From Citricoccus zhacaiensis (GTDB lineage: Bacteria > Actinomycetota > Actinomycetes > Actinomycetales > Micrococcaceae), in the NCBI RefSeq assembly GCF_014645315.1, contig NZ_BMLQ01000002.1:124001-188000 (forward strand): a DNA stretch of 64,000 bases. Direction: 5' to 3'. Made by a program: the position numbers and the translations under genes. Under the pieces are notes generated by a model, which made no database searches, was not told the origin of the DNA, and was given only the letters and a program-made list of their open reading frames with translations. Positions 1-64,000 of this stretch are shown here, piece after piece. The stretch's first letter is position 1. Each line of letters begins with the position of its first letter.

Positions 1-117
1 TGACGGTGGGCACGGAAGGCCCTGGTGCCACGCGGGCCGGCCGCTGGCGGGCCAGGCGCGAGCCGGACGTGGGAGTGGATGGACTGAAGGGCGGAGCCAG
101 GGGTGGTGGCGGGCTGG

Positions 118-966
118 TCAGCGCATCGCGCGCTCACCGAGGAGGGTGAGGGCGGCGGTCTTCAGGTGATCCGCCCAGCCCTGGGCTCCCAGGCGCGCAA
201 CGGCGGCGTCGTTCGGGACCTCCAGCGAGACGGGCAACTGGGTGCCGGCCCGCGGCGTCTGCGCCAGCCCGGATTCCAGTGCGGCCAGGACTCCGGCCAG
301 CTCCAGGCCTCCCTCGCCAGGGACGAGGCGAGCGGACCGGGACTCCTCCACGAGGCCCTCGCGGTCGGCAGGGCGCTCGGCCGGGGCGTCGCAGAGCTGC
401 ACGAGCGGTGCTCGGCAGGCGGCGGCGGAGAGCTCCTCCATGGTTCCCCCGAACCGGCCCACGTGCAGGGTGTCCACCAGGATGTCGCAGCCGGCGTGCA
501 CGGCGAACTCGTCCGCCATCGGTATCGAGGCGACCGTCTGATAGCTGATGGGCTCCAGCGCGGGGCTGATCCCGAAGGCGCGCCCGTCCTCCGCCATCTG
601 TGCCAGGGTGTCCCGGGCACGTGAGAGGTCCGGATCTCCGCAGGCCACGGTCAGCGACTCGGCACCGAGTGCCTGACCGGCCTCGAACATCCGCAGCCAG
701 GCGTCCCGCTGATCCGTACCGTCCAGCAGCAGGAATTCGATGTCCTTGATCCCCACTCCCGTGTCCGCCATCCGCGCCAGTGTCTCGGCCAGCAGCGGGG
801 ATCCCGGCTGCATATCGTAGGGCTTCTCCGCCGCGGTCACCGGGCGCACGCGGACCCCCACGAAGTCGAAGCCGGCCTCGGCCGCGTGCTGCAGGAGGTT
901 CGGAGGCGCCACCGAGAGCAGTGACAGGGGTGCCAGGCCGATCAGGCGTCCGTTGGCTGCTGGCAT
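118..966 (-). CDS. Sugar phosphate isomerase/epimerase-family TIM-barrel protein (possible 3-dehydroshikimate dehydratase)
   Basis: A 282-aa xylose-isomerase-like TIM barrel. Residues in the usual metal-site order are visible: E138, D165 and H168 (in LVDTLHVG), Q190 and E249 (in SLEVPND). The family covers sugar isomerases/epimerases and AsbF-type 3-dehydroshikimate dehydratases of about this length. With an MHS transporter and a type II dehydroquinase nearby, a role in quinate/shikimate breakdown (dehydroshikimate to protocatechuate) is attractive but unproven. I chose the ATG at 966; a TTG at 1020 would add 18 poorly conserved-looking residues. An IclR-like box and a CRP-like box lie upstream (1073-1107). 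Confidence 0.75.
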   Translation of the reverse strand: MPAANGRLIGLAPLSLLSVAPPNLLQHAAEAGFDFVGVRVRPVTAAEKPYDMQPGSPLLAETLARMADTGVGIKDIEFLLLDGTDQRDAWLRMFEAGQALGAESLTVACGDPDLSRARDTLAQMAEDGRAFGISPALEPISYQTVASIPMADEFAVHAGCDILVDTLHVGRFGGTMEELSAAACRAPLVQLCDAPAERPADREGLVEESRSARLVPGEGGLELAGVLAALESGLAQTPRAGTQLPVSLEVPNDAAVARLGAQGWADHLKTAALTLLGERAMR

Positions 967-1072
967 CAGGGGTGACCCACTTTCTGAAGGGCGAGGGATG
1001 GTGCGGTGGAACGCAGGCAACCCGCGTCGCCCCTCATGTAACCCGCTTCACACGCGGGGGGCCACCATGCGT

Positions 1073-1085
1073 CCCATTGAACAGG
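1073..1085. promoter_or_regulatory. Candidate IclR-type operator half of a pair
   Basis: CCCATTGAACAGG, an imperfect palindrome closely resembling the perfect CCCATTGAATGGG at 2040-2052 on the other side of the iclR gene. The pair flanking an IclR gene suggests it is that regulator's binding motif. This is inference from repetition and position. Confidence 0.45.
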
Positions 1086-1091
1086 ATTTCC

Positions 1092-1107
1092 GGTGAAGCG
1101 GGTCACA
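1092..1107. promoter_or_regulatory. CRP/GlxR-like box upstream of the TIM-barrel gene
   Basis: GGTGA-AGCGGG-TCACA matches the CRP-family consensus TGTGA-N6-TCACA at 9 of 10 positions. It lies about 130 bp upstream of the ATG at 966. An inverted copy of its core (ACCCGCTTCAC, 1041-1051) lies closer to the gene, so the two could pair as a hairpin or act as two sites. Confidence 0.5.
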
Positions 1108-1197
1108 ACGACCGCGGCTCACGCTCAGGACTCACACACCCTCCGGGCCCACCCACGAGCGGGAACCGGCCTCCCGCCGTCGTGCCCATCGGCCAAC

Positions 1198-1971
1198 TCA
1201 GTCGCGGGGCAGATTCCCGACCATCCCCGAGAGCCCACGGGTGGCCGAGAGCAACACCGGAACCTGCACCTTGAGGTTGACGTCCGCCATGGTCTGCACG
1301 ATGGCGAGCGCACCCAGCACCTGCCGGTGCGCGTCCAGGATCGGCGCCGCGAGGCCGGCCAGCGACCCCACCAGCACCCCGGGCAGATGGACATACCCGT
1401 CCACCCTGGCCTGGGCGAGCCGGCGCCTCATGTGCCCCTCGGTGACGCCCGACTGCAGCGCGCTGGGATCCCAGGGCATGGACAGGATCCGCTCCTGCAC
1501 CGGTGCGGGCGAGAAGGCCAGCATGGCCAGGCCGGCTGAGACGGAGAGGGCCGGCTGGCGCAGCGCCACCTTGGTCAGATCCTCCTGGGCCCCGCGATGG
1601 GTGAGCCGCTCCAGGTAGACGATCTCCGCCGTCGACTCGTCCAGGATCGAGAGGCTGACGTTCTGCTTCAGCGTGACGTGGATGGCCTCCATGAACGGCA
1701 GGGCCAGCTGGGAGAAGGCCTGGAAGCGGGTGCCACGCTGGCCCGCCTCCCACAGGGCCAGACCGATCCGGAAGCGGCCGCGGCCCGTGCGGAAGAGCAG
1801 GCCGTCCTCCGCCATGGCCGAGGCCAGCCGGTGGGTGGTCGACGTGGACAGCCCGGCCCGCTCGGCCAATTCGGCGGCCGAGAGCTCACCGTGGTCGGCG
1901 TCGAAGCACTGCAGCAGGCGCGCCACCCTGGACACGACCGATTCACCGGACTTGGAATTCGCCACCGTCAC
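1198..1971 (-). CDS. IclR-family transcriptional regulator
   Basis: A 257-aa IclR protein. An N-terminal winged helix-turn-helix (about residues 12-75, including the recognition-helix region LSTSTTHRLASAM) is followed by the effector-binding domain (about 85-250). It lies between the TIM-barrel gene and the divergent MHS transporter, so it is the likely local regulator of the quinate/shikimate-type genes. The GTG at 1971 follows GGGAGG by only 2 nt; the in-frame GTG at 1965 has an 8-nt spacing and may be the true start. Candidate operators lie on both sides (1073-1085 and 2040-2052). Confidence 0.88.
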   Translation of the reverse strand: MTVANSKSGESVVSRVARLLQCFDADHGELSAAELAERAGLSTSTTHRLASAMAEDGLLFRTGRGRFRIGLALWEAGQRGTRFQAFSQLALPFMEAIHVTLKQNVSLSILDESTAEIVYLERLTHRGAQEDLTKVALRQPALSVSAGLAMLAFSPAPVQERILSMPWDPSALQSGVTEGHMRRRLAQARVDGYVHLPGVLVGSLAGLAAPILDAHRQVLGALAIVQTMADVNLKVQVPVLLSATRGLSGMVGNLPRD

Positions 1972-2039
1972 GTCCTCCCATCAGGCCAGGGCACACTTCT
2001 GGACCCACTGCCGCGCCTTGGACACAGAGACGAGCCTAA

Positions 2040-2052
2040 CCCATTGAATGGG
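2040..2052. promoter_or_regulatory. Candidate IclR operator (13-bp perfect palindrome)
   Basis: CCCATT-G-AATGGG is a perfect palindrome in the iclR/transporter divergent region, related to the box at 1073-1085. It probably serves autoregulation of iclR and control of the transporter. Confidence 0.5.
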
Positions 2053-2100
2053 CTGTGTTTTGTCTGGGCCGCGGCGGAGCGGAAGGCTTCTCTGAAGCAC

Positions 2101-2116
2101 CGTGACCCCGTTCACA
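2101..2116. promoter_or_regulatory. CRP/GlxR-like box in the iclR/MHS divergent region
   Basis: CGTGA-CCCCGT-TCACA, one mismatch to TGTGA-N6-TCACA, centred about 130 bp upstream of the transporter ATG and of the iclR start. Its half-site pattern equals the boxes at 33955 and 36272. Confidence 0.5.
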
Positions 2117-2239
2117 GAAGCGGGTGTCACCGGCCACCCGACCCCCTGTCGGTGATCCGACCGCCCCGCGAGCGTGATGCGAGCAGGGGCGGCTCCGGAC
2201 CCGAGGTTGGCCACGACCACGTCCCCCCTGGGAGAACAC

Positions 2240-3637
2240 ATGAGCACCACCATCCAGCAGGACACCAGCGGCACGCTGGAGTCCCTGACGCCGGAACAGC
2301 AGCAATACCGGATGACCCGGGCCAAGCGGGCCGGCTGGTCCGCCTTCCTCGGCGGCGCCCTGGAGTACTACGACTTCTTCGTCTACGCCACGGCCGCCTC
2401 GCTGGTCTTCCCCCACATCTTCTTCCCGGACACCGGCAGTGACGCCCTGACCATGGTGGCCTCGTTCGGCACCCTGGGCGTCGCCTACGTGGCCCGCCCG
2501 TTCGGCGCCATCGTCTTCGGCCACCTCGGCGACCGGGTCGGCCGGAAGTCCATCCTGCTGGCCACGTTGCTGCTGATGGGCGTGGCGACCTTCCTCATCG
2601 GCGTGCTGCCCACCTACCAGCAGGTCGGCCTCTGGGCCCCAATCCTGCTCGTGGTGCTGCGACTGGCCCAGGGCCTGTCCGCGGGCGCCGAGATCGCCGG
2701 AGCGTCCGCGCTGAGCACCGAGGAGGCCCCCGTCGGCCTGCGCGGGTTCTTCCCGTCCTTCTCCATCTCCGGCATCGCCGCCGGCATCGTCCTGGCCTCC
2801 CTGGCCTTCCTGCCGATCACCGCAATGGACGAGGCCGACCGCCTCAGCTGGGGCTGGCGCCTGCCGTTCCTGGCGTCCATCCTCGTGCTCGCCGTCGCCT
2901 GGTTCGTGCGCCGGCAGCTCGCCGAACCCGAGGACTTCCAGGAGACCAAGGACGCCGGCGAGCAGGAGAAGGCCCCCTTCCTGGTCATGCTGAAGACCCA
3001 CCCGGTGCAGTTCGTGCAGATCTCCATCCTGTCCCTCCAGGTCGTGACCAACACCCTGATGCAGGCCTTCGGGCTCTCCTACGCCACGTCCGTGGGCATC
3101 GACTCCTCCACCATGCTGTGGGTGACCATCGTCGGCAACATCGTGGCCATCTTCACCACTCCGGCAGCCGCCTACCTCTCGGACAAGATCGGGCGCAAGC
3201 CGACCTTCATCGCCGGCACGGCCACCACCGCCGTGATGATCTGGGTGTACTTCAACGCGATCGCCACGGCGAACGTCGCGCTGATCTTCGTCACCTCCAC
3301 CATCATCCTGGGCGTCACCTATGCCATGTCCAACGCGGTCTACCCGGCCTGGTTCTCCGAGCTGTTCAACGTCAAGGTGCGCTACTCCGGCGTCGCCGTG
3401 GGCCTCCAGGTGGGCATCCTGGTCTCCGGGTTCACCCCGATGATCGCCACCGCGCTGGTGGGTGACAACTATGAGAACTGGGGCCCGGCCGCCTGGCTCG
3501 TCTCCGGCGCCACCATCCTGGCGACCCTCGTGGCTCTGACCACCCGCGAGACCTACAAGACGCCGCTGCGCGAGCTCGGCAACCCGGTGTCCGACGCCGA
3601 GCTCGAGGCCGGGCTACACCACGGCTCCAAGCGCTGA
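2240..3637 (+). CDS. MFS transporter, metabolite:H+ symporter (MHS) family
   Basis: A 465-aa, 12-TM major facilitator. It shows the MHS features: a Y-Y-D-F-F segment in TM1, the loop 2-3 signature GHLGDRVGRKS, and a second DKIGRKPT signature between TM8 and TM9. MHS proteins take up small carboxylates and aromatics (shikimate, citrate, proline/betaine types). Adjacent dehydroquinase and TIM-barrel genes make shikimate or quinate uptake the leading guess. The start is ATG 2240, not the upstream in-frame ATG at 2174. The gene ends at the strong hairpin terminator 3677-3709. Confidence 0.85.
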   Translation: MSTTIQQDTSGTLESLTPEQQQYRMTRAKRAGWSAFLGGALEYYDFFVYATAASLVFPHIFFPDTGSDALTMVASFGTLGVAYVARPFGAIVFGHLGDRVGRKSILLATLLLMGVATFLIGVLPTYQQVGLWAPILLVVLRLAQGLSAGAEIAGASALSTEEAPVGLRGFFPSFSISGIAAGIVLASLAFLPITAMDEADRLSWGWRLPFLASILVLAVAWFVRRQLAEPEDFQETKDAGEQEKAPFLVMLKTHPVQFVQISILSLQVVTNTLMQAFGLSYATSVGIDSSTMLWVTIVGNIVAIFTTPAAAYLSDKIGRKPTFIAGTATTAVMIWVYFNAIATANVALIFVTSTIILGVTYAMSNAVYPAWFSELFNVKVRYSGVAVGLQVGILVSGFTPMIATALVGDNYENWGPAAWLVSGATILATLVALTTRETYKTPLRELGNPVSDAELEAGLHHGSKR

Positions 3638-3676
3638 CCTCACCGGCCTGGGATACTGGCCGCACCACGTGAGACC

Positions 3677-3709
3677 GAGGACGGGGCCGGACCATCCGGC
3701 CCCGTCCTC
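3677..3709 (+). terminator. Strong hairpin terminator after the MHS transporter
   Basis: A perfect 15-bp stem (GAGGACGGGGCCGGA and its complement) with a CCA loop, 40 nt after the transporter stop. It has no long T run, as is common in actinobacteria. It sits between the transporter and aroQ, so aroQ needs read-through or its own promoter. Confidence 0.75.
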
Positions 3710-3758
3710 TGCAAAATCATCACCGGTCGCGCAGCGGCCCAGCCACCCAGGAGTGATC

Positions 3759-4205
3759 ATGACCCCGCCCACCAGCAAGACCATCTTCGTGCTCAACGGC
3801 CCCAACCTGAACCTCCTGGGCCAGCGCGAGCCGGAGAAGTACGGCACGTCGACGCTGGACGACGTGCGTGAGCTGTGCGAGGAGACGGCCTCGGGCCTCG
3901 GCCTGGCCGTGGAGTTCAGGCAGTCCAATCATGAGGGAGTCCTCATCGACTGGATCCAGGAGGCCCGTGCCTCCGGCAGTGGCATCATCCTGAACCCGGC
4001 CGGCTACACCACCACGTCCATTGCCATCATGGACGCCCTGCTGGCCGCCGAGTTGCCGGTGATCGAGGTGCACATCACCAACATCCACCGGCGCGAGGAG
4101 TTCCGCCACCACTCCTACGTCTCCAAGGTGGCCGAGGCGGTCATCGCCGGCGCCGGCGTGCACGGCTACCGGCTGGCACTGGAGCACATGGCCCGCCTGC
4201 TCTAA
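3759..4205 (+). CDS. aroQ: Type II 3-dehydroquinate dehydratase
   Basis: A 148-aa type II dehydroquinase, the family's usual length, interconverting 3-dehydroquinate and 3-dehydroshikimate. It has the N-terminal signature NGPNLNLLG followed by the catalytic-loop region (R, E and K in LLGQREPEKYG). QSNHEG, the NPAGYTTTS segment and EVHITNIHRREEFR (His/Arg site) follow. The start at ATG 3759 follows AGGAG. Location beside a transporter and an IclR gene suggests a catabolic copy (qsuC/quiB type) rather than the biosynthetic one, but the sequence alone cannot separate them. Confidence 0.93.
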   Translation: MTPPTSKTIFVLNGPNLNLLGQREPEKYGTSTLDDVRELCEETASGLGLAVEFRQSNHEGVLIDWIQEARASGSGIILNPAGYTTTSIAIMDALLAAELPVIEVHITNIHRREEFRHHSYVSKVAEAVIAGAGVHGYRLALEHMARLL

Positions 4206-4282
4206 AACCTGTCTGATCCTCGCCCCGGGGTCCCGCGCCCCACAGGCCTGCTATCGCGCCAGAGTCCCCGAAAGGTCGATCC

Positions 4283-5191
4283 ATGCGGAACCATCCGTAT
4301 CTCCCCACCGCCAGTTCGATCTACTTCTACTTCGTCGTCTACGGTGCTGCGCTGATCATCATCTCGCAGAACAGCGGCGCATTGATGGACCAATGGGGCG
4401 CCACGGAGGCCCAGATCGCCCTCGCCATCTCGGGCATCGGCATCGGCAAGCTCATCGGCCCGGTCGTCGCCGGATTCCTGTCCGACCGGCTGGGCCGGCG
4501 GCCGATGATCATGACCTCACTGGCGATGAACGTCGTGTTCTTCGTGGGGATGGCCTTCAGCACGAACTACGTGATCGGCTTCATCCTGTCCCTGTGGTTC
4601 GGCATCGCCAACGCCTTCCTGGACTCCGGCGCCTATCCGGCCCTCATGGAATCGTTCCCGCGGAAGGCGGGTTCGGCCAACCTCCTGGTCAAGGCGGCCA
4701 TCGCCATCGGACAGCTCCTGCTGCCGATCCTCGTGGCGGGCGGACTCTTCTGGCGGACGTCCTTCTACGGCGCGGCCGCCCTCCTGGCCCTGATCCTCGT
4801 CGCCATGTTCTTCGTGAGGTTCCCGGACCGTGAGCGGGCGCCGCAGACGAGTGAGGGCCAGAGCCCAGCACCGGCCAGCTCCGTCCCCGGTGCCAAGCTC
4901 TCCGTGGAGGGCGTGGCCCTGGTGATCTTCGGCTTCACGTCCACCGGCGCGTTCTGGTTGGCCCAGCAGTCACTGCCCGGCATGGGTCAGAACCTGGCCG
5001 GAATGTCCTCCTCGGAGGCTGCCCGTCTGGTCTCCGTCTAGGCGCTCCGCGGCCCCTACCAGACCGTGGTCTGGCTCGGCATCATCGTCTCCGTGGCCTC
5101 CGCGCTCCTGGGGCTGCTCGTCCGGCTCCGCCACCGAGCCGTCTTCAGCGCCCCCGTGGCCACTGCGGCAGAGGTCACAGCCGGCCGCTGA
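4283..5191 (+). pseudogene. Broken MFS transporter gene (internal deletion and in-frame stop)
   Basis: Translation from ATG 4283 gives an MFS N-terminal half (SDRLGRRP signature near residue 70, about six TM segments, a central loop, then a seventh TM). It ends at TAG 5039-5041. The same frame then runs on for 49 further sense codons to TGA 5189-5191 and encodes a typical last TM and cytoplasmic tail (TVVWLGIIVSVASALLGLLV). Together the parts give about 300 residues against 400-450 for the family, so roughly 100-150 residues (about TM8-TM11) are missing. The stop sits at the apparent deletion joint. The start has a GAAAGG ribosome site, so the front end is intact. Confidence 0.8.
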
Positions 5192-5230
5192 GCCACCGCA
5201 CCACCGCAGGTCGACGGCTGACGGCCCGGT

Positions 5231-6793
5231 TCAGGCGCGCAGGTCGATCGAGGCGGAAGACGCACCGGGGCGCCGGTCCGACGGCGTGACGTCACCCTCC
5301 GCACCCTCGTCCTCGTCCCCCTCGGCTGCCAGCTGGCCGCACGCGCCGTCGATCTCCTTCCCACGGGTGTCCCGCAGCGTGGTCGGGATACCGGCGGCCT
5401 CGAGGCGGTTGATGAACTCGTCCGTAACGTCCGGCTCGGACGAGGTCCAGATCGAGCCCGGTGTCGGGTTCAACGGGATGGGGTTCACGTGCACCCAACC
5501 GCGGCCGCGGGCGTTGAGCTTCTGGCCCAACAGGTCGGCGCGCCAGGCGTGGTCGTTCATGTCCTTGATCAGCGCGTACTCGATGGACACCCGCCGTCCG
5601 GTCTTGACGAAGTAGTTGTACGCCGCATCGATGGCCTCGTCCGCCTTCCACCGCGAGTTCACCGGGATGAGCTCATCCCGCAGCTCGTCGTCCGGGGCGT
5701 GCAAGGACAGGGCGAAGGTCACCGGGATGCCCTCCTCGGCCAGCCTGTTGATGGCCGGCACCAGGCCCACCGTGGAGACGGTGATGTGGCGCGCGGACAT
5801 GCCGAGTCCTTCGGGGGCCGGGTCCACCATGCGGCGCACCGAGGCGATGACCCGCTTGTAGTTGGCCAGCGGCTCGCCCATGCCCATGAACACGATGTTG
5901 GTGACGCGCTCGGCGTTGTGGCCGCCGTCCTTGCGCAGGCCGCCCAAGGCGCCCTCGGCGATGACCTCGTTGGCGCGGACCACCTGCTCCACGATCTCGG
6001 CCGTGGACATGTTGCGGGTCAGCCCGTTCTGGCCGGTGGCACAGAAGGGGCAGTTCATGCCGCAGCCGGCCTGGCTGGACACACACAGGGTCACCCGCCC
6101 CGGGTAGCGCATGAGCACCGACTCCACGAGGGCGCCGTCGAACAGGCGCCAGAGGAACTTGATGGTGTCCCCGTTGTCCGTGGTGAGCCGGCGGACCTCG
6201 GTCAGCAGTGGCGGCATCAGCTCCGTCACGAGCTTCTCCCGCGCGCCCTTCGGCAGGTCCGTCATCCGGTCCGGGTCCGAGGTGAAGTGATTGAAATAGT
6301 GGTTGGAGAGCTGCTTGGCACGGAACGCGGGGAACCCGAGTTCGGCCACCTTGGCCTGGCGTTCGGCGAGTGTCAGGTCCGCCAGGTGGGTCTTGGGCTG
6401 CGCCACGCGGGGCTGCTTGAACTGCAGCAGCGGCCGGCCGTCGTCGGTGGTCTGCTGCTTCCAGCCCTCGGCCTGCGGACGGACCTGGGGCCGGCCTCCA
6501 TCCGTGGCGGCCGGGTTGGAGAGCATCCGCCCGTCCAGCGGCCCGCCGATTCCCTGCTGTTGTAGCCGGGCACGGTCCTCGGCGATCTGCTGTGCCTCGG
6601 TCTCGTCGATCAGGCCGCGCTTGGGGCGGTTCAGCTTGAGCTTGCCGTCTCGCGCATGCTCCAGCCGGGCGTCCGCGGGGTCGGCCGCGGGGACAGCCGT
6701 GCCCCGACCCTGCTGCGCCTTCCGGCGCGCCCGGGTCCGGTCAGTGCGGTCCGTACCGTGGTCCCCTCCACGGGGACGAGAAGTCTCAGCCAT
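5231..6793 (-). CDS. rlmN: Dual-specificity 23S rRNA A2503 / tRNA A37 C2-methyltransferase, radical SAM
   Basis: A 520-aa RlmN. The radical-SAM Cys triad CxxxCxxC lies at C244, C248 and C251 (GCGMNCPFC). The methyl-carrying Cys near the C-terminus is C485 ([13 protein letters not shown]). The GMGEPLANY motif and the [10 protein letters not shown] segment are typical. It methylates A2503 of 23S rRNA using SAM and a [4Fe-4S] cluster. About 130 N-terminal residues, charged and low in complexity, have no counterpart in the usual 350-400-aa enzyme; an acidic tail follows C485. ATG 6793 is preferred because GGGAGA sits 9 nt upstream. Confidence 0.94.
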
Positions 6794-6848
6794 CCCCGCC
6801 ATTCTCCCATGAGTGTCCAATCGGTGGACGGGAGACTCGAAGGAGATC

Positions 6849-8675
6849 CTAGGGACGCAGCCACTCCCGGGACAGCCAGCGGTCCGCCAGGATCGCGCGT
6901 GCGAGGTTGACCCGGGTATGGACCCTGCCCTTCGCCGTTCGCAGGGTCATCAGCGCCTCGTGTTCCGTCTCCATGGCGGCCAGCCTGCGGATCAGGGCCA
7001 CGAACTGGGGGCTCAAGAGCGTCTCCAGGCGCGGCCAGGCGGCGCACTCCAACAGGTAGCGGGAACTGGCCGTCAGGGGCTCCTCGACGAGCGCCCGGTC
7101 GGGGACCCCCGCCATCCGATCGGCGCCCAGCACGGTGACCGGTCGGGGTTCGGGGGTGGCCGTGCGCTGGGCGAAATCCGGACCGCTGAGCTTCTCGGAG
7201 GGTCCGTCCCGCTCGAACCGGAACCGGCCGCCGCGGGCGAAGGGGACCGCCATCGACTCATTCCACACCCGGCGCATCACCAGGAACATGGCGATGTGGG
7301 AGAAGCGCAGGTAGGGAGTCAGGGCATCGGAGACGGCGGTGACCTCGGAGTCCGCGAAGGGGAAGAACACCTGGGAGTACGCGTCCACCACCACGGTGCT
7401 GGCCTGCATGTACCGGCTGGCGCGGATGTCCCTGCCGTAGGCGTAGAGGATCTCCGCCGGGGTGCTGCCGGGCATGGACTCGGCCCAGTCCAGCAGGGCC
7501 TGAGCCGTCTTCTCATTGAGCTCCGGGGTCAGGATCTGGGCGTTGTGCGCCGCCCACTCGTGGTCCAGGTCCGCCTGGACGATGCTCTTCTTGCGCTGAT
7601 AGAGCCCCTTGAAGGTGGGCCATTGCCCCGAGGCATAGCCCTCCCCGATCACGAAGGGGTCCGCGAAGGCGTAGGGGGCACCGAGAGCCTCGGACAGGAA
7701 AAACCCCTGGCCGTCGCGAAGGGATTGGGTGAAGGAATCGATGACGCTGCTGGGAACGCTCATGGCCGGCCGGACCACGGAGTGCTGGATGCCGGTCATC
7801 TCGGCCAGCTGCGCGGCCACCATCACCTCCTCGCTGGTCTCGTTCCCCTGAGTGACCGCATGGAGGTTTTCCACGCCCCGGTTCCGCAGAAGTCCCAGCA
7901 GTAGGCGGCTGTCCTTGCCGCCACTCAGACGCAGCTGGATGGTCTTCTCAGGCAGGGCGGCCAGGAGCCGGTCGGTGGAGCTGTTCAAGGCCGCCTCGAG
8001 CTCAGACACCCCCGGCTGGAACGGGTCCTCGTTCGGGGCGATTGTGGCGGGGGGCCGCGCGGGCCCGTCCACCACCTCCAGCCGTCCACCGGAGATCTTC
8101 ACCGCACTCCGCGTGGGGATGGTCGTCACACCGGCGAAGGGTGTCTGGCCGGACATCGAGAAGCCGAAGTTGAGGGCCTCGGCCAGGTAGTCATCGCTGG
8201 TCTCGACCGCGTTGACGTCGCCTCGGGCCATGGCCAGCGCGATGGCCAGGGGGCGGTTGGAGACGTAGAAGTAGTCGGCGTCCTCGCCATAGTGGACGGC
8301 TTCGAGGGCCGGAACGGTATTCCAGGAGTAGATCTCCCGCCGGTTTCCGGCGATCGCCATGTAGGACCCCCCAACAGGGGTGCGCAACTCCATCGGCTGA
8401 CCGAACGGCCCGGACGAACGCAGCAGCTCATCGCCGACGCCCGGGAACGTTGCCGAGGCCCACCGGATGGCCCTGCGGCGGGTGTGGCGTGCCGCCGTGG
8501 CCGGCCATTCGACCAGCACCGCGCCGGGGGAGGACAGGCCCCGGTGGACCACGGGTTCCTGTCCGTAGCGCGGCCCGAGGAAGGGCGTGTAGGACTCGAC
8601 GGCGGCGGCGCAGACAGCCCGGAGGCCGGCCTTGTCCGCCGTACCGCGCGGGACGATACTCAGGAGAACGGTCAC
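6849..8675 (-). CDS. Asparagine-synthetase-like ATP-pyrophosphatase domain protein (no glutaminase cysteine)
   Basis: A 608-aa protein. The PP-loop SGGKDSR at residues 251-257 marks an AsnB-type ATP-binding, adenylate-forming domain that continues to about residue 560. The N-terminal 230 residues resemble a degenerate class II amidotransferase half. Position 2 is Thr, not the catalytic Cys, so glutamine cannot be the amide donor by the normal route. Related proteins include beta-lactam synthetase-like and lasso-cyclase-like enzymes and uncharacterised AsnB homologues. No biosynthetic partner is next to it (rlmN on one side, an MFS exporter on the other). Start GTG 8675 follows GGGAGG by 9 nt. 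Confidence 0.72.
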
Positions 8676-8906
8676 GTGGTGTGGCCTCCCTTTCACCCGG
8701 CGTCCGCTGCGGGACGGGTCCGGGAACTCGGCAGGCCGGCCCTGCCCGGGCCCCCGCAGGGCGGGATCGCCGGCGGGTCTCAACTAACGATAACGACACG
8801 AACCGCCGGCACCGGACACGTAACGCGGTGAGACCACCCGGCCCGCCCTCCACGCGGGCACCCTGGCCAACGCAGGCCACAGCAGGGCACGACGCCGGCC
8901 GGACGG

Positions 8907-10112
8907 CTACCCCGCGATCGTCCGGTCCCGGCCCGCCAACCAGCCGAAAGCCGCGGCGCCGAGCCCGGAGGCCGCGAACAGCCAGGCCGCCGGCCCGAAG
9001 GACCCCGTGGTGGCGAAGATCTGACCGGTGATGAAAGTCCCGGCCGAGCCCAGGCCATACCCCAGACCCTGCATCATGCCGGAGACCCGGATCGCCATGT
9101 GGGGCGTGGTGCTGCGCAGCGTGATCATGGTCAGGGCCAACGCCGTCAGCGCACCCTGCCCCACGCCGAGGATGCCGGTCCACCACCAGATCCCGGCCAA
9201 CGGACCGTGGATGGCCAGGATGAACCCGCCGCCGGTGAGCACGGCGGCGGCCACATTCAGCGACGACTGCGAGCGCAATCGCGTCGCCCAGACCGGGCCC
9301 AGGAGCGAGCCGGCCATCTGCAGGACGATGGAGAAGGCCACGATCCCCCCGGCCAGACCGCCGTCGATCCCCCGTTCCCGCAGGATCGGGGCGAGCCAGG
9401 CGAAACAGGTGAAGGAGGTCATGGCCTGGCAGACCATCATGGCGGTGATGTGCCACGCGACCGGGGAGGTCAACGGGCTGCGCCCCGTGGTCGAGGTGGA
9501 GACCCGGGCGGAGGAACGGTGCCGCAGGATCACCGGGATGAGCAGTGCGGCGGCCACTGCCACGGGCACGGCCCAGATACCCAGGGCCAGGTTCCAGTCC
9601 CCCACCGCCTCGTAGAAGGGGAAGGTCAGCCCGGCGCCGAAGGCCGCGGAACCACAGATCGCGGTGGTGTACAGCCCGCTCATCAGGCCCTGATGCTCGG
9701 CGAAGTCCTGCTTGACGATGCTGGGCAGCACCACGTTGGCCAGGGCGATCGCCGCCCCGGAGACCACGGTGCCGGCCAGGAGCGTGAGCATGGCGCCGCC
9801 GTCGGGAACGGGGACCGAGCGCAGCACCAGGCCGAACGTCAGCAGCGCCAGCGCCCCCGCCAGCACCTGCCAGGTGCCGAAGCGGCGGGCGAGGACCGGT
9901 GCGAGCGGTGCGAAGACACCGAGCAGGGTGGCGGGGACGGTCGTCAGCAGGGTGGCACCCCAGGCCGGCAGGTCGGTGGCGGTGACGATCTCCGGGAGGA
10001 TGGCCGAGAAGCTCGAGAACAGGGTCCGCAGGTTGAGGGACACGAAGACCACGCAGAGCGCCAGATACACCCAGGAGACCGGTGACGGCCTGGACGCCGG
10101 TGAAGTGGTCAT
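8907..10112 (-). CDS. MFS transporter, CynX/NimT-like
   Basis: A 401-aa, 12-TM major facilitator. It resembles the CynX/NimT subgroup (N-L-R-T in TM1, inward loop LARRFGTW, and a G-rich TM11 with GMMQGLGYGLG). Members export cyanate, nitroimidazole or other small solutes; the substrate here is unknown. ATG 10112 was chosen over the long upstream extension, which is unusual in composition and overlaps the neighbouring gene region. Upstream of that ATG sits CACAAT-N6-ATG, compatible with a weak leaderless promoter. The 230 nt between this gene and the asparagine-synthetase-like gene (8676-8906) hold no gene I can support. Confidence 0.8.
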   Translation of the reverse strand: MTTSPASRPSPVSWVYLALCVVFVSLNLRTLFSSFSAILPEIVTATDLPAWGATLLTTVPATLLGVFAPLAPVLARRFGTWQVLAGALALLTFGLVLRSVPVPDGGAMLTLLAGTVVSGAAIALANVVLPSIVKQDFAEHQGLMSGLYTTAICGSAAFGAGLTFPFYEAVGDWNLALGIWAVPVAVAAALLIPVILRHRSSARVSTSTTGRSPLTSPVAWHITAMMVCQAMTSFTCFAWLAPILRERGIDGGLAGGIVAFSIVLQMAGSLLGPVWATRLRSQSSLNVAAAVLTGGGFILAIHGPLAGIWWWTGILGVGQGALTALALTMITLRSTTPHMAIRVSGMMQGLGYGLGSAGTFITGQIFATTGSFGPAAWLFAASGLGAAAFGWLAGRDRTIAG

Positions 10113-10206
10113 CCCAGCATTGTGCCAGCGCGGTGCCCGCTCATGACGAAGCCTCGCGTCTCGGCGCCGGCAGGGCAGTCGGTGCCGCCCACTCCGGGCC
10201 ACCGGT

Positions 10207-11016
10207 TCAGACCTGGAGGGTGCGGACCACCAGCCGCGCGGGCAGCTGACGCCAGCGCAGGGGCAGCCGCGGGTACACCGCCCGGAGCACGCCCCACAGG
10301 GCATCCTCCCGCCGGGAGTCGGCACCGTCCCAGTCAAGGCCGAGCTGGTGACGGATCCGCACCGGCAACATGCCGGCCGAGACAAACCGAACCAACGGCA
10401 TCACCCGCCGGAGCCACCACGGCGCCGCCTCAGCGGCGAACAGGTCCCGGCAGATCGCCCGGGCGTCATCCGTCACCTCCAGGCTCCCGACGGCGGCGTC
10501 CCAGTACCGCGCGAAGGCCGCCCGGTCTTCGGGCCAGAGATCGGCGGGCATGCCCAGCAGGGTCCCCAGGACGGCGTAGTCGCGATAGACAGCCTCGGCC
10601 TCGGATCCAGCTCGGCCTCCATGGCCTCCCGCGACCGCGTCCGGCCACTCGCCCCAGATCCGCCACCGCGCCTGCTCGGCCGCCCAGTAGAGGGTGGCCG
10701 TGACCCAGAGCTGGGCCTGCGGATCGGCGGCGGAGTAAGAACGTCCAGTGGCATCCGTGCCCTGGACCGGGCCGTGCGCAGCGCCCACCCAGCCCGCCAC
10801 CCGTTCTCGCGCGGCTCCCGCCTCCGGGAGCACGGCGGCATAGACGAACTGCAGGGTGTGGCGCAGGCGCTTCAGCGGGTCGGCCGCGAAGTCGGAGTGT
10901 TGTGCCACCCCGGCGCCCACGGACGGGTGGGACACCTGCAGCAGGATCGCCGCTCCGGCCCCGGCCAGCACCACGGCCTCCCGGGCCAGGTCCTCCGTGC
11001 CGGTCGGTGCGGTCAT
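10207..11016 (-). CDS. Oxygenase MpaB family protein (DUF2236)
   Basis: A 269-aa member of the MpaB/latex-clearing-protein-like family (DUF2236), which includes b-type-haem oxygenases such as Lcp and many uncharacterised actinobacterial proteins. Family features seen are the N-terminal AILLQVSHPSVGAGVAQHS segment with its conserved His, the DPLKRLRHT stretch and the central LWVTATLYWAAEQ helix. The ATG at 11016 overlaps the stop of the upstream membrane-protein gene by 4 nt (ATGA), so translation is coupled. Substrate unknown. Confidence 0.8.
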   Translation of the reverse strand: MTAPTGTEDLAREAVVLAGAGAAILLQVSHPSVGAGVAQHSDFAADPLKRLRHTLQFVYAAVLPEAGAARERVAGWVGAAHGPVQGTDATGRSYSAADPQAQLWVTATLYWAAEQARWRIWGEWPDAVAGGHGGRAGSEAEAVYRDYAVLGTLLGMPADLWPEDRAAFARYWDAAVGSLEVTDDARAICRDLFAAEAAPWWLRRVMPLVRFVSAGMLPVRIRHQLGLDWDGADSRREDALWGVLRAVYPRLPLRWRQLPARLVVRTLQV

Positions 11017-12374
11017 CGCGGGCCCCCCGGCCCGCCTGGACCAGTCGTCCACCCGCGGTAGGCGGGCCGGCCGCTCGGCTGCCGGGCCGGCGTCGTGAAG
11101 GAGGCGGTGGAGACCGGGACCGCAGCGGTGGCGGGCCGCTGCGGTGCTGACGGAACAGCCTCGCCAGTCTCCTGAACCGCATCCACAGCCTCCTGGACGG
11201 CCGCGTCCCGGGCCCGGTCGCCCATGCCGGCCTCGGTGAGCACGGCATCGAGGTTGCGGATGAAGACCACGAGCCAGGCGTAGATCACCCCGCCCATGGC
11301 GAGTTCGAAGCCGGTCAGGTTGTAGTAGCGCAGCGGGAACCACAGCAGGGTGGCGATGATGCCCAGGCCGAGCATCAGATAGGTGCCCACATAGACGGCG
11401 GGCGGGAAGCCGGGGAGCCAGAGCTGGATGCTGGCCAGCAGCACGATGAAGACCACGCCGAGGATGCGGATGAACGTGGAGTGGACGGGGTCGGAGAAGT
11501 TGATCGGGACCACTCCGGCGCCCATCATGCACAGTCCGATGATGAACAGGGACCAGCGCAGCACGCCGATCCTCGCCTTGCGGATGCCGAGCCTGGCCCG
11601 GGCCCGCGCCCAGGTGAACAGGTCCTGGGTGATGAAGGAGGACAGGGTGGTCAGCACCAGTCCGGAGACCGTGAGGGTGGTGTTGAACGTCCAGAAGGAG
11701 AGGATCCCGGCCTGCCCGGTGCCGAGTTCGGAGAAGAAGGCATGCCACCAGAACGGGTTCTCCGCCAGGAGCATCGAGACGATCATCCCGGAGGCCATGA
11801 ACAGCGCCAGCAGGGTGGACAGGGACCGGGTGGAGATCCGTGCCGAGGAGTTGAAACCGAGGTAGCCCGCCACGGTACCGGTGAGCGTCAGCATCACCGT
11901 GGAGGCGATGCCGTCCACGGTCAGACCGGTGAAGGCCTCCTGGAACAGGCGGAACAAGGCCAGGCAGGCCATCACGGCGATCGCTCCATGGACCACCACG
12001 AGCCCGACGGCGTCCGCCACCATCCAGCCCCAGTGCCGCTGCGTCATCCACTGGTGGGTGGTGCGGGTGGAGCGCGCCAGCCCCACCAGGCAGGCGAGTC
12101 CCGCGGCCACAGCGGTCAGGATGGCCGCGGCGGTACCCACGGACCAGTCGCCCGACAGGGGTGCACGGCGCCCGGAGAACACCAGCAGCCCGACGGCGGC
12201 TCCCGCGGCTCCGGAGGCGATGGCCACCCAGATGGCCAAGGACTCCCGGGCCACCGGGCTGGTGAGCCGACGGACCGACAGGAGCCTTTCGAGCGGGCGG
12301 GGATGGCCCTCCGGGACCCTGGTCACCGACGGTCGACCGGTGGCGGTTGCTGAGGTTGCGCTGAAGTCCGTCAC
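11013..12374 (-). CDS. Polytopic membrane protein of unknown function
   Basis: A 453-aa protein with about ten hydrophobic segments between residues 45 and 380 and a soluble C-terminal tail rich in Pro, Ala and Gly. I cannot assign a family with confidence. It is translationally coupled to the MpaB-type oxygenase downstream (ATGA overlap), so the two probably act together, perhaps in an oxidative step at the membrane. GTG 12374 is the first plausible start; no strong ribosome site precedes it. Confidence 0.62.
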   Translation of the reverse strand: MTDFSATSATATGRPSVTRVPEGHPRPLERLLSVRRLTSPVARESLAIWVAIASGAAGAAVGLLVFSGRRAPLSGDWSVGTAAAILTAVAAGLACLVGLARSTRTTHQWMTQRHWGWMVADAVGLVVVHGAIAVMACLALFRLFQEAFTGLTVDGIASTVMLTLTGTVAGYLGFNSSARISTRSLSTLLALFMASGMIVSMLLAENPFWWHAFFSELGTGQAGILSFWTFNTTLTVSGLVLTTLSSFITQDLFTWARARARLGIRKARIGVLRWSLFIIGLCMMGAGVVPINFSDPVHSTFIRILGVVFIVLLASIQLWLPGFPPAVYVGTYLMLGLGIIATLLWFPLRYYNLTGFELAMGGVIYAWLVVFIRNLDAVLTEAGMGDRARDAAVQEAVDAVQETGEAVPSAPQRPATAAVPVSTASFTTPARQPSGRPAYRGWTTGPGGPGGPR

Positions 12375-12528
12375 GTTGACGATGGTGGCACGCGGTGCTC
12401 ACCACGGCCCAATGTCGAACGCCTCATGGACGGACACATGGAACGACCCTCTACCGTTTTGATGCCGACTGGACTATGCTGATTCATACTCCGTTTACCT
12501 TTTGTTCACTTTACGAAGGAGGCGGACT

Positions 12529-12546
12529 CGCCAACAAGGGTTGGCG
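12529..12546 (+). promoter_or_regulatory. Hairpin in the leader of the three-helix-bundle gene
   Basis: CGCCAAC-AAGG-GTTGGCG forms a 7-bp stem with a 4-nt loop. It lies between two copies of the ribosome-site sequence GAAGGAGG (12515-12522 and 12555-12562). Only the second copy is correctly spaced for the ATG at 12568; the first has no start codon at a normal distance. Confidence 0.45.
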
Positions 12547-12567
12547 GGACCATAGAAGGAGGTGCCC

Positions 12568-12969
12568 ATGACCACCCATGTCATGACCGAGAACCTGGCC
12601 ACCGAGGCCGAGACCCGCTCTGCCCGGACGGCTGGCCGCCACGCGATGGCCCCAGCCGCCGGCAACGGTATGAACGGTTCACTGCCCACCGGGGCCAACC
12701 AGATCGTCCATGCCCACGTGCTGTCCCGTGGCGTCACTGACCTGCAGACGAAGTTTGCCCCGGTCCTGGACGGTGGCCTCATCCGCCGCACCGTCCACGC
12801 CGCCTATCGCGAGCTGAACCGCACGGCCCGGCTGAAGACCTACCTGCCCACCCTCGCCCTGAACCAGGCCGAGACCCGCCTGCGCGAGATCGCTGACCGC
12901 ACCGCCGCGGCCGGCACTCCCGAGGTCGAGACCGTCGAGACCCTTGACGGGATGACAACGGCCGCCTGA
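12568..12969 (+). CDS. Stand-alone three-helix-bundle domain protein
   Basis: A 133-aa protein whose residues 58-112 resemble the three-helix bundle that precedes the phosphatase domain in the next gene (compare RLKTYLPTLALNQAETRLREI here with AAVKTFLPLLAGNFADSQLR there). In known actinobacterial proteins this bundle is a dimerisation module fused to low-molecular-weight phosphatase or arsenate-reductase domains. Here it occurs alone, so it may form hetero-oligomers with the downstream product. The start at ATG 12568 has a strong GGAGG site. The next gene begins 26 nt downstream, so they are probably one operon. Confidence 0.7.
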   Translation: MTTHVMTENLATEAETRSARTAGRHAMAPAAGNGMNGSLPTGANQIVHAHVLSRGVTDLQTKFAPVLDGGLIRRTVHAAYRELNRTARLKTYLPTLALNQAETRLREIADRTAAAGTPEVETVETLDGMTTAA

Positions 12970-12995
12970 TTCCCCACTCCCACCCAGGAGCAGCC

Positions 12996-13757
12996 ATGAC
13001 CACGCACCAGAACCCCTTGGACACGGCTCCGGAGGACCGTGGACTCGATGCCCCCGACGCCGTCCCCGAGTTGGACCGCCACGTCTTGGAACGGACGGCA
13101 GCCCACCTGTACGAGCGCTACGCCCAGGTGGCTGACCGCGCCACGGTCGACCGGATCCTGGAGGAGACCTACCAGGAGATGGACCGCCGGGCGGCCGTGA
13201 AGACCTTCCTGCCCCTGCTGGCCGGCAACTTCGCGGACAGCCAGCTGCGCGCCCTCGGGATCGCTCAGGGGATCATCGAATCGCCCCTGCCCCGCGTGCT
13301 GTTCATCGATGACGCCAATGCCGGACGGTCCCAGATGGCCGCCTCCCTGATGCTCAAGCACTCGGAGGGGCGAGTCACGGCCCGCTCCGCCGGCGTGGCG
13401 CCGGTGGGTCACCTCTATGAGGACGCCGTGGCCGTCATGGCCGAGATCGGCATCCCCCTGGACCAGGCCTACCCGAAGCCGCTGTCCGTGGATGTCCACG
13501 CCGCCGCCCAGCACGTGGTCACCCTGTCCTGCGGCGACCAGGTGGATCAGCTGCCCGGCAAGGACTACCGCGAGTGGGACATCCCCAGCTTCGTGGGACG
13601 GTCACTCGAGGACATTCGGGCCATGCGGGAGGACCTCGATGCGCGGGTGCTGGATCTGATGCGTGAGGTCGGCGCCGACACTGCCACCGAGGCTGGCGCT
13701 GACTCCGGGACTGGGTCCGACCGTCGAGACCATCCCCCCCTGCAGATGAGCGCCTGA
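12996..13757 (+). CDS. Three-helix bundle plus low-molecular-weight phosphatase/arsenate-reductase-like domain lacking the catalytic cysteine
   Basis: A 253-aa protein. Residues 28-92 form a three-helix bundle. Residues 99-225 are a low-molecular-weight protein tyrosine phosphatase/ArsC fold. The P-loop reads VLFIDDANAGRSQMA: the frame of the CX5R loop is intact (N108, G110, R111, S112), but the nucleophilic Cys is Asp (D105). Of the two redox cysteines of ArsC relatives, one remains (C179 in SCGD) and the other is Val183. The acid-loop region YREWDIP is kept. The protein is therefore probably not an active phosphatase or arsenate reductase. AGGAG precedes ATG 12996. Confidence 0.82.
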   Translation: MTTHQNPLDTAPEDRGLDAPDAVPELDRHVLERTAAHLYERYAQVADRATVDRILEETYQEMDRRAAVKTFLPLLAGNFADSQLRALGIAQGIIESPLPRVLFIDDANAGRSQMAASLMLKHSEGRVTARSAGVAPVGHLYEDAVAVMAEIGIPLDQAYPKPLSVDVHAAAQHVVTLSCGDQVDQLPGKDYREWDIPSFVGRSLEDIRAMREDLDARVLDLMREVGADTATEAGADSGTGSDRRDHPPLQMSA

Positions 13758-13840
13758 CGTTCCCAGCCTCGCGTGGGCGCCGCACCCCGGGCGATCAGGC
13801 TCCGCCCTGGCCGGTGACGCGGCCCGGAGACCTAGCGGCG

Positions 13841-13846
13841 TATCAT
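13841..13846 (+). promoter_or_regulatory. -10 box for a leaderless CDF exporter transcript
   Basis: TATCAT followed by 6 nt and then the ATG at 13853. This spacing puts transcription start on or next to the start codon. No convincing -35 is seen. Confidence 0.5.
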
Positions 13847-13852
13847 CACGGC

Positions 13853-14779
13853 ATGACTGACTCGACGCACGGGCCCGGCCACCAACACGGCGCCGGATCC
13901 TCACGGAGCCGGCTCGCGATCGCCTTCGGCATCACCGCCAGCATCCTCGTCGCCGAGGTGATCGGCGCCTGGCTGACCGGGAGCCTGGCCCTGCTCGTGG
14001 ATGCCGGCCACATGCTCACCGACGCCGGAGGCCTGCTGGTCGCGCTCATCGCGGCCAACCTGATGCTGCGCCCGCCCACCGACCGCCGGACCTGGGGGCT
14101 GCTCCGTACCGAGGTGCTGGCCGCCGGCGCTCAGGCGACGGTACTGCTCGCCGTCGGGATCTATGCGCTCATCGAGGGCCTCCGACGCCTCGCCGAGCCG
14201 GCCGAGGTTGACGCCGACGGGCTGCTGGTCTTCGGCATCATCGGCCTGGCCGGCAACCTGGTGGCCCTGGCCGTCCTGGCCGGCGGGCGGGACGGGTCAC
14301 TGAACCTGAGGGCTGCCTTCCTGGAGGTCGTCAATGACGCCCTCGGCTCGGTCGCCGTCATCGTCAGCGCCGTGGTCGTCGCGACCACCGGCTGGACCCG
14401 TGCGGACGCCCTGGCCGGGATGGTCATCGCCGCACTCATCCTTCCGCGCGCGTTCGTGATCCTACGGGAGGCCGGCAGTGTCCTGCTCGAGTCGGTCCCC
14501 CGGGAATTGGACCTGACGGAGATCCGCACCCACCTGCTCGGGCAGCCCCACGTGCTTGAGGTCCACGACCTGCACGTCTCCCGGATCGACACCGGGACTC
14601 CCGTGCTCACGGCCCACGTGGTGGTGGAGCACGGCTGCTTCGGGGACGGCCACACCATGGAGATCCTGAGGTCGCTACAGGACTGCGTGGCCGAGCACTT
14701 CGCGCTGCCCCTGGACCACAGCACCTTCCAGCTGGAGCCGCCCGGGCACCGGGACCAGGAGGGGCACCTGCACTCCTGA
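13853..14779 (+). CDS. Cation diffusion facilitator (CDF) metal exporter, CzcD-like
   Basis: A 308-aa CDF protein: a His-containing N-terminal stretch (HGPGHQHG), six TM helices and a C-terminal cytoplasmic metal-binding domain (about 215-300). The TM2 metal site HxxxD is seen in DAGHMLTDAGG, and the TM5 site as VNDALGS. Family members export Zn2+, Co2+, Cd2+ or Mn2+ in exchange for H+. It lies between the phosphatase-like pair and the copper operon, giving a compact metal-homeostasis block. Start ATG 13853. Confidence 0.92.
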   Translation: MTDSTHGPGHQHGAGSSRSRLAIAFGITASILVAEVIGAWLTGSLALLVDAGHMLTDAGGLLVALIAANLMLRPPTDRRTWGLLRTEVLAAGAQATVLLAVGIYALIEGLRRLAEPAEVDADGLLVFGIIGLAGNLVALAVLAGGRDGSLNLRAAFLEVVNDALGSVAVIVSAVVVATTGWTRADALAGMVIAALILPRAFVILREAGSVLLESVPRELDLTEIRTHLLGQPHVLEVHDLHVSRIDTGTPVLTAHVVVEHGCFGDGHTMEILRSLQDCVAEHFALPLDHSTFQLEPPGHRDQEGHLHS

Positions 14780-14805
14780 CCCGCGCCGGAACCATCGGCA
14801 ATTGA

Positions 14806-14820
14806 TACCCCCCAGGGGTA
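14806..14820. promoter_or_regulatory. CsoR operator 1
   Basis: TACCCCCCAGGGGTA has the arms TACCCC and GGGGTA typical of CsoR operators. It lies just upstream of the -35 of the csoR promoter. Confidence 0.8.
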
Positions 14821-14821
14821 A

Positions 14822-14849
14822 TTGACTGGATACCCCTCGGGGGTATATC
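14822..14849 (+). promoter_or_regulatory. Promoter of csoR-copZ-copA
   Basis: -35 TTGACT (14822-14827), 16-bp spacer, -10 TATATC (14844-14849). Transcription should begin near 14856, at most 2 nt from the csoR ATG, so the message is leaderless or nearly so. CsoR operator 2 fills the spacer, so bound CsoR would exclude RNA polymerase. Confidence 0.75.
14831..14845. promoter_or_regulatory. CsoR operator 2, in the promoter spacer
   Basis: TACCCCTCGGGGGTA, the second CsoR-type palindrome, 25 bp from the first measured between centres. It lies between the -35 and -10 boxes and overlaps the start of the -10. Confidence 0.82.
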
Positions 14850-14857
14850 TTCGAGTC

Positions 14858-15244
14858 ATGAGCACTGACATCACGGACCTTCACGGCACCGCCGGCCGGG
14901 ACAACCAGTCCGCCTCGGTCACCGCGGGCGCGGACGCCACAGACGGGGCGCACCACGGATACAGCCCCAGCAAGGATGCCTACCTCAAGCGGCTGCGCCG
15001 CATCGAGGGGCAGGTCCGCGGCATCTCCAAGATGGTGGACGAGGACAAGTACTGCATCGACATCCTGACCCAGGTCGCCGCCGCCACGAAGGCCCTGCAC
15101 GCTGTCAGCCTCGGCCTGCTCGAGGACCACATGCGTCACTGCGTGGCCGATGCCGCCCGCGAGTCGCGGGACACCGGCAATGACGAGGCCGTGCAGGCCA
15201 AGGTCGCCGAGGCCACCGCAGCCATCGCCCGGCTCATGCGCTGA
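14858..15244 (+). CDS. csoR: Copper-sensing transcriptional repressor CsoR
   Basis: A 128-aa CsoR/RcnR-family repressor. The Cu(I) ligands C66, H91 and C95 are spaced 25 and 4 residues apart, exactly as Cys36-His61-Cys65 of Mycobacterium tuberculosis CsoR. The helix with YLKRLRRIEGQVRGI is the family DNA-binding/first helix. About 40 extra residues precede the conserved core. Copper binding should release it from the two operators just upstream and induce itself plus copZ and copA. Confidence 0.95.
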   Translation: MSTDITDLHGTAGRDNQSASVTAGADATDGAHHGYSPSKDAYLKRLRRIEGQVRGISKMVDEDKYCIDILTQVAAATKALHAVSLGLLEDHMRHCVADAARESRDTGNDEAVQAKVAEATAAIARLMR

Positions 15245-15294
15245 CCGGCTCGCCGCCGGCCGCCCCACACGACACCACCCCACGGAGGATCACC

Positions 15295-15534
15295 ATGACC
15301 ACCACCACCGACATCAAGATCAACGGCATGACCTGCAACCACTGCGTTGCGAGCGTCACCGAGGAACTCCAGGAACTGCCGGGTGTCACCGGCGTCGACG
15401 TCACCCTCGTGGCCGGAGGAACCTCCATTGCCACTGTCGCCTCCGAGGGACGCGCGCCGGCTCCCGAGGACCTGCAGGCCGCCGTCGAAGAAGCCGGTTA
15501 CGCCGTGGCCACCCCCGGGCTCGACTTGGCCTGA
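15295..15534 (+). CDS. copZ: Copper chaperone CopZ (heavy-metal-associated domain)
   Basis: A 79-aa single HMA domain with the Cu(I)-binding motif GMTCNHC (C14, C17) and a beta-alpha-beta pattern. CopZ carries Cu(I) to the N-terminal HMA domain of CopA. The start has a good ribosome site (GGAGG). It lies 50 nt after csoR in the same operon. Confidence 0.93.
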   Translation: MTTTTDIKINGMTCNHCVASVTEELQELPGVTGVDVTLVAGGTSIATVASEGRAPAPEDLQAAVEEAGYAVATPGLDLA

Positions 15535-15572
15535 TCGGTCCTGATCCGGCCCGAGCGTCGGCAGGACAACAA

Positions 15573-15590
15573 CGGGCCGTTATCGGCCCG
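15573..15590 (+). promoter_or_regulatory. Hairpin between copZ and copA
   Basis: CGGGCCG-TTAT-CGGCCCG, a perfect 7-bp stem with a TTAT loop and no T tract, 33 nt before copA. It may tune read-through or mRNA processing so that the small chaperone is made in excess of the pump. Confidence 0.4.
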
Positions 15591-15622
15591 CGAAGAACAC
15601 AAGATGGACAGGAGAGCTTGCC

Positions 15623-18016
15623 ATGAGCGAGAGAGTGAAAAGCGCAGCCGCCGAGGACAGCGGGACTCGCCGGGTGGATCTGGAGATCACCGGCATGACG
15701 TGTGCCTCGTGCGTCGGGCGGGTGGAGCGCAAACTCGGCAAGCTCGAGGGTGTCACCGCCACGGTCAACCTGCCCTTGGAGGCCGCCGCCGTCACGGTCC
15801 CGTCCTCCGTCACCGACGAGGAGATCATCGCCGCCGTGGACCGGGCCGGCTACTCCGCCTCGATCCGCCACGCACCACATGAGCACACCTCCACCCCCGT
15901 CACGGGCTCTCGTCACCCTGCGCCCGGCCACGGCGAGGAGTCGGGCGACGGCGACCACGGCAATCACGGACCTGACGGTCACGAGGGACACGAAGACCAC
16001 CTGAACCACGGCCCCTCGGACGACGTGATCAAGCCTCGACTCATCGGGGCCGCCGTCCTCACCATCCCGCTGTTCCTGATCTCCATGGTGCCTGCCCTGC
16101 AGTTTCCCCACTGGGGCTGGGTGGCCCTCGCCCTGGCCACACCGGTGACCTTCTGGGCGGCCTGGCCGTTCCACACCGCCGCTTTCAAGGCCGCCCGCCA
16201 CGGATCCTCGACCATGGACACCCTCGTCTCGATCGGCGTGCTCGCCGCCTGGGGCTTCTCCACGGCCGAACTCCTGCTGGACCCGGCCATGACCGCCCAC
16301 GCTGGTGCCGCCATGGGCGGCGGTGGCATGGCCTCCATGGCCAGCATGGCCGATCACCAGCTGTACTTCGAGACCGCCGGCGTGGTCACCACCTTCCTGC
16401 TCCTCGGCCGCTGGTTGGAGGCGCGCGCCAAGAAGCGGGCCGGCCACGCCCTGAAGTCGCTGCTGGATCTCGGCGCCAAGACCGCCACGGTGTTGCGCGA
16501 CGGCGTGGAGGTCACCGTTCCGGCGGCCCAGCTGGTGCCCGGTGACGAGTTCGTGGTCCGCCCGGGTGAGAAGGTCGCCACGGACGGCTACGTGGTCTCC
16601 GGCCATTCCGCCGTGGACACCTCGCTGATCACCGGTGAATCGGTCCCCGAGGAGGTCGGCCCGGAGGACACCGTCACCGGTGCCACCGTCAACACCTCTG
16701 GACGGCTGCTGGTCCGCGCCACCCGGACCGGCTCGGACACCACGCTCGCCCAGATGGGCCGGCTCGTCTCCGATGCCCAGACGGGAAAGGCTCCGATCGC
16801 CCGGCTGGCGGACCGCATCTCCGCGGTCTTCGTGCCGATCGTGCTCGTGATCGCCGTCATCACCTTCGCCCTCTGGCTCCTCTTCTCGGGTGACCTGCAC
16901 GCGGCCTTCCGCGCCGCCGTCGCCGTCCTGGTCATCGCCTGCCCCTGCGCGCTGGGCCTGGCCACGCCCGTCGGCCTGCTGGCCGGCACCGGCCGCGCCT
17001 CACAGCTGGGCATCCTCATCCGCGGCCCGGAAGTCCTTGAGGACACGCGCACCGTGGACACGATCGTGCTGGACAAGACCGGTACCGTGACGGCCGGCGA
17101 CCTCGCCGTCACCTCCGTCACGCCCCTCAACGGCCACGACGCCGATCAGGTCCTGCGCCTGGCCGGAGCCGTCGAGTCGCACTCCGAGCACCCCATCGCC
17201 GCCGCGATCACCACGGCGGCCCGCGAAGCTGCTGCCTCCGCCGGCAGCACCGTCCCGGAGGTGACCGGCTTCGAGTCCGCCGCCGGCGGGGGCGTGCGCG
17301 GAACGGTCCAGTCCCACACCGTGGCGGCGGGGCGGTCCAGCTACATCTCCACCCAGGTGGACTCCGGTACCCTGACCGCCGCCGAGGAGCAGCAGCTCGC
17401 CGCCGCCGAGGCCGCAGGCGCCACCGCGATCTGGGTCTCCGTGGACGGCCGGGTCGCTGGGATCATCTCCCTGCAGGACACCATCAAGGAGTCGTCGGCT
17501 CCGGCGATCACCGAGTTCACGCGACTCGGACTGCGCCCCATCCTGCTGACCGGGGACAACGCGCAGGTCGCCACCCAGGTGGCGGCCGCCGTCGGGATCT
17601 CCGCGGAGGACGTGTTCGCCGGGGTACGCCCCGAAGACAAGGTGGCCAAGGTGATCGAGCTGCAGGAGGCCGGCCGCGTGGTGGCCATGGTGGGCGACGG
17701 CGTGAACGACGCCCCCGCCCTGGCCCAGGCCGACCTCGGGATCGCCATGGGATCCGGGACGGACGTGGCCCGTGAGGCCGCGGACATCACCGTGATGGGC
17801 TCCTCGCTGGGCCAGGTGGTGCAGTCGGTGCAGCTCAGCCGGAAGACGCTGGGCATCATCAAGTCGAACCTGTTCTGGGCCTTCGCCTACAACACGCTCG
17901 GCATCCCGGTGGCCGCCCTCGGCCTGCTCAACCCGATGCTGGCCGGCGCAGCGATGGCACTGAGCTCGGTGCTGGTGGTGGCCAACTCGCTGCGGCTGAC
18001 GCGGTTCGCGCGCTGA
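15623..18016 (+). CDS. copA: Copper-translocating P1B-type ATPase
   Basis: A 797-aa Cu+ exporter. One HMA domain (GMTCASC, C27 and C30) is followed by a His/Asp/Gly-rich stretch (about 88-140) that could buffer metal. Eight TM segments, the TGES actuator motif, the transport-site motif CPC (440-442), the phosphorylated D484 in DKTGT and GDGVNDAP in the hinge are all present. It pumps Cu(I) out using ATP. It is the last gene of csoR-copZ-copA and ends convergently with the MHS transporter at 18088. Confidence 0.96.
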   Translation: MSERVKSAAAEDSGTRRVDLEITGMTCASCVGRVERKLGKLEGVTATVNLPLEAAAVTVPSSVTDEEIIAAVDRAGYSASIRHAPHEHTSTPVTGSRHPAPGHGEESGDGDHGNHGPDGHEGHEDHLNHGPSDDVIKPRLIGAAVLTIPLFLISMVPALQFPHWGWVALALATPVTFWAAWPFHTAAFKAARHGSSTMDTLVSIGVLAAWGFSTAELLLDPAMTAHAGAAMGGGGMASMASMADHQLYFETAGVVTTFLLLGRWLEARAKKRAGHALKSLLDLGAKTATVLRDGVEVTVPAAQLVPGDEFVVRPGEKVATDGYVVSGHSAVDTSLITGESVPEEVGPEDTVTGATVNTSGRLLVRATRTGSDTTLAQMGRLVSDAQTGKAPIARLADRISAVFVPIVLVIAVITFALWLLFSGDLHAAFRAAVAVLVIACPCALGLATPVGLLAGTGRASQLGILIRGPEVLEDTRTVDTIVLDKTGTVTAGDLAVTSVTPLNGHDADQVLRLAGAVESHSEHPIAAAITTAAREAAASAGSTVPEVTGFESAAGGGVRGTVQSHTVAAGRSSYISTQVDSGTLTAAEEQQLAAAEAAGATAIWVSVDGRVAGIISLQDTIKESSAPAITEFTRLGLRPILLTGDNAQVATQVAAAVGISAEDVFAGVRPEDKVAKVIELQEAGRVVAMVGDGVNDAPALAQADLGIAMGSGTDVAREAADITVMGSSLGQVVQSVQLSRKTLGIIKSNLFWAFAYNTLGIPVAALGLLNPMLAGAAMALSSVLVVANSLRLTRFAR

Positions 18017-18087
18017 CAGCGGCGGTCAGGCGCTGAGCGCGCTCATCACCCGATGTCCGGCACCGAGCAACCGCCGCCCAGGCAACC

Positions 18088-19470
18088 CTAGTGCGAGGAC
18101 ATCTCGCGGGCTGCCGGCACGGGGCGCTGATCGAACACCGTGCACCCGACCTCCTGCTCGGCCTGGTTGTGGATGGAGAGGTCGATTCCGGAGCGGTCCC
18201 GGACGAGGGTCACGGCGATCAGCGCCACCACGCACATCCCGATGAGGTAGACGGCGATGGCCCCGGAGGATCCGGTGGCGTCCAGAAGGGCCTGGGCGAT
18301 CATGGGCGCGAACGCCCCGCCGAGGATGGCGCCGATCGCATAGGAGATGGACACCCCGGAGAACCGGATGGAGGCGGGGAAAAGCTCCGAGTAGAGGGCG
18401 GCCTGCGGCCCGTAGGTCAGCCCGGTGCCGATGCAGATGATCCCCAGGCCCAGGTAGAGGTTCGCCAGGCTGCCGGTGTCGATGAGCAGGAACAGGGGCC
18501 AGACCGACAGGATCAGCCAGACATAGCCGAGCTGATACGTCCGCTTCCGCCCGATGTAGTCCGAGAGGATTCCGGCCCCGAGGGTGGAGAGCAACCACAC
18601 CGCGGCGGCGAACGTCATGGCGATCAACACGTCGGTGTTGTCCAGCCCGATGTCGTCTGAGGTGGCGTAGGAGGGGATGAACCCGCCGGTGGACATGTAG
18701 CCCACCGAGTTGTTGCCCACGAAGATCAGCGAGGCCAGGAGCACCAGGTGCCAGTACTTGCGGAACAGCTCCACGATCGGGACACTCGTCTGCTCCTTCT
18801 TCTCGGCCATCTCCTTGAACACCGGGGACTCGTCCACGGCCATCCGGACGAAGTAGCCGACCCCGATCAGCACCACGGAGGCGATGAAGGGAATCCGCCA
18901 GCCCCACTCAAGGAACTGCTCCCCAGGGGAGATCACGCCGGTCATCAGGGCGGTCACCCCGGTGGCCAGCAACAGACCCAAGGGCACGCCGAGCTGGGGC
19001 ATGGAGCCTGCCAGCCCGCGGCGCTTCGCCGGGGCGTGTTCCACGGCCATCAGCGCCGCGCCACCCCACTCGCCCCCGGCGGAGACGCCCTGGAGCACGC
19101 GGAGCAGGATCAGCAGGATCGGGGCGATGACCCCGGCCGACTCATACGTGGGCAACAGGCCGATCAGGGTGGTGGCCCCGCCCATCATGATGAGCGTGAC
19201 CACCAGGATGACGCGGCGGCCCAGTTTGTCCCCGTAGTGGCCCGCCAGGAACGCCCCGAGCGGGCGGAACAGGAAGGAGATGCCCACCGACGCGAAGGAC
19301 AGCAGCAGGCCGATCGACTCCCCCGCCGGCTCGAAGAACAGCTGGGAGAAGACCAGGCCGGCCATCGTGGCGTAGATGAAGAAGTCATACCACTCCACGG
19401 TGGTGCCGACCAGGGTGGCGGCAGCGACGCGGCGTTGGTTGGCCCGGTCAGAGTGTCGGGTTTCAGTCAT
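18088..19470 (-). CDS. MFS transporter, MHS family, for an aromatic acid
   Basis: A 460-aa, 12-TM MHS protein with EWYDFFIY in TM1, GHYGDKLGRR in loop 2-3, RVLQGVSAGGEWGGA in TM4 and SDYIGRKRT in loop 8-9. It is the last gene of the homoprotocatechuate operon, 57 nt after the flavin hydroxylase, so hydroxyphenylacetate or hydroxybenzoate uptake is likely. Start ATG 19470 with CGAGG upstream. Confidence 0.87.
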   Translation of the reverse strand: MTETRHSDRANQRRVAAATLVGTTVEWYDFFIYATMAGLVFSQLFFEPAGESIGLLLSFASVGISFLFRPLGAFLAGHYGDKLGRRVILVVTLIMMGGATTLIGLLPTYESAGVIAPILLILLRVLQGVSAGGEWGGAALMAVEHAPAKRRGLAGSMPQLGVPLGLLLATGVTALMTGVISPGEQFLEWGWRIPFIASVVLIGVGYFVRMAVDESPVFKEMAEKKEQTSVPIVELFRKYWHLVLLASLIFVGNNSVGYMSTGGFIPSYATSDDIGLDNTDVLIAMTFAAAVWLLSTLGAGILSDYIGRKRTYQLGYVWLILSVWPLFLLIDTGSLANLYLGLGIICIGTGLTYGPQAALYSELFPASIRFSGVSISYAIGAILGGAFAPMIAQALLDATGSSGAIAVYLIGMCVVALIAVTLVRDRSGIDLSIHNQAEQEVGCTVFDQRPVPAAREMSSH

Positions 19471-19527
19471 GGGTACCTCGTTGGGTGGTGCTGAGAAGAT
19501 GTGCGTGGCTGCCGGGGCAGGCCGGGG

Positions 19528-21423
19528 TCACGGGGTGAAGATCGGCTCGAAGAAGTCCGTGAGCTCTTCCGTGGCGCTCAGCGGCAGCACGGCGGCCACG
19601 TACTGGTCCGGCCGGACCACCACGATCACGCCGTCGCGGCTCAGGCCGCGCGCCTCGAAGAAGTCGTCCTCCGGGTCCACGCCCCAGACCTTGTTGAGGT
19701 TGGAGACCTGGAACCGGCCGACCTGCGGACGGAAGATCGAGGGCGTCTTCATCAGCTCCACCTCCTCGTGGGGCTGCTGGTAGACCACCTGGACGTCGAA
19801 CAGCGCGTCCAGGTCACGGCCCGCGGGGGTGAAGCGACGGACCGGGGAGTCCTCGGAGTCCAGCCACTGGGCCCACGCCCGCAGCGCCGAGTCCTGCGCG
19901 GAGGACACCGCGGCGTCGGCGAAGGCATAGATCCGCCAGCGCCCGTCCGCCGTGTGCTGATGACCGAAGCGGTGCGGAGTCGTGTCGGAGACGCGCTTGG
20001 CCGGGTGCGCCTTGAAACGCTTGCCGAGCGGGAACCCGCTGGCCAGCGCCTGGTGGGAGGCATCCGCCACGAGCATTCCGGCCGGGTACTCCGTCATGAA
20101 GCCCGCCGGGAACTCCGCGGTCTTCTGGTAGAAGTCCTCCAGCGCGGTGGCGCTCTCCAGTTCCTCCGGCTTGGCGGCCATCATCGAGGACCACTCACGG
20201 TCGAAGTCGATGAGCTTCTGGGCCACCGGCTGTCGCTCGGCCGAGTAGGTGGACAGCAGCGATTCCGGGCTGAGCCCGGTCAGCACGTGGCCCAGCTTCC
20301 AGCCCAGGTTGAACGCGTCCTGGATGGAGACGTTCATGCCCTGACCGGCCTTCGCCGAGTGGGTGTGGCAGGCGTCGCCGGCGATGAACACGTGGGGGTG
20401 ACGCTGGCCGACGTCCTCGGCCAGGACGTCGTCGAACCGGTCGGTCACCCGGTGACCCACCTCGTAGACGCTCCACCACGCCACGTCCTTCACGTCCACC
20501 GTGTAGGGCGAGACGATCTGGTTGGCCTGGGCGATGATCGACTCAATCGGGGTCTTGCGCACGGCGCCGGCATCGTTCTGGTCCACCTCACCCAGGTCCA
20601 CGTACATCCGGAACAGGAAGCCGCCCTCGCGCGGGATGTGCAGGATCGAGCCGTGCTCGGACTGGATGGCGCACTTGGTGCGGATGTCCGGGAAGTCGGT
20701 CTCCGCGATGACGTCCATGACGCCCCAGGCGTGGTAGGACACGGCACCCACGTGCTGCGCGCCGATGTCCCGGCGGACCTTCGAGTGCGCTCCGTCTCCG
20801 CCGACGACGTACTTGGTGCGGATGGTCCGGGTCTCGCCCGGGTTCACGCCGCCGTCGGGCGTCTCACCGGTGCGCTTCAGCGTGACGGTCACCGGGTACT
20901 CGCCCTCGCCCATCTCAAGGGAGACGAACTCCCAGCCCCAGTAGGGCTCGGTGCGGGACGGCGCGTGACGGGCGAACCGGGCGAAGTAGTCCAGCACCCG
21001 GGCCTGGTTGACGATCAGGTGCGGGAACTCGCTGACCCCGGCCGGGTCGTCCACGGCCCGCGCGGTGCGGATGATGTGGCCGCTCTCCTGGGGGTCCGGC
21101 TTCCAGAAGTTCATCTCCGTCAGGTGGTACGCCTCCGCGACGATCTCCTCGGCGAACCCGAAGGCCTGGAACGTCTCGACGCTCCGGGCCTGGATGCCGT
21201 CGGCCTGGCCGATCGCCAGCCGCTGCGGGCGGCGGTCGACGAGGCAGGTCATGACCTCGGGGAAGCTGGCCAGCTGGGCGGTGGCGGTCATGCCGGCCGG
21301 TCCTGCGCCGACCACCAGGACGTCCATGGTCTCGGGCAGCTCGGGGGAACGGTCCACGCCCACGCCGGCGGCGGGCTGCACGCGCGGGTCCCCGGACACG
21401 TACCCGTTGTGGTGAAACAGCAT
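19528..21423 (-). CDS. FAD-dependent aromatic hydroxylase (3-hydroxybenzoate 4-monooxygenase / phenol hydroxylase type)
   Basis: A 631-aa group A flavoprotein hydroxylase. FAD motif GAGPAG is at 39-44, the DG motif reads GGDGAHSKVRRDIG, and the GD motif is AGDACHTHSAKAGQGMN. A C-terminal thioredoxin-like domain (about 450-631) is typical of the phenol hydroxylase/MobA subgroup, whose members are about 640 aa. The reaction is NAD(P)H- and O2-dependent ring hydroxylation. MobA makes protocatechuate, but every enzyme downstream in this operon is for homoprotocatechuate. The substrate may therefore be a hydroxyphenylacetate. AGGAG precedes ATG 21423. Confidence 0.85.
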   Translation of the reverse strand: MLFHHNGYVSGDPRVQPAAGVGVDRSPELPETMDVLVVGAGPAGMTATAQLASFPEVMTCLVDRRPQRLAIGQADGIQARSVETFQAFGFAEEIVAEAYHLTEMNFWKPDPQESGHIIRTARAVDDPAGVSEFPHLIVNQARVLDYFARFARHAPSRTEPYWGWEFVSLEMGEGEYPVTVTLKRTGETPDGGVNPGETRTIRTKYVVGGDGAHSKVRRDIGAQHVGAVSYHAWGVMDVIAETDFPDIRTKCAIQSEHGSILHIPREGGFLFRMYVDLGEVDQNDAGAVRKTPIESIIAQANQIVSPYTVDVKDVAWWSVYEVGHRVTDRFDDVLAEDVGQRHPHVFIAGDACHTHSAKAGQGMNVSIQDAFNLGWKLGHVLTGLSPESLLSTYSAERQPVAQKLIDFDREWSSMMAAKPEELESATALEDFYQKTAEFPAGFMTEYPAGMLVADASHQALASGFPLGKRFKAHPAKRVSDTTPHRFGHQHTADGRWRIYAFADAAVSSAQDSALRAWAQWLDSEDSPVRRFTPAGRDLDALFDVQVVYQQPHEEVELMKTPSIFRPQVGRFQVSNLNKVWGVDPEDDFFEARGLSRDGVIVVVRPDQYVAAVLPLSATEELTDFFEPIFTP

Positions 21424-21452
21424 GTGGTCTCCTCTACAGGTCTTCTAGCGTT

Positions 21453-22265
21453 CTATTCGGTGGTGCCGGTGGCACACCAGGTGTCGGCGAGGGCCTCGGT
21501 GGCGCGGGCCAACAGGGCGACGTCGGCCGCCACGTTGACGAAATCGGCGCCGGCGGCCAGGTAGTCCCGGGCCTGGTCCGGGGCGAAGGCGTTGACGCCG
21601 ACGAACCGGCCGGCCTCCCGGGCCTGCCCGATCACGGCCTTCACCGCGGCGACGACGTCCGGGTGGTTCTGCTGCCCGATCAGTCCCATGGAGGCGGCCA
21701 GGTCGGAGGGACCGACGAAGATCCCGTCCACTCCGTCCACGGCCGCGATCTGCCCGGCGGCGGCGACGGCGGCCGCGGACTCGATCTGCACCACCAGGGT
21801 CACCAGGTCCCCGGCACGGGCCAGGTAGTCCGGGACCCGGTTCCAGCGCGCCGAGCGCGCCAGGGCGGACCCGACCCCGCGCATCCCGCGCGGTGGGTAG
21901 TGCATCGCGCGGACGGCCCGCTCGGCGTCCTCGGCGCTGTCCACCATCGGGATGACGAGGGACTGCGCACCCAGGTCCAGGTACTGCTTGACCAGCACCG
22001 GGTCCAGGGCGGGCACCCGGACCACGGGGATGACCGGGTATCCGGCCATGGCCCGCAGCTGGGACTGGATGGTCTCCAGGCCCAACGGGGCGTGCTCGCC
22101 GTCGACCAACAGGAAGTCCATGCCTGCGGAGGCGCAGATCTCGGTGACGGACGGGTCGGCCGAGTTGATGAACATCCCGGCCGGGGCCCGGCCGTCCCGG
22201 TCGGCGCGCGCCTGCGCGCTGAACAGGTTCTTGAGGCTGGGCTGTGGTTCTAGGCGAATCGGCAT
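21453..22265 (-). CDS. hpaI: 4-hydroxy-2-oxoheptanedioate aldolase
   Basis: A 270-aa HpcH/HpaI class II aldolase. Seen are the metal/substrate motifs LVDGEHAPL, the RGMRGVG loop, QIES (metal Glu) and FVGPSDLAASMG (metal Asp). It cleaves 4-hydroxy-2-oxoheptanedioate to pyruvate and succinic semialdehyde, the last step of homoprotocatechuate breakdown. Its ATG (22265) lies inside the 3' end of hpaH, a 16-nt overlap, so the two are coupled. No succinate-semialdehyde dehydrogenase is in the cluster. Confidence 0.92.
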   Translation of the reverse strand: MPIRLEPQPSLKNLFSAQARADRDGRAPAGMFINSADPSVTEICASAGMDFLLVDGEHAPLGLETIQSQLRAMAGYPVIPVVRVPALDPVLVKQYLDLGAQSLVIPMVDSAEDAERAVRAMHYPPRGMRGVGSALARSARWNRVPDYLARAGDLVTLVVQIESAAAVAAAGQIAAVDGVDGIFVGPSDLAASMGLIGQQNHPDVVAAVKAVIGQAREAGRFVGVNAFAPDQARDYLAAGADFVNVAADVALLARATEALADTWCATGTTE

Positions 22266-23035
22266 GTCACGGTCCCCAGGTTCCCGTAGTCGGCGTAGAC
22301 GGTGTCCCCGGCATAGACCCACATGGGCCGGGTGAAGGAGCCGGCCAGGATGATCTCCCCGGCCTCCAGCACGTCCCCGTGCCCCGCGATCCGGTTCGCC
22401 AGCCAGTGCACCCCGTTGGCCGGGTGGTTGAGCACCCCGGCGGCCACGCCCGTCTCGATGATCTCCTGGTTGCGGGACAGCATCCCGGCCACCCAGCGCA
22501 GGTCCACGGCGTCGGGCGCCACCGGGCGGCCGCCGAACACCATGGCGCCCATCGCGGCGTTGTCACTGATGGTGTCGGTGATCGTGCGCCCCTCCATCTC
22601 GATCCGGGAGTCCAGCACCTCCAGCGCCGGCACCACATACTCCGTGGCGCGCAGGACGTCGAACAGCGTCACCCCCGGGCCAGCCAGGGTGTCCTTCAGC
22701 ACGAAGGCCAGCTCCATCTCGACCCTCGGATGCGTGTAACGGGACCACTCGAAGACGTGGCCGGACTCCATCACCATGTCGTCGAAGATCACCCCGTAGT
22801 CCGGTTCATCGATCCCGGTGGCGTCCTGCATGGCCTTGGAGGTCAGGCCGATCTTGTGGCCGACCTTCTTCCGGCCGGCATCGATCTGCCGCTGGGCCCA
22901 GATCCCCTGGACCGCGTAGGAGTCCTCGATCCCCATGTCCGGGTACCGCGCGGTGAGCAGGGGAACCGGCGTCCGGTCCTCACCGGCCCGGTGCAGCTCA
23001 TCGGCGATCGCCGTGTGCGTTGAGTGGTCAAGCAT
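22250..23035 (-). CDS. hpaH: 2-oxo-hept-4-ene-1,7-dioate hydratase
   Basis: A 261-aa HpaH/MhpD-family hydratase with the conserved [20 protein letters not shown] and EMELAFVL segments (metal-binding Glu pair). It adds water to 2-oxohept-4-ene-dioate to give the substrate of HpaI. ATG 23035 was chosen because the family begins here; the longer reading upstream overlaps hpaD and has no counterpart. Confidence 0.92.
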
Positions 23036-23054
23036 GTCCGTGCGTCCCCTGCCT

Positions 23055-24221
23055 CTACAGCTGGTGTCCGAGTTTGAAGCCCTTGGCGGCCTCGCCCTGG
23101 TAGGTGCCGGCGGCGTCGCCCTCACGGGTGTAGGAGAACCCGTCGGCACCGATCGTCACCGCCATCTCGCTGTTGTCGGTGCGCTCGATGACCGGCTGCG
23201 GGTTGCCGTCCAGGTCGAGCACGAGCGAGCCGTCGGTGTACCAGGACGGGACCACGGGGTTGCCCCACCAGTCACGACGCTGGTTGTCGTGCACGTCCCA
23301 CGTGACGACGGGGTTGTCCGGGTCGCCGGTGTAGTAGTCCTGCGTGTAGACCTCGACGCGGTGCCCGTCCGGGTCGCGCAGGTACAGGTAGAACGCGTTG
23401 CTGACGCCGTGGCGGCCGGGACCGCGTTCGATCGAGTCGGAACGGCGGAGTGCGCCGAGCTTGTCGCAGATCGCGAGGATGTTGTGCTTCTCGTGCGTCG
23501 CGAAGCACACGTGGTGCATGCGCGGGCCGTCGCCGCCGGTCATGGCGGTGTCGTGCACGGTGGGCTTGCGACGCATCCACGCGGCGTACACCGTGCCCTC
23601 GTCGTCCTGGATGTCCTCCGTGACGCGGAAGCCGAGGTCCTGCATGTACTTCACCGCGCGTGGCACGTCGGGCGTGATCTGGTTGAAGTGGTCCAGACGC
23701 ACGAGCTCACCCGGGATGTGCAGGTCGTAGCGCCACGACATGCGCTCGACGTGCTCGCTCTGGTGGAAGAACTCGTACGGGAAGCCCAGCGGGTCCTCCA
23801 CGCGGACGGAGTCGCCGATGCCCTTGGTGAAGCCCTCCTTGCGGCGCTCCACGCGGCAGCCGAGCTCCTCGTAGAACGCGACCGCCTTGTCCAGGTCCTC
23901 GGGTGCGCGCACCCGGTACGAGAACGCCCGCACCGCGGCCAGCTCGCCCTTGCGCAGGATGAGGTTGTGGTGGATGAACTCCTCTGTGGAGCGGAGGTAG
24001 ATGACCTCGTCGTCCTCCTCGGTGACGTACAGCCCGAGGATGTCGACGTAGAACTGGCGGGACGCCGCCAGGTCGGTCACGATGAGCTCCATGTAGGCGC
24101 AGCGCAGGATGTCCGGGGCCGGGGCCTGCGGGGTCGGGACGGGATTGTCGGAGACGATGGGGGCTTCCTGGGAGACGTAGAAGCCCGAGGACGTCATCGT
24201 CCGGTCGTCGAGGTGGGTCAT
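23055..24221 (-). CDS. hpaD: 3,4-dihydroxyphenylacetate (homoprotocatechuate) 2,3-dioxygenase
   Basis: A 388-aa type I extradiol dioxygenase with two vicinal-oxygen-chelate modules. The metal ligands H178, H237 and E290 are spaced 59 and 53 residues apart, exactly as His155-His214-Glu267 of the Brevibacterium fuscum enzyme. This is the subgroup that includes the manganese enzyme MndD of Arthrobacter, so Fe(II) or Mn(II) cannot be told apart by eye. It cleaves homoprotocatechuate to 5-carboxymethyl-2-hydroxymuconate semialdehyde. About 20 residues precede the usual N-terminus. Confidence 0.95.
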   Translation of the reverse strand: MTHLDDRTMTSSGFYVSQEAPIVSDNPVPTPQAPAPDILRCAYMELIVTDLAASRQFYVDILGLYVTEEDDEVIYLRSTEEFIHHNLILRKGELAAVRAFSYRVRAPEDLDKAVAFYEELGCRVERRKEGFTKGIGDSVRVEDPLGFPYEFFHQSEHVERMSWRYDLHIPGELVRLDHFNQITPDVPRAVKYMQDLGFRVTEDIQDDEGTVYAAWMRRKPTVHDTAMTGGDGPRMHHVCFATHEKHNILAICDKLGALRRSDSIERGPGRHGVSNAFYLYLRDPDGHRVEVYTQDYYTGDPDNPVVTWDVHDNQRRDWWGNPVVPSWYTDGSLVLDLDGNPQPVIERTDNSEMAVTIGADGFSYTREGDAAGTYQGEAAKGFKLGHQL

Positions 24222-24306
24222 GATGGTCCTTACTCTGTCGGGGAAGTCGGGGCGGACGGGGCAGCCTGGGTAGACAGCCCGTCGGGCGCGGAGCAGCCGG
24301 ATCCGG

Positions 24307-25845
24307 TCACGCCTGGAGGTCCTCGGCGGCCTGCTCCTGCCGGCCGAAGACGGGGTTGTGGACCTCGCCGAGGTTGATGTGCACGGCCTGCTGGTCGGTG
24401 TAGAAGTCGATCGAGCGGTAGCCGCCCTCGTGCCCCAGTCCGGAGGCCTTCACGCCGCCGAAGGGGGTGCGGAGGTCACGGACGTTGTTGGAGTTCAGCC
24501 AGACCATGCCCGCCTCGACGTTCTGGGCGAAGTTGTGGGAGCGCTTGAGGTCGTTCGTCCAGATGTATGCGGCCAGGCCGTACTTGGTGTTGTTGGCCAG
24601 TTCGAGGGCCTCCTCGTCCGTGTCGAACGGAGTGATGGCCACCACCGGGCCGAAGATCTCCTCCTGGAAGATCCGGGCGTCCGGGGACACGTCGGCGAAC
24701 ACGGTCGGCTGGATGAAGTTGCCCTCGGGGAACTCCTCTGGGCGCCCGCCGCCGGCGGTCAGCCGGGCCTCGGACTTGCCGATCTCCACATAGGACATGA
24801 CCTTCTCGAAGTGCTCGGGGTGGACCAGGGCGCCGACCTCGGTGGTCTCCTCGTGCGGCAGGCCGACCTTCACGCGCTTCGCCTGGGCCGAGTAGCGCTC
24901 CACGAACTCGTCGTAGATGCCCCGCTGGACCAGGATGCGGGAGCCAGCGGTGCAGCGTTCGCCGTTGAGGGAGAAGACACCGAAGACGGTGGCGTCGATC
25001 GCCGCGTCAAGGTCCGCGTCCTCGAAGACCACGGCCGGGGACTTGCCGCCGAGTTCCATGGAGAGGCCCTTGAGGTAGGGGGCCGCGTTGCCGAAGATGA
25101 TCTGCCCGGTGCGGGATTCGCCGGTGAAGGAGATCAGCGGCACGTCCGGGTGCTTGACCAGAGAGTCCCCGGCGAAGCCCTCCTCGCCATAGCCGTGGAC
25201 CATGTTGAACACACCGGCCGGCAGACCGGCCTCCTCGAAGATGCCCGGCCAGAGGGAGGCGGACAGCGGGGTGAACTCCGCCGGCTTGAGCACCACGGTG
25301 TTCCCGGTGGCGATGGCCGGGCCGAGCTTCCAGGACTCGAGCATGAACGGGGTGTTCCACGGGGTGATGAGCCCGGCCACGCCGATCGGCTTGCGGTTGA
25401 CGTAGTTCGCCTGGCGGCCGGGAACCTTGAAGGCATCGTCGTGCTGGGCCACGATCAGGTCCGCGAAGAAGCGGAAGTTCTCGGCAGCGCGACGGGCCTG
25501 GCCCAGGGCCTGGGAGATCGGCAGCCCGGTGTCGTAGCACTCCATCTCGGCCAGTTCCTGACCGCGGGTCTCCACGATGTCCGCGATCTTGTGCAGCACC
25601 CTGGAGCGCTCGCGCGGGAGCATGGTCGGCCACGGACCGTTCTCGAAGGCGTCCTTGGCGGCGGCCACGGCGGCATCGATGTCCGCGACCTTGCCGGAGG
25701 CGGCCTGCAGGTAGGGCTTGTTGGTGACCGGGTTCAGCACGTCGAACGTGTCCCCGTCGATGGAGTCGACGTGCTGTCCGCCGATGTAGTGCTGGATGGT
25801 CGAAGGCAGGTTCGCGGGAACGAAGTCGTTGCTCTGGGCAGTCAT
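24307..25845 (-). CDS. hpaE: 5-carboxymethyl-2-hydroxymuconate semialdehyde dehydrogenase
   Basis: A 512-aa aldehyde dehydrogenase with PWNTPFM (cofactor pocket), catalytic E in LELGGKSP and nucleophile C in NGERCTAGS. Position directly upstream of hpaD, with all other homoprotocatechuate enzymes around it, identifies the substrate as the ring-cleavage semialdehyde, oxidised with NAD+. ATG 25845 has AGAGGA 6 nt upstream; the longer reading upstream runs into the regulator gene. Confidence 0.93.
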   Translation of the reverse strand: MTAQSNDFVPANLPSTIQHYIGGQHVDSIDGDTFDVLNPVTNKPYLQAASGKVADIDAAVAAAKDAFENGPWPTMLPRERSRVLHKIADIVETRGQELAEMECYDTGLPISQALGQARRAAENFRFFADLIVAQHDDAFKVPGRQANYVNRKPIGVAGLITPWNTPFMLESWKLGPAIATGNTVVLKPAEFTPLSASLWPGIFEEAGLPAGVFNMVHGYGEEGFAGDSLVKHPDVPLISFTGESRTGQIIFGNAAPYLKGLSMELGGKSPAVVFEDADLDAAIDATVFGVFSLNGERCTAGSRILVQRGIYDEFVERYSAQAKRVKVGLPHEETTEVGALVHPEHFEKVMSYVEIGKSEARLTAGGGRPEEFPEGNFIQPTVFADVSPDARIFQEEIFGPVVAITPFDTDEEALELANNTKYGLAAYIWTNDLKRSHNFAQNVEAGMVWLNSNNVRDLRTPFGGVKASGLGHEGGYRSIDFYTDQQAVHINLGEVHNPVFGRQEQAAEDLQA

Positions 25846-25862
25846 GATGGTCCTCTCGGTCG

Positions 25863-26558
25863 TCAGACAGATGGTGAGTCGGCGTCGCCGTTGCTGGCGG
25901 CGACGTGGTCCAGGTAGGCGTTCAGGGTGTTGAGTCGGTGGTGACGGGCGGCCTGTTCCACCGCGCCGAACTCGGCACCGGCGGCGATCAGGTCCAGCAG
26001 GTGGTCGTGTTCGGCCACCGAGCTGTCGGCACGGTGGGGGACGTAGGCGAAGGTCGAGGAACGCAGCGCCGCCAGGCGTGCCCAGCCCCGGTGGACGAGG
26101 TCCAGGATGTGGCTGTTCTGGTGGTGCTCGAACAGCACGGAGTGGAATTCCTTGTTCAGACGGGTGAACTCCACGGCGTTGAAGTCCGTCAGGAGCCCTC
26201 GCATCCGCTCGTTGATGGCCCGCGCCCTCTCGATCTCCTCCGCGGTGACCAAAGGAGCGCACAGTGCCGTGGAGTAGCCCTCCACCAGCGCGAGCGTCTC
26301 CATGGTGTCGTGGTAGATCTCCGGGTCGATCCCGATCACGGTCGCCCCGACGTTACGGGTGTAGGCCACCACCGACTCCGACTGCAGGCGCCGGATGGCC
26401 TCCCGCACGGGGACCACGGACATCTCGAGTTCGGCGGCGAGCTGGGCGAGCACCAGCCGGGCCCCCGGGGCATAGCGGCCGGCATTGATGCCGGACAGGA
26501 TCCGCTGGTAGGCCAGGTCCGCCTTGGACGAGGCCGCGTCGGCGGCGATCGTGGTCAT
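25863..26558 (-). CDS. GntR-family regulator (FadR/FCD type)
   Basis: A 231-aa GntR protein: winged helix at about 15-80 (with LAAELEMSVVPVREAIRRLQ) and an all-helical FCD ligand domain at about 90-220 with the metal/ligand His residues in NKEFHSVLF and ARHHRLN. The start ATG 26558 overlaps the stop of the FAH-RraA gene by 4 nt. It is embedded in the operon it most likely represses, and a perfect FCD-type operator (28244-28255) lies in front of the first gene. Confidence 0.92.
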   Translation of the reverse strand: MTTIAADAASSKADLAYQRILSGINAGRYAPGARLVLAQLAAELEMSVVPVREAIRRLQSESVVAYTRNVGATVIGIDPEIYHDTMETLALVEGYSTALCAPLVTAEEIERARAINERMRGLLTDFNAVEFTRLNKEFHSVLFEHHQNSHILDLVHRGWARLAALRSSTFAYVPHRADSSVAEHDHLLDLIAAGAEFGAVEQAARHHRLNTLNAYLDHVAASNGDADSPSV

Positions 26559-28171
26559 CGCTCGCCCCGGTTCGGGCGGGACGCGCGGTACTGCTCGTAC
26601 TTCGCCTTCCACTCGGCGTTCGGCGGGAACAGCCCGTCGACCGGGTGGCCCGCCTCGACCTGCTCGTAGACCCAGGCATCCTGCTGTTCCTGCTCCCAGG
26701 CATCCGCGATGACCTCCTCCAGCAGGGCGGGGGGAACCACCACCACACCGTCGTCGTCGCCGATGACGATGTCTCCCGGCTGGATGGTGGTACCACCGCA
26801 GGCGATCGTGCCGCCCACCTCCCAGGGGATGTGTCGCCGACCGAGCACGGCCGGGTGGTTGCCGTTGGAGTAGACCTGGAGGCCCACCTCGGCGACGGCC
26901 GCGGAATCCCGCACGCCGCCGTCGGTCACCACCGCGGCCGCGCCGCGGACCTTGGCGCGCAGCGCCAGGACGTCACCGAGCGTGCCGGTGCCCTTCTCCC
27001 CGCGGGCCTCCATGACCACCACGTCGTCCGGCTGGACCGAGTCCATGGCGCGCTTCTGGGCGTTGAACCCGCCACCGAAGGCCTTGAACAGGTCCTCGCG
27101 GTTGGGCACGTAGCGCAGGGTCTTGGCGTAGCCGAGGATGCGCCGGCCGGGGTGGGTGGGCCGGACGCCGTCGATGGTCGCGTTGTCGATGCCGCGCTTG
27201 CGCAGCTGGGCGGTGATGGTGGCGACGGCCGTCTCGTTGATCCTCGACTTCAACTCCTCCGTGAGCAGGCCGCGGTCCGCCTCCGGGGTGGAGGGCACGT
27301 AGTGCAGGTTCCCGACGCCGGCCCCCTCACCGCCGCCGGCCGTCTCACCGGAGGCGGCGGCCGGTTGCGGCGCCAGGCCTGCGGCCTCGCGGGACCCCCA
27401 GGCCTCCTCCCGCTGGGTATCGTCCACCTGCGGGCCGTGCCCGTAGGCGGCCATCGGGATCTCCGAGGCGGCGACGTGGGTGACCAACCGTCCCGTGCTC
27501 GGTGCGCCGGGGGCGTCCGGGGCGTCGACCTCGACCTCGACGACGTCGCCGGGCTGGGCCACGGAGGAGCCGGCCGGGGTTCCGGTCAGGATGACGTCGC
27601 CCGCCTCCAGGGTCATCAGCTGGGAGAGGTCGGCGATCAGTTGGCCGAAGGGGAACACGAGTCCTTCGGTGGTGTCGTTTTGAGTCAGCTCGCCGTTGAC
27701 CCAGGTGCGCACGCGGAGCTTCGTGGGATCCAGGTCGGCGGCCGGGATGACGTTCGGACCGAGCGGCGTGTACCCGTCACCGGATTTGTTCTTGAGGTTG
27801 GAGCCCTTGTCCGCATGGCGCAGGTCGTAGAGGCCCCAGTCGTTGGCAGCGGTGATCCCGGAGACCTTGGACCAGCCTTGTTCCGGGGATACTCGGCGGC
27901 AGGTCTCACCGATGACGAGGGCGATCTCCCCCTCGTAGGCCAGCAGCTCGGTGCCGGCCGGGCGTTCGATGGCCTCTCCGGTGCGGGCGATCGAGGTGCC
28001 GGCCTTGAGGAAATACCCGGGGAACTTCGGGGACCGGCCGCGCTGGGCGATCCTCGAGGGGTAGTTCAGGTGCAGGGCCACCACCTTGCCGGGGCGGTTC
28101 TGGCGGGCCGTGAAGTCCACGGGGCCGGCCGCCTGTGCTGTCGATCGGCCCGCTGCGGCATCCTCGGTCAT
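26555..28171 (-). CDS. Fusion: fumarylacetoacetate-hydrolase-family domain (HpaG-like) + RraA/HMG-aldolase-like domain
   Basis: A 538-aa two-domain protein. Residues about 20-240 are an FAH-fold domain with metal ligands E80, E82 and D111, as in HpaG isomerase/decarboxylases. A Gly/Ala-rich linker follows (about 255-290). Residues about 295-525 are an RraA-like domain with GD at 399-400 and the R421-D422 pair, the positions used for substrate and metal in 4-hydroxy-4-methyl-2-oxoglutarate aldolases. Classical HpaG is two FAH domains in tandem (isomerase and decarboxylase). Here the second is replaced by an RraA domain, a fold that can decarboxylate 2-oxo acids such as oxaloacetate. First gene of the operon; AGGAG precedes ATG 28171. 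Confidence 0.9.
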   Translation of the reverse strand: MTEDAAAGRSTAQAAGPVDFTARQNRPGKVVALHLNYPSRIAQRGRSPKFPGYFLKAGTSIARTGEAIERPAGTELLAYEGEIALVIGETCRRVSPEQGWSKVSGITAANDWGLYDLRHADKGSNLKNKSGDGYTPLGPNVIPAADLDPTKLRVRTWVNGELTQNDTTEGLVFPFGQLIADLSQLMTLEAGDVILTGTPAGSSVAQPGDVVEVEVDAPDAPGAPSTGRLVTHVAASEIPMAAYGHGPQVDDTQREEAWGSREAAGLAPQPAAASGETAGGGEGAGVGNLHYVPSTPEADRGLLTEELKSRINETAVATITAQLRKRGIDNATIDGVRPTHPGRRILGYAKTLRYVPNREDLFKAFGGGFNAQKRAMDSVQPDDVVVMEARGEKGTGTLGDVLALRAKVRGAAAVVTDGGVRDSAAVAEVGLQVYSNGNHPAVLGRRHIPWEVGGTIACGGTTIQPGDIVIGDDDGVVVVPPALLEEVIADAWEQEQQDAWVYEQVEAGHPVDGLFPPNAEWKAKYEQYRASRPNRGER

Positions 28172-28207
28172 CGTCTCCTGCTTTCGTCGCGTCCGGGGCT
28201 CATGATC

Positions 28208-28230
28208 CGGGGTCAGTCGGAGTGACCCCG
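28208..28230. promoter_or_regulatory. Inverted repeat in the leader of the homoprotocatechuate operon
   Basis: CGGGGTCA-N7-TGACCCCG, a perfect 8-bp inverted repeat between the GntR operator and the first start codon. It could be a leader hairpin or a second protein-binding site. Confidence 0.5.
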
Positions 28231-28243
28231 ATCTCTTTCCGTG

Positions 28244-28255
28244 ATCGTATACGAT
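28244..28255. promoter_or_regulatory. GntR/FCD-type operator of the homoprotocatechuate operon
   Basis: ATCGTATACGAT, a perfect 12-bp palindrome centred on GTATAC, the pattern bound by many FCD-subfamily GntR repressors. It lies 73-84 bp upstream of the first gene and overlaps a possible -10 (TACGAT, minus strand), so binding would block initiation. Confidence 0.72.
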
Positions 28256-28392
28256 TCAGCGTGACCTTGGCCACCCCTGGAGGAAATCCGCGTGGCAGTG
28301 CCCGAGGTGGCCAAGACCAGGGCCGCGTGGCGGACCGGGAAACGGGGAATCCGCGGTCTCTGCTGGGGTATCCACAGCTGGGTACCGGGGTC

Positions 28393-28421
28393 TTTACGGC
28401 GTCTTCGGGGTCGCTTAATGT
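28393..28421 (+). promoter_or_regulatory. Promoter of the DUF222/HNH gene (leaderless)
   Basis: -35 TTTACG (28393-28398), 17-bp spacer, -10 TAATGT (28416-28421), then 7 nt to the ATG at 28429. There is no ribosome site, consistent with a leaderless message. Confidence 0.55.
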
Positions 28422-28428
28422 AGAACAC

Positions 28429-30144
28429 ATGTTCGAGGATTCGGTGCGGGAAGACGGCGGTGCGGCAGATCTGCTCTCGTGCGTCTCCATGCTGTCGAGC
28501 CTGCCGACGCCGGCCTCGGAGGCCGAGGCGGTGGACCGTATCCGGGCCCTGGAGGAACTCAAGGCGGCGTGTGCGGCGGCGCAGGCGAGGACCACGGCGG
28601 CCCTGCACGGGCTCAGGACGCAGGCCGAGGCCGAGCAGGGTGTGCCCGTCCGGGACCGTGGCCGCGGGTTGGCCGCCGAGGTGGCGTTGGCGCGCCGGGA
28701 GTCGCCGAATACCGGGTCCCGGGACCTGGGCCTGGCCCGCGCCCTATGCGAGGAGATGCCACACACCCTGGCCGCCCTGACGCGGGGGGCGATCTCGGAA
28801 TGGAAGGCCACCATCATGTGTCGGGAGACCGCGTGGCTGCCGGTTCAGGCCCGGCGTCAGGTGGACGAGCTCATGGCCGGTCGTCTCGAGGTGCTGGGGG
28901 TGAAGAAGCTGGCCGGGGTGGCCCGGGCCCACGCCCAACGGCTGGACCAGGCCTCCGCGGTGGAGCAGATGAACCGGTCCGTGCGGGAGCGCCGGGTCTC
29001 GGTGCGCCCCGCGCCCGGGGCGATGGCGTACCTGACGGCGCTGTTGCCGATGGCCCAGGCCGTGGGCTGCCTCGGGGCCCTGAAGAAGTCAGCGGCCACC
29101 ACCGTCGGCACCGGAGACCGGGCCGAGCGGACCCAGGACCAGGTCATGGCCGACCTCCTCGTGGAGCGCATCACCGGACAGACCCAGGCCGAAGACCTGC
29201 CCGTGGAGATCCACCTGGTCATGACCGACCGGTCGCTCTGGGGCGGCCCCGAGACCGACGAGGCCGAGGAGGCCGACGCCGAACACCGGAACCCAGCAGG
29301 TCAGGATCGAACCGCCGAGAGCTCCACCGGCACAGCCCCACCCAGCACAGACCGACCCGTCGGGGGCCAGGCGGAACGAAACCAGCCGGGCCGAAACCAG
29401 GCGGAACAGGGTCAGGCGGAACTGGACCGGACGGGAGGGTCAGAGGTTCCGGCGTGGCTGGTCGGGCAGGGGCCGTTGCCGGCCGAGGTGGCCCGGCGGG
29501 TCATCACGGACACGCAGGCCGAGGTCTTCATCCGCCGGCTGTACACCGAGCCGACCTCCGGACAGCTCGTGGCCATGGACTCGAAGCGCCGCACCTTCTC
29601 CGGGGCCCTGCGCCAGCTGATCCTGGTGCGCGACGACACCTGCCGCACCCCCTACTGCGATGCCCCGGTCAAGCACGTGGACCACGTCACCCCCTACCGG
29701 GACGGCGGACCCACCAGCGCCGCGAACGCCTCCGGACTGTGCGCCCGATGCAACTACACCAAGGAGAACCCCGCCTGGACCCACACCTCAGACGGTGACC
29801 GGCTGGAGGTCACCACCCCGACCGGACACCACTACACCGTCCGTACCCCGCCACTCGTGGCCGGAGCACCACCAGGGCCGCACTCCGGACGCCCCGCCGG
29901 TCGACCCACCGTGCCGCCGGGGAACCGGCCACCTCAACGGCCCCCAGAACCGCGGCCAGAACCATGGCCCGAACTCCCGCCGCAACCATGGCCCGGCTCA
30001 ACGTCGAAGACGCGACCTGATCCCCTGCCCGGCCACGTCACCTACCGACCGGCCACCAGCCTCCTCGAGCTAGGCCTGATCCAGCTGCTGATGACCGCAG
30101 CCGTGGCGCGCCATGCCACCGCTGATCCCTCGCCCGTCTCCTAG
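28429..30144 (+). CDS. DUF222 domain HNH endonuclease (13E12-repeat family)
   Basis: A 571-aa protein of the actinobacterial 13E12-repeat family: an N-terminal DUF222 helical domain (about 15-270), a low-complexity Gln/Asn/Glu-rich insertion (about 290-345), and an HNH nuclease domain near 400-460 (CRTPYCDAPVKHVDHV, then CARCNYTKENP). A Pro-rich tail follows. Multi-copy relatives are common in actinobacterial genomes and are thought to be mobile or nuclease-type selfish genes; a cellular role is not established. No terminal repeats or target duplication are visible around it. It is divergent from the homoprotocatechuate operon. Confidence 0.85.
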   Translation: MFEDSVREDGGAADLLSCVSMLSSLPTPASEAEAVDRIRALEELKAACAAAQARTTAALHGLRTQAEAEQGVPVRDRGRGLAAEVALARRESPNTGSRDLGLARALCEEMPHTLAALTRGAISEWKATIMCRETAWLPVQARRQVDELMAGRLEVLGVKKLAGVARAHAQRLDQASAVEQMNRSVRERRVSVRPAPGAMAYLTALLPMAQAVGCLGALKKSAATTVGTGDRAERTQDQVMADLLVERITGQTQAEDLPVEIHLVMTDRSLWGGPETDEAEEADAEHRNPAGQDRTAESSTGTAPPSTDRPVGGQAERNQPGRNQAEQGQAELDRTGGSEVPAWLVGQGPLPAEVARRVITDTQAEVFIRRLYTEPTSGQLVAMDSKRRTFSGALRQLILVRDDTCRTPYCDAPVKHVDHVTPYRDGGPTSAANASGLCARCNYTKENPAWTHTSDGDRLEVTTPTGHHYTVRTPPLVAGAPPGPHSGRPAGRPTVPPGNRPPQRPPEPRPEPWPELPPQPWPGSTSKTRPDPLPGHVTYRPATSLLELGLIQLLMTAAVARHATADPSPVS

Positions 30145-30184
30145 GGGGCCTCTGCGTTGATAGTTCCGCCGTGCCCCGCATGGC

Positions 30185-31666
30185 TCAGAGGGCTCCGGTT
30201 GCCAACAGCGGCACCATCAGCGAGGTCACGAAGAGCACCAGGGTGCCGCCGATGCGGTTGGTGATGGCCGCGAACGGCATCAGGTGCATGCGCTCGGAGG
30301 CGCTGAGCACCGAGACATCACCGGAGCCGCCCGTGTCCGCCATGACGAGTCCCGGAACGATGGCGACCTCCACGAAGTTGAACTTCACCAGCCACCCGAT
30401 GATCCCCGCCGACAGGCCCGCCACCAGCACGCAGAGGAACGTCAGCGCGATGAAGGTCGGGTCGGCCAACGAGACCAGTACTTCGTCGATCTTGATATAC
30501 GTCAGGGAGACGCCCACGAGCAGCGCCGGGACCAGCACCGCGTTGATGAGATCACCCCAATCGGTGGCAGACTCCTCCAGGTCCTTGGGCAGCCAGCCGG
30601 TCAGCTTGAGGACCACCATGATGATGATGGCCCAGGCGTAGGGGTGGAGGAAGGTCAGGTAGGCACCCATCAGCTCGCCGACCACGAAGATGACGGCGGC
30701 GAACAGCAGCCCCTTGCCGAGCGTGATGTAGGTGGACTGCCCACCCTTCTTCGGCATCGAGAGATCACGACGATCACCCTTGACCCGGATCAGGTCACCG
30801 TTGCCGGAGAAGCCGGCGAACAGGGTCGGCTTGTTCTTGCCCAGACCGTTGAGCAGGCCGGCGAAGATGATGCAGAAGACGTTGGCCAGAACCACGGCAG
30901 ACATGAGGTCACCCATGAACGCCGAGGCGTCCTGCCCCGTGCGGGCGGCGTACATCTCGGACATCGGCAGGGCACCCAACCCCAGACCGCCGGCCATGAT
31001 GGGCGCTGCGACCAGCAGCATGCCCTCGATGAAGCCGTTGCCGAACATCATCGACACGAGGCCGATGACCAGGAAGGTCACGATGATGGTGCCCAACACC
31101 GGCACCGCGAAGCGCGGCCCGGCCTTGACCAGCAGCGCGCGGGGCATACCGAGGATGGATCCGGCGATGATGGCCATGACGAAGAAGTCCAGGAAGCCCT
31201 GCTCGTCGATGAAGGTGCTGGCCACGGTCACCAGTGGCTCCGGAACCAGGCCGAAGTACACCAAGGTGGCCGGGGCGAACGTGCACAGGATGGTCGGCAG
31301 GCCGTAGTCGCGGACCACGGGCACCCGGTTGCCGAGCCAGATGAACAGCCCGCCCAGCAGAATGGTCACGGCGAATCCGGACAACATCGACGCCGGAAGC
31401 GTCTCGGTCACCGCGGCCACGACCACCACGGCCACCATGATCAGGTACAGCGGGATCGGCACGCTCGCAATCCGCTTCCATCCGGCCCCGGGGTGGTGCA
31501 CGCCGCCGCGTCCGTCGACGGACTTCTCGACGGGTCGGGCCAAGACCGACTGCGTGCCGGCGGTGATCTCCTGCTCGAGCGCCCCGCGGAGGTCGTCATC
31601 CTCCGCCCGGGACGTGGCGGCCGCACGGCGGCCGCCCTGGGTGTCGTTGGTGGACATGGTGGACAT
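30185..31666 (-). CDS. 2-hydroxycarboxylate transporter (2HCT/CitP-CitS family)
   Basis: A 493-aa secondary transporter with about 11 TM segments. Both diagnostic re-entrant-loop motifs are present: GGLGLGALPMSE in the first half and GGSGDVSVLSAS in the second, the inverted-repeat architecture of the family. Members move citrate, malate, citramalate and related 2-hydroxy acids with Na+ or H+. It is the third gene after a class III CoA transferase and an HMG-CoA-lyase-like enzyme, which favours citramalate or a similar acid. A second ATG lies three codons in. Confidence 0.92.
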   Translation of the reverse strand: MSTMSTNDTQGGRRAAATSRAEDDDLRGALEQEITAGTQSVLARPVEKSVDGRGGVHHPGAGWKRIASVPIPLYLIMVAVVVVAAVTETLPASMLSGFAVTILLGGLFIWLGNRVPVVRDYGLPTILCTFAPATLVYFGLVPEPLVTVASTFIDEQGFLDFFVMAIIAGSILGMPRALLVKAGPRFAVPVLGTIIVTFLVIGLVSMMFGNGFIEGMLLVAAPIMAGGLGLGALPMSEMYAARTGQDASAFMGDLMSAVVLANVFCIIFAGLLNGLGKNKPTLFAGFSGNGDLIRVKGDRRDLSMPKKGGQSTYITLGKGLLFAAVIFVVGELMGAYLTFLHPYAWAIIIMVVLKLTGWLPKDLEESATDWGDLINAVLVPALLVGVSLTYIKIDEVLVSLADPTFIALTFLCVLVAGLSAGIIGWLVKFNFVEVAIVPGLVMADTGGSGDVSVLSASERMHLMPFAAITNRIGGTLVLFVTSLMVPLLATGAL

Positions 31667-31747
31667 GGTGGTCTCTTTCCTGGAGAGGGGTCGTTCAGCC
31701 CGGGTCGCGATGGAGAGCCGGGCAACGTTCGTGGTCGATGGGGAGGC

Positions 31748-32641
31748 TCAGGCGTTCGAAGCCTCTGGCAGGCGCGGGGCAGTGCTGACCAGATCCCGCG
31801 CCAAGGAGGTGGCCACGGCGAGGAGGTCTTCGTCGATACCGGTCCGGTGGCCCTGCTCGTGCAGGTGCCGGACCAGGTCGCCCGTGGAGAGGTTGCCGGC
31901 TGCCCCGGGGGCGAAGGGGCAACCCCCGTAGCCGCCGAGGGCGGCGTCGAAGCGGGTGATGCCGCGTTCGATGGCCGCGTCCACGGTGGCCAGCGCCTGG
32001 CCGTGGGCGTTGTGCAGATGCAAGTAGTAGGTCAGGTTCGGCTCGCCGGCGAGCACGTGGTCCAGGCTGGCGACCAGCTCCGCGGTGGGCGTGGTGCCGA
32101 GCGTGTCCGCCAGGCCGATGTCCGTGACACCCATGTCCTTGAAGGACCGGACCATCCACAGCAGGCGCTCCGGATCGATGCGCCCCTCGAACGGGCAGGT
32201 GAACGCTGTGGAGATCCCGGCGAAGAAGTCGACACCGGGGCATGCCGCCACCTGGTCACCCAGATCGTGCAGGGCCTGCTCGACGGTGCGCCCGGCGTTG
32301 GCGCTCGAGTGCGCCTGGCTGGCGGAGGCGACGATCTGGATGTGGCCGGCTCCGGCCGCCACGGCCCGCTCCACTCCCCGGCCGTTGAGCGCCAGGACAG
32401 TGAGTTCCGCCGTCGTGCTGACCTGCAGGGACTGGACCACCTCCTCGGCTCCGGCCATCTGTGGCACCCGCCGGGGATGGACGAAGGAGGCGACCTCCAT
32501 GCGCCGCACTCCGGCTGCGGCGATGGCCTCGCCGATCTCCACGCGCTGGGCGGGAGCGAGGGTCACGGCCTCGTCTTGAAGGCCGTCCCGCAGGAAGACG
32601 TCCGTGACCTGGATGCCCGCCCCCGGGAGAGCCGGAGTCAT
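31748..32641 (-). CDS. HMG-CoA-lyase-like (DRE-TIM) lyase, possibly (R)-citramalyl-CoA lyase
   Basis: A 297-aa DRE-TIM metallolyase. Catalytic residues of HMG-CoA lyase are all in place: R18-D19 (LRDGLQ), metal ligands H208 and H210 (LHLHN), C241 in the mobile loop (GGYGGCPFAPG) and N250. The family cleaves HMG-CoA, but also (R)-citramalyl-CoA to acetyl-CoA and pyruvate, as in Chloroflexus. The CoA transferase gene overlaps it by 4 nt and a 2-hydroxycarboxylate transporter follows, so citramalyl-CoA is a reasonable substrate; HMG-CoA remains possible. Confidence 0.85.
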   Translation of the reverse strand: MTPALPGAGIQVTDVFLRDGLQDEAVTLAPAQRVEIGEAIAAAGVRRMEVASFVHPRRVPQMAGAEEVVQSLQVSTTAELTVLALNGRGVERAVAAGAGHIQIVASASQAHSSANAGRTVEQALHDLGDQVAACPGVDFFAGISTAFTCPFEGRIDPERLLWMVRSFKDMGVTDIGLADTLGTTPTAELVASLDHVLAGEPNLTYYLHLHNAHGQALATVDAAIERGITRFDAALGGYGGCPFAPGAAGNLSTGDLVRHLHEQGHRTGIDEDLLAVATSLARDLVSTAPRLPEASNA

Positions 32642-33885
32642 GAGCGCACCGCCTCGGCACCGGCAGCGGAGGCTGCCGCGATCTGGTCGCCGTCGAAGCC
32701 GGCGATCTCCCGCAGCACCTCCTCGGTGTGCTCACCGAGATTCGGCCCGACCCAGGCCACGCGGCCTTCGTGGCCGGGAATCTTGGGGACCACCCCGGGG
32801 AAGCGGATCAACTCCGGTTCGTCCTCGACGACGACCTCATGGGTCTCGATCATGCCGCGGGCGATGTAGTGCTCGTCCTGGGCGATCGACGGCGCGTCGT
32901 AGACCGGGCCGGCCGGGACGCCCTCCTCGCTGAGGACCTCCAAGACCTCCTGGAGCGAACGGCCCTCGGTCCACGCGGAGATGATGCCGTTGAGCTCCTC
33001 CTCGCGGGCGCCTCGGGCCTCGGTGGTGGTCAGGGACTCGTCCTCGGCGAGGTCCGGCCGACCCACGGCACGCATCAGGCGCTTGAACACCGAGTTGGAG
33101 TTGCCGCCGATGACCACTTCCAGCCCGTCACCGGTGGCATACGACCCCGTCGGCACCACGCCGGGTAGGCGGCCGCCGGTGCGCTGGCGGACCATGCCGT
33201 AGGCGTCATAGTCCGGGACGAGGGACTCCAGGAGGCTGAACACTCCCTCGTACAGCGCCACGTCCACGACCTGCTGGCCGCGGGTGTCCCCTCCGCGCGC
33301 CTTCTGCACCATGAGCATCAGGGCGCCGATGACACCGTAGAGGCCGGCGACGGTGTCTCCCAGGGAGGCGGCGGCGCGGCCTGCTGGCCGGTCCGGCTCG
33401 CCGGTGATGTAGCGCAGCCCGGCGAAGGACTCCGCCGAGCTGCCGAACCCGGCACGGTCGTTGTACGGCCCGGTCTGCCCGTAGCCGGAGATGCGGACCA
33501 TGACGAGGTCGGGGTTCTGGGCCATCAGCTCGTCTGGCCCCAGCCCCCACTTCTCCAGGGTGCCCGGGCGGAAGTTCTCGATGACGACGTCGGCGCCCGC
33601 CGCCATCTTCAGCACAGCCTCACGGCCGAGTTCGCTGCGCAGGTCCAGGGCGACGGACTTCTTGTTGCGGCCCATGGTGCGGAACAGCATGGACGTGTCC
33701 CCACGGGTCTTGCGCCAGTCGCGCAGCTCGTCGCCGCCGAGGGGCCGCTCCACCTTGATGACCTCGGCGCCGAAGTCGCCGAAGATGCGGGCGGCGAAGG
33801 GGGCGGCGATGAAGCTGCCCAGCTCGAGGACGCGGATGCCCTGCAGCGGGAGGGTGTTCTCTCCGGTGTCAATGCTCTCGGTCAC
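32638..33885 (-). CDS. Class III (CaiB/BaiF) CoA transferase
   Basis: A 415-aa family III CoA transferase with the typical N-terminal GIRVLELGSFIAAPFAARI and the catalytic Asp D177 in SLGDTVAG (the Asp169 position of formyl-CoA transferase). It moves CoA from a donor such as succinyl-CoA to a carboxylic acid. With the lyase next door, citramalate is a likely acceptor. The start is GTG 33885, because AGGAG sits 7 nt upstream; the TTG at 33900 is part of that ribosome site. Its stop overlaps the lyase ATG (ATGA). Confidence 0.9.
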   Translation of the reverse strand: MTESIDTGENTLPLQGIRVLELGSFIAAPFAARIFGDFGAEVIKVERPLGGDELRDWRKTRGDTSMLFRTMGRNKKSVALDLRSELGREAVLKMAAGADVVIENFRPGTLEKWGLGPDELMAQNPDLVMVRISGYGQTGPYNDRAGFGSSAESFAGLRYITGEPDRPAGRAAASLGDTVAGLYGVIGALMLMVQKARGGDTRGQQVVDVALYEGVFSLLESLVPDYDAYGMVRQRTGGRLPGVVPTGSYATGDGLEVVIGGNSNSVFKRLMRAVGRPDLAEDESLTTTEARGAREEELNGIISAWTEGRSLQEVLEVLSEEGVPAGPVYDAPSIAQDEHYIARGMIETHEVVVEDEPELIRFPGVVPKIPGHEGRVAWVGPNLGEHTEEVLREIAGFDGDQIAAASAAGAEAVRS

Positions 33886-33901
33886 GGGGATTCTCCTCAA
33901 T

Positions 33902-33922
33902 GCTTCCCATTGGCTGGGAAGC
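33902..33922. promoter_or_regulatory. IclR-type operator A (CoA-transferase operon)
   Basis: GCTTCCCA-TTGGC-TGGGAAGC, a perfect 8-bp inverted repeat 17 nt upstream of the start codon and downstream of a possible -10 (TAAATA, minus strand). It shares the TTCCCA-N5-TGGGAA core with 36220-36238. The position suits a repressor. Confidence 0.75.
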
Positions 33923-33954
33923 AGTTCTTATTTAGCGGTAGGACGGTAGCAGGA

Positions 33955-33970
33955 CGTGATGCGCATCACA
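33955..33970. promoter_or_regulatory. CRP/GlxR-like box A
   Basis: CGTGA-TGCGCA-TCACA, one mismatch to TGTGA-N6-TCACA, overlapping the stop codon of the upstream dehydrogenase gene. The gap from the operator core to this box is 34 nt, identical to the second copy of this promoter. Confidence 0.68.
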
Positions 33971-34976
33971 AGAGGACATCTTCCGAGGCGGCGGGCTCGA
34001 GGTTCGCCGGTCGCTTGACCTGAGTGACGACGCCGGTCGGGACGTCGCCCCGCAGCACGGCCTCGATGTTCTGCCACACGGTGGCGATCCGGCGCTGGAC
34101 GTTCTCCCAGCCGACTCCCGCCATGTGCGGCGTGCACACCACCTGCTCCATCTCCAGCAGCTCGCTCGCAGCATCCAGGGGCTCCCGGTTATAGACATCG
34201 AGCCCGGCCCCGGCGATGCGTCCCTCCCGCAGAGACTCGATGAGCGCACGCTCGTCCACGACCTCACCGCGACCGACGTTCACGAGGACGCCTGTCTTCT
34301 TCATGAGGGCGAGCTCGTCCTCACCGATCAGCCTCTCGGACCCGGCGTTCAACGGGACACTGACGCAGACGATGTCAGAGGTCCGCATGAGCTCGTCCAG
34401 GGAGACGGGCCGGGCCGGGACGAGCTCGGAGACGGTCAGCGGGATCTCCGCGTTGTCATAGAAGATCACCTCGGCACCGAAACCGTGATGGACCACCTTG
34501 CCGACCCATCGGCCGATATTGCCCAGCCCGACGATGCCGACCGTCTTGCCGTACAGCTCGGAGTAAGACGTCTCGTCCAGGTCCTCGCGCCACTTCCCGT
34601 CCCGCATCAACTGCATCGAGGCAGGGATCCGCCGCAGCAGTGTCAGGACCAGGGTGACCGCATGCTCCGCGACGGAGATGGAGTGTGTCTTCATCTGCGC
34701 CACCGGTATGCCCAGGTCATCGAGAACCCCGAGGGAGAGCTGGCCATAGCCGGAGCTCATGTACTGGATGAACTTCGCCTTCGAGGCGGCCCGGAAGACC
34801 GCCTCAGGGACCTCGACGCCCGAGATCAGGAAATCAGCGTCCGCGGCCTCGCGGCAGAGGTCCTCGACGTCCGTCCCCGGCGGCATGACGGTCACCCTGA
34901 AACCTTCCGGTGCGGCCGCCACCAGACGGTCGATGTAGTCCCTGAGGGGATTGATGAACAGGACCTTGTACGTCAC
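33966..34976 (-). CDS. D-2-hydroxyacid dehydrogenase (NAD-dependent)
   Basis: A 336-aa D-isomer-specific 2-hydroxyacid dehydrogenase. The NAD motif GLGNIG and the catalytic triad are present: R in NVGRGEVV, E in DVYNREPL and H in TPHMAGVG. It reduces a 2-oxo acid or oxidises a D-2-hydroxy acid; the exact substrate is unknown. It lies 110 nt after the isopropylmalate-dehydrogenase-like gene and is probably cotranscribed. The GTG at 34976 has GAAAGG 9 nt upstream; the earlier in-frame ATG is a low-complexity extension. Confidence 0.86.
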   Translation of the reverse strand: MTYKVLFINPLRDYIDRLVAAAPEGFRVTVMPPGTDVEDLCREAADADFLISGVEVPEAVFRAASKAKFIQYMSSGYGQLSLGVLDDLGIPVAQMKTHSISVAEHAVTLVLTLLRRIPASMQLMRDGKWREDLDETSYSELYGKTVGIVGLGNIGRWVGKVVHHGFGAEVIFYDNAEIPLTVSELVPARPVSLDELMRTSDIVCVSVPLNAGSERLIGEDELALMKKTGVLVNVGRGEVVDERALIESLREGRIAGAGLDVYNREPLDAASELLEMEQVVCTPHMAGVGWENVQRRIATVWQNIEAVLRGDVPTGVVTQVKRPANLEPAASEDVLL

Positions 34977-35086
34977 GGGTGTGCGCCTTTCGCAGGGCGG
35001 CCCCGGCCGGTGGCGTGGGGACCTGGTGAGGAGGGGAGAGAGGGAAGAAGAGAAGGAAGAAGGGGTGGCGGCCGGACGGCACCGGG

Positions 35087-36202
35087 TCATCGGCCAGCCG
35101 CGGCGACGTGTTCCCGCCGTCCGGAGTCCACCTGTGGCGGAAGCGCGCTGATGACTGCGTCCGTCACCTCCCGGGTGCCAGCGGAGCCACCCAGGTCCCG
35201 CGCCCGGGGGCCGATCGCCAGCGTCGATTCGACGGCGCCCTGGATGGCGTGGGCGATGCGGGTGGCGAGGTCGTCACCGCGGCGCTCCCCCAACCACTCC
35301 AGCATCATCGCGGCCGAGAGGATCATCGCTGTGGGATTGGCGATACCCTGGCCCGCGATGTCGGGGGCACTGCCATGAGACGGCTGGAAGACGCCGTGCG
35401 TCAGACTGACGTCGGCCGACGGGGCGACGCCGAGGCCGCCCACGAGGCCGGCTGCGACCTCGGAGACGATGTCGCCGAAGATGTTCTCCGAGACGATGAC
35501 GTCGTAGCGCCCCGGATCGGTGACCATGTACATCGATCCCGCGTCGATGTAGTACTTGGCGCTGCCGATATCGGCGTTCCGTGCGGCGACCTCGTCGAAC
35601 ACCTTCTCCAGCAGGACATTGCTGCGCAGGGCGTTGGACTTGTGCAGGAGCGTCACATGACCTGGGGTCCCCCGCTTGCGGCGTGCCCGCGCCTGCGAGA
35701 ACGCCACGTCGAAGAGCTTCTCGCTGGTGGCCCGCGTGATCGTCATGCGATCGCTCGCGCTCTCGTCGCTGGGCTCGTGTTCATCGGCCAGTCCCGCGAA
35801 CATCCCCTCCGAGGTCTCCCGGATCACCAGCATGTCGACCTTCTCCGCCTTGAGCGGGCCGTCGACGCCCGGGAAGAGCCGGACCGGCCGAAGGCTCGAG
35901 AAGAGGCCGTAGTGGGCTCGCATCTCCACCTGGGCCCCCAGTTCCAGGCCCTCCGGACCGCGCACGTCAGGAAGACCCATGGCACCGAACAGCACGGCGT
36001 CCCGCATGCCGATCTCGTCCATATCGGCAGCGGTGATCTTCCGTCCGGTACGGCGGTACAGGTCAGCGCTGAAGTCATACGTGGTGTAGTTCAGCGTCAG
36101 CCCGTAGCGCGTCTCGCACTCCGCCAGGACCGCCTGCGCGGCCTCGACGACCTCGGGCCCGATGCCGTCTCCGGGAATGACGGCGATGTCGTATTCAGTC
36201 AT
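35087..36202 (-). CDS. Isocitrate/isopropylmalate dehydrogenase family enzyme (D-malate/tartrate dehydrogenase-like)
   Basis: A 371-aa beta-decarboxylating dehydrogenase. It has the GDGIGPEV start, the substrate-loop RETSEGMFAG, the catalytic Lys in LHKSNALR, metal Asp in VSENIFGDIVSEVAAGLVG and the HGSAPDIAGQGIANP signature. The RETSEG-type loop and the neighbourhood (2-hydroxycarboxylate transporter, IclR) suggest D-malate, tartrate or 3-methylmalate rather than isopropylmalate; leuB needs no such partners. It is driven by the promoter with the second IclR/CRP site pair. Confidence 0.85.
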   Translation of the reverse strand: MTEYDIAVIPGDGIGPEVVEAAQAVLAECETRYGLTLNYTTYDFSADLYRRTGRKITAADMDEIGMRDAVLFGAMGLPDVRGPEGLELGAQVEMRAHYGLFSSLRPVRLFPGVDGPLKAEKVDMLVIRETSEGMFAGLADEHEPSDESASDRMTITRATSEKLFDVAFSQARARRKRGTPGHVTLLHKSNALRSNVLLEKVFDEVAARNADIGSAKYYIDAGSMYMVTDPGRYDVIVSENIFGDIVSEVAAGLVGGLGVAPSADVSLTHGVFQPSHGSAPDIAGQGIANPTAMILSAAMMLEWLGERRGDDLATRIAHAIQGAVESTLAIGPRARDLGGSAGTREVTDAVISALPPQVDSGRREHVAAAGR

Positions 36203-36219
36203 GTCTCTCCCACCAAAAC

Positions 36220-36238
36220 GTTCCCACTGGTTGGGAAC
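36220..36238. promoter_or_regulatory. IclR-type operator B (dehydrogenase operon)
   Basis: GTTCCCA-CTGGT-TGGGAAC, a perfect 7-bp inverted repeat, 18 nt upstream of the start codon. Same core and position as operator A at 33902-33922. Confidence 0.75.
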
Positions 36239-36271
36239 TCGTTGCTATTTAGCGGGAAGACCATAGCAAGG

Positions 36272-36287
36272 CGTGATCCGGCTCACA
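36272..36287. promoter_or_regulatory. CRP/GlxR-like box B
   Basis: CGTGA-TCCGGC-TCACA, the same half-sites as box A. Between operator and box both promoters share TATTTAGCGG and further scattered identities, so they look like duplicates. Confidence 0.68.
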
Positions 36288-36330
36288 AGGGGGTGTTGAG
36301 AGAATTGCGCACTGCCCCGCGCACTCGGTG

Positions 36331-36366
36331 CTCACGGCGCACACGGCGCTCACGGCGCTCACGGCG
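36331..36366. repeat. 9-nt tandem repeat (CTCACGGCG unit)
   Basis: Four tandem 9-nt units (CTCACGGCG, CACACGGCG, CTCACGGCG, CTCACGGCG) just downstream of the iclR stop region. It is a small minisatellite that could vary in copy number between strains; no function is evident. Confidence 0.7.
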
Positions 36367-36420
36367 CTCAGGAGACCGTCGGACCCCCGGGCGCCTGCGC
36401 GCAGTTGCCGGCCCGAGGGC

Positions 36421-37074
36421 TCAGGGCAGGCGGAGCGTCATCATCACGCCGGCCAGCGTGGTGGCGGCCTCGACGGCCTGGGCACCGAAGTCCGCGCCGG
36501 GGCCGTCCTCCACGCGGGCGAGGGGCACGGCCACGCAGATCGCGCCGACGAGCTCGCCGCCCAGCCAGACCGGAGCGCTGACCGAGCCGAGACCCGGAGT
36601 ACGCACGCCGACCGACTCGACCCAGCCATGCCGTTCGATCGAGGCCCAGGCCTCCTCCTCACGGGCCAGCAGCCGGCCGGCCGAACCTGCGGGGAGTGGC
36701 TGACGGGTGCCGGCGGGCAGCGCGGCACGCAAGACCTGCGTGCTGTCCACGGTGGCCAGGCACACGCGGTCGTCACCGCGGCGCACCCAGAGCTGGGCGG
36801 TCTCGTCGGTACTGTCGCGGAGCAGGGTCAGGATCGGCAGTGCGGCGTTCTCCAAGGCAGAGCGGACGAAGCGCGCACCACGCCGGAACCGGCCGTCGGA
36901 GTCACGGCGGAGGAACTCGAAGTCGACCATGGAGAGGGCGAGCCGGTGCACGGTGGAGACGGACAGCTTGGTCCGGCGGGCGATCTCACTCGCCGACGCC
37001 GGGCCGGTCTCCACGGCGTCCAGGATGGCCGCCACCCGTTCCAGCATGCGGTTCCCGCCCTCACGATCACTCAT
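36421..37074 (-). CDS. IclR-family transcriptional regulator
   Basis: A 217-aa IclR protein, shorter than the usual 250-270. It has a winged helix at about 5-65 (LSVSTVHRLALSMVD recognition region) and a compact effector domain. It directly precedes the dehydrogenase operon on the same strand and is the obvious candidate to bind the two TTCCCA-N5-TGGGAA palindromes. The ATG at 37074 lies 6 nt after TAGGAT (37081-37086), so its mRNA is probably leaderless. Confidence 0.88.
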   Translation of the reverse strand: MSDREGGNRMLERVAAILDAVETGPASASEIARRTKLSVSTVHRLALSMVDFEFLRRDSDGRFRRGARFVRSALENAALPILTLLRDSTDETAQLWVRRGDDRVCLATVDSTQVLRAALPAGTRQPLPAGSAGRLLAREEEAWASIERHGWVESVGVRTPGLGSVSAPVWLGGELVGAICVAVPLARVEDGPGADFGAQAVEAATTLAGVMMTLRLP

Positions 37075-37080
37075 CCCCAC

Positions 37081-37086
37081 ATCCTA
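37081..37086 (-). promoter_or_regulatory. -10 box for a leaderless iclR transcript
   Basis: TAGGAT on the minus strand, 6 nt before the ATG at 37074. Confidence 0.5.
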
Positions 37087-37149
37087 GGGAACCCGGTGGG
37101 CCCGGCAGGCAGCCGACGTCCCGGACCGGCACCGGGGAGCGCCGGTCGA

Positions 37150-38952
37150 TCAGTCCACTGACAACGGGCGCGGCGCGGGCTGGGCGCCCGCCATCGACTC
37201 GGCCATGTACTCGGCCACCACATGGCGGGAGATCGGCAGGTCGAGCACGAAGACGCCCTCGGCGCCCCGGGCCACCCAGTCCGTCAGGGCGTCCAGGTCG
37301 GCCAGGCTGCGGGCCTTGGTGCCCTGGGCCCCCATCGCGCGGCCGAGGGCGGCGAAGTCCACCTCCTCGATGAGCATGGCCTCGTCATCCAGGCCGCGGA
37401 CCGCGTACTGGTGCAGCTCGGCCCCGTAGGCGGCGTCGTTGAAGACCACCACGACGCCGGACCGGGCCTGGCGCACGAAGCTCTCCAGGTCGGCCAGGGC
37501 CATCAGCCCGCCCCCGTCACCGGTGACCAGCACCGTGGTGCGGTCCGGCCGGGCCGCGGCGGCGCCGACGGCGGAGGGGAAACCCAATCCGATGGACTGG
37601 AACGCGGTGCCGACGAACAGGTGGGAGCGCGGATCCGGGACCGAGCACATCAGGGGCACCCAGCCGATGAAGTGACCGCCGTCCTGCACGAAGGTCCGCT
37701 CAGGGGGCAAGATCCCGTCCAGGGCCAGGGCCATGGCGCGCGGGTCGAGCCGGCCGTCGGCAGCCAGTCCCTCCTCGGCGGTGCCATCGGCGCGCACGGG
37801 GTCCAGCGTCGGGGCGGCCGGGATCGGCTGGTGCGCGCGCCAGCCACCATCAGGACGTCCGTTGCCCGCCGGGGCGGGCTGGAAGGCGGCGGCGAGCGCG
37901 CTCAGGGCAGCGCCGGCGTCGGACACCAGGAAGTGCTCCGTCCGCTCATGGCGCGCCTCGGCGCGGTGGTCCACCTGCAGCACGGTGGCCTCGGCGGAGA
38001 AAAGGGTGCCGTAGCGCATCTGGAAGGGGTTCATGCCGGCGCCGACCACGAGCACGACGTCGGCCTGCCGCATGATCTCGACGCGTTCGGTCCGCGCGAA
38101 TCCCCCGGCGATGCCCAGGTCCCCCTCGGCGCCCGCGACGTTGCGGGCCATCACCGAGGTCGCCACGAAGGCCCCCAGCGAGTCGGCCAGCCGACGCAGG
38201 GCGGCGGGGGCGCCCGGCGAGTCCACGACGCCGCGTCCCGCGACGAGCAGCGGACGCTCGGCGCCGCGCAGGGCAGCGAGCAGCGCGCTCAGCTCCTCGG
38301 CGGAGGGGGCCTCCGGCTCAGCAGTCGCGGCAGGCACGGCGGGCAGGTCCAGGGCGGCGGCGGGCTGCTGCACCGGCACCTCCACGAGGTCATAGGGGAT
38401 GGCGACGACGACCGGGCGCCTCCCGGAGGCGGCGTCCGCGAAGGCGCGGCGGGCCTGGGCCGCCGGGTCGTCGGCGCCTAGACGCACGGTCTCGACCCCG
38501 GCGGCGGCCGCCATGCCGGCCTGGTCCACGTCGAAGTACCGCGGCCCGGTCGTGGGGGCGTCGCCCACGATCAGCACCAGGGGAATGCGGGCCAGCGCGG
38601 CCTCCGAGAGGGCGGTGAGGGTGTTGGTGAATCCGGCCCCGTAGGTGACGGTGGCGACCCCGACCCGGCCCGAGGCCCGGTGGTAGGCGTCGGCGGCAGC
38701 CACGGCTCCGGCCTCATGGCGGACGGTGACGAGCGGGAACCCCGTGCTGGTCAGCTCACTGATCAGGTGGGCGTTGCCGTTGCCCATGAGTCCGAAGAGG
38801 ACCTCGGTGTTCTCGCGGATCACGCGGGCCACCGCCTGGGGGACGGTGGCGCGCACGGCGGGGTCACCGGAACCAGTGGGCGGCACGGGAACGTCAGCAG
38901 GCTCGGCCATCTCGACGGTGGGCGAGACGGTCGGGGCGGGCGCAGCGGTCAC
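37150..38952 (-). CDS. Thiamine-pyrophosphate-dependent enzyme (acetolactate-synthase-like)
   Basis: A 600-aa three-domain TPP enzyme: PYR domain (about 32-200, with the cofactor-activating Glu in TVRHEAGAVAAADA), central domain (about 220-360) and PP domain (about 400-570) with the GDGGGLMALADLESF...FND TPP/Mg motif. About 30 Pro/Ala-rich residues precede the fold. It could be a 2-oxo acid decarboxylase or carboligase; no feature fixes the substrate. Start GTG 38952 follows GAGGAG by 7 nt. An Lrp gene and a palindrome (39081-39093) lie upstream. Confidence 0.83.
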   Translation of the reverse strand: MTAAPAPTVSPTVEMAEPADVPVPPTGSGDPAVRATVPQAVARVIRENTEVLFGLMGNGNAHLISELTSTGFPLVTVRHEAGAVAAADAYHRASGRVGVATVTYGAGFTNTLTALSEAALARIPLVLIVGDAPTTGPRYFDVDQAGMAAAAGVETVRLGADDPAAQARRAFADAASGRRPVVVAIPYDLVEVPVQQPAAALDLPAVPAATAEPEAPSAEELSALLAALRGAERPLLVAGRGVVDSPGAPAALRRLADSLGAFVATSVMARNVAGAEGDLGIAGGFARTERVEIMRQADVVLVVGAGMNPFQMRYGTLFSAEATVLQVDHRAEARHERTEHFLVSDAGAALSALAAAFQPAPAGNGRPDGGWRAHQPIPAAPTLDPVRADGTAEEGLAADGRLDPRAMALALDGILPPERTFVQDGGHFIGWVPLMCSVPDPRSHLFVGTAFQSIGLGFPSAVGAAAARPDRTTVLVTGDGGGLMALADLESFVRQARSGVVVVFNDAAYGAELHQYAVRGLDDEAMLIEEVDFAALGRAMGAQGTKARSLADLDALTDWVARGAEGVFVLDLPISRHVVAEYMAESMAGAQPAPRPLSVD

Positions 38953-39080
38953 GGTGAAACTCCTCGGCGAGATGGACTTCGGGCCTTGCCGAGAAGTGTG
39001 TACGGCGTTTCCTCGCTACGCAATCGAGCACGTATCGACTGAACACCCTGTACATTCTGACCGCATCTACCGGCATTCGA

Positions 39081-39093
39081 TCAGACAGTCTGA
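39081..39093. promoter_or_regulatory. Candidate Lrp/AsnC operator
   Basis: TCAGAC-A-GTCTGA, a perfect 13-bp palindrome between the lrp stop and the TPP-enzyme gene, about 130 bp upstream of the latter. It is of the size bound by AsnC/Lrp dimers. Confidence 0.5.
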
Positions 39094-39108
39094 CCAGCCG
39101 GGAAGACA

Positions 39109-39597
39109 CTAGGGAGTCGAGTCGGCCACTGCATGGAGCAGAGGCAGCGTGCGCCCCTGGATGTGGGTGCGCAGGGCCAGGGAGGACGAGGTGCGCGCCA
39201 CGCCGGCCAGTTGGGAGATCCGGTCCAGCACGTCCTGCAGGTCCTGGCCGTTGCGGGCCACCACACGCAGGTGGAGATCGTGGTCCCCGGTGACCGTGTA
39301 GAGGTCAGTGACCTCCGGGATGGCCGCGAGGATCGCCTCCGTCACCGGTCCGTGCCCCACGTTCTGGATGATGTCCACGAAGCAGAAGGCCACCAGGTCG
39401 TACCCGAACCCCGCGGGGTCGACCTGAGGGACGATCGCCGAGACCACACCCTTCGCGTGGAGCCGGGCCAGCCGACTGGTCACGGTGCCGCGGGCCACGC
39501 CCAATCGCCGAGCGCATTCCAGGACGGGCAGCTGCGGCTCGTCCGTGAGCAGCTGGATGAGGCGAGCGTCGAGGTCGTCTGGTTGCATGGCGCCCAT
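39109..39597 (-). CDS. Lrp/AsnC-family transcriptional regulator
   Basis: A 162-aa Lrp/AsnC protein: helix-turn-helix at about 8-60 (LDARLIQLL start; GVARGTVTSRLARL recognition region) and RAM ligand domain at about 70-155 (VTGDHDLHLRVVARN). It probably regulates the TPP enzyme gene 156 nt downstream. It follows the SulP gene by 25 nt on the same strand, so the two may be cotranscribed. A second ATG lies three codons in. Confidence 0.88.
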   Translation of the reverse strand: MGAMQPDDLDARLIQLLTDEPQLPVLECARRLGVARGTVTSRLARLHAKGVVSAIVPQVDPAGFGYDLVAFCFVDIIQNVGHGPVTEAILAAIPEVTDLYTVTGDHDLHLRVVARNGQDLQDVLDRISQLAGVARTSSSLALRTHIQGRTLPLLHAVADSTP

Positions 39598-39622
39598 TCT
39601 GGCACCGGCCCGTCCGGTCGGC

Positions 39623-41206
39623 TCACTCCCCCGGGGCGAGTTTGCCTTTCAGGCGGGCACGCATGGCCGTGCTGGCCTCGTTCAGCCCCACCACGTCCAC
39701 GGTCTTGCCGTAGCGCTCATACTTCTCCGTGATGGCATCCAGGCTGGCCACGGTGGAGGCGTCCCACAGGTGGGACCGGGTCAGATCGATGACCACGTGA
39801 TCCGGGTCCGCGAGGTAGTCGAACTGCGTGTAGAGGTCGTTCGAGGAGGCCCAGAACAGCTCACCGTCCACGGTGTACGTGACGGTCCCGCCGTCGTCGT
39901 GCCCGTTGTCCCCGGGGCCGACAGTCCGCCGGACCGTCACGAAGTGCGCCACCCTCCGGGCGAACAACACCATGGCGGCGAGCACGCCGAGCCCCACGCC
40001 CACCGCGAGGTTCCCGGTGGCCACGGTCCCGGCCACGGTCACCAGCATGACCAGCGTCTCGGACAGCGGCATGGCGCGCAGGGTGGCGGGACGGATCGAG
40101 TGCCAGTCGAAGGTGGCCCAGGAGACGTAGACCATCACGGCCACCAGGGCGGCCATCGGGACCATCCCGACCAGCTCGCCCAGCAGTACGGAGAGCACCA
40201 GCAGCATGACGCCGGCCGCCAGGGTGGAGAGCCGCGTGCGGGCCCCGTTGGCCTTGGTGTTGATCATGGTCTGGCCGATCATGGCGCAACCGCCCATGGT
40301 GCCGAAGAACCCGGAGATGATGTTCGCCCCGCCCTGACCCAGGGACTCCCGCGTCTTGGAGGAGCCGGTGTCCGTGACATCGTCCACGAGCTTGGCGGTC
40401 ATGAGGGACTCCATCAGCCCGACGACGGCCATGGCGAACGCGTAGGGCGCGATCACCTGGAGCGTCTCCAGGGTGAACGGCACCTGGGGCAGCACCAGCA
40501 CCGGCAGCGCCTGCGGCAGTTCGCCCTTGTCCCCCACGGTCGGCACGGCCATCTGGGTGGCGATCACCAGGCCTGTCACCACCACGATCGAGACCAGGGA
40601 CGCCGGCACCGCCTTGGTCAGCAGGGGGAACAGGAAGATGAGGGCCAGGCCGAGGGCCACCAGCACATAGACCAGCCAGGGCACATCCATCAAGTCCGGC
40701 AGCTGGGACATGAACATGAGGATCGCCAGCGCGTTGACGAACCCGGTCATCACGCTGCGGGGGATGAACCGCATCAGCTTCGCGATGCCGAGCAGGCCCA
40801 TCGCCACCTGCAGGACACCCGCCAGGATGACGGTGGCGAAGAGGTACTCCACACCATGGCTGGCCACCACGGGGGCGATGACCAGGGCCGTGGCGGCGGT
40901 GGCGGCCGAGATCATGGCCGGCCGGCCCCCGAGGAAGGAGATGGAGATGGCCATGATGGCCGCCGCGAACAGCCCGACCGCCGGGTCCACGCCCGCGATG
41001 AGCGAGAAGGCGATGGCCTCGGGGATGAGCGCCAGTCCCACCACGAGCCCGGAGAGCACCTCCGTCTTGAGCCATCCGGGCCGGCGCAGGGTCAGCCACA
41101 CCGACTGGCGCTGCTCCGGGGTCGCCCCACCGTGCCCCAGGGAGAGGTTCTGGGCCACCTCGGGGTGGTGCGGCAACAGCGGGGGCGCAGGGACGTCGTC
41201 GGGCAT
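39623..41206 (-). CDS. SulP-family anion permease with STAS domain
   Basis: A 527-aa SLC26/SulP transporter: about 12-14 TM segments (about 45-425) with AGVDPAVGLFAAA, GGRPAMISAATAA and the CAMIGQTMINTKANGARTR segments typical of the family. A short cytoplasmic STAS domain (about 445-520) contains VVIDLTRSHLWDAST. Members carry sulfate, bicarbonate, or C4-dicarboxylates, so the substrate is open. GGAG lies 8 nt before ATG 41206. Confidence 0.9.
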   Translation of the reverse strand: MPDDVPAPPLLPHHPEVAQNLSLGHGGATPEQRQSVWLTLRRPGWLKTEVLSGLVVGLALIPEAIAFSLIAGVDPAVGLFAAAIMAISISFLGGRPAMISAATAATALVIAPVVASHGVEYLFATVILAGVLQVAMGLLGIAKLMRFIPRSVMTGFVNALAILMFMSQLPDLMDVPWLVYVLVALGLALIFLFPLLTKAVPASLVSIVVVTGLVIATQMAVPTVGDKGELPQALPVLVLPQVPFTLETLQVIAPYAFAMAVVGLMESLMTAKLVDDVTDTGSSKTRESLGQGGANIISGFFGTMGGCAMIGQTMINTKANGARTRLSTLAAGVMLLVLSVLLGELVGMVPMAALVAVMVYVSWATFDWHSIRPATLRAMPLSETLVMLVTVAGTVATGNLAVGVGLGVLAAMVLFARRVAHFVTVRRTVGPGDNGHDDGGTVTYTVDGELFWASSNDLYTQFDYLADPDHVVIDLTRSHLWDASTVASLDAITEKYERYGKTVDVVGLNEASTAMRARLKGKLAPGE

Positions 41207-41274
41207 GGCAAGGACTCCGGGTGTTCGAGGGTGACGCCTCCACAGTAGCCGCGGCGCCGGCCCGGAGGTGTTCC

Positions 41275-41280
41275 TACACT
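41275..41280 (+). promoter_or_regulatory. -10 box for a leaderless SRPBCC transcript
   Basis: TACACT, then 6 nt, then the ATG at 41287; no ribosome site. Confidence 0.5.
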
Positions 41281-41286
41281 GGGTAC

Positions 41287-41853
41287 ATGAGCAACCAGCC
41301 GCAGAACACCCCGCAGCCGAACTCGAGCCGGCCGGACGCCGAAGCCGCCGTCAACCCCGAGGCCGGCCTGCCGACGTCGGCCCCGCAGGCCGACTGGCCC
41401 GAACTGGTGGAGACCGGACCGCGGCAGGTGAGCTACCGAATCCGCGTCCAGGCCCCCGCCGCAGAACTGTGGCAGATCCTGGCCAACCCGCATCGGCACC
41501 ACGAGGTGGACGGCTCGGCCACGGTGCAATACACGAAGACTGGGCCTTCAATGGTGTCGGCGGGGGACGAGTTCTCCGTGGCCATGAAGAAGATGGGCGT
41601 TCCGTACACCATGAAGCTCGTGGTCACCGCCGCTGATGAGAACGAGCTCGTGGAGTGGCAGCACCCCGGCGGGCACCGTTGGCGTTGGCAGTTCGAGGAC
41701 CAGGGCGACGGCAGCACCGTGGTCACCGAGACCTTCGACTACTCCTGGACCCGGCCCGCCGTGGCCCGCGTGTACGAGCTGACGCGCCGCCCCCAGGACA
41801 ACGCCAACGGCATCCGCGCCTCACTCACCCGCCTGGCCGGCCGGTACCTCTAG
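41287..41853 (+). CDS. SRPBCC-family (START-like) protein
   Basis: A 188-aa protein. After a 45-residue Pro/Gln/Asn-rich lead, residues 50-185 form an SRPBCC/polyketide-cyclase-like fold (VSYRIRVQAPAAELWQILANPHRHHEVDG opening, then a beta-sheet with EWQHPGGHRWRWQFE). Such domains bind hydrophobic ligands; no specific role can be given. It is isolated on the plus strand between SulP and the alcohol dehydrogenase. The 220 nt downstream (41854-42073) hold no recognisable gene. Confidence 0.8.
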   Translation: MSNQPQNTPQPNSSRPDAEAAVNPEAGLPTSAPQADWPELVETGPRQVSYRIRVQAPAAELWQILANPHRHHEVDGSATVQYTKTGPSMVSAGDEFSVAMKKMGVPYTMKLVVTAADENELVEWQHPGGHRWRWQFEDQGDGSTVVTETFDYSWTRPAVARVYELTRRPQDNANGIRASLTRLAGRYL

Positions 41854-42073
41854 AGCGGGGCCGGATTGCCAGCCCATTCCCAGCGACAGCCAAGTCCACG
41901 AACAGGTCGTCTCCCTACAGTGGGAAGCACCTCATCAAGGTGCGAGTGATGACAGGAAGAGGCCCCGGGCCCGGCAGATTGCGTCCCCCTCACGCAGCCG
42001 GATCACCCGGGGTCTCGTCATGCCCGCAGTGGCGGTCCCTTCCCGTACCCACCCGCGGTGGGCACGGCGCAGA

Positions 42074-43111
42074 TCAGCGTTCCGGCCTGGCCGAGTAGTC
42101 CAGGACCACGCGGCCGTCGATCTTGCCGTGGTGCATCTCGTCGAAGATCGCGTTGATGTCCTCGATCGGACGCTTGGTGTAGGTCGGGTGGATCTTGCCG
42201 GCGGCGTAGAACTCCAAGGCTTCCACCATGTCCTGCCGCGTACCGACGATCGAACCGCGGATCGTCAGGCCCTTCAGCACGATGTCGAAGATGGGGGCCG
42301 GGAAGTCTCCCGGGGGCAGGCCGTTGAACACGATGGTTCCCCCACGGCGGGTCATCGAGATCGCCTGGCCGAAGGCTTTCGGGTGGACTGCTGTGACCAG
42401 CACGCCATGGGCACCACCGATCTTCTCCTGGATCTCCACGGATGGCTCCGCCACATTGGCGTTCACCACGATCTCGGCCCCGTGCTTCTGGGCCAGGGCC
42501 AGCTTGTCATCGGCCACGTCCACGGCCACCACTCGCATGCCCATGGCCACCGCGTACTGCACGGCGATATGCCCCAGGCCGCCAATGCCGGAGATGACGA
42601 CCCATTGCCCGGGCCGGACCTCCGTCTGCTTCAGGCCCTTGTAGACGGTCACGCCGGCGCACAGCACCGGGCCGACCTCGTATGGGTCTGACCCCTCGGG
42701 CAGTACCGGGGCGTACTTGGCATCCACGATCATGTACTCACCGAAGGAGCCGTCCACCGCATAGCCGCCATTCTGCTGTGATTCACACAGGGTCTCCCAG
42801 CCGGTGCGGCAGTACTCGCAGCTCCCGCAGGCGCTCCACAGCCAGGCGTTGCCCACCATCTGTCCTTCGGAGAGCTCGGTGACACCCTCCCCGATCTTCT
42901 CCACGATGCCCACGCCCTCGTGGCCGGGAACGAACGGAGGGGACGGCTTGACGGGCCAATCCCCGGTCGCGGCGTGGAGGTCCGTATGGCAGACCCCTGA
43001 GGACGTCAGCTTCACCAGGGCTTGGCCGGGCCCAGGCTCCGGGATGCCGACCTGCTTGATCGCGAGATCTTGGTTGAAGCTCTCAACAACTGCTGCCTTC
43101 ATGGTTGACAT
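42074..43111 (-). CDS. Zinc-dependent alcohol dehydrogenase, AdhP type
   Basis: A 345-aa medium-chain dehydrogenase. Catalytic zinc site residues are in CHTDLHAATGDW and GHEGVG. The four structural-zinc cysteines are in CGSCEYCRTGWETLC. The NAD motif is GIGGLGH. AdhP-type enzymes oxidise ethanol and other primary alcohols to aldehydes, which the adjacent aldehyde dehydrogenase would take to acids. AGGAG lies 5 nt before ATG 43111. Confidence 0.93.
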   Translation of the reverse strand: MSTMKAAVVESFNQDLAIKQVGIPEPGPGQALVKLTSSGVCHTDLHAATGDWPVKPSPPFVPGHEGVGIVEKIGEGVTELSEGQMVGNAWLWSACGSCEYCRTGWETLCESQQNGGYAVDGSFGEYMIVDAKYAPVLPEGSDPYEVGPVLCAGVTVYKGLKQTEVRPGQWVVISGIGGLGHIAVQYAVAMGMRVVAVDVADDKLALAQKHGAEIVVNANVAEPSVEIQEKIGGAHGVLVTAVHPKAFGQAISMTRRGGTIVFNGLPPGDFPAPIFDIVLKGLTIRGSIVGTRQDMVEALEFYAAGKIHPTYTKRPIEDINAIFDEMHHGKIDGRVVLDYSARPER

Positions 43112-43119
43112 GGGTACTC

Positions 43120-43137
43120 CTTGGTCATGTTGGTCAT
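43120..43137. repeat. 9-bp tandem repeat in the adh leader
   Basis: TTGGTCATG twice in tandem, immediately upstream of the adh ribosome site. It may be a chance duplication. Confidence 0.5.
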
Positions 43138-43264
43138 GGGTGTGTTGATGCGGTCATGGTGACGTTGCTCGGGATGGCCGCGCTCAAGGGCTTGAGGGCA
43201 CGCTCGTCCCCTCCGGCGAGCCGTCACGCTTCTGGGCGCGCGGATCCGGAGTCGCGGTGGTTGT

Positions 43265-43303
43265 CACCGGCCCGGGACGCGAGCCGCACATCCCGGGCCG
43301 GTG
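43265..43303 (-). terminator. Hairpin terminator after the aldehyde dehydrogenase
   Basis: A perfect 13-bp stem (CACCGGCCCGGGA and complement) with a 13-nt loop, beginning 12 nt after the aldehyde dehydrogenase stop. It separates that gene from adh, so adh needs its own promoter in 43112-43264. Confidence 0.65.
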
Positions 43304-43315
43304 TCTGGAAACGGC

Positions 43316-44839
43316 CTAGAAGAAGCCCTGCTTGTCCTCCGTGTAGGAGACCAACAGGTTCTTGGTCTGCTGGTAGTGGTCCAGCATCATCTTGTGGTTC
43401 TCTCGCCCGATTCCGGAGGACTTGTAGCCGCCGAACGCCGAGTGCGCCGGGTAGGCGTGGTACTGGTTGACCCACACCCGGCCCGCCTGGATGGTACGGC
43501 CGGCACGGTAGGCGGTGTTGCCGTTGCGGGACCAGACCCCTGCTCCCAGGCCGTAGAGCGTGTCATTGGCGATCGTCATGGCGTCATCGAAGTCCGAGAA
43601 CGTGGCCACGGAGACCACCGGACCGAAGATCTCCTCTTGGAAGACTCGCATGGAGTTGTGGCCGCGGAAGATCGTCGGCTGCACGTAGTAACCGCCAGCC
43701 AGGTCGCCGTCGAGGTGGGCCTGTTCTCCACCGAGCAGCACCTCGGCCCCCTCCTGGCGGCCGATGTCCAGGTAGGACTTGATCTTCTCCAGCTGGTCGT
43801 TCGAGGCCTGGGCTCCCATCATGGTCTCGGTGTCCAGCGGGTTGCCCTGCTTGATGAGGCGGGTGCGCTCCACCGCGGCCTCCAGGAAGCCGTCCGCGAT
43901 GGACTCCTGGACCAGGGCACGGGACGGGCACGTGCAGACCTCTCCCTGGTTCAGGGCGAACATGGTGAAGCCCTCCTGCGCCTTGTCCCAGAACGCGTCA
44001 TCCGCGGCCATCACGTCCTCGAAGAAGATGTTGGGGGACTTGCCGCCCAGCTCGAGCGTCACCGGGATGAGGTTCTCGGAGGCGTACTGCATGATCAGCC
44101 GGCCCGTGGTCGTCTCACCGGTGAAGGCGATCTTGCGGATCCGCTTGTTGGACGCCAGTGGCTTGCCGGCCTCCAGCCCGAAGCCGTTGACGATGTTCAG
44201 CACGCCGGCCGGCAGCAGGTCGCCGATCAGTTCGGCCAGCACCAGGATCGAGGCCGGGGTCTGCTCTGCGGGCTTGAGCACCACGGCGTTGCCGGCCGCC
44301 AGCGCCGGGGCGAGCTTCCACGTGGCCATCAGGATGGGGAAGTTCCACGGGATGATCTGACCCACCACGCCGAGGGGCTCGTGGTAGTGGTACGCCACCG
44401 TGTCCTCGTCGAGCTGGGACAGTGAGCCCTCCTGCGCCCGGATGGTGCCGGCGAAGTAGCGGAAGTGATCGATCGCGAGCGGGATGTCCGCGTTCAGGGT
44501 CTCCCGCACGGCCTTGCCGTTATCCCACGTCTCGGCGACCGCGAGCATCTCCAGATTCTGCTCCATGCGGTCGGCGATCTTGTTGAGGATGACCGCCCGC
44601 TCGGCCGGAGAGGTCCTGCCCCAGGCCGGGGCTGCGGCATGGGCGGCGTCCAGGGCGGCCTCGATGTCCTCCGGCGTGCCGCGCCCGACCTCGGTGAACG
44701 ACTTGCCGGTGACCGGGCTGGGGTTCTCGAAGTACTGGCCCTTGACCGGGGCTACCCACTCACCACCGATGTAGTGCTCATAGCGGGGTTTGAAGGTCAC
44801 CGCGGAACCGTCGGTTCCCGGGTTGGCGTAGATGGTCAT
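43316..44839 (-). CDS. Acetaldehyde/aldehyde dehydrogenase, ExaC/AcoD type
   Basis: A 507-aa NAD-dependent aldehyde dehydrogenase with PWNFPILM, catalytic E in LELGGKSPN and nucleophile C in [11 protein letters not shown], the Cys-Thr-Cys pattern of the AcoD/ExaC group that oxidises acetaldehyde. The divergent-regulator-plus-DUF779 neighbourhood is the typical setting for this enzyme. Its upstream region carries a perfect CRP box and an 11-bp direct repeat. Confidence 0.93.
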
Positions 44840-44876
44840 GTCAGCTCCTGGAATGCGGGGATGGATGGACTGATGC

Positions 44877-44892
44877 TGTGATCGTAGTCACA
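44877..44892. promoter_or_regulatory. Perfect CRP/GlxR box upstream of the aldehyde dehydrogenase
   Basis: TGTGA-TCGTAG-TCACA, an exact match to the CRP-family consensus, about 38 bp upstream of the start codon. Confidence 0.75.
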
Positions 44893-44894
44893 GA

Positions 44895-44916
44895 CATGTT
44901 GCATCCACGTTGCACC
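44895..44916. promoter_or_regulatory. Two 11-bp direct repeats, candidate activator site
   Basis: CATGTTGCATC and CACGTTGCACC lie directly next to each other, one helical turn apart, just upstream of the CRP box relative to the aldehyde dehydrogenase. They are candidate sites for the neighbouring GAF regulator. Confidence 0.55.
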
Positions 44917-44941
44917 TCCGCGCAGGCCTATGCCCGGGCTC

Positions 44942-46231
44942 TCAGCGCGCCTCGGCCTCGAGGCGCTCCACGGTGGAGACCGCCAGGGCCCGGCGCGGGG
45001 AGTCCGCTGGCAGCATCTTCAAAGCTGTCATCCACAACTCGAGGTCGCCGACCGCCTCGGGGCGTGCCAGGTAGGTCCACAGGTCCTCGATTCCCGCGTC
45101 CTCCAGCACCGCCTCCCGCAGGGCGAGGCCCAAGTGGTGGCGGATCTCGACGATGCCGGGCGCCGCGGACCGGGGCAGCACCGACCCTGCGGCATGGCCC
45201 AACGCGACGCTCACCTCACCCCGGCGCAGGGCCTCCCGCGCCAGCACGGCGTCCGTGGCCAGCGCGCCCTCCAACCGATAGGGCCGAGCCCGGAGCGCCA
45301 CGCCGGCCACGCCGGCCTCCAAGGCTCGCCGGAGCCGGTGCACCTCGGCACGGAGGGTGGTGCCGGCGTCGTACCCGTAGACGAGTTCTTCCAGCTCGGC
45401 GCCGTCCAGTCCAGCCCCATGCCAGGTGAGCAGCGTCAGGATCTCTGCGTGCTTGCCGGGGATCTCCCGCCAGGCGCCGTCCGCACCCGCCAACCGCGGC
45501 GGAAGACCGCCGGTGACGTGCAGGATGGTCTCGCGGACCGGGCTCGGCGCAGGGGGCGGGAGGAGGTGCTCCCGCCAGGCCGAATGCACCGCCTCGGCGG
45601 CGGCCTTCAGCAGGGGCAGGGCCAGCGGGGAGATGGCCTCGTCCCCACCGGTCAGGTCGATCACCCCGACGATGCGGCCGTCAGCTGGGTCGCGGAGGGG
45701 AACCGCCGAGCAGCTCCAGGGATGCACCACGGGATTGAAGTGCTCGGCCCGGCTCACCTGCACAGGCCGGCCGGAGTAGAGCGCCGTCCCTGGGGCAGAG
45801 GTGCCCATGGACGCCTCGGACCAATCGGCACCGGGGACGAAACCCATGGCGTCAGCGCGACGGCGGGCCTGGTCATCGCCCTCGACCCACAGCAGATGCC
45901 CCTCCGCGTTCCCCACCGCGACGATCAGGCTGGCGTCCGCGGCGGGCTCCACGAGGAGCCGGCGGATGATGGGCAGCACCGGCGCCAACGGGTGGCCCTG
46001 CCGCACCTCTCGCAGGTCCGCGTCCGCGACCAGCCGAGGCTCCAGGGGCTTTCCGGTGCCACCGTGCACCACCAGCGAACGACGCCAGGACTCGGCGACC
46101 TCGGCACGGATCTGGCCGAGCATCCCGCGGTGATCCGGCCCCGCCAGCTCGCCTCGCGCCCGCTCGACGACCCGTTGATAGGCAGCACCGGACAGGGAGC
46201 CGGACGACGGGCCGGACAGGGACAGGGTCAC
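44942..46231 (-). CDS. GAF-domain transcriptional regulator (AcoR-like, without AAA+ domain)
   Basis: A 429-aa regulator: an N-terminal helical part, a GAF-like sensor (about 95-200, with the cofactor-loop SEASMGTSAPGTAL and the HPWSCSAVPLRDP segment), then a C-terminal helical region (about 245-425). The first two resemble AcoR of the acetoin system, but the sigma-54 AAA+ module is missing, as in actinobacterial relatives. It likely controls the aldehyde dehydrogenase. GTG 46231 overlaps the DUF779 stop (GTGA). Confidence 0.82.
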   Translation of the reverse strand: MTLSLSGPSSGSLSGAAYQRVVERARGELAGPDHRGMLGQIRAEVAESWRRSLVVHGGTGKPLEPRLVADADLREVRQGHPLAPVLPIIRRLLVEPAADASLIVAVGNAEGHLLWVEGDDQARRRADAMGFVPGADWSEASMGTSAPGTALYSGRPVQVSRAEHFNPVVHPWSCSAVPLRDPADGRIVGVIDLTGGDEAISPLALPLLKAAAEAVHSAWREHLLPPPAPSPVRETILHVTGGLPPRLAGADGAWREIPGKHAEILTLLTWHGAGLDGAELEELVYGYDAGTTLRAEVHRLRRALEAGVAGVALRARPYRLEGALATDAVLAREALRRGEVSVALGHAAGSVLPRSAAPGIVEIRHHLGLALREAVLEDAGIEDLWTYLARPEAVGDLELWMTALKMLPADSPRRALAVSTVERLEAEAR

Positions 46232-46692
46232 CGCGCGTCCATCAGGCGGGACCGGATGAGGAAGCGCTTGCCTTCCGGCGCCTCCACTGAGAAGCCCGAG
46301 CCGCGGCCATCGACCACGTCCAGGGTCAGGTGGGTGTGCTTCCAGTAGTCGAACTGCTCGCGGCTCATCCAGAACGGCAGCTCCGTGCCGTCGGGCAGGA
46401 CGAACGTCCCTAGCAGGACGTCCGCTCCCCCGGTCTTGAAGTCACCGGCGGGGAAGCACATCGGCGAGGATCCATCACAGCAGCCGCCGGACTGGTGGAA
46501 CATCAGCGGGCCGTGGACCTGCTGGAGCGAGCCGATCAGGTCCAGTGCGGCCTGGGTCATGTCGACGCGGGACACGGCCTCGCCGTCGATCTCGGGGCGG
46601 GCGTCCAGCACCGAGCTGGCATCGACCGTGCCGGTGGAACGATCCGTGGCATCTACTGCGGTGCGGGTGGATTCCGTAGACGGGGACGTCAT
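46228..46692 (-). CDS. DUF779 family protein
   Basis: A 154-aa protein whose residues 45-150 match DUF779, including the Cys-rich HQSGGCCDGSSPMCF, and DYWKHTHLTLDV. This family is regularly encoded beside AcoD/ExaC-type aldehyde dehydrogenases; its role is unknown, though the cysteines suggest metal or redox function. About 40 Thr/Asp/Ser-rich residues precede the domain. ATG 46692 follows AGGAGG. Confidence 0.88.
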   Translation of the reverse strand: MTSPSTESTRTAVDATDRSTGTVDASSVLDARPEIDGEAVSRVDMTQAALDLIGSLQQVHGPLMFHQSGGCCDGSSPMCFPAGDFKTGGADVLLGTFVLPDGTELPFWMSREQFDYWKHTHLTLDVVDGRGSGFSVEAPEGKRFLIRSRLMDAR

Positions 46693-46732
46693 GGCGCAAC
46701 CTCCTGGCTGTGGCGGTGCATCCACGGTATCC

Positions 46733-47863
46733 CTAGTCGTGGCCCACGTCACTACCGGCGGCATGGATGGCCAGGTGAAGCACCAGGTACCCCTCCGGGT
46801 CCAGCGGGTCCAACCCCAGCACGGCCCCCAGCCGGACCATCCGCTTGCGCACCGTGTTGACGTGCAGGTACAGCTCCCGACTCGTCTCGGCCAGGGATCC
46901 GCGCACGCGGACGAAGGCCGCGACGGTGGTCAGCAGGTCCGTCCCGTGGATGGCGTCGTAGCGCCGGATCGGCTCGAGGACGTGATCGGCGAAGGGTGCC
47001 AGCTGCTCCGAGGTCAGCCGCGCCACCAGCCCGCCGATGCTGGCCAGGTCCCGGGTCGAGGCCGGCCGGCCGCGCTGGAGCGCCACATCGAAGGCGCTCC
47101 AGGACTCGCCGAGGATCCGGCGCAGGTCACGCGCCGTGGCTGCCTCGCCCCAGCCGTAGAGGGGGATCGCCCGTGACTGGACATACCAGCGCACCGCCGG
47201 CTCCTCCCCCACCACCAGAACCCGGCGTTCCCGGTGGCCGATCAGGATCCGCCCCCGGGCCGGCTCGGGGAACGCACCGCCGTCGGCATGACAGACGGCC
47301 GCCAGCAGCGTGGTGCCGGAGTCATGGCGGGAGTACAGGAACGGCGCATGATCCTCCAGGACGACCGGGTCGGCCTGCCCCCGCCGGACGTGGTCCATGA
47401 GCGCACCCACCATCGCCCTTTCCGTGTGGTGGGCTCGCCGCTCGGCCTGCTCGGTCCCCACCCGCTCGGCCACGGCCACGAACGGCGTGGACCGCGGCAC
47501 CTCCAGCACCGGCATCGAGACCCGACGCGCGGCGGCCAGCAGCGCCTCCGGCACAGCCTCGCTCCAGGGCCCGGTCCCGAACCCGATGGCGGCGGCACCG
47601 GTCCGGGACGCCCCGTGGACGAAGGCGGCAGCATCCTCGGTCCGCCGCCAGGCCGTGCCGGTGGTCAGCAGCAGTTCGCCGCCACGCAGGAAGGGAGTGT
47701 TGTCCACCAGTTCCGTGGTCATCGCTACCCGCACCGGCCGGTCCAGGTGGCCCTCGCCCACCCGCAGACTCAGCTTCAGTTCACCCCAGGAGAGCACCTG
47801 ATGCACGGTCGGCCAGAAAGCCTCCTCCTGCTCAAAACGGCTTCCGGTGGTTCCTGAGGACAT
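46733..47863 (-). CDS. PucR-family transcriptional regulator
   Basis: A 376-aa PucR protein: the N-terminal PucR domain (about 15-135), a middle region, and the C-terminal helix-turn-helix (about 310-370, with RGSLAETSRELYLHVNTVRKRM). Such proteins govern purine or other nitrogen compound use. It is divergent from a nucleobase permease and an amidohydrolase, which it probably controls. TAGGGT lies 6 nt before ATG 47863, so the message is probably leaderless. Confidence 0.9.
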   Translation of the reverse strand: MSSGTTGSRFEQEEAFWPTVHQVLSWGELKLSLRVGEGHLDRPVRVAMTTELVDNTPFLRGGELLLTTGTAWRRTEDAAAFVHGASRTGAAAIGFGTGPWSEAVPEALLAAARRVSMPVLEVPRSTPFVAVAERVGTEQAERRAHHTERAMVGALMDHVRRGQADPVVLEDHAPFLYSRHDSGTTLLAAVCHADGGAFPEPARGRILIGHRERRVLVVGEEPAVRWYVQSRAIPLYGWGEAATARDLRRILGESWSAFDVALQRGRPASTRDLASIGGLVARLTSEQLAPFADHVLEPIRRYDAIHGTDLLTTVAAFVRVRGSLAETSRELYLHVNTVRKRMVRLGAVLGLDPLDPEGYLVLHLAIHAAGSDVGHD

Positions 47864-47869
47864 GTTTCG

Positions 47870-47875
47870 ACCCTA
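47870..47875 (-). promoter_or_regulatory. -10 box for a leaderless pucR transcript
   Basis: TAGGGT on the minus strand, 6 nt before the ATG at 47863. The rest of the 180-nt divergent region has CGTGT-N6-GCACA (a weak CRP-like match) but no clear operator. Confidence 0.45.
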
Positions 47876-48043
47876 GGACCGCGATATTTCGCCCCCGTTG
47901 CCGGGACGTGTAGATCCGCACACTCTTCGCCCCGCACCGTGTGGGCTTCCACCCGAATTGTTTCCGCAGCGCCCCGGGCCGCCTCCTGCTCCGTACTGTC
48001 TGGCGGTGTCCCCTCCGCCACCACCCGCCCCTCAGGAGCAACC

Positions 48044-49384
48044 ATGACCACGCTTGCACCACCCCCTTCCCAGCCCGTGCGGCAGGCCCAGGAGACGGGC
48101 GCGTCCCGGGCGAACGGGTCCACGCCAGTCGACCGGGACTATCCGGCCACGCGCGTTCCACGGTCGGCCCGCCGGCCGACCCTCTCCCTGGTCATCGTCA
48201 TCGCCGGCTTCTTCTTCTACACCCCGACCATGGTGACCGGCGGCGGCGTGGCCGCGGGTTTCGCCTTCGGCCCCTACCTCGGCCTGGCCTTCACCGCCGC
48301 CGCGATCCTGGCCGTCTACATCGGGTTACTGGCCGTCGCGAGCTCCCGAACCGGGTTGACCACCGTCCTGCTCTCCCGCTTGGTCCTGGGCCGCTGGGGC
48401 GGCAAATGGGCCTCCATCATCCTTGGCGGGACCCAGGTCGGCTGGTACGCCATCACCGTCGGCATTCTCGGCAATCTGGTCGCCGCTGCCTTCGGCTGGT
48501 CCGTGGCCTGGCCGGTCATCATCGTCGGCGGCATCCTGATGGCCACCACGGCTTACTTGGGCTTCAAGGGCATCGAGGTCATCTCCTGGATCTCCATTCC
48601 GCTGATGCTCATCCTCTGCGGCATCGTGCTGGCCCAGTCGCTGGACCACATCGGTGGCTGGGACGGGCTCCTGGCCGTCGAGGGCAACGGACAGATGAGC
48701 GCCGGATTGGCCATCACGCTCATGGTGGGCACGTTCGTCTCTGGAGGCACCCAGATCGGTAACTGGAGCCGCTTCGACCGTGGCACCCCGGCCCGCGTGT
48801 TCACCCTGACCGCCCTGGCCGTGATCGTGGTCCAGTTCGGCATGCTGTTCTTCGGCGGCGTCGGCGCGGCCGCCTACGGCGAGCCCGACTTCGTGAACCT
48901 ACTGATGTCCATGGGCCTGGCCGGCGCCGCCGTCCTTCTCCTGGTGGCCAATCTCTGGACCACCAATGACAACGCCGCCTATGCCTTCGGTGTCGCCGGG
49001 GCAGAACTGTTCGAGCGCAAGTCCAAGAGCCCGTTCATCGTCGCCGGCGTGGCCATCGGCATCGTCCTGGCCCTGACCGGTGTGGCAGACGCCATGACGG
49101 GCTTCCTCGTGCTCGTCGGAGTGGTCATCCCGCCGTTGGGCGGAGTCCTCATCGGCACCTTCCTCACCACATGGCGGGGACGCGACCCTGGCCTCGATCT
49201 GGAGGACCAGCCGCGCCTGAAGCTTCCCGGCGTGGTGTCCTATCTGGCCGGCGTGGCCGCCGCCGTGCTCTGCAACCTGCTGTCCTGGGGCAGCCCCGCC
49301 ATCGTGGGCATCATCATCGCCACGGCTTGCGCCGCCGCCCTCGGCTGGGCCGGCCGGAACCGGGATCTCACCTCACACGCCTGA
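48044..49384 (+). CDS. NCS1-family nucleobase permease (CodB-like)
   Basis: A 446-aa, 12-TM NCS1/cytosine-permease-type transporter, with TPTMVTGGGVAAG in TM1, GLTTVLLSRLVLG, and the WTTNDNAAYAFGVAGAE segment typical of CodB. It should import a nucleobase or related heterocycle with a cation. The amidohydrolase gene follows 62 nt downstream and likely acts on the imported compound. AGGAG precedes ATG 48044. Confidence 0.88.
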   Translation: MTTLAPPPSQPVRQAQETGASRANGSTPVDRDYPATRVPRSARRPTLSLVIVIAGFFFYTPTMVTGGGVAAGFAFGPYLGLAFTAAAILAVYIGLLAVASSRTGLTTVLLSRLVLGRWGGKWASIILGGTQVGWYAITVGILGNLVAAAFGWSVAWPVIIVGGILMATTAYLGFKGIEVISWISIPLMLILCGIVLAQSLDHIGGWDGLLAVEGNGQMSAGLAITLMVGTFVSGGTQIGNWSRFDRGTPARVFTLTALAVIVVQFGMLFFGGVGAAAYGEPDFVNLLMSMGLAGAAVLLLVANLWTTNDNAAYAFGVAGAELFERKSKSPFIVAGVAIGIVLALTGVADAMTGFLVLVGVVIPPLGGVLIGTFLTTWRGRDPGLDLEDQPRLKLPGVVSYLAGVAAAVLCNLLSWGSPAIVGIIIATACAAALGWAGRNRDLTSHA

Positions 49385-49397
49385 GGCGCCTCGCGTT

Positions 49398-49418
49398 CAT
49401 CTCTCATCTCTCATCTCT
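49398..49418. repeat. 7-nt tandem repeat upstream of the amidohydrolase
   Basis: CATCTCT three times in tandem, in the short gap between permease and amidohydrolase. It is a simple sequence tract prone to slippage. Confidence 0.6.
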
Positions 49419-49446
49419 CACGTCACATTCTCAGGAGCGAACCCGC

Positions 49447-50973
49447 ATGTCCCTCTTCATCCGCAGCGCCCACGTCATCACCATGGCGGAGGGCACCAGT
49501 AGCAGCCCGCAGATCCTCGACCTGCGGATCGAGGGGCAAGACATCGTGGCCATCGGCACGGACCTGCGGCCCGAGCCCGGTGACGAGATCCTGGACGGCC
49601 GGGACCGGCTCGTCACGCCCGGCTTCGTCAACGCCCACACCCACTCGTGGGAGACCGTCTACAAGGGCCGTTATGACAACATGCCGCTGGAACTGTGGAT
49701 GCTCTACACCTACCCGTTGCTCGGCGCTCCGCCGCGGTCGCCTGACTTCGTCCGCGTCCGATCCCAGCTGTTCGCGCTGGAGAGCCTGAAGTCCGGTGTC
49801 ACCACCATCGTGGACGACGTCCTGGAGACCCCCTCACAGGACTTCGGCCAGCTCGAGGCCGTGGTGGATGCCTACGAGCGGATCGGGATCCGGGCCAATG
49901 TCTCCGGTCACGTCATCAACGTGCCCTTCGTGGACACCGTCCCCTTCGCCGCAGACCACCTGCCGGCCGAAGTGCTCGACGCTGTCCGGAACGAGTCCCT
50001 GCTCAGCGCCGGCGAATACCTGGACTACAGCGAGCAGGCCATCCAGCGCTACCACGGGCGGGGGAAGGGGCGCCTCCACTACATGCTCGCCCCGTCCGCT
50101 CCACAACGCTGCACCCCGGACCTCCTGTCCGGTGCCGTGGCCCTGGCCGGCCGCCACGGGATCGAGTGCCACATCCACATGCTGGAGACCAAGACGCAGG
50201 CAATCACCGGCCAGGAGTTCTACGGCAAGACCCTGCCGCAGTACCTCGAGAGCATCCAGGCGCTGTCCCGGAACACCACCTTCGCCCATGGCATCTGGGT
50301 GACCGATCAGGACATCGAGATCCTGGCCAACCATTCCGCATCCGTCTCCCACAACCCGATCTCCAACCTGAAGCTCGGCTCCGGCATCCTCCCCTGGCGC
50401 AAATACCGGGACGCCGGGGTGAACCTCGGACTGGGCACGGACGGCTGCTCCTCCTCGGACACCCCGCGTCTGCTCGAGGTCATCAAGATGGCGTCTCTGC
50501 TGCACAAGATCGGCGACTCCGATCCGGCGGCGTGGCCTACCGTCGACGAGACCCTGCGGGCCGGCACCCTCGACGGCGCGAAGTCCGCCATGCTAGATCG
50601 CACCGTTGGATCACTCGAGGTCGGCAAGCGTGCCGACCTCCTGGTGTGGGACCTCAAGACCCTGAACTTCACGCCACGGCAGAAGCTGGATCACCAGCTG
50701 GTCTATTCCGAGAACGGCAGTTCCCTCGAATACGTCATGGTGGACGGCCGGGTCGTGGTGGACCACGGTGCCCTCGCCACCCTGGACGAGCAGGAGATCG
50801 TCGACGAGTTCAACGGCTACCTGCCGGAGATCCAGGCCTGGCAGGACCGGACTGATGAGCTCAATGCCGTCTTCCACCCGGCCTTCTCGGCGATGTACGA
50901 GACGTGCCGCCAGGCACCCCTGGACATTAACCGCTGGGCCGGCGCGGCGGCGAACTCGGTTCTGACTCCCTGA
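49447..50973 (+). CDS. Amidohydrolase, Atz/Trz-type deaminase
   Basis: A 508-aa member of the chlorohydrolase/deaminase group. The metal site is complete: H64 and H66 (NAHTHS), the HIHMLE motif at 242-247, H281 (FAHGIW) and D332 (GTDGCSSSD). The group deaminates or dechlorinates heterocycles (s-triazines, guanine, 8-oxoguanine, cytosine-like bases, S-adenosylhomocysteine). The partner NCS1 permease and PucR regulator favour an imported nucleobase. Start ATG 49447 follows AGGAG. Confidence 0.87.
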   Translation: MSLFIRSAHVITMAEGTSSSPQILDLRIEGQDIVAIGTDLRPEPGDEILDGRDRLVTPGFVNAHTHSWETVYKGRYDNMPLELWMLYTYPLLGAPPRSPDFVRVRSQLFALESLKSGVTTIVDDVLETPSQDFGQLEAVVDAYERIGIRANVSGHVINVPFVDTVPFAADHLPAEVLDAVRNESLLSAGEYLDYSEQAIQRYHGRGKGRLHYMLAPSAPQRCTPDLLSGAVALAGRHGIECHIHMLETKTQAITGQEFYGKTLPQYLESIQALSRNTTFAHGIWVTDQDIEILANHSASVSHNPISNLKLGSGILPWRKYRDAGVNLGLGTDGCSSSDTPRLLEVIKMASLLHKIGDSDPAAWPTVDETLRAGTLDGAKSAMLDRTVGSLEVGKRADLLVWDLKTLNFTPRQKLDHQLVYSENGSSLEYVMVDGRVVVDHGALATLDEQEIVDEFNGYLPEIQAWQDRTDELNAVFHPAFSAMYETCRQAPLDINRWAGAAANSVLTP

Positions 50974-51030
50974 CGACCACCGGAGGCCTGGTGGGGGCTC
51001 CGAAGGCTACCGGCCGGCGTCGGGAGTTCC

Positions 51031-51036
51031 TAGCCT
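51031..51036 (+). promoter_or_regulatory. -10 box for a leaderless DinB-like transcript
   Basis: TAGCCT, 6 nt, then the ATG at 51043; no ribosome site. Confidence 0.45.
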
Positions 51037-51042
51037 GGTCCC

Positions 51043-51642
51043 ATGACCTCCAGCGACGACTCCCTGGACGGGCCCACCGACGACCGGCCGTGGGTGCCTC
51101 CGCCGTGGGATCCGCCGCTGGCCGGCACCGAAATCGAACATGTGCTGGGCTCCCTGGAGCGTCTGCGCGTCACTTTCCGGTGGAAGACCGGAGGCTTGGA
51201 TGCGGCGGCGATGAACACGACCGTCGGCGCATCGACGCTGACCCTGGGCGGTCTGATCAAGCACCTGGCGGGGGTCGAGGCGATGAAGGCGGGTCCGGAG
51301 ATCGACGGCTCCAGCCCCGGTGAGCCCTGGGCCTCCGCTCCGTGGGACGAGGTGCAGGACTGGGATTTCACCTCCGCCGGGCAGGACTCCCCCGAGCAGC
51401 TGTATGCGCTCTACGACGCCGCGGTGACGCAGGCCCAGAGCCGGCTGGAGGCAGCCCTCGACCGGGGCGGCTTGGGCCAGCGGCTCGCCCTGTCAGATCA
51501 GGTCGATCTGGAGGTCTCGCTGCGCCGGAACCTTTTCGACCTCATCGAGGAGTACTCCAGGCACCTCGGCCATGCGGACCTGATCCGTGAGGCTGTGGAC
51601 GGGCAGGTCGGCCTGGACCCGCCGTACCCGGAGGTCTACTGA
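51043..51642 (+). CDS. DinB-fold protein (DUF664)
   Basis: A 199-aa protein of the DinB/DUF664 four-helix family. The putative metal-ligand histidines are in LIKHLAGVE and EYSRHLGHADLIRE. Actinobacterial relatives include mycothiol-dependent enzymes, but the substrate here is unknown. It ends at a strong bidirectional terminator. Confidence 0.85.
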   Translation: MTSSDDSLDGPTDDRPWVPPPWDPPLAGTEIEHVLGSLERLRVTFRWKTGGLDAAAMNTTVGASTLTLGGLIKHLAGVEAMKAGPEIDGSSPGEPWASAPWDEVQDWDFTSAGQDSPEQLYALYDAAVTQAQSRLEAALDRGGLGQRLALSDQVDLEVSLRRNLFDLIEEYSRHLGHADLIREAVDGQVGLDPPYPEVY

Positions 51643-51645
51643 TGG

Positions 51646-51681
51646 CACGGAGGCCGCCCCCGTCCGGGGGCGGCCTCCGTG
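51646..51681. terminator. Bidirectional hairpin terminator
   Basis: A perfect 16-bp stem (CACGGAGGCCGCCCCC and complement) with a GTCC loop, between the convergent DinB-like and TPP-enzyme genes. It should serve both. Confidence 0.82.
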
Positions 51682-51700
51682 ATGACTCCAGAGCAGCAGG

Positions 51701-53356
51701 TCAGTAGGCCTTGACCCGCTGGTCCACGATCAGGTGGATGAGCGCGAACGTGCCGTCCTCGTCGATCGCCTTGAGAGCGGCCTCGACGGCGGCCGGGACG
51801 TCGGCGTCCTTCTCCACGCGCACGCCGAAGCCGCCGAAGGCCTCGGCCATCTTCGCGAAGTCCGGGTTCTTCAGCTGCGTGCCGGAGACCCGATTGGGGT
51901 AGTCCCGCTCCTGGTGGGTGCGGATCGTGCCGTACTCCTGGTTGTCCATCACGACCACCAGCGGGGTAGCGCCGTATTGGGCGGCGGTGGCCAGTTCCTG
52001 TCCGTTCATGAGGAACTCGCCGTCACCGGCGATGGTCACCACGCGGCGGCCCGGGTGGTTCAGGGACGCGGCCACGGCGGAGGGCACCGAGTAACCCATG
52101 GAACCGTTGCGGGCCGAGACCATGGCGGCGTAGGAGTTGGTCGGGAAGTAACGGTGGGCCCAGTTGGTGTGCTCACCGGCACCCAGGGTGATCATGGCGT
52201 CCTCGGGCAGCGACTGCACCAGGTTGGCCATGAGGGTGTCCATGCGGGCCTGGCCCTCGGCCGGCTCGGCGGACGGCAGGGCGGCGAACTTCTCCTGCTC
52301 GCCGCGCATGCGGGAGGTCCATTCCTTCCACGAGTCCTTGACGGCCAGGTCCATCCGGACGAGGTCCCGCACGAACACGTCCGGCTTGGCCACGATCTGG
52401 TGGGACACGGGGCCGGAGCGGCCGCGCAGCGAGGGGTCGATGGTGACGAGGAAGTTCTTCTTGTCCCAGTTCTGACGGATGGTGAATCCGTCCGTGACCA
52501 CGTCACCGGGGACGGTGCCCACGAAGACGATGAGGTCGGTCTCCTCGAGCAGATCATAGGTCGGCTTGGGGCGGCCGTAGCCGATCGGGCCCACATAGGA
52601 CGGGGAGGTGAACGGCACGGTGCCCTCGGTGCGCCATTCGGCCGCCGCGGGGATGTTGTGCTCCTCGAGCCACGTCGTCAGGGCCTCGGCACCCTCGGTG
52701 GTCCAGTCGTTGCCTCCGGTGATGAACAGCGGCTTGTCGGACTCCTGCAGCGCCTCGTTCAGGGCCTTCCAGTCCTCCACGGTCATGCCGCCGGTGGCCA
52801 CCGGGATGTTCGGGTGCAGCTCGGGGCTGATCTGCTCCTTGATGATGTCCTCGTGCAGGCCTACGATCACCGGCCCGGGCCGGCCGGACGTGGCGGCGAA
52901 CATGGCCTCGGCCACGATCTCGGAGGCACGGCTGGCGTGGTCCAGGGTCATCACGCGCTTGGCGCCGGATTCGAACCACATCTGCGGGTCGAACTCCTGG
53001 AAGGCCTCCTTGCCGCGGTGCTCGAACGGGATCAGGCCCACGAACAGGACCATCGCGGTCGAGTCCTGCCATGCGGTGTGCAAGCCCACATGGGCGTTGG
53101 CGGCACCGGGGCCGCGTGTCACCATGGCGATGCCTGGAACGGAGTTCATCTTGCCGTCGGCCTCAGCCATGTAGGCGGCACCGCCCTCGTGGCGGCAGAT
53201 GATGTTCTCGATGGAGGAGTGGTGCAGGCCGTCCAGCACATCGAGGTAGCTCTCACCCGGAATGGAATAGATCCGCTTGACGCCGTGCGCGTCGAGGGTG
53301 TCGACGATGACGTGCCCGGCCGACTTCGTTGTGGCCGTGGTCTGTTCAGTGCTCAT
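51701..53356 (-). CDS. Thiamine-pyrophosphate-dependent enzyme (acetolactate-synthase family)
   Basis: A 551-aa TPP enzyme: PYR domain (about 10-180; cofactor Glu in CRHEGGAAYMAEADG), central domain (about 190-330), PP domain (about 360-540) with GDGEFLMNGQELATA and the Mg/TPP Asn in MDNQEYG. It resembles acetolactate synthase large subunits, but there is no regulatory small subunit gene beside it. The CGNR regulator is divergent, so this is probably a regulated peripheral enzyme. AAGGAG precedes ATG 53356. Confidence 0.85.
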   Translation of the reverse strand: MSTEQTTATTKSAGHVIVDTLDAHGVKRIYSIPGESYLDVLDGLHHSSIENIICRHEGGAAYMAEADGKMNSVPGIAMVTRGPGAANAHVGLHTAWQDSTAMVLFVGLIPFEHRGKEAFQEFDPQMWFESGAKRVMTLDHASRASEIVAEAMFAATSGRPGPVIVGLHEDIIKEQISPELHPNIPVATGGMTVEDWKALNEALQESDKPLFITGGNDWTTEGAEALTTWLEEHNIPAAAEWRTEGTVPFTSPSYVGPIGYGRPKPTYDLLEETDLIVFVGTVPGDVVTDGFTIRQNWDKKNFLVTIDPSLRGRSGPVSHQIVAKPDVFVRDLVRMDLAVKDSWKEWTSRMRGEQEKFAALPSAEPAEGQARMDTLMANLVQSLPEDAMITLGAGEHTNWAHRYFPTNSYAAMVSARNGSMGYSVPSAVAASLNHPGRRVVTIAGDGEFLMNGQELATAAQYGATPLVVVMDNQEYGTIRTHQERDYPNRVSGTQLKNPDFAKMAEAFGGFGVRVEKDADVPAAVEAALKAIDEDGTFALIHLIVDQRVKAY

Positions 53357-53437
53357 GCAGTACTCCTTGGACTGTGGGCGGTGCCGGACATGCCGGCTCC
53401 GCGGCCCGAGATGGTCCTCGGGCGGCGCGCAGGTCAA

Positions 53438-53451
53438 ACTTTGTACAAAGT
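53438..53451. promoter_or_regulatory. Candidate operator between the TPP enzyme and CGNR regulator genes
   Basis: ACTTTGTACAAAGT, a perfect 14-bp palindrome and an A+T-rich island in GC-rich DNA. It lies in the 309-nt divergent region 53357-53665, in which I see no small gene. It is the best candidate for the site of the CGNR regulator. Confidence 0.6.
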
Positions 53452-53665
53452 ACCCCAGCTCAGAGGCCCCACCCCGCGCTGTGGCAGGATGTGTCGTCCG
53501 CAGCGAGCACGTGGTCCTCCCTGAACATGATCTGTGGAGTTCCTGTCCACTACCCGTTTCAGCGCCAGTCGCCTGAACTGCACCCCCAAGCAGACGTACA
53601 GTGCTGTCACCGTCCGAAGTATTCATCCCCGAATCCCGGACAGCCTCAAAAGGACGAAACGCACC

Positions 53666-54403
53666 ATGTTCTCAGCAACCACCACCAGTCGTCTGGCCCA
53701 GGCCGCGACGCTTGCCAACACGGCCCCCGGTCCCCGCGGCGGTCGCCTTCTCCCCGACCGGCTCGACCAGCCGGCCGAACTCCCCGTAGCCCTGCCCAAC
53801 TGGAACTTCGACGAGGATCCCTCCAGCGCCACCCTGCGTTCCGTCCGCAAGCTGCGCGCCGCCGTCGCCGGCATCTGGCAGGACGCCCATGCCTTGGACA
53901 TCGATGCCGCTCTCGAGGGCGTCAACCACCTTTTGGCCTCTGCGGGGCCCGTGCACGTGATCGCGCCCGAACCGGCCACGGAGCGCACCCCCGCAGTGCT
54001 GGCCGCCGGGCAGGACAGTGACGTCCCGGAGAAGACCCTCTCCACCTCTCTGGCCCTGGCACTGGCCGAGGTGGCCCTGGCAGGCGAACTGACGCGGCTG
54101 CGGACCTGCTCCGGGGAGGACTGCACCAACGCCTTCGTGGACCTGACCCGCAACCGCTCCAAGCAGTTCTGCGACGAGGCCAATTGCGCCAACCGCGCCC
54201 ACGTCAAGGCCTACCGGGCCCGGCAAGCTGCGGAGTCATCGGACCGCGGCGACCACTCAGACCACCCGGACCACAGCGACGACCCGGACCACGAGGCCGA
54301 ATCGGACGAGATGTCCTCGGAGCACGGCTCGCTGGAGGATGCGCAGGAGAAGAAGGACAAGGCCGGGAAGAAGAAGGCCAAGAAGGGCAAGAAGAAGAAG
54401 TAG
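53666..54403 (+). CDS. CGNR zinc-finger regulator with lysine-rich tail
   Basis: A 245-aa protein: an N-terminal ABATE-like region (about 25-145) and a CGNR-type zinc finger with C148, C153, C169 and C174 (the signature reads CANR here). A long acidic/His stretch follows, then a Lys-rich C-terminal tail of about 20 residues. CGNR proteins are thought to be stress or catabolic regulators that bind DNA. It is divergent from the TPP enzyme and upstream of the CitE-like lyase. The basic tail may strengthen DNA or RNA binding. Confidence 0.82.
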   Translation: MFSATTTSRLAQAATLANTAPGPRGGRLLPDRLDQPAELPVALPNWNFDEDPSSATLRSVRKLRAAVAGIWQDAHALDIDAALEGVNHLLASAGPVHVIAPEPATERTPAVLAAGQDSDVPEKTLSTSLALALAEVALAGELTRLRTCSGEDCTNAFVDLTRNRSKQFCDEANCANRAHVKAYRARQAAESSDRGDHSDHPDHSDDPDHEAESDEMSSEHGSLEDAQEKKDKAGKKKAKKGKKKK

Positions 54404-54561
54404 GCTCGTCACGTCCCCACCCGGGACACCGTTCCCGTCTCACCCGGACGGTGCCGTCAAGGCCCGACGCACACGTCGACCGTTGTTGCCCGCCGCTGGC
54501 CGGTCCCCCGACCGCGCCCGTGGCGCTGGTCCCTGATCGCCGTCCACGTGAGGAAGACACC

Positions 54562-55521
54562 GTGAACTCCACACCCCTGATCCCTGCCATCCCGCACCAA
54601 TTCACCCCCACCCCCGGCCAGAGGATCGATCCGGTCCTGGCCCGCTCCTGGCTGCTGGTCAACGCCGCCCACCCCGAGAAGTTCCCGGCCGCCGAGGACT
54701 CTCCGGCGGACATCGTGGTCCTGGACATCGAGGACGCGGTGGCACCCCAGGACAAGGACACCGCGCGGGAGAACGCCGTGGCGTGGCTGACCGGCGGGCA
54801 CTCGGCCTGGGTGCGCCTCAACGGCTACGGCTCCTCGTGGTGGGAGCAGGACGTCGCGGCGCTGGCCGCCACCCTGCCCCGCGCCTACGGCGGGCCGGTC
54901 CCCGAGGGTGGCCTGGCCGGCGTCGTGCTGGCGATGGTGGAGTCCACCGACCACGTGAACGAGACTGCGGCCCGGTTGCCGGGCATCCCGGTGGTCGCAC
55001 TGGTGGAGACGGCCCGAGGGCTGCAGCGCATCAATTCGATCGCCGCGGCGAAGGGCACCTACCGGCTGGCCTTCGGGATCGGCGACTTCCGCCGGGACAC
55101 CGGATTCGGGGAGTCGCCGCTGGCACTGGCCTACGCGCGCAGCCAGTTCACCATCGCCGCCAAGGCCACCGGCCTGCCGGGCCCGATCGATGGCCCGACC
55201 GTCGGCACCACGGGCGTGAAGCTGGCCGAGGCTGCCGCCACCACGGCGGAGTTCGGCATGACGGGAAAGATCTGCCTGCTGCCCGAGCAGTGCGCTGTGG
55301 TCAACGAGGGCCTGAGCCCGTCCCAGGACGAGATCACGTGGGCACACGAGTTCCTGGACGACTTCGCCGCGGACGGCGGGGTCATCCGCAACGGCTCCGA
55401 CCTGCCGCGCAAGGCGCGGGCGGACCGGATCCTGGAACTGGCCGAGGCCTTCGGCGTGCAGTGGATCCGCGAGGACGAGGACGATCACGCCCCGGCGCCC
55501 TCGGACACCTTCCACTACTGA
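54562..55521 (+). CDS. HpcH/HpaI aldolase / CitE-like CoA-ester lyase
   Basis: A 319-aa CitE-family enzyme. Seen are VVLDIEDAV (metal region), the substrate Arg in WVRLNG, metal Glu in VALVETARG and Asp in FGIGDFRRD. CitE-like proteins cleave or form malyl-, citramalyl- or citryl-CoA type thioesters. It starts 158 nt after the CGNR gene at GTG 54562 (GAGGA upstream). The only nearby metabolic partner is the divergent TPP enzyme. Substrate unknown. Confidence 0.84.
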   Translation: MNSTPLIPAIPHQFTPTPGQRIDPVLARSWLLVNAAHPEKFPAAEDSPADIVVLDIEDAVAPQDKDTARENAVAWLTGGHSAWVRLNGYGSSWWEQDVAALAATLPRAYGGPVPEGGLAGVVLAMVESTDHVNETAARLPGIPVVALVETARGLQRINSIAAAKGTYRLAFGIGDFRRDTGFGESPLALAYARSQFTIAAKATGLPGPIDGPTVGTTGVKLAEAAATTAEFGMTGKICLLPEQCAVVNEGLSPSQDEITWAHEFLDDFAADGGVIRNGSDLPRKARADRILELAEAFGVQWIREDEDDHAPAPSDTFHY

Positions 55522-55525
55522 CGGT

Positions 55526-56059
55526 TCAGGACCCCTGTGGTTCGCCTGCGTCGGACTGGTCGCCTGAGCCGGACTGGTCACCCTGGCCGGCTGCATCCCG
55601 TTTGCGCTGGGCCTCAGCCTTGCGCCGGGCGACGGACTGCCGGTGCAGCTCCTCGGAGGAGCGGTGCACGCCGGAGCCCTGGGAGAGGTGTTCGGGGTTG
55701 TCCTTGGCGGCCAGCTGGAGCATCGCCACGACCACGAGGGAGACGATGAAGAAGATCCCGAAGGCGATCAACCCGAGGTCGAACCGCAGCGGGTTGTCCG
55801 AGCCTCCGGAGGCGGTCATCGTGGCCACAGCCCCGCCCACCAGGGCCAGGACGAAGGAGAACCACAGGGGTCCCTTGATGGACTGCAGGAACCCGGCCTT
55901 CTGCTGGGGCGTCGCGGCAGACTGGTTGGCCGAGGTCTCCGACCGTCCGGCTGCTGCCTTCCGCGCCGGCTTCCCGGCAGCCTGCCCTGGGGCGCGCCCC
56001 GTCCGGGCATCACCGGGACGGGGCGTCTCGGGCTGCTGACCGGCGCTGGGCGTGCTCAC
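55526..56059 (-). CDS. Small membrane protein of unknown function
   Basis: A 177-aa protein with a 55-residue hydrophilic N-terminus, two TM helices (about 65-85 and 95-115) and a charged C-terminus rich in Glu, Arg and Lys. No family recognised. GTG 56059 has AGGAG 7 nt upstream. It is convergent with the CitE-like gene with only 4 nt between stops. The 170 nt upstream (56060-56230) hold no gene I can support. Confidence 0.68.
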   Translation of the reverse strand: MSTPSAGQQPETPRPGDARTGRAPGQAAGKPARKAAAGRSETSANQSAATPQQKAGFLQSIKGPLWFSFVLALVGGAVATMTASGGSDNPLRFDLGLIAFGIFFIVSLVVVAMLQLAAKDNPEHLSQGSGVHRSSEELHRQSVARRKAEAQRKRDAAGQGDQSGSGDQSDAGEPQGS

Positions 56060-56230
56060 TGACCATCTCCTGTACGGCGGGTGGCCGGGCCGGATTCGAG
56101 TGAACGAGGGCCTGACCTGCTCAAAGTGTGGTGGCGCGCCGGCCTCAGGCCGGGACGCACCCTTTCATTCTACGCGTTGTAGAGAACGGGGCCGACCGTC
56201 CCGCAGGACCGCTCCGCCGAGCGCATCCGG

Positions 56231-56830
56231 TCAGCTGCGCGGGGCGCGCGGTCCCTCGTCCTTCTGGGCGGCCAGCGCGGCCGGGCCGGCGTCGTGCCGG
56301 AAGCCGAAGCCGGAGATCGCGAGCAGCACCGCGATGATGATGGCTCCGCCGCCCACGATGCCGAGCAGCCCGTGCGCGTCCAGGTGGAGGAAGAGCAACA
56401 GCCCGACGCCGGACAGCGCACCCACCGCACCCGTGTACAGCTGGTCGCGGGCCGGCACGAAGGCCTTGCGGTACTGCAGCCACGCCACGAACTCAGCCAG
56501 ACCCGAGCCGATGAGGGCGACGGCGGCGATGATCCCCGCCACGAACTCGGTCCCGGCGAACAGCAGGGCGATGGCACCGGCCATGAAGAGGGCCGCGGCG
56601 ATCGAGAGCGGTCCGCGCATTTTTTCCGGCACCGGATCCCGGCGCAGGTACTCCCACAGGCCGGATCCGGAGAACACGAAGTAGGCCGCCAGGCCGTACT
56701 TCAACACGGGCAGGCCGAAATCCTGGAGGAAGACGGTGGTCAGGCCGAAGATCGCGGCGATCAGCGCGCGGATGATGATCGGCTTCCACATGATCGCGGC
56801 GGTCTCGGCGGGGGCTTTTGCTGCAGGCAC
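56231..56830 (-). CDS. Membrane protein with HdeD/DUF308-like repeats
   Basis: A 199-aa protein with six hydrophobic segments arranged as pairs, resembling HdeD/DUF308 acid-resistance-type membrane proteins. The match is by overall pattern only. The GTG at 56830 is preceded by TAGAAT-N6, so the message is probably leaderless and independent of the MATE gene upstream, whose stop is 24 nt away. Confidence 0.62.
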   Translation of the reverse strand: MPAAKAPAETAAIMWKPIIIRALIAAIFGLTTVFLQDFGLPVLKYGLAAYFVFSGSGLWEYLRRDPVPEKMRGPLSIAAALFMAGAIALLFAGTEFVAGIIAAVALIGSGLAEFVAWLQYRKAFVPARDQLYTGAVGALSGVGLLLFLHLDAHGLLGIVGGGAIIIAVLLAISGFGFRHDAGPAALAAQKDEGPRAPRS

Positions 56831-56836
56831 CCGACC

Positions 56837-56842
56837 ATTCTA
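56837..56842 (-). promoter_or_regulatory. -10 box for a leaderless transcript
   Basis: TAGAAT (minus strand), 6 nt before the GTG at 56830, close to the TATAAT consensus. Confidence 0.55.
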
Positions 56843-56853
56843 GGTGGGTGCCG

Positions 56854-58212
56854 TCAACCGCCCGTCCGCATCCACGCATCCGACCGCGCCCGCAGCCCGA
56901 GGGTGAGCGCGCGGGCTCCCATGAAGACCCCCGCGAAACCGGCCCACAGCAGCGCCAGTTGGGCGCCGGAATCGGGCGCCTGACCGGTTCCGGTACCGGT
57001 GGCGAGCCAACCGAGCCCGGCGAGCGCCGGCAGGTAGACCGCGAGGTTCACGACGCCGGCCAGCGCGAGATAGCGGGCATCGCCGGCTCCGATCAGCACC
57101 CCGTCCAGGACGAAGACGTAACCGCTCAGCGGCTGGGAGGCTGCCAGGACGAGGAGCCCGGCGGTCGCGGCGGCCTGGACGGCGGGCTCCGGGGTGAACA
57201 GGGGCGGCAGCACCCACGCCAGGACGGCCAACAACAACCCGGTGATCACGCCGAACCACAGGGACCACCTGATCATGGTGCTGGTCAGGGCACGGGCATC
57301 GTCCTTTCGGCCGGCACCGAGTTCCCGGCCGATGAGGGCCTGGGCGGCGATGGCGAGGGCGTCCAGGGCGAAGGCCAGGGTCGAGTAGACCGTGAAGACG
57401 AGTTGGTGTGCGGCGAGCGTGGACGTGCCGAGGCCGGTGGCCGCCACCACCGTGAAGAGGATGGCGGCGCGAAGGGTGGCGGTGCGCAGCAGCAGCCAGG
57501 AGCCCACCTGCGCGGTGGCCCGCATGCCGGACCCGGACGGGGCCAGGTGGGTGCCGGCGCGACGGAACCGCGGGTACAGCACGGCCAAATAGACCGCGAA
57601 CATGGCCCACTGCACGGCCGAGGTGCCCATCGCGGAGCCGGCCACTCCAAGGCCCGCGCCGTAGACCAGCACGAAGTTCAGCCCGATGTTCGCGGCGAAG
57701 CCCACCCCGGCCACGATCAGCGGGGTCCTTGTATCCAGCAACCCCCGCAGGATGCCGGTGGCGGCCAGCACGCCGAGCATCGCCGGGATCCCCGGCATGG
57801 ACCACTGCAGGTAGGCCACGGCATGGTCCTGCACCGCACCGTCGGCACCGATCATCCCGGCCAGGGCCGGGGCGGCGAACCAGCCGGCCACCGCCAGGAC
57901 GGTGCCGAGCAGCAGGGCCAGCCACACGCCGTCCCGCCCGCGGTCCATCGCCGCGCCCAGGTTGCCGGCGCCCAGGAACCGGGACACGGCCGGCGTTGTG
58001 GAATAGGCGAGGAAGACCATCAGTCCGGTGACGGTGTGCAGCACCGTGGTGCCGACCCCGACGCCGGCCAGCTCGGCCACGCCCAGGTGGCCGATGATCG
58101 CGGTGTCCGCGAGCAGGAACATCGGCTCGGCCAACAGGGCGCCGAACGCGGGGACGGCGAGGGCCAGGATCTGCCGGGAGATCGGGCGGGCGTCCCGTGG
58201 TGCTGCGGTCAC
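56854..58212 (-). CDS. MATE-family efflux transporter
   Basis: A 452-aa, 12-TM MATE protein (DinF-like): AVPAFGALLAEPMFLLADTAIIGHLG opens TM1-TM2, and the two-fold repeat is visible, with the second half beginning near residue 235 (RTATLRAAILF). Members export drugs or metabolites using H+ or Na+. GTG 58212 overlaps the CPBP protease stop by 4 nt, so the two are translationally coupled. Confidence 0.9.
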   Translation of the reverse strand: MTAAPRDARPISRQILALAVPAFGALLAEPMFLLADTAIIGHLGVAELAGVGVGTTVLHTVTGLMVFLAYSTTPAVSRFLGAGNLGAAMDRGRDGVWLALLLGTVLAVAGWFAAPALAGMIGADGAVQDHAVAYLQWSMPGIPAMLGVLAATGILRGLLDTRTPLIVAGVGFAANIGLNFVLVYGAGLGVAGSAMGTSAVQWAMFAVYLAVLYPRFRRAGTHLAPSGSGMRATAQVGSWLLLRTATLRAAILFTVVAATGLGTSTLAAHQLVFTVYSTLAFALDALAIAAQALIGRELGAGRKDDARALTSTMIRWSLWFGVITGLLLAVLAWVLPPLFTPEPAVQAAATAGLLVLAASQPLSGYVFVLDGVLIGAGDARYLALAGVVNLAVYLPALAGLGWLATGTGTGQAPDSGAQLALLWAGFAGVFMGARALTLGLRARSDAWMRTGG

Positions 58213-59183
58213 ATGCCCTCGGGCAGCAGGGGCAGGAGCGTGTACGCCACGATGATGGAGACGAGGTTGTTGAACACGTGCAGGATCGTGGCATAGGCCA
58301 GTGATTTGCCGGTCAGGACGTAGGCCACCGTGATGGCGGCGGCGAGCGTCAGGTACGGGATGACCTGGACGGGGTCGAAGTTGAAGCCGGTGCTGAGGAA
58401 GTGGATCAGGGCGAACAGCACCATGGAGATCACCACGCAGACCCACACGTTGATCCAGCGGGAGAGCTTGCCGATCATCAGGTGCCGGAAGATGTACTCC
58501 TCCACGAATGGCGCCATGAAAACGGTCACCAGCAGCATGGGCAGGAACGCGACCTGGGTGGTCATCTCCTCGATGGCCAGCTGGTTGGCACTCTTGATGG
58601 GCTGGCCCGCGGCCATCACCACGAGGGCGTTGACCATGATGCACGCGAACCAGATCACCGGGATGAGCCCGATCTTGAGCCACCCGTACTGCTTGAACGT
58701 GCGGAACGAGGCGATGAACGGCTTCCAGCACGCGATCAGCGCCAGGACGGTGAGGAGCGAGTAGGAGATCAGGTTGATGCTGAACGTGAACGAGCCCTCG
58801 TTGAGCGTGCCATCCGGCTCCGTGAACTGCTCCCGGAAGCCCGGGATGAGCGTCACCAGCACGGCCCCGCCCAGGATGAAGATGAGCAGGTAGGCCAGCA
58901 CCGTGACCAGGTCCATCCAGGTGGGCTTCCCCGGGTCGAGGACGATCCGGTCCTGCGGACGGCGGCCCGGCCACCCTGGTGGGATGGAACCCGGCGGGAT
59001 GGAGCCCTGCGGGGCTAAGCCGACCGCGTTCGGGTGGCTTGGAATGCCCTGCGGCTGGCCGTAGCGCTGGCCCCGCTTCGGCCAGCCGGCCGGGATGTTC
59101 GGCTGGCCCTGCGATGAGGAGCCGTGACCGTGGGCCGGGCCGGTGGGCTGGTGCTGCGGGGGCTGCCGCGGGTCGTCGGTCAT
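58209..59183 (-). CDS. CPBP-family intramembrane glutamic protease
   Basis: A 324-aa protein with a long Pro/Gln/Gly/His-rich cytosolic N-terminus (about 75 residues) and about eight TM segments. CPBP motifs are present: EEYIFR (motif 1, EExxxR), HFLSTG (motif 2) and a following N in HVFNN. Members include Rce1-like CAAX proteases and bacteriocin self-immunity proteins. Its target is unknown. TAACAT lies 6 nt before ATG 59183. Confidence 0.88.
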   Translation of the reverse strand: MTDDPRQPPQHQPTGPAHGHGSSSQGQPNIPAGWPKRGQRYGQPQGIPSHPNAVGLAPQGSIPPGSIPPGWPGRRPQDRIVLDPGKPTWMDLVTVLAYLLIFILGGAVLVTLIPGFREQFTEPDGTLNEGSFTFSINLISYSLLTVLALIACWKPFIASFRTFKQYGWLKIGLIPVIWFACIMVNALVVMAAGQPIKSANQLAIEEMTTQVAFLPMLLVTVFMAPFVEEYIFRHLMIGKLSRWINVWVCVVISMVLFALIHFLSTGFNFDPVQVIPYLTLAAAITVAYVLTGKSLAYATILHVFNNLVSIIVAYTLLPLLPEGM

Positions 59184-59189
59184 GGGTTC

Positions 59190-59195
59190 ATGTTA
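59190..59195 (-). promoter_or_regulatory. Possible internal leaderless promoter before the CPBP gene
   Basis: TAACAT (minus strand) overlaps the TAA stop of the CopD-CtaG gene and lies 6 nt before the CPBP ATG. It could start a separate CPBP-MATE transcript. Confidence 0.4.
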
Positions 59196-61124
59196 TCGAC
59201 GCTGCACGGTGTGTCCGCGTCTCCGCTGGGCGCGCTCGTCATGCGTCGTCCACCGCGTGGCGACGATCATGGCCAGCACCAGTGCCGGCAACTCGCCCAT
59301 GGCCCAGGACACGGCACCACCGACTTGCTGGTCCGTCACCGGGTCTGTCCACGGCAGGTGGTCCATCCCCGTGAAGAAGGCTCCGCCCAGGGGGGATGTG
59401 TTGCTGAGCAGGAACAGCCCGAAGAAGGTGTGGAAGACCATGGAGGGCAGCAGCAATGCCAGCCGCAGCGGGAAGAAGGGCCGCTGAGGGCCGGGGTCGG
59501 TCCCGATCACCACGTTGGTGAACAGGTACCCCACGAGGAAGAAGTGCACCATCATCAAGACGTGGAGCACATGGCTGCGCATGGCCAGCTCAAACAGAGG
59601 GGTCAGGTAGAAGATCGCCATCGAGACGGGTACGTGGAGCGCGGCGACTACCGGATGGGTGAAGAACTGTGCCCACCGGGCGTGCAGGACCGCCATCAGC
59701 AGTTCCCGCGGTCCGCTCGTTCCATCCTGGCGACGTGGGATTGCGCGCAGGGCCAGGGTGACGGGCGAGCCGAGCACGATGAAGATCGGCAACACCGAGA
59801 GCAGCATCATGTGCTGCATCATGTGCGCGCTGAACAGAACCCGGCCGTAGACGCCGACCCCGCCGCTGGCCGTCCAGACCAGCAGCGCCATGCCGAGGAG
59901 CCAGCACACCATGCGGGCCGCCGGCCAGGCGTCGCCACGACGCCGGAGCCGCAGCGCCCAGGACAGGTAGACCCACGCCCCTGCCCCCGCCAGAAGGAGG
60001 AAGAGCGGGTCGAGACTCCACTGTGTGACCAGGCCGGCGAACCAAGGGACGGGCAATCCGGCCAGTTCCGCGCCCTCCGAGATCCGGGCCTGCGGTATGG
60101 GCGGGGAGGAGGACCCCAGCGCGACGGAGACCCCCACCACCGCCGCCATGATGAGCACCTCTACGGCAGCCAGCCGCCAAAAGGGCCAGCTCGGGCCACC
60201 GGCGGCCGTCACGAGCGGGATCGTGGAACGCCGGTGCCACCAGCCGGCGGCCGCTAGGGCGGTGAAGGCCAGGAGCTTCACCGCGAGGAGCTGACCCCAG
60301 GTGGTGGTCAGCAGCTGCCACGGGCTCTCCAGTCGGATCCATGCACCGGCAGCACCGGACAGGACGACCATCACCACCGCCCAGCCGGCGATCGTGGAGA
60401 ACCGGGAGATCACCGGCCTGAGGTGGTCCCTCGTGCCCAGCATCGCGAAGACCAGCACGGCCAGCGCCCCCGCCCACAGGCTGATACCCACCAGGTGGAG
60501 CCATAGCGCCGAGACGGCGAGTTCGTGGTCCCCGGCGCTGGAGGCATGGCCGAGGCCGGCGCGCGGGGCCAGTGCCGCACCGGCGGCGACGGCCGCCCAG
60601 CAGGCACCGGCCGACGTCGTGCTCAACACTGCCAGGGCTGCGGTCACGGCCGAGAGGACCACTGCCCAGGCCAGCGTCGCGCCGAGGTCGATGCCTGAGA
60701 TGAACTGGACCACCAACGCCGGGTAGCCGGGCCCGCCGATGCTGGATCCCATGACGGAGGCATGGACGAACACCAGGTGGACCGCTTGCGCGAGGGCCCA
60801 GACGATGGCGGCGACGGCGCTGAGCGTGGCCGCGCGCTGCCATGGTGGCCGGCCAGGCCGCAGGACGACGGCGCACAGCGTGAGTCCGCCGAGCGTCACC
60901 ATGGCCGCCAGGTGCACCAGGGCATTGACCAGGGGCAGCCCCCACCGCACCAGCGCGCCTGGATCCACGAGTCCCCCGGACACCGCAACGCCGCTGAGGA
61001 GGATGGCGGCCGCGGCCACCATGAGCGCGATGACTAGCGCTGCCGCCAGGAGCGAGGCGGCCGGCCAGGGCGCTCCGCCGGTGTCCTCCTGGCCCGGCGT
61101 GTTCCGAAGGTCGACCTGGCTCAT
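59193..61124 (-). CDS. CopD-CtaG fusion: copper-resistance/cytochrome oxidase assembly membrane protein
   Basis: A 643-aa polytopic protein. The N-terminal half (about 20-350, eight or so TM) matches CopD-type copper import proteins. The C-terminal half (about 375-625) matches the caa3-type CtaG oxidase assembly family, with the His/Met-rich HMMQHMMLL and the MVHFFLVGYLF segment. The fusion is common in actinobacteria and probably brings copper to cytochrome c oxidase. ATG 61124 overlaps the cupredoxin stop (ATGA). Confidence 0.88.
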   Translation of the reverse strand: MSQVDLRNTPGQEDTGGAPWPAASLLAAALVIALMVAAAAILLSGVAVSGGLVDPGALVRWGLPLVNALVHLAAMVTLGGLTLCAVVLRPGRPPWQRAATLSAVAAIVWALAQAVHLVFVHASVMGSSIGGPGYPALVVQFISGIDLGATLAWAVVLSAVTAALAVLSTTSAGACWAAVAAGAALAPRAGLGHASSAGDHELAVSALWLHLVGISLWAGALAVLVFAMLGTRDHLRPVISRFSTIAGWAVVMVVLSGAAGAWIRLESPWQLLTTTWGQLLAVKLLAFTALAAAGWWHRRSTIPLVTAAGGPSWPFWRLAAVEVLIMAAVVGVSVALGSSSPPIPQARISEGAELAGLPVPWFAGLVTQWSLDPLFLLLAGAGAWVYLSWALRLRRRGDAWPAARMVCWLLGMALLVWTASGGVGVYGRVLFSAHMMQHMMLLSVLPIFIVLGSPVTLALRAIPRRQDGTSGPRELLMAVLHARWAQFFTHPVVAALHVPVSMAIFYLTPLFELAMRSHVLHVLMMVHFFLVGYLFTNVVIGTDPGPQRPFFPLRLALLLPSMVFHTFFGLFLLSNTSPLGGAFFTGMDHLPWTDPVTDQQVGGAVSWAMGELPALVLAMIVATRWTTHDERAQRRRGHTVQRR

Positions 61125-61594
61125 GGAGACTCCGCCACGGTGATCGTGGTGTGCATGCCCTGCGCGTGGTGTCCGACGAGCGTGCAGACCAACTCGAGCT
61201 CCTCGCCGGCGGAGACTGTGATCGCCATGATGTGCGTCTCGCCGGGGTCGAGCTCCGGCGATGCCCACGAACCCTGTTCACCATGGATGACGACATCGTG
61301 GCTGGCCCCTCCGGCGTTGGTCACCTCCACGTGCACCTCGCCGGGGATCAGCTGCGCCCCACCGGTCTCGATGCTCCACTCAGTCAGTCCCAGCCGCAGC
61401 CGATCGGTGGCCGCGGCGGAGTGTGCAGCGGAGTGTGGTGCGGCGGAGTGTGCGGGCACCGGTTCTTCCGATCCGCACCCGACGACTACCAGGCCCAGGG
61501 TCACGGCCAGCGCCGAGCCGAACATCGCGGCCCATACCGACGCCCGGGGCGGCAATGTCCTGCGGTGCGCGGAACGGAGCGGTCCGGAGGTCAC
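61121..61594 (-). CDS. Cupredoxin-like lipoprotein
   Basis: A 157-aa exported protein. A signal peptide ends in a lipobox with C40 (VVVGC). A His/Ala-rich linker follows. The cupredoxin domain (about 65-155) carries the copper ligands H99, C137, H142 and M147, with the C-x4-H-x4-M spacing of type 1 sites. It could carry electrons or deliver copper outside the membrane, next to the CopD-CtaG protein. Starts with GTG 61594, overlapping the CcmH stop (GTGA). Confidence 0.85.
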   Translation of the reverse strand: MTSGPLRSAHRRTLPPRASVWAAMFGSALAVTLGLVVVGCGSEEPVPAHSAAPHSAAHSAAATDRLRLGLTEWSIETGGAQLIPGEVHVEVTNAGGASHDVVIHGEQGSWASPELDPGETHIMAITVSAGEELELVCTLVGHHAQGMHTTITVAESP

Positions 61595-62526
61595 GGCAGC
61601 ACCTCTGCGGGCATCTGGCCGAGTCCGCCCTCCAGGAAGGCGGTGACCTGGTCGGCGGCGGGATGCTCAGGTGCCAACTGGACGAACTGCTGGAGCAGCG
61701 CGGAGGCCCGGTCAGGGTCCTCGCCGTGCACCAGGGCGCCGAGGAGCAACAGGCTGGGAGCGTGGTCCTGCCGGACGCGCAGGGACTCCTCCAGGACCTC
61801 GCGTGCTGCCCTCGGTTCGCCGCTGCGGACGAGGGCGAAGGCATGCCGGTAGCGGGTATCGGGGTCCAGGGGCCGAAGTCGCGTGGCGGCGGCGTACGCC
61901 TTGACGGCCTCGGCGTCCTTGCCGGCCTCCTCCAGGGCGCCCGCGAAGGCGAGCCGCAGTCCGGCGTTCCCTGGTGCGTGGTCGACGGCGTCACGCAAGA
62001 TGGGAAGGGTATCAACCGGTCCCGCGCCCTCCTGTTGCATGCCCTGTGGCACCGGTGCCCCAGCGCGCGGGACCAGCAACCACACGCCAACGAGGGTGGT
62101 GGCCGCCAAGGCCAGAAGTCCGGTCCACCGCCGCCGGTTGGCGGGGCCACCACGGACCAGGAGCACGACGACGGCGGCCCCGACCAGTGCGACGGGCGCG
62201 GCCCACAGCAGCCAGCCGTAACCGGTGTGGGGCGGTGCCAGCAGCACCTCATCTCCGTAGCGCTCGGCGAACCACGCCTGGATCTCATGCGCTGAACGGC
62301 CCTGTCTGACCTGCTGCTCCACCGTCCGCCGCATCGCATCGGACAGCAGGGCGCTCGAATCGGCGATGCTCTCCCCGGCGCAGGTGGGACAGCGCAGTGA
62401 TTGGGAGACTTCGCGGGCCGTGTCCTCCGCCGAGACCGGGCCAGAATCCGTCGCGGCGGACCACAGTCCCAGGATCGCGAAGATCCCGATGGCCACGGCC
62501 ACAGACCACGCCAGCACCCGCCTCAT
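61591..62526 (-). CDS. ccmH: Cytochrome c biogenesis protein CcmH with TPR extension
   Basis: A 311-aa protein. A signal anchor is followed by the CcmH domain with the LRCPTC motif (C46, C49) that handles apocytochrome thiols, and the IQAWFAERYGDEVLLAPP segment. Two TM helices come next (about 105-155), then a TPR-like region (about 180-300), the arrangement of CcmH-CcmI fusions. It works with CcmG and CcmF in haem ligation. ATG 62526 overlaps the CcmG stop. Confidence 0.9.
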   Translation of the reverse strand: MRRVLAWSVAVAIGIFAILGLWSAATDSGPVSAEDTAREVSQSLRCPTCAGESIADSSALLSDAMRRTVEQQVRQGRSAHEIQAWFAERYGDEVLLAPPHTGYGWLLWAAPVALVGAAVVVLLVRGGPANRRRWTGLLALAATTLVGVWLLVPRAGAPVPQGMQQEGAGPVDTLPILRDAVDHAPGNAGLRLAFAGALEEAGKDAEAVKAYAAATRLRPLDPDTRYRHAFALVRSGEPRAAREVLEESLRVRQDHAPSLLLLGALVHGEDPDRASALLQQFVQLAPEHPAADQVTAFLEGGLGQMPAEVLP

Positions 62527-63056
62527 GGTTCTTCCTCTTCACTCACAGAGGTGCCGTGGACGAGGGGAACGATGACGGAATCAATCCAGTCCTGGTCCAC
62601 CGCACCGAACCGGTGGGCGGCGATGGTCCCGTCCCGGTCCACCACGAAGGTCTGGGGCATCCCGCTGATCCCCCACTCGACCGCAAGGGTCCCCTCGGTG
62701 TCCACCACACTGGGGAAGCTCACTCCCGTCTCCGCCACGAGGTCCTGGGCCGCATCCGTCCGGTCCCGGGTGTTGATCCCCAGCACGTGCAGGCCGTCGT
62801 CACCGTGAGCATCCTGGGCCGCCTCAAGAACGGGCATCTCGTCCCGGCAGGGTCCACACCAGGATGCCCAGGCGTTGACGACGACAACCTCTCCCGCCAG
62901 CTCGGCAATGTCTTGGGGATTGCCCTGGAGGTCGAGACCGGACAAGGGCGGCGCCACGCGGGGGCCGTCGTCGGCGCCGTGCTGGCAGCCCGCCAAGACC
63001 AGCACCCCGATGGCCGTTGCCGCCATGGTGCGCACCGATGCCTTGCCGCGCCTCAT
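62523..63056 (-). CDS. ccmG: Thiol-disulfide reductase CcmG/DsbE (TlpA-like)
   Basis: A 177-aa lipoprotein thioredoxin. The lipobox Cys is C24 (VLAGC) and the active site is WCGPC (C67, C70) in a thioredoxin fold; GMPQTFVVD supplies the cis-Pro loop. It keeps apocytochrome c haem-binding thiols reduced, or reduces CcmH. ATG 63056 overlaps the CcmF stop (ATGA) and its own stop overlaps the ccmH ATG. Confidence 0.9.
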   Translation of the reverse strand: MRRGKASVRTMAATAIGVLVLAGCQHGADDGPRVAPPLSGLDLQGNPQDIAELAGEVVVVNAWASWCGPCRDEMPVLEAAQDAHGDDGLHVLGINTRDRTDAAQDLVAETGVSFPSVVDTEGTLAVEWGISGMPQTFVVDRDGTIAAHRFGAVDQDWIDSVIVPLVHGTSVSEEEEP

Positions 63057-64000
63057 GCCCGCTGTCCCACCGGCGCAGGATCTGAGCGAGGGGACGGGCG
63101 CGCTGGTGCGGCACGACGACTGCGCGGCCAACCGGCGATGGCTGCGCCGAGGATCATGATGCCCGCTGACGTCCAGAGCCAGCTGACGAGGGGGTTGACC
63201 GCCAGACGGAGGGTGACAAGCCCGGACTCCTCGTCCACGTCCAGGAGGGTGACGTAGACGTCGCGCAGCAGCTCGCTGCGGATCTGCGGTCCCGCGAGCA
63301 TGGTGCGCTCTGTTTCGTACCAGCGCAGTTCCGGCTCCACGACGGTGACGAACTCCTGCCCCTGGCCCAGCGCCACCTGGGCGGCCGCCACGCTGCGGCG
63401 TCCCTCGTCCCGGCCATCGAGTCCGATCACCGTGACCGTTGTCTCCCCGGCCGTCACCGTCCCCCCGACGGGGACGCTCTCCTGGGTGACCGTGCCCAGT
63501 CCACCGCCCAGAACGGCCACGGCAGCCACGGCGATACCGGTGTGGGCGACCCACGCGCCGACGGCGAGCCGGTCGCGCCGGCGTCGATCGGATGCCACCA
63601 TAGCGAGGCTGGCCACGGCGAAAGCGGCCAGGCCGGCGCTGACGGCCAGCCACACCTCGGAGAAGATCAGGGCGACCGCGCCCAGGCAGGTCAGTCCGGC
63701 CAAGGCCGGCAGGCGCATACGGCGTGCCGTCGAGCGCCACGTGCCGGTACGCACCGGCAGCCACGGTCCGAGCACCATCATGACGAGCAGAAGGAGTGCG
63801 AGTGGAGCCAGTGTCCGGTGGTACCACGGCGGACCGACCGACAGTCGCTCACCCGTGGTGGCCAGCAGGATCGACGGGAGCGTCGTGCCCACCAGCACGA
63901 CGAGGGTGACGAGGACCAACAGCGTCCGGTTGACCCGGAGGGCGGTGGACCGGGACACGAGCGACGGCGTCGAGGTGTCCCCCAGTTCACGGCGGCGCCG
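63053..64000 (-). CDS. ccmF: Haem lyase CcmF, C-terminal part (cut by the window edge)
   Basis: The last 315 residues of a CcmF. The reading frame is open through position 64000, so the real start lies beyond the window. Family features are the SRSTALRVNRTLLVLVT segment, the LSVGPPWYHR motif, several TM helices, a large extracytoplasmic loop (about 175-270) and a final TM. The haem-binding WWD domain would be in the missing part. CcmF joins haem to apocytochrome c. Confidence 0.88.
   Translation of the reverse strand, partial: RRRRELGDTSTPSLVSRSTALRVNRTLLVLVTLVVLVGTTLPSILLATTGERLSVGPPWYHRTLAPLALLLLVMMVLGPWLPVRTGTWRSTARRMRLPALAGLTCLGAVALIFSEVWLAVSAGLAAFAVASLAMVASDRRRRDRLAVGAWVAHTGIAVAAVAVLGGGLGTVTQESVPVGGTVTAGETTVTVIGLDGRDEGRRSVAAAQVALGQGQEFVTVVEPELRWYETERTMLAGPQIRSELLRDVYVTLLDVDEESGLVTLRLAVNPLVSWLWTSAGIMILGAAIAGWPRSRRAAPARPSPRSDPAPVGQRA

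Follow-up and report, generated by a model that had tools for sequence, protein, structure and literature searches.

An FAH-RraA fusion protein as a candidate for the HpaF and HpaG steps in actinobacterial homoprotocatechuate operons

In many soil actinobacteria a single fusion of two unrelated enzyme folds seems to serve the middle steps in breaking down a ring compound derived from tyrosine, for which E. coli uses two other proteins. The locus described here lies in a window of 64,000 nucleotides of Citricoccus zhacaiensis DNA (the whole stretch analysed) and raises the question of which reactions such a fusion carries out and how these are divided between its halves. The genes are on the minus strand in the order fusion, GntR, HpaE, HpaD, HpaH, HpaI-like aldolase, FAD monooxygenase and MFS transporter, with the following features by position in the window.

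26555..28171, minus strand, FAH-RraA fusion gene, a single ATG-to-stop frame of 538 aa
27482..28087, minus strand, FAH domain of the fusion (residues 29-230), with E80, E82, D111 and K129, and R40 at the lid-His site
27272..27481, minus strand, linker of the fusion (residues 231-300), the first part partly conserved, 272-294 of low model confidence
26576..27271, minus strand, RraA domain and C-terminal tail of the fusion (residues 301-532), with D400, R421, D422, N370-A-Q-K373 and H447
25863..26558, minus strand, GntR/FCD regulator, the likely start overlapping the fusion stop by 4 bases
24307..25845, minus strand, HpaE, between GntR and HpaD in gene order
23055..24221, minus strand, HpaD, homoprotocatechuate 2,3-dioxygenase, start at 24221 or 24197
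22250..23035, minus strand, HpaH, 2-oxohept-ene-dioate hydratase, 0.6 bit below the curated cut-off
21453..22265, minus strand, HpaI-like pyruvate aldolase, below the curated cut-off
19528..21423, minus strand, phenol-hydroxylase-type FAD monooxygenase
18088..19470, minus strand, MFS transporter

An earlier note on this DNA had placed the fusion in a homoprotocatechuate operon, and this was borne out by HpaE and HpaD, which exceed the cut-offs of their curated equivalog models (640.2 bits against 638.35 and 434.2 bits against 321.4, respectively). The fusion occupies the slot of HpaG (HpcE), the OPET decarboxylase/HHDD isomerase of E. coli (1gtt, 1i7o). For HpaH (350.9 bits, cut-off 351.5) and HpaI (288.5 bits, cut-off 368.8) the curated model is in each case the best NCBIfam match of the protein. 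HpaD matches the solved homoprotocatechuate 2,3-dioxygenases 1q0c (673.6 bits) and 1f1r (623.4 bits), which we take to come from Brevibacterium fuscum and Arthrobacter globiformis respectively, and its close relatives include crystallised homoprotocatechuate dioxygenases represented by many PDB entries. The FAD monooxygenase would make the dihydroxy ring acid. After HpaD, it is for the HpaF and HpaG steps that no known enzyme was found in these bacteria.

Pfam analysis of the fusion gave FAA_hydrolase at residues 29-230 (E 4.2e-49) and RraA-like at residues 317-478 (E 1.1e-30), confirming the 538-aa FAH and RraA frame reported earlier and placing it on the minus strand, the strand not having been given before. 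The five residues singled out at that time (E80, E82, D111, R421 and D422) are all correct, and together with D400 they are invariant in every one of 48 aligned fusions (that of the window, those of 44 named loci out of the 79 that are fused, and L035, L038 and L041, with L087 left out). By our own count 41 columns of this alignment are invariant in the FAH half, as are 42 in the RraA half, and with numbers so nearly equal neither half looks a passenger. The description of the linker as Gly/Ala held in part: several columns at approximately 244-259 are conserved, 251-258 forming a predicted helix, and it is residues 272-294 that fall below a pLDDT of 50 in an AlphaFold model built from the 48 aligned fusions. 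The mean pLDDT of the model is 87.4 and its pTM 0.55, so that there are two confident domains whose mutual placement the model does not fix. Foldseek matched the first domain to the FAH proteins 8gsr, 4pfz, 2dfu, 1i7o and FAHD1, and the second to RraAS2 of Streptomyces coelicolor (5x15_C, TM 0.89 by target length), which its title assigns to the RNase ES inhibitor family and which, unlike the fusion, is a 270-aa RraA chain without an FAH domain.

The FAH-RraA architecture is already in databases, there without a function. NCBIfam NF009399 (PRK12764.1) matches residues 19-533 of the fusion at 828.3 bits (cut-off 444) and has the same two domains over nearly the full length; its name, "fumarylacetoacetate hydrolase family protein", gives no reaction, pathway or residue roles. 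This model scored above cut-off in eight of the 396 genomes of the phylum, that of the window counted. In plasmid records the fusion gene of Rhodococcus sp. NBC_00297 bears the annotation "fumarylacetoacetate hydrolase family protein" and that of Paenarthrobacter aurescens TC1 "putative Dimethylmenaquinone methyltransferase". None of the titles and abstract openings covered in a literature search was about an FAH-RraA fusion.

A search of genomes for this domain order and its neighbours had been suggested in the earlier note. When contigs were scanned with the RraA half (alignment A2) and the best 80 of 283 relatives kept, 79 of these 80 were fused, most of them beside HpaE and HpaD, the sole unfused locus being L134 of Streptomyces sp. 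A1277. The closest named relative of the RraA half among the matches listed was from Micrococcus terreus (86%). A wider set of 95 loci, in which near-duplicates are possible, comprised the best 80 of 283, L035-L043 and six more; L042, L043 and L134 are without the fusion and several loci are shortened by contig ends. Within this set, at fixed score limits, HpaE was found in 88 loci, HpaD in 88, GntR in 91, HpaH in 70 and HpaI in 67. The fusion is thus a constant part of actinobacterial homoprotocatechuate operons. Locus L087, labelled Stenotrophomonas, was read as a chimeric contig since its first approximately 165 residues are those of a different FAH protein with His and Glu; it is still counted among the 79 fusions, the 95 loci and the 47 fusion genomes referred to below. 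Plasmid RraA genes of Rhizobium, Haematobacter and Arthrobacter have other surroundings and were uninformative for a role in the pathway.

Arthrobacter sp. Rue61a grows on 4-hydroxyphenylacetate, homoprotocatechuate and tyrosine and is predicted to use a homoprotocatechuate meta pathway, according to the available part of the source (PMC3534580). For Corynebacterium aurimucosum the portion available describes hpaGLEDHI, ordered as in the window, and puts hpaF "elsewhere" (PMC2830990), and for the homoprotocatechuate cluster of Rhodococcus ruber Chol-4 a 4-oxalocrotonate tautomerase is described (PMC6498646, also available in part), indicating that actinobacterial pathways need not all use the fusion.

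In E. coli BL21, our sole gammaproteobacterial yardstick for the co-occurrence of HpaF and HpaG, hpaF and hpaG lie in one operon. HpaG consists of two FAH domains, in contrast to the one FAA_hydrolase and one RraA-like domain of the fusion, and the fusion scores far below the cut-offs of the HpaG models TIGR02303 and TIGR02305 (141.6 against 276.4 and 103.6 against 228.65 bits). A two-FAH HpaG encoded elsewhere had been set beforehand as the finding that would speak against the reading of the earlier note, and the genome of the window has no match above the cut-off of the HpaG N-half model. This model was above cut-off in none of 50 genomes, and the C-half model in none of the 296 genomes of a class drawn around the genome of L087 (G413) and taken as actinobacterial, since its G454 has the same contig and coordinates as G023; the C-half model was above cut-off in two of 14 control genomes. 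Other FAH matches in the genome of the window are a 267-aa FAH protein and an FAH protein of approximately 300 aa beside a short RraA, both on contig C1, and a match on contig C10 whose best relative among the proteins of the window is HpaH.

HpaF, on which the earlier note is silent, was likewise sought. The CHMI family of HpaF (PF02962) had no match at E 1 in the genome of the window (99.98% complete), nor is it among the Pfam matches of the fusion itself, which thereby differs from HpaF. A survey of CHMI in 49 genomes (those of 41 among the 80 named loci, plus eight others, two of the 49 carrying a standalone RraA only) gave no match in the 47 other fusion genomes, that of L087 counted, or in G109, a standalone RraA genome. 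The single match was in Streptomyces A1277, where L134 is without the fusion, and it is the only positive control of this whole-genome search. As an hpa gene this match was rejected, the 16.9-kb stretch around it in this genome (G434) being without an hpa homologue above 60 bits. With E. coli HpaF as query, no match was found at E 1e-6 in the 95 loci. Tautomerases of PF01361 were found in 10 of 20 fusion genomes, the window's own counted among the 20 and having none.

The step of HpaF must nevertheless be covered in fusion genomes, by an enzyme or not, and CHM (5-carboxymethyl-2-hydroxymuconate, the product of HpaE) proceeds slowly to OPET without enzyme, as stated in the available part of PMC12718150. 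With HpaF not found, a tautomerase role has to be placed besides the decarboxylase role. In the bacterium of the window, where searches gave neither HpaF nor HpaG, the strongest candidate for three reactions (conversion of CHM to OPET, decarboxylation of OPET and isomerisation of HHDD) is the fusion, unless the first of them is uncatalysed. By its gene content, this operon type seems to have had more than HpaG replaced by the fusion, namely HpaF too.

From the two domains, the metal-site motifs, the operon and the lack of matches for HpaF and canonical HpaG, all of them read from the sequence, we infer the reactions and their allotment to the halves. In the homoprotocatechuate meta pathway of actinobacteria, the fusion would stand in for HpaF as well as HpaG, converting CHM to the 2-oxo-heptene-dioate used by HpaH. 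Its metal-bearing FAH half would shift enol/keto double bonds, from CHM to OPET and perhaps from HHDD to OHED, and its RraA half would bind a 2-oxo acid through the metal site of D400, R421 and D422 and remove CO2 from OPET. That the fusion replaces HpaF and HpaG with the RraA half as decarboxylase and the FAH half as tautomerase is the explanation that we tentatively prefer, its chance of being right lying a little short of even.

Two loci in which RraA occurs without the FAH half of the fusion, together with loss of the lid His, favour the RraA half as decarboxylase, from which the role of the FAH half as tautomerase follows. L043, which covers 17 kb on a 42-kb contig of genome G109, has a standalone RraA flanked on one side by a dienelactone-hydrolase-family gene and on the other by a DHDPS-family gene with HpaD (349 bits, cut-off 321.4) after it; these 17 kb gave no FAH match. 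In L134 homologues of GntR, HpaH and HpaI come after a standalone RraA with 56% identity. In both loci RraA stands beside the hydratase/aldolase end of the pathway, which suggests that RraA could do a needed step without the FAH half of the fusion; decarboxylation would be the natural candidate for that step. Such loci are just two, however, and other FAH genes are present: G109 has one related to the FAH half of the fusion on another contig (L049), and in L134 another kind of FAH gene, which keeps His and Glu, is found approximately 5 kb downstream. L134 itself counts for less because no HpaD above cut-off was found in its genome; within its 20 kb neither HpaE nor HpaD had a homologue above 60 bits.

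Published enzymes of both folds also favour this allotment, as far as the available portions of the sources go. The RraA-fold HMG/CHA aldolase has oxaloacetate decarboxylase activity (PMC5065237), the RraA-fold FlDet acts on a 2-keto-3-deoxy sugar acid as a dehydratase/decarboxylase (PMC8563752), and FAH-type enzymes with oxaloacetate tautomerase activity are known (PMC10825186).

In the RraA half, D400, R421, D422, N370-A-Q-K373 and H447 are invariant among the 48 fusions. The spacing D400-X20-R421-D422 is that which we take to be the D-X20-R-D motif of RraA-fold class II aldolases and decarboxylases; it is shared, with the active-site R-D, by the HMG/CHA aldolase 3noj. Position 498 (D in 28 and E in 20 fusions) may by extrapolation be the site of the metal Glu of the aldolase. 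The fusion is nevertheless not an equivalog of that enzyme, scoring 75.3 bits against the ligK_PcmE cut-off of 304.5, and in a pairwise alignment G144, T145 and K147 of 3noj face V442, L443 and R445 of the fusion. The RraA half does exceed the cut-off of NF006093/PRK08245 (228.6 against 208 bits), a family titled "hypothetical protein".

The FAH half retains the metal ligands E80, E82 and D111 and K129 in all 48 fusions. Compared with an FAHD1-like site, the E-x-E and D ligands and the Lys are present and the lid His-Glu pair is not: the lid His is replaced by Arg (R40) in 48 of 48 fusions, and at position 43, the lid Glu site, 43 fusions have Q and 5 have E. Both lid residues are kept in the C-half of E. 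coli HpaG, which thus has His where the fusion has Arg, and in two other FAH proteins of the genome of the window. The N-half of E. coli HpaG lacks the lid His-Glu pair and also the two Glu ligands. Identity of the FAH half is 40% to HpaG-C, which has a similar fold, and 32% to HpaG-N.

The intact metal triad, and a FAH half closer to the decarboxylase half of HpaG than to HpaG-N, weigh against the RraA half as decarboxylase and point to the opposite allotment, with the FAH half as a metal-dependent OPET decarboxylase and the RraA half as a tautomerase standing in for HpaF and/or HpaG-N. Such an arrangement would also suit the failure to find HpaF. It has published parallels in the available parts of two sources: the metal-bearing C-half of HpcE shares 69% identity with the OPET decarboxylase of A. 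baumannii (PMC12718150), and the RraA-fold HMG/CHA aldolase catalyses exchange of the pyruvate methyl protons (PMC5065237). It has to contend with the Arg at the lid-His site of every aligned fusion and with the retention of RraA without the FAH half of the fusion in L043 and L134, and the available portions of the literature examined name no RraA-fold tautomerase. We regard this allotment as somewhat less probable than the preferred one.

The loss of the lid pair itself bears on the preferred explanation, with RraA as decarboxylase, less firmly than it might. The pair has been proposed to handle water and protons, and in the available part of that source its need in decarboxylation is not demonstrated (PMC8398924). 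Also counting against the preferred explanation are the slow conversion of CHM without enzyme, the PF01361 tautomerases in half of the 20 fusion genomes, and the tautomerase named in the pathways of C. aurimucosum and R. ruber in the portions of those sources cited above. Another residue of the FAH half, R118, was also compared. In FAHD1-type enzymes a Gln has been proposed to steer decarboxylation (PMC8398924, available in part), and by our own alignment this Gln equates with the column of R118. The column holds Arg in 45 and Lys in 3 of the 48 fusions, Gln in three ordinary FAH proteins aligned and Leu in E. coli HpaG-C; given the Leu of HpaG-C, it does not decide the decarboxylase question.

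It is improbable that the FAH half does both HpaG steps with RraA as a structural partner, CHM to OPET being uncatalysed or the work of an unrelated enzyme. A precedent exists in A. baumannii, where OPETD needs a partner and gains 60-fold in activity when in complex with the FAH protein HHDDI; the same source gives the slow spontaneous isomerisation of CHM (PMC12718150, available in part). A purely structural domain would nevertheless hardly be expected to keep D400, R421 and D422 in 48 of 48 fusions and as many invariant columns as the FAH half, or to occur alone in L043 and L134. Least credible of all, and in our estimate very improbable, is a RraA half that resembles an RNase regulator, or serves as a general pyruvate-aldolase domain, and has no step in the pathway. 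RraAS2 (5x15) is its best solved relative by sequence, but fusion is seen in 79 of the best 80 of 283 loci, mostly next to HpaE and HpaD, and most loci already have an HpaI homologue (67 of 95) or a gene of the DHDPS family (12 of 95).

If the fusion carries the HpaF and HpaG steps, entries named "fumarylacetoacetate hydrolase family protein" or "putative Dimethylmenaquinone methyltransferase" would gain a function. The more specific possibility, that the RraA fold here serves as a dedicated decarboxylase of the vinylogous keto acid OPET, with an FAH half acting as tautomerase without His-Glu and the whole replacing HpaF and HpaG, is one we consider less likely than not; were it so, a new reaction may join those of the RraA fold. 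Known assays make the division of labour directly testable.

DHDPS-family hydratase-aldolases exist (NahE type), and a DHDPS-family gene was found in 12 of the 95 loci, in none of which HpaH or HpaI was found. HpaH and/or HpaI were also missing from 16 more loci, nine of them shorter than 18 kb and seven not, without a DHDPS-family gene. In the 12 loci a single hydratase-aldolase would do the work of two enzymes, and the keto form would need to come from the fusion. Under the same reading of the RraA half, the fusion and the hydratase-aldolase would in these operons run the pathway from CHM to pyruvate and succinic semialdehyde. The same operon as that of the window adjoins a primary-amine oxidase and a succinate-semialdehyde dehydrogenase in Rhodococcus NBC_00297, and phenylacetaldehyde and succinate-semialdehyde dehydrogenases in P. 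aurescens TC1, neighbours from which its substrates are likely to be of the tyramine/tyrosine type.

RraA genes that are not fused to an FAH domain also occur, in the genome of the window itself and elsewhere, at the following positions:

L052:9363-10738 (same genome, contig C1, about 778,862-780,237), a second FAH gene with a short RraA gene directly after it
L134:9288-13033 (Streptomyces sp. A1277), a standalone RraA gene with genes for GntR, HpaH and HpaI

At L052 the FAH and short RraA genes form two separate frames rather than one, and the FAH gene was the only match to an hpa gene along the 16.8-kb stretch of this locus. The Ser-Arg lid of the fusion was also present in the standalone FAH genes of five loci (L042, L046, L047, L048 and L049), most of which had aldehyde dehydrogenase or HpaD-like genes nearby. 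Related FAH genes at L181 and L182 adjoined aldehyde dehydrogenases and an extradiol-type dioxygenase. The Streptomyces locus lacked the FAH half of the fusion, HpaD and HpaE. Genes for an Amidohydro_2 protein and a DUF3500 protein were observed near its RraA group, as was a further gene that we read as ABC transporter-like.

A VOC dioxygenase, RraA-like, deacetylase-like gene order was repeated in four genomes from two other classes of the same phylum (L257, L258, L259 and L260). These dioxygenases matched HpaD at 27-28%, and the gene group looks like a protocatechuate/gallate 4,5-cleavage cluster.

Among the 95 hpa-type loci, neither HpaH nor HpaI was detected in any of the 12 carrying a DHDPS-family gene (L041, L043, L077, L094, L103, L117, L123, L132, L183, L250, L251 and L252), whose product is a putative single hydratase-aldolase.

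One further cluster lies within the window, apart from the hpa operon:

window 30185-38952, minus strand, cluster encoding a 2-hydroxycarboxylate transporter and an HMG-CoA-lyase-like enzyme

Our reading of its frames suggests additional genes for a CoA-transferase, two dehydrogenases, an IclR regulator and a TPP enzyme, and the cluster perhaps represents a hydroxy-acid pathway.

Finally, a contig labelled Stenotrophomonas carried an actinobacterial-type fusion (L087:3450-4934) that begins with the sequence of a different FAH protein; this contig is probably chimeric and misassigned.
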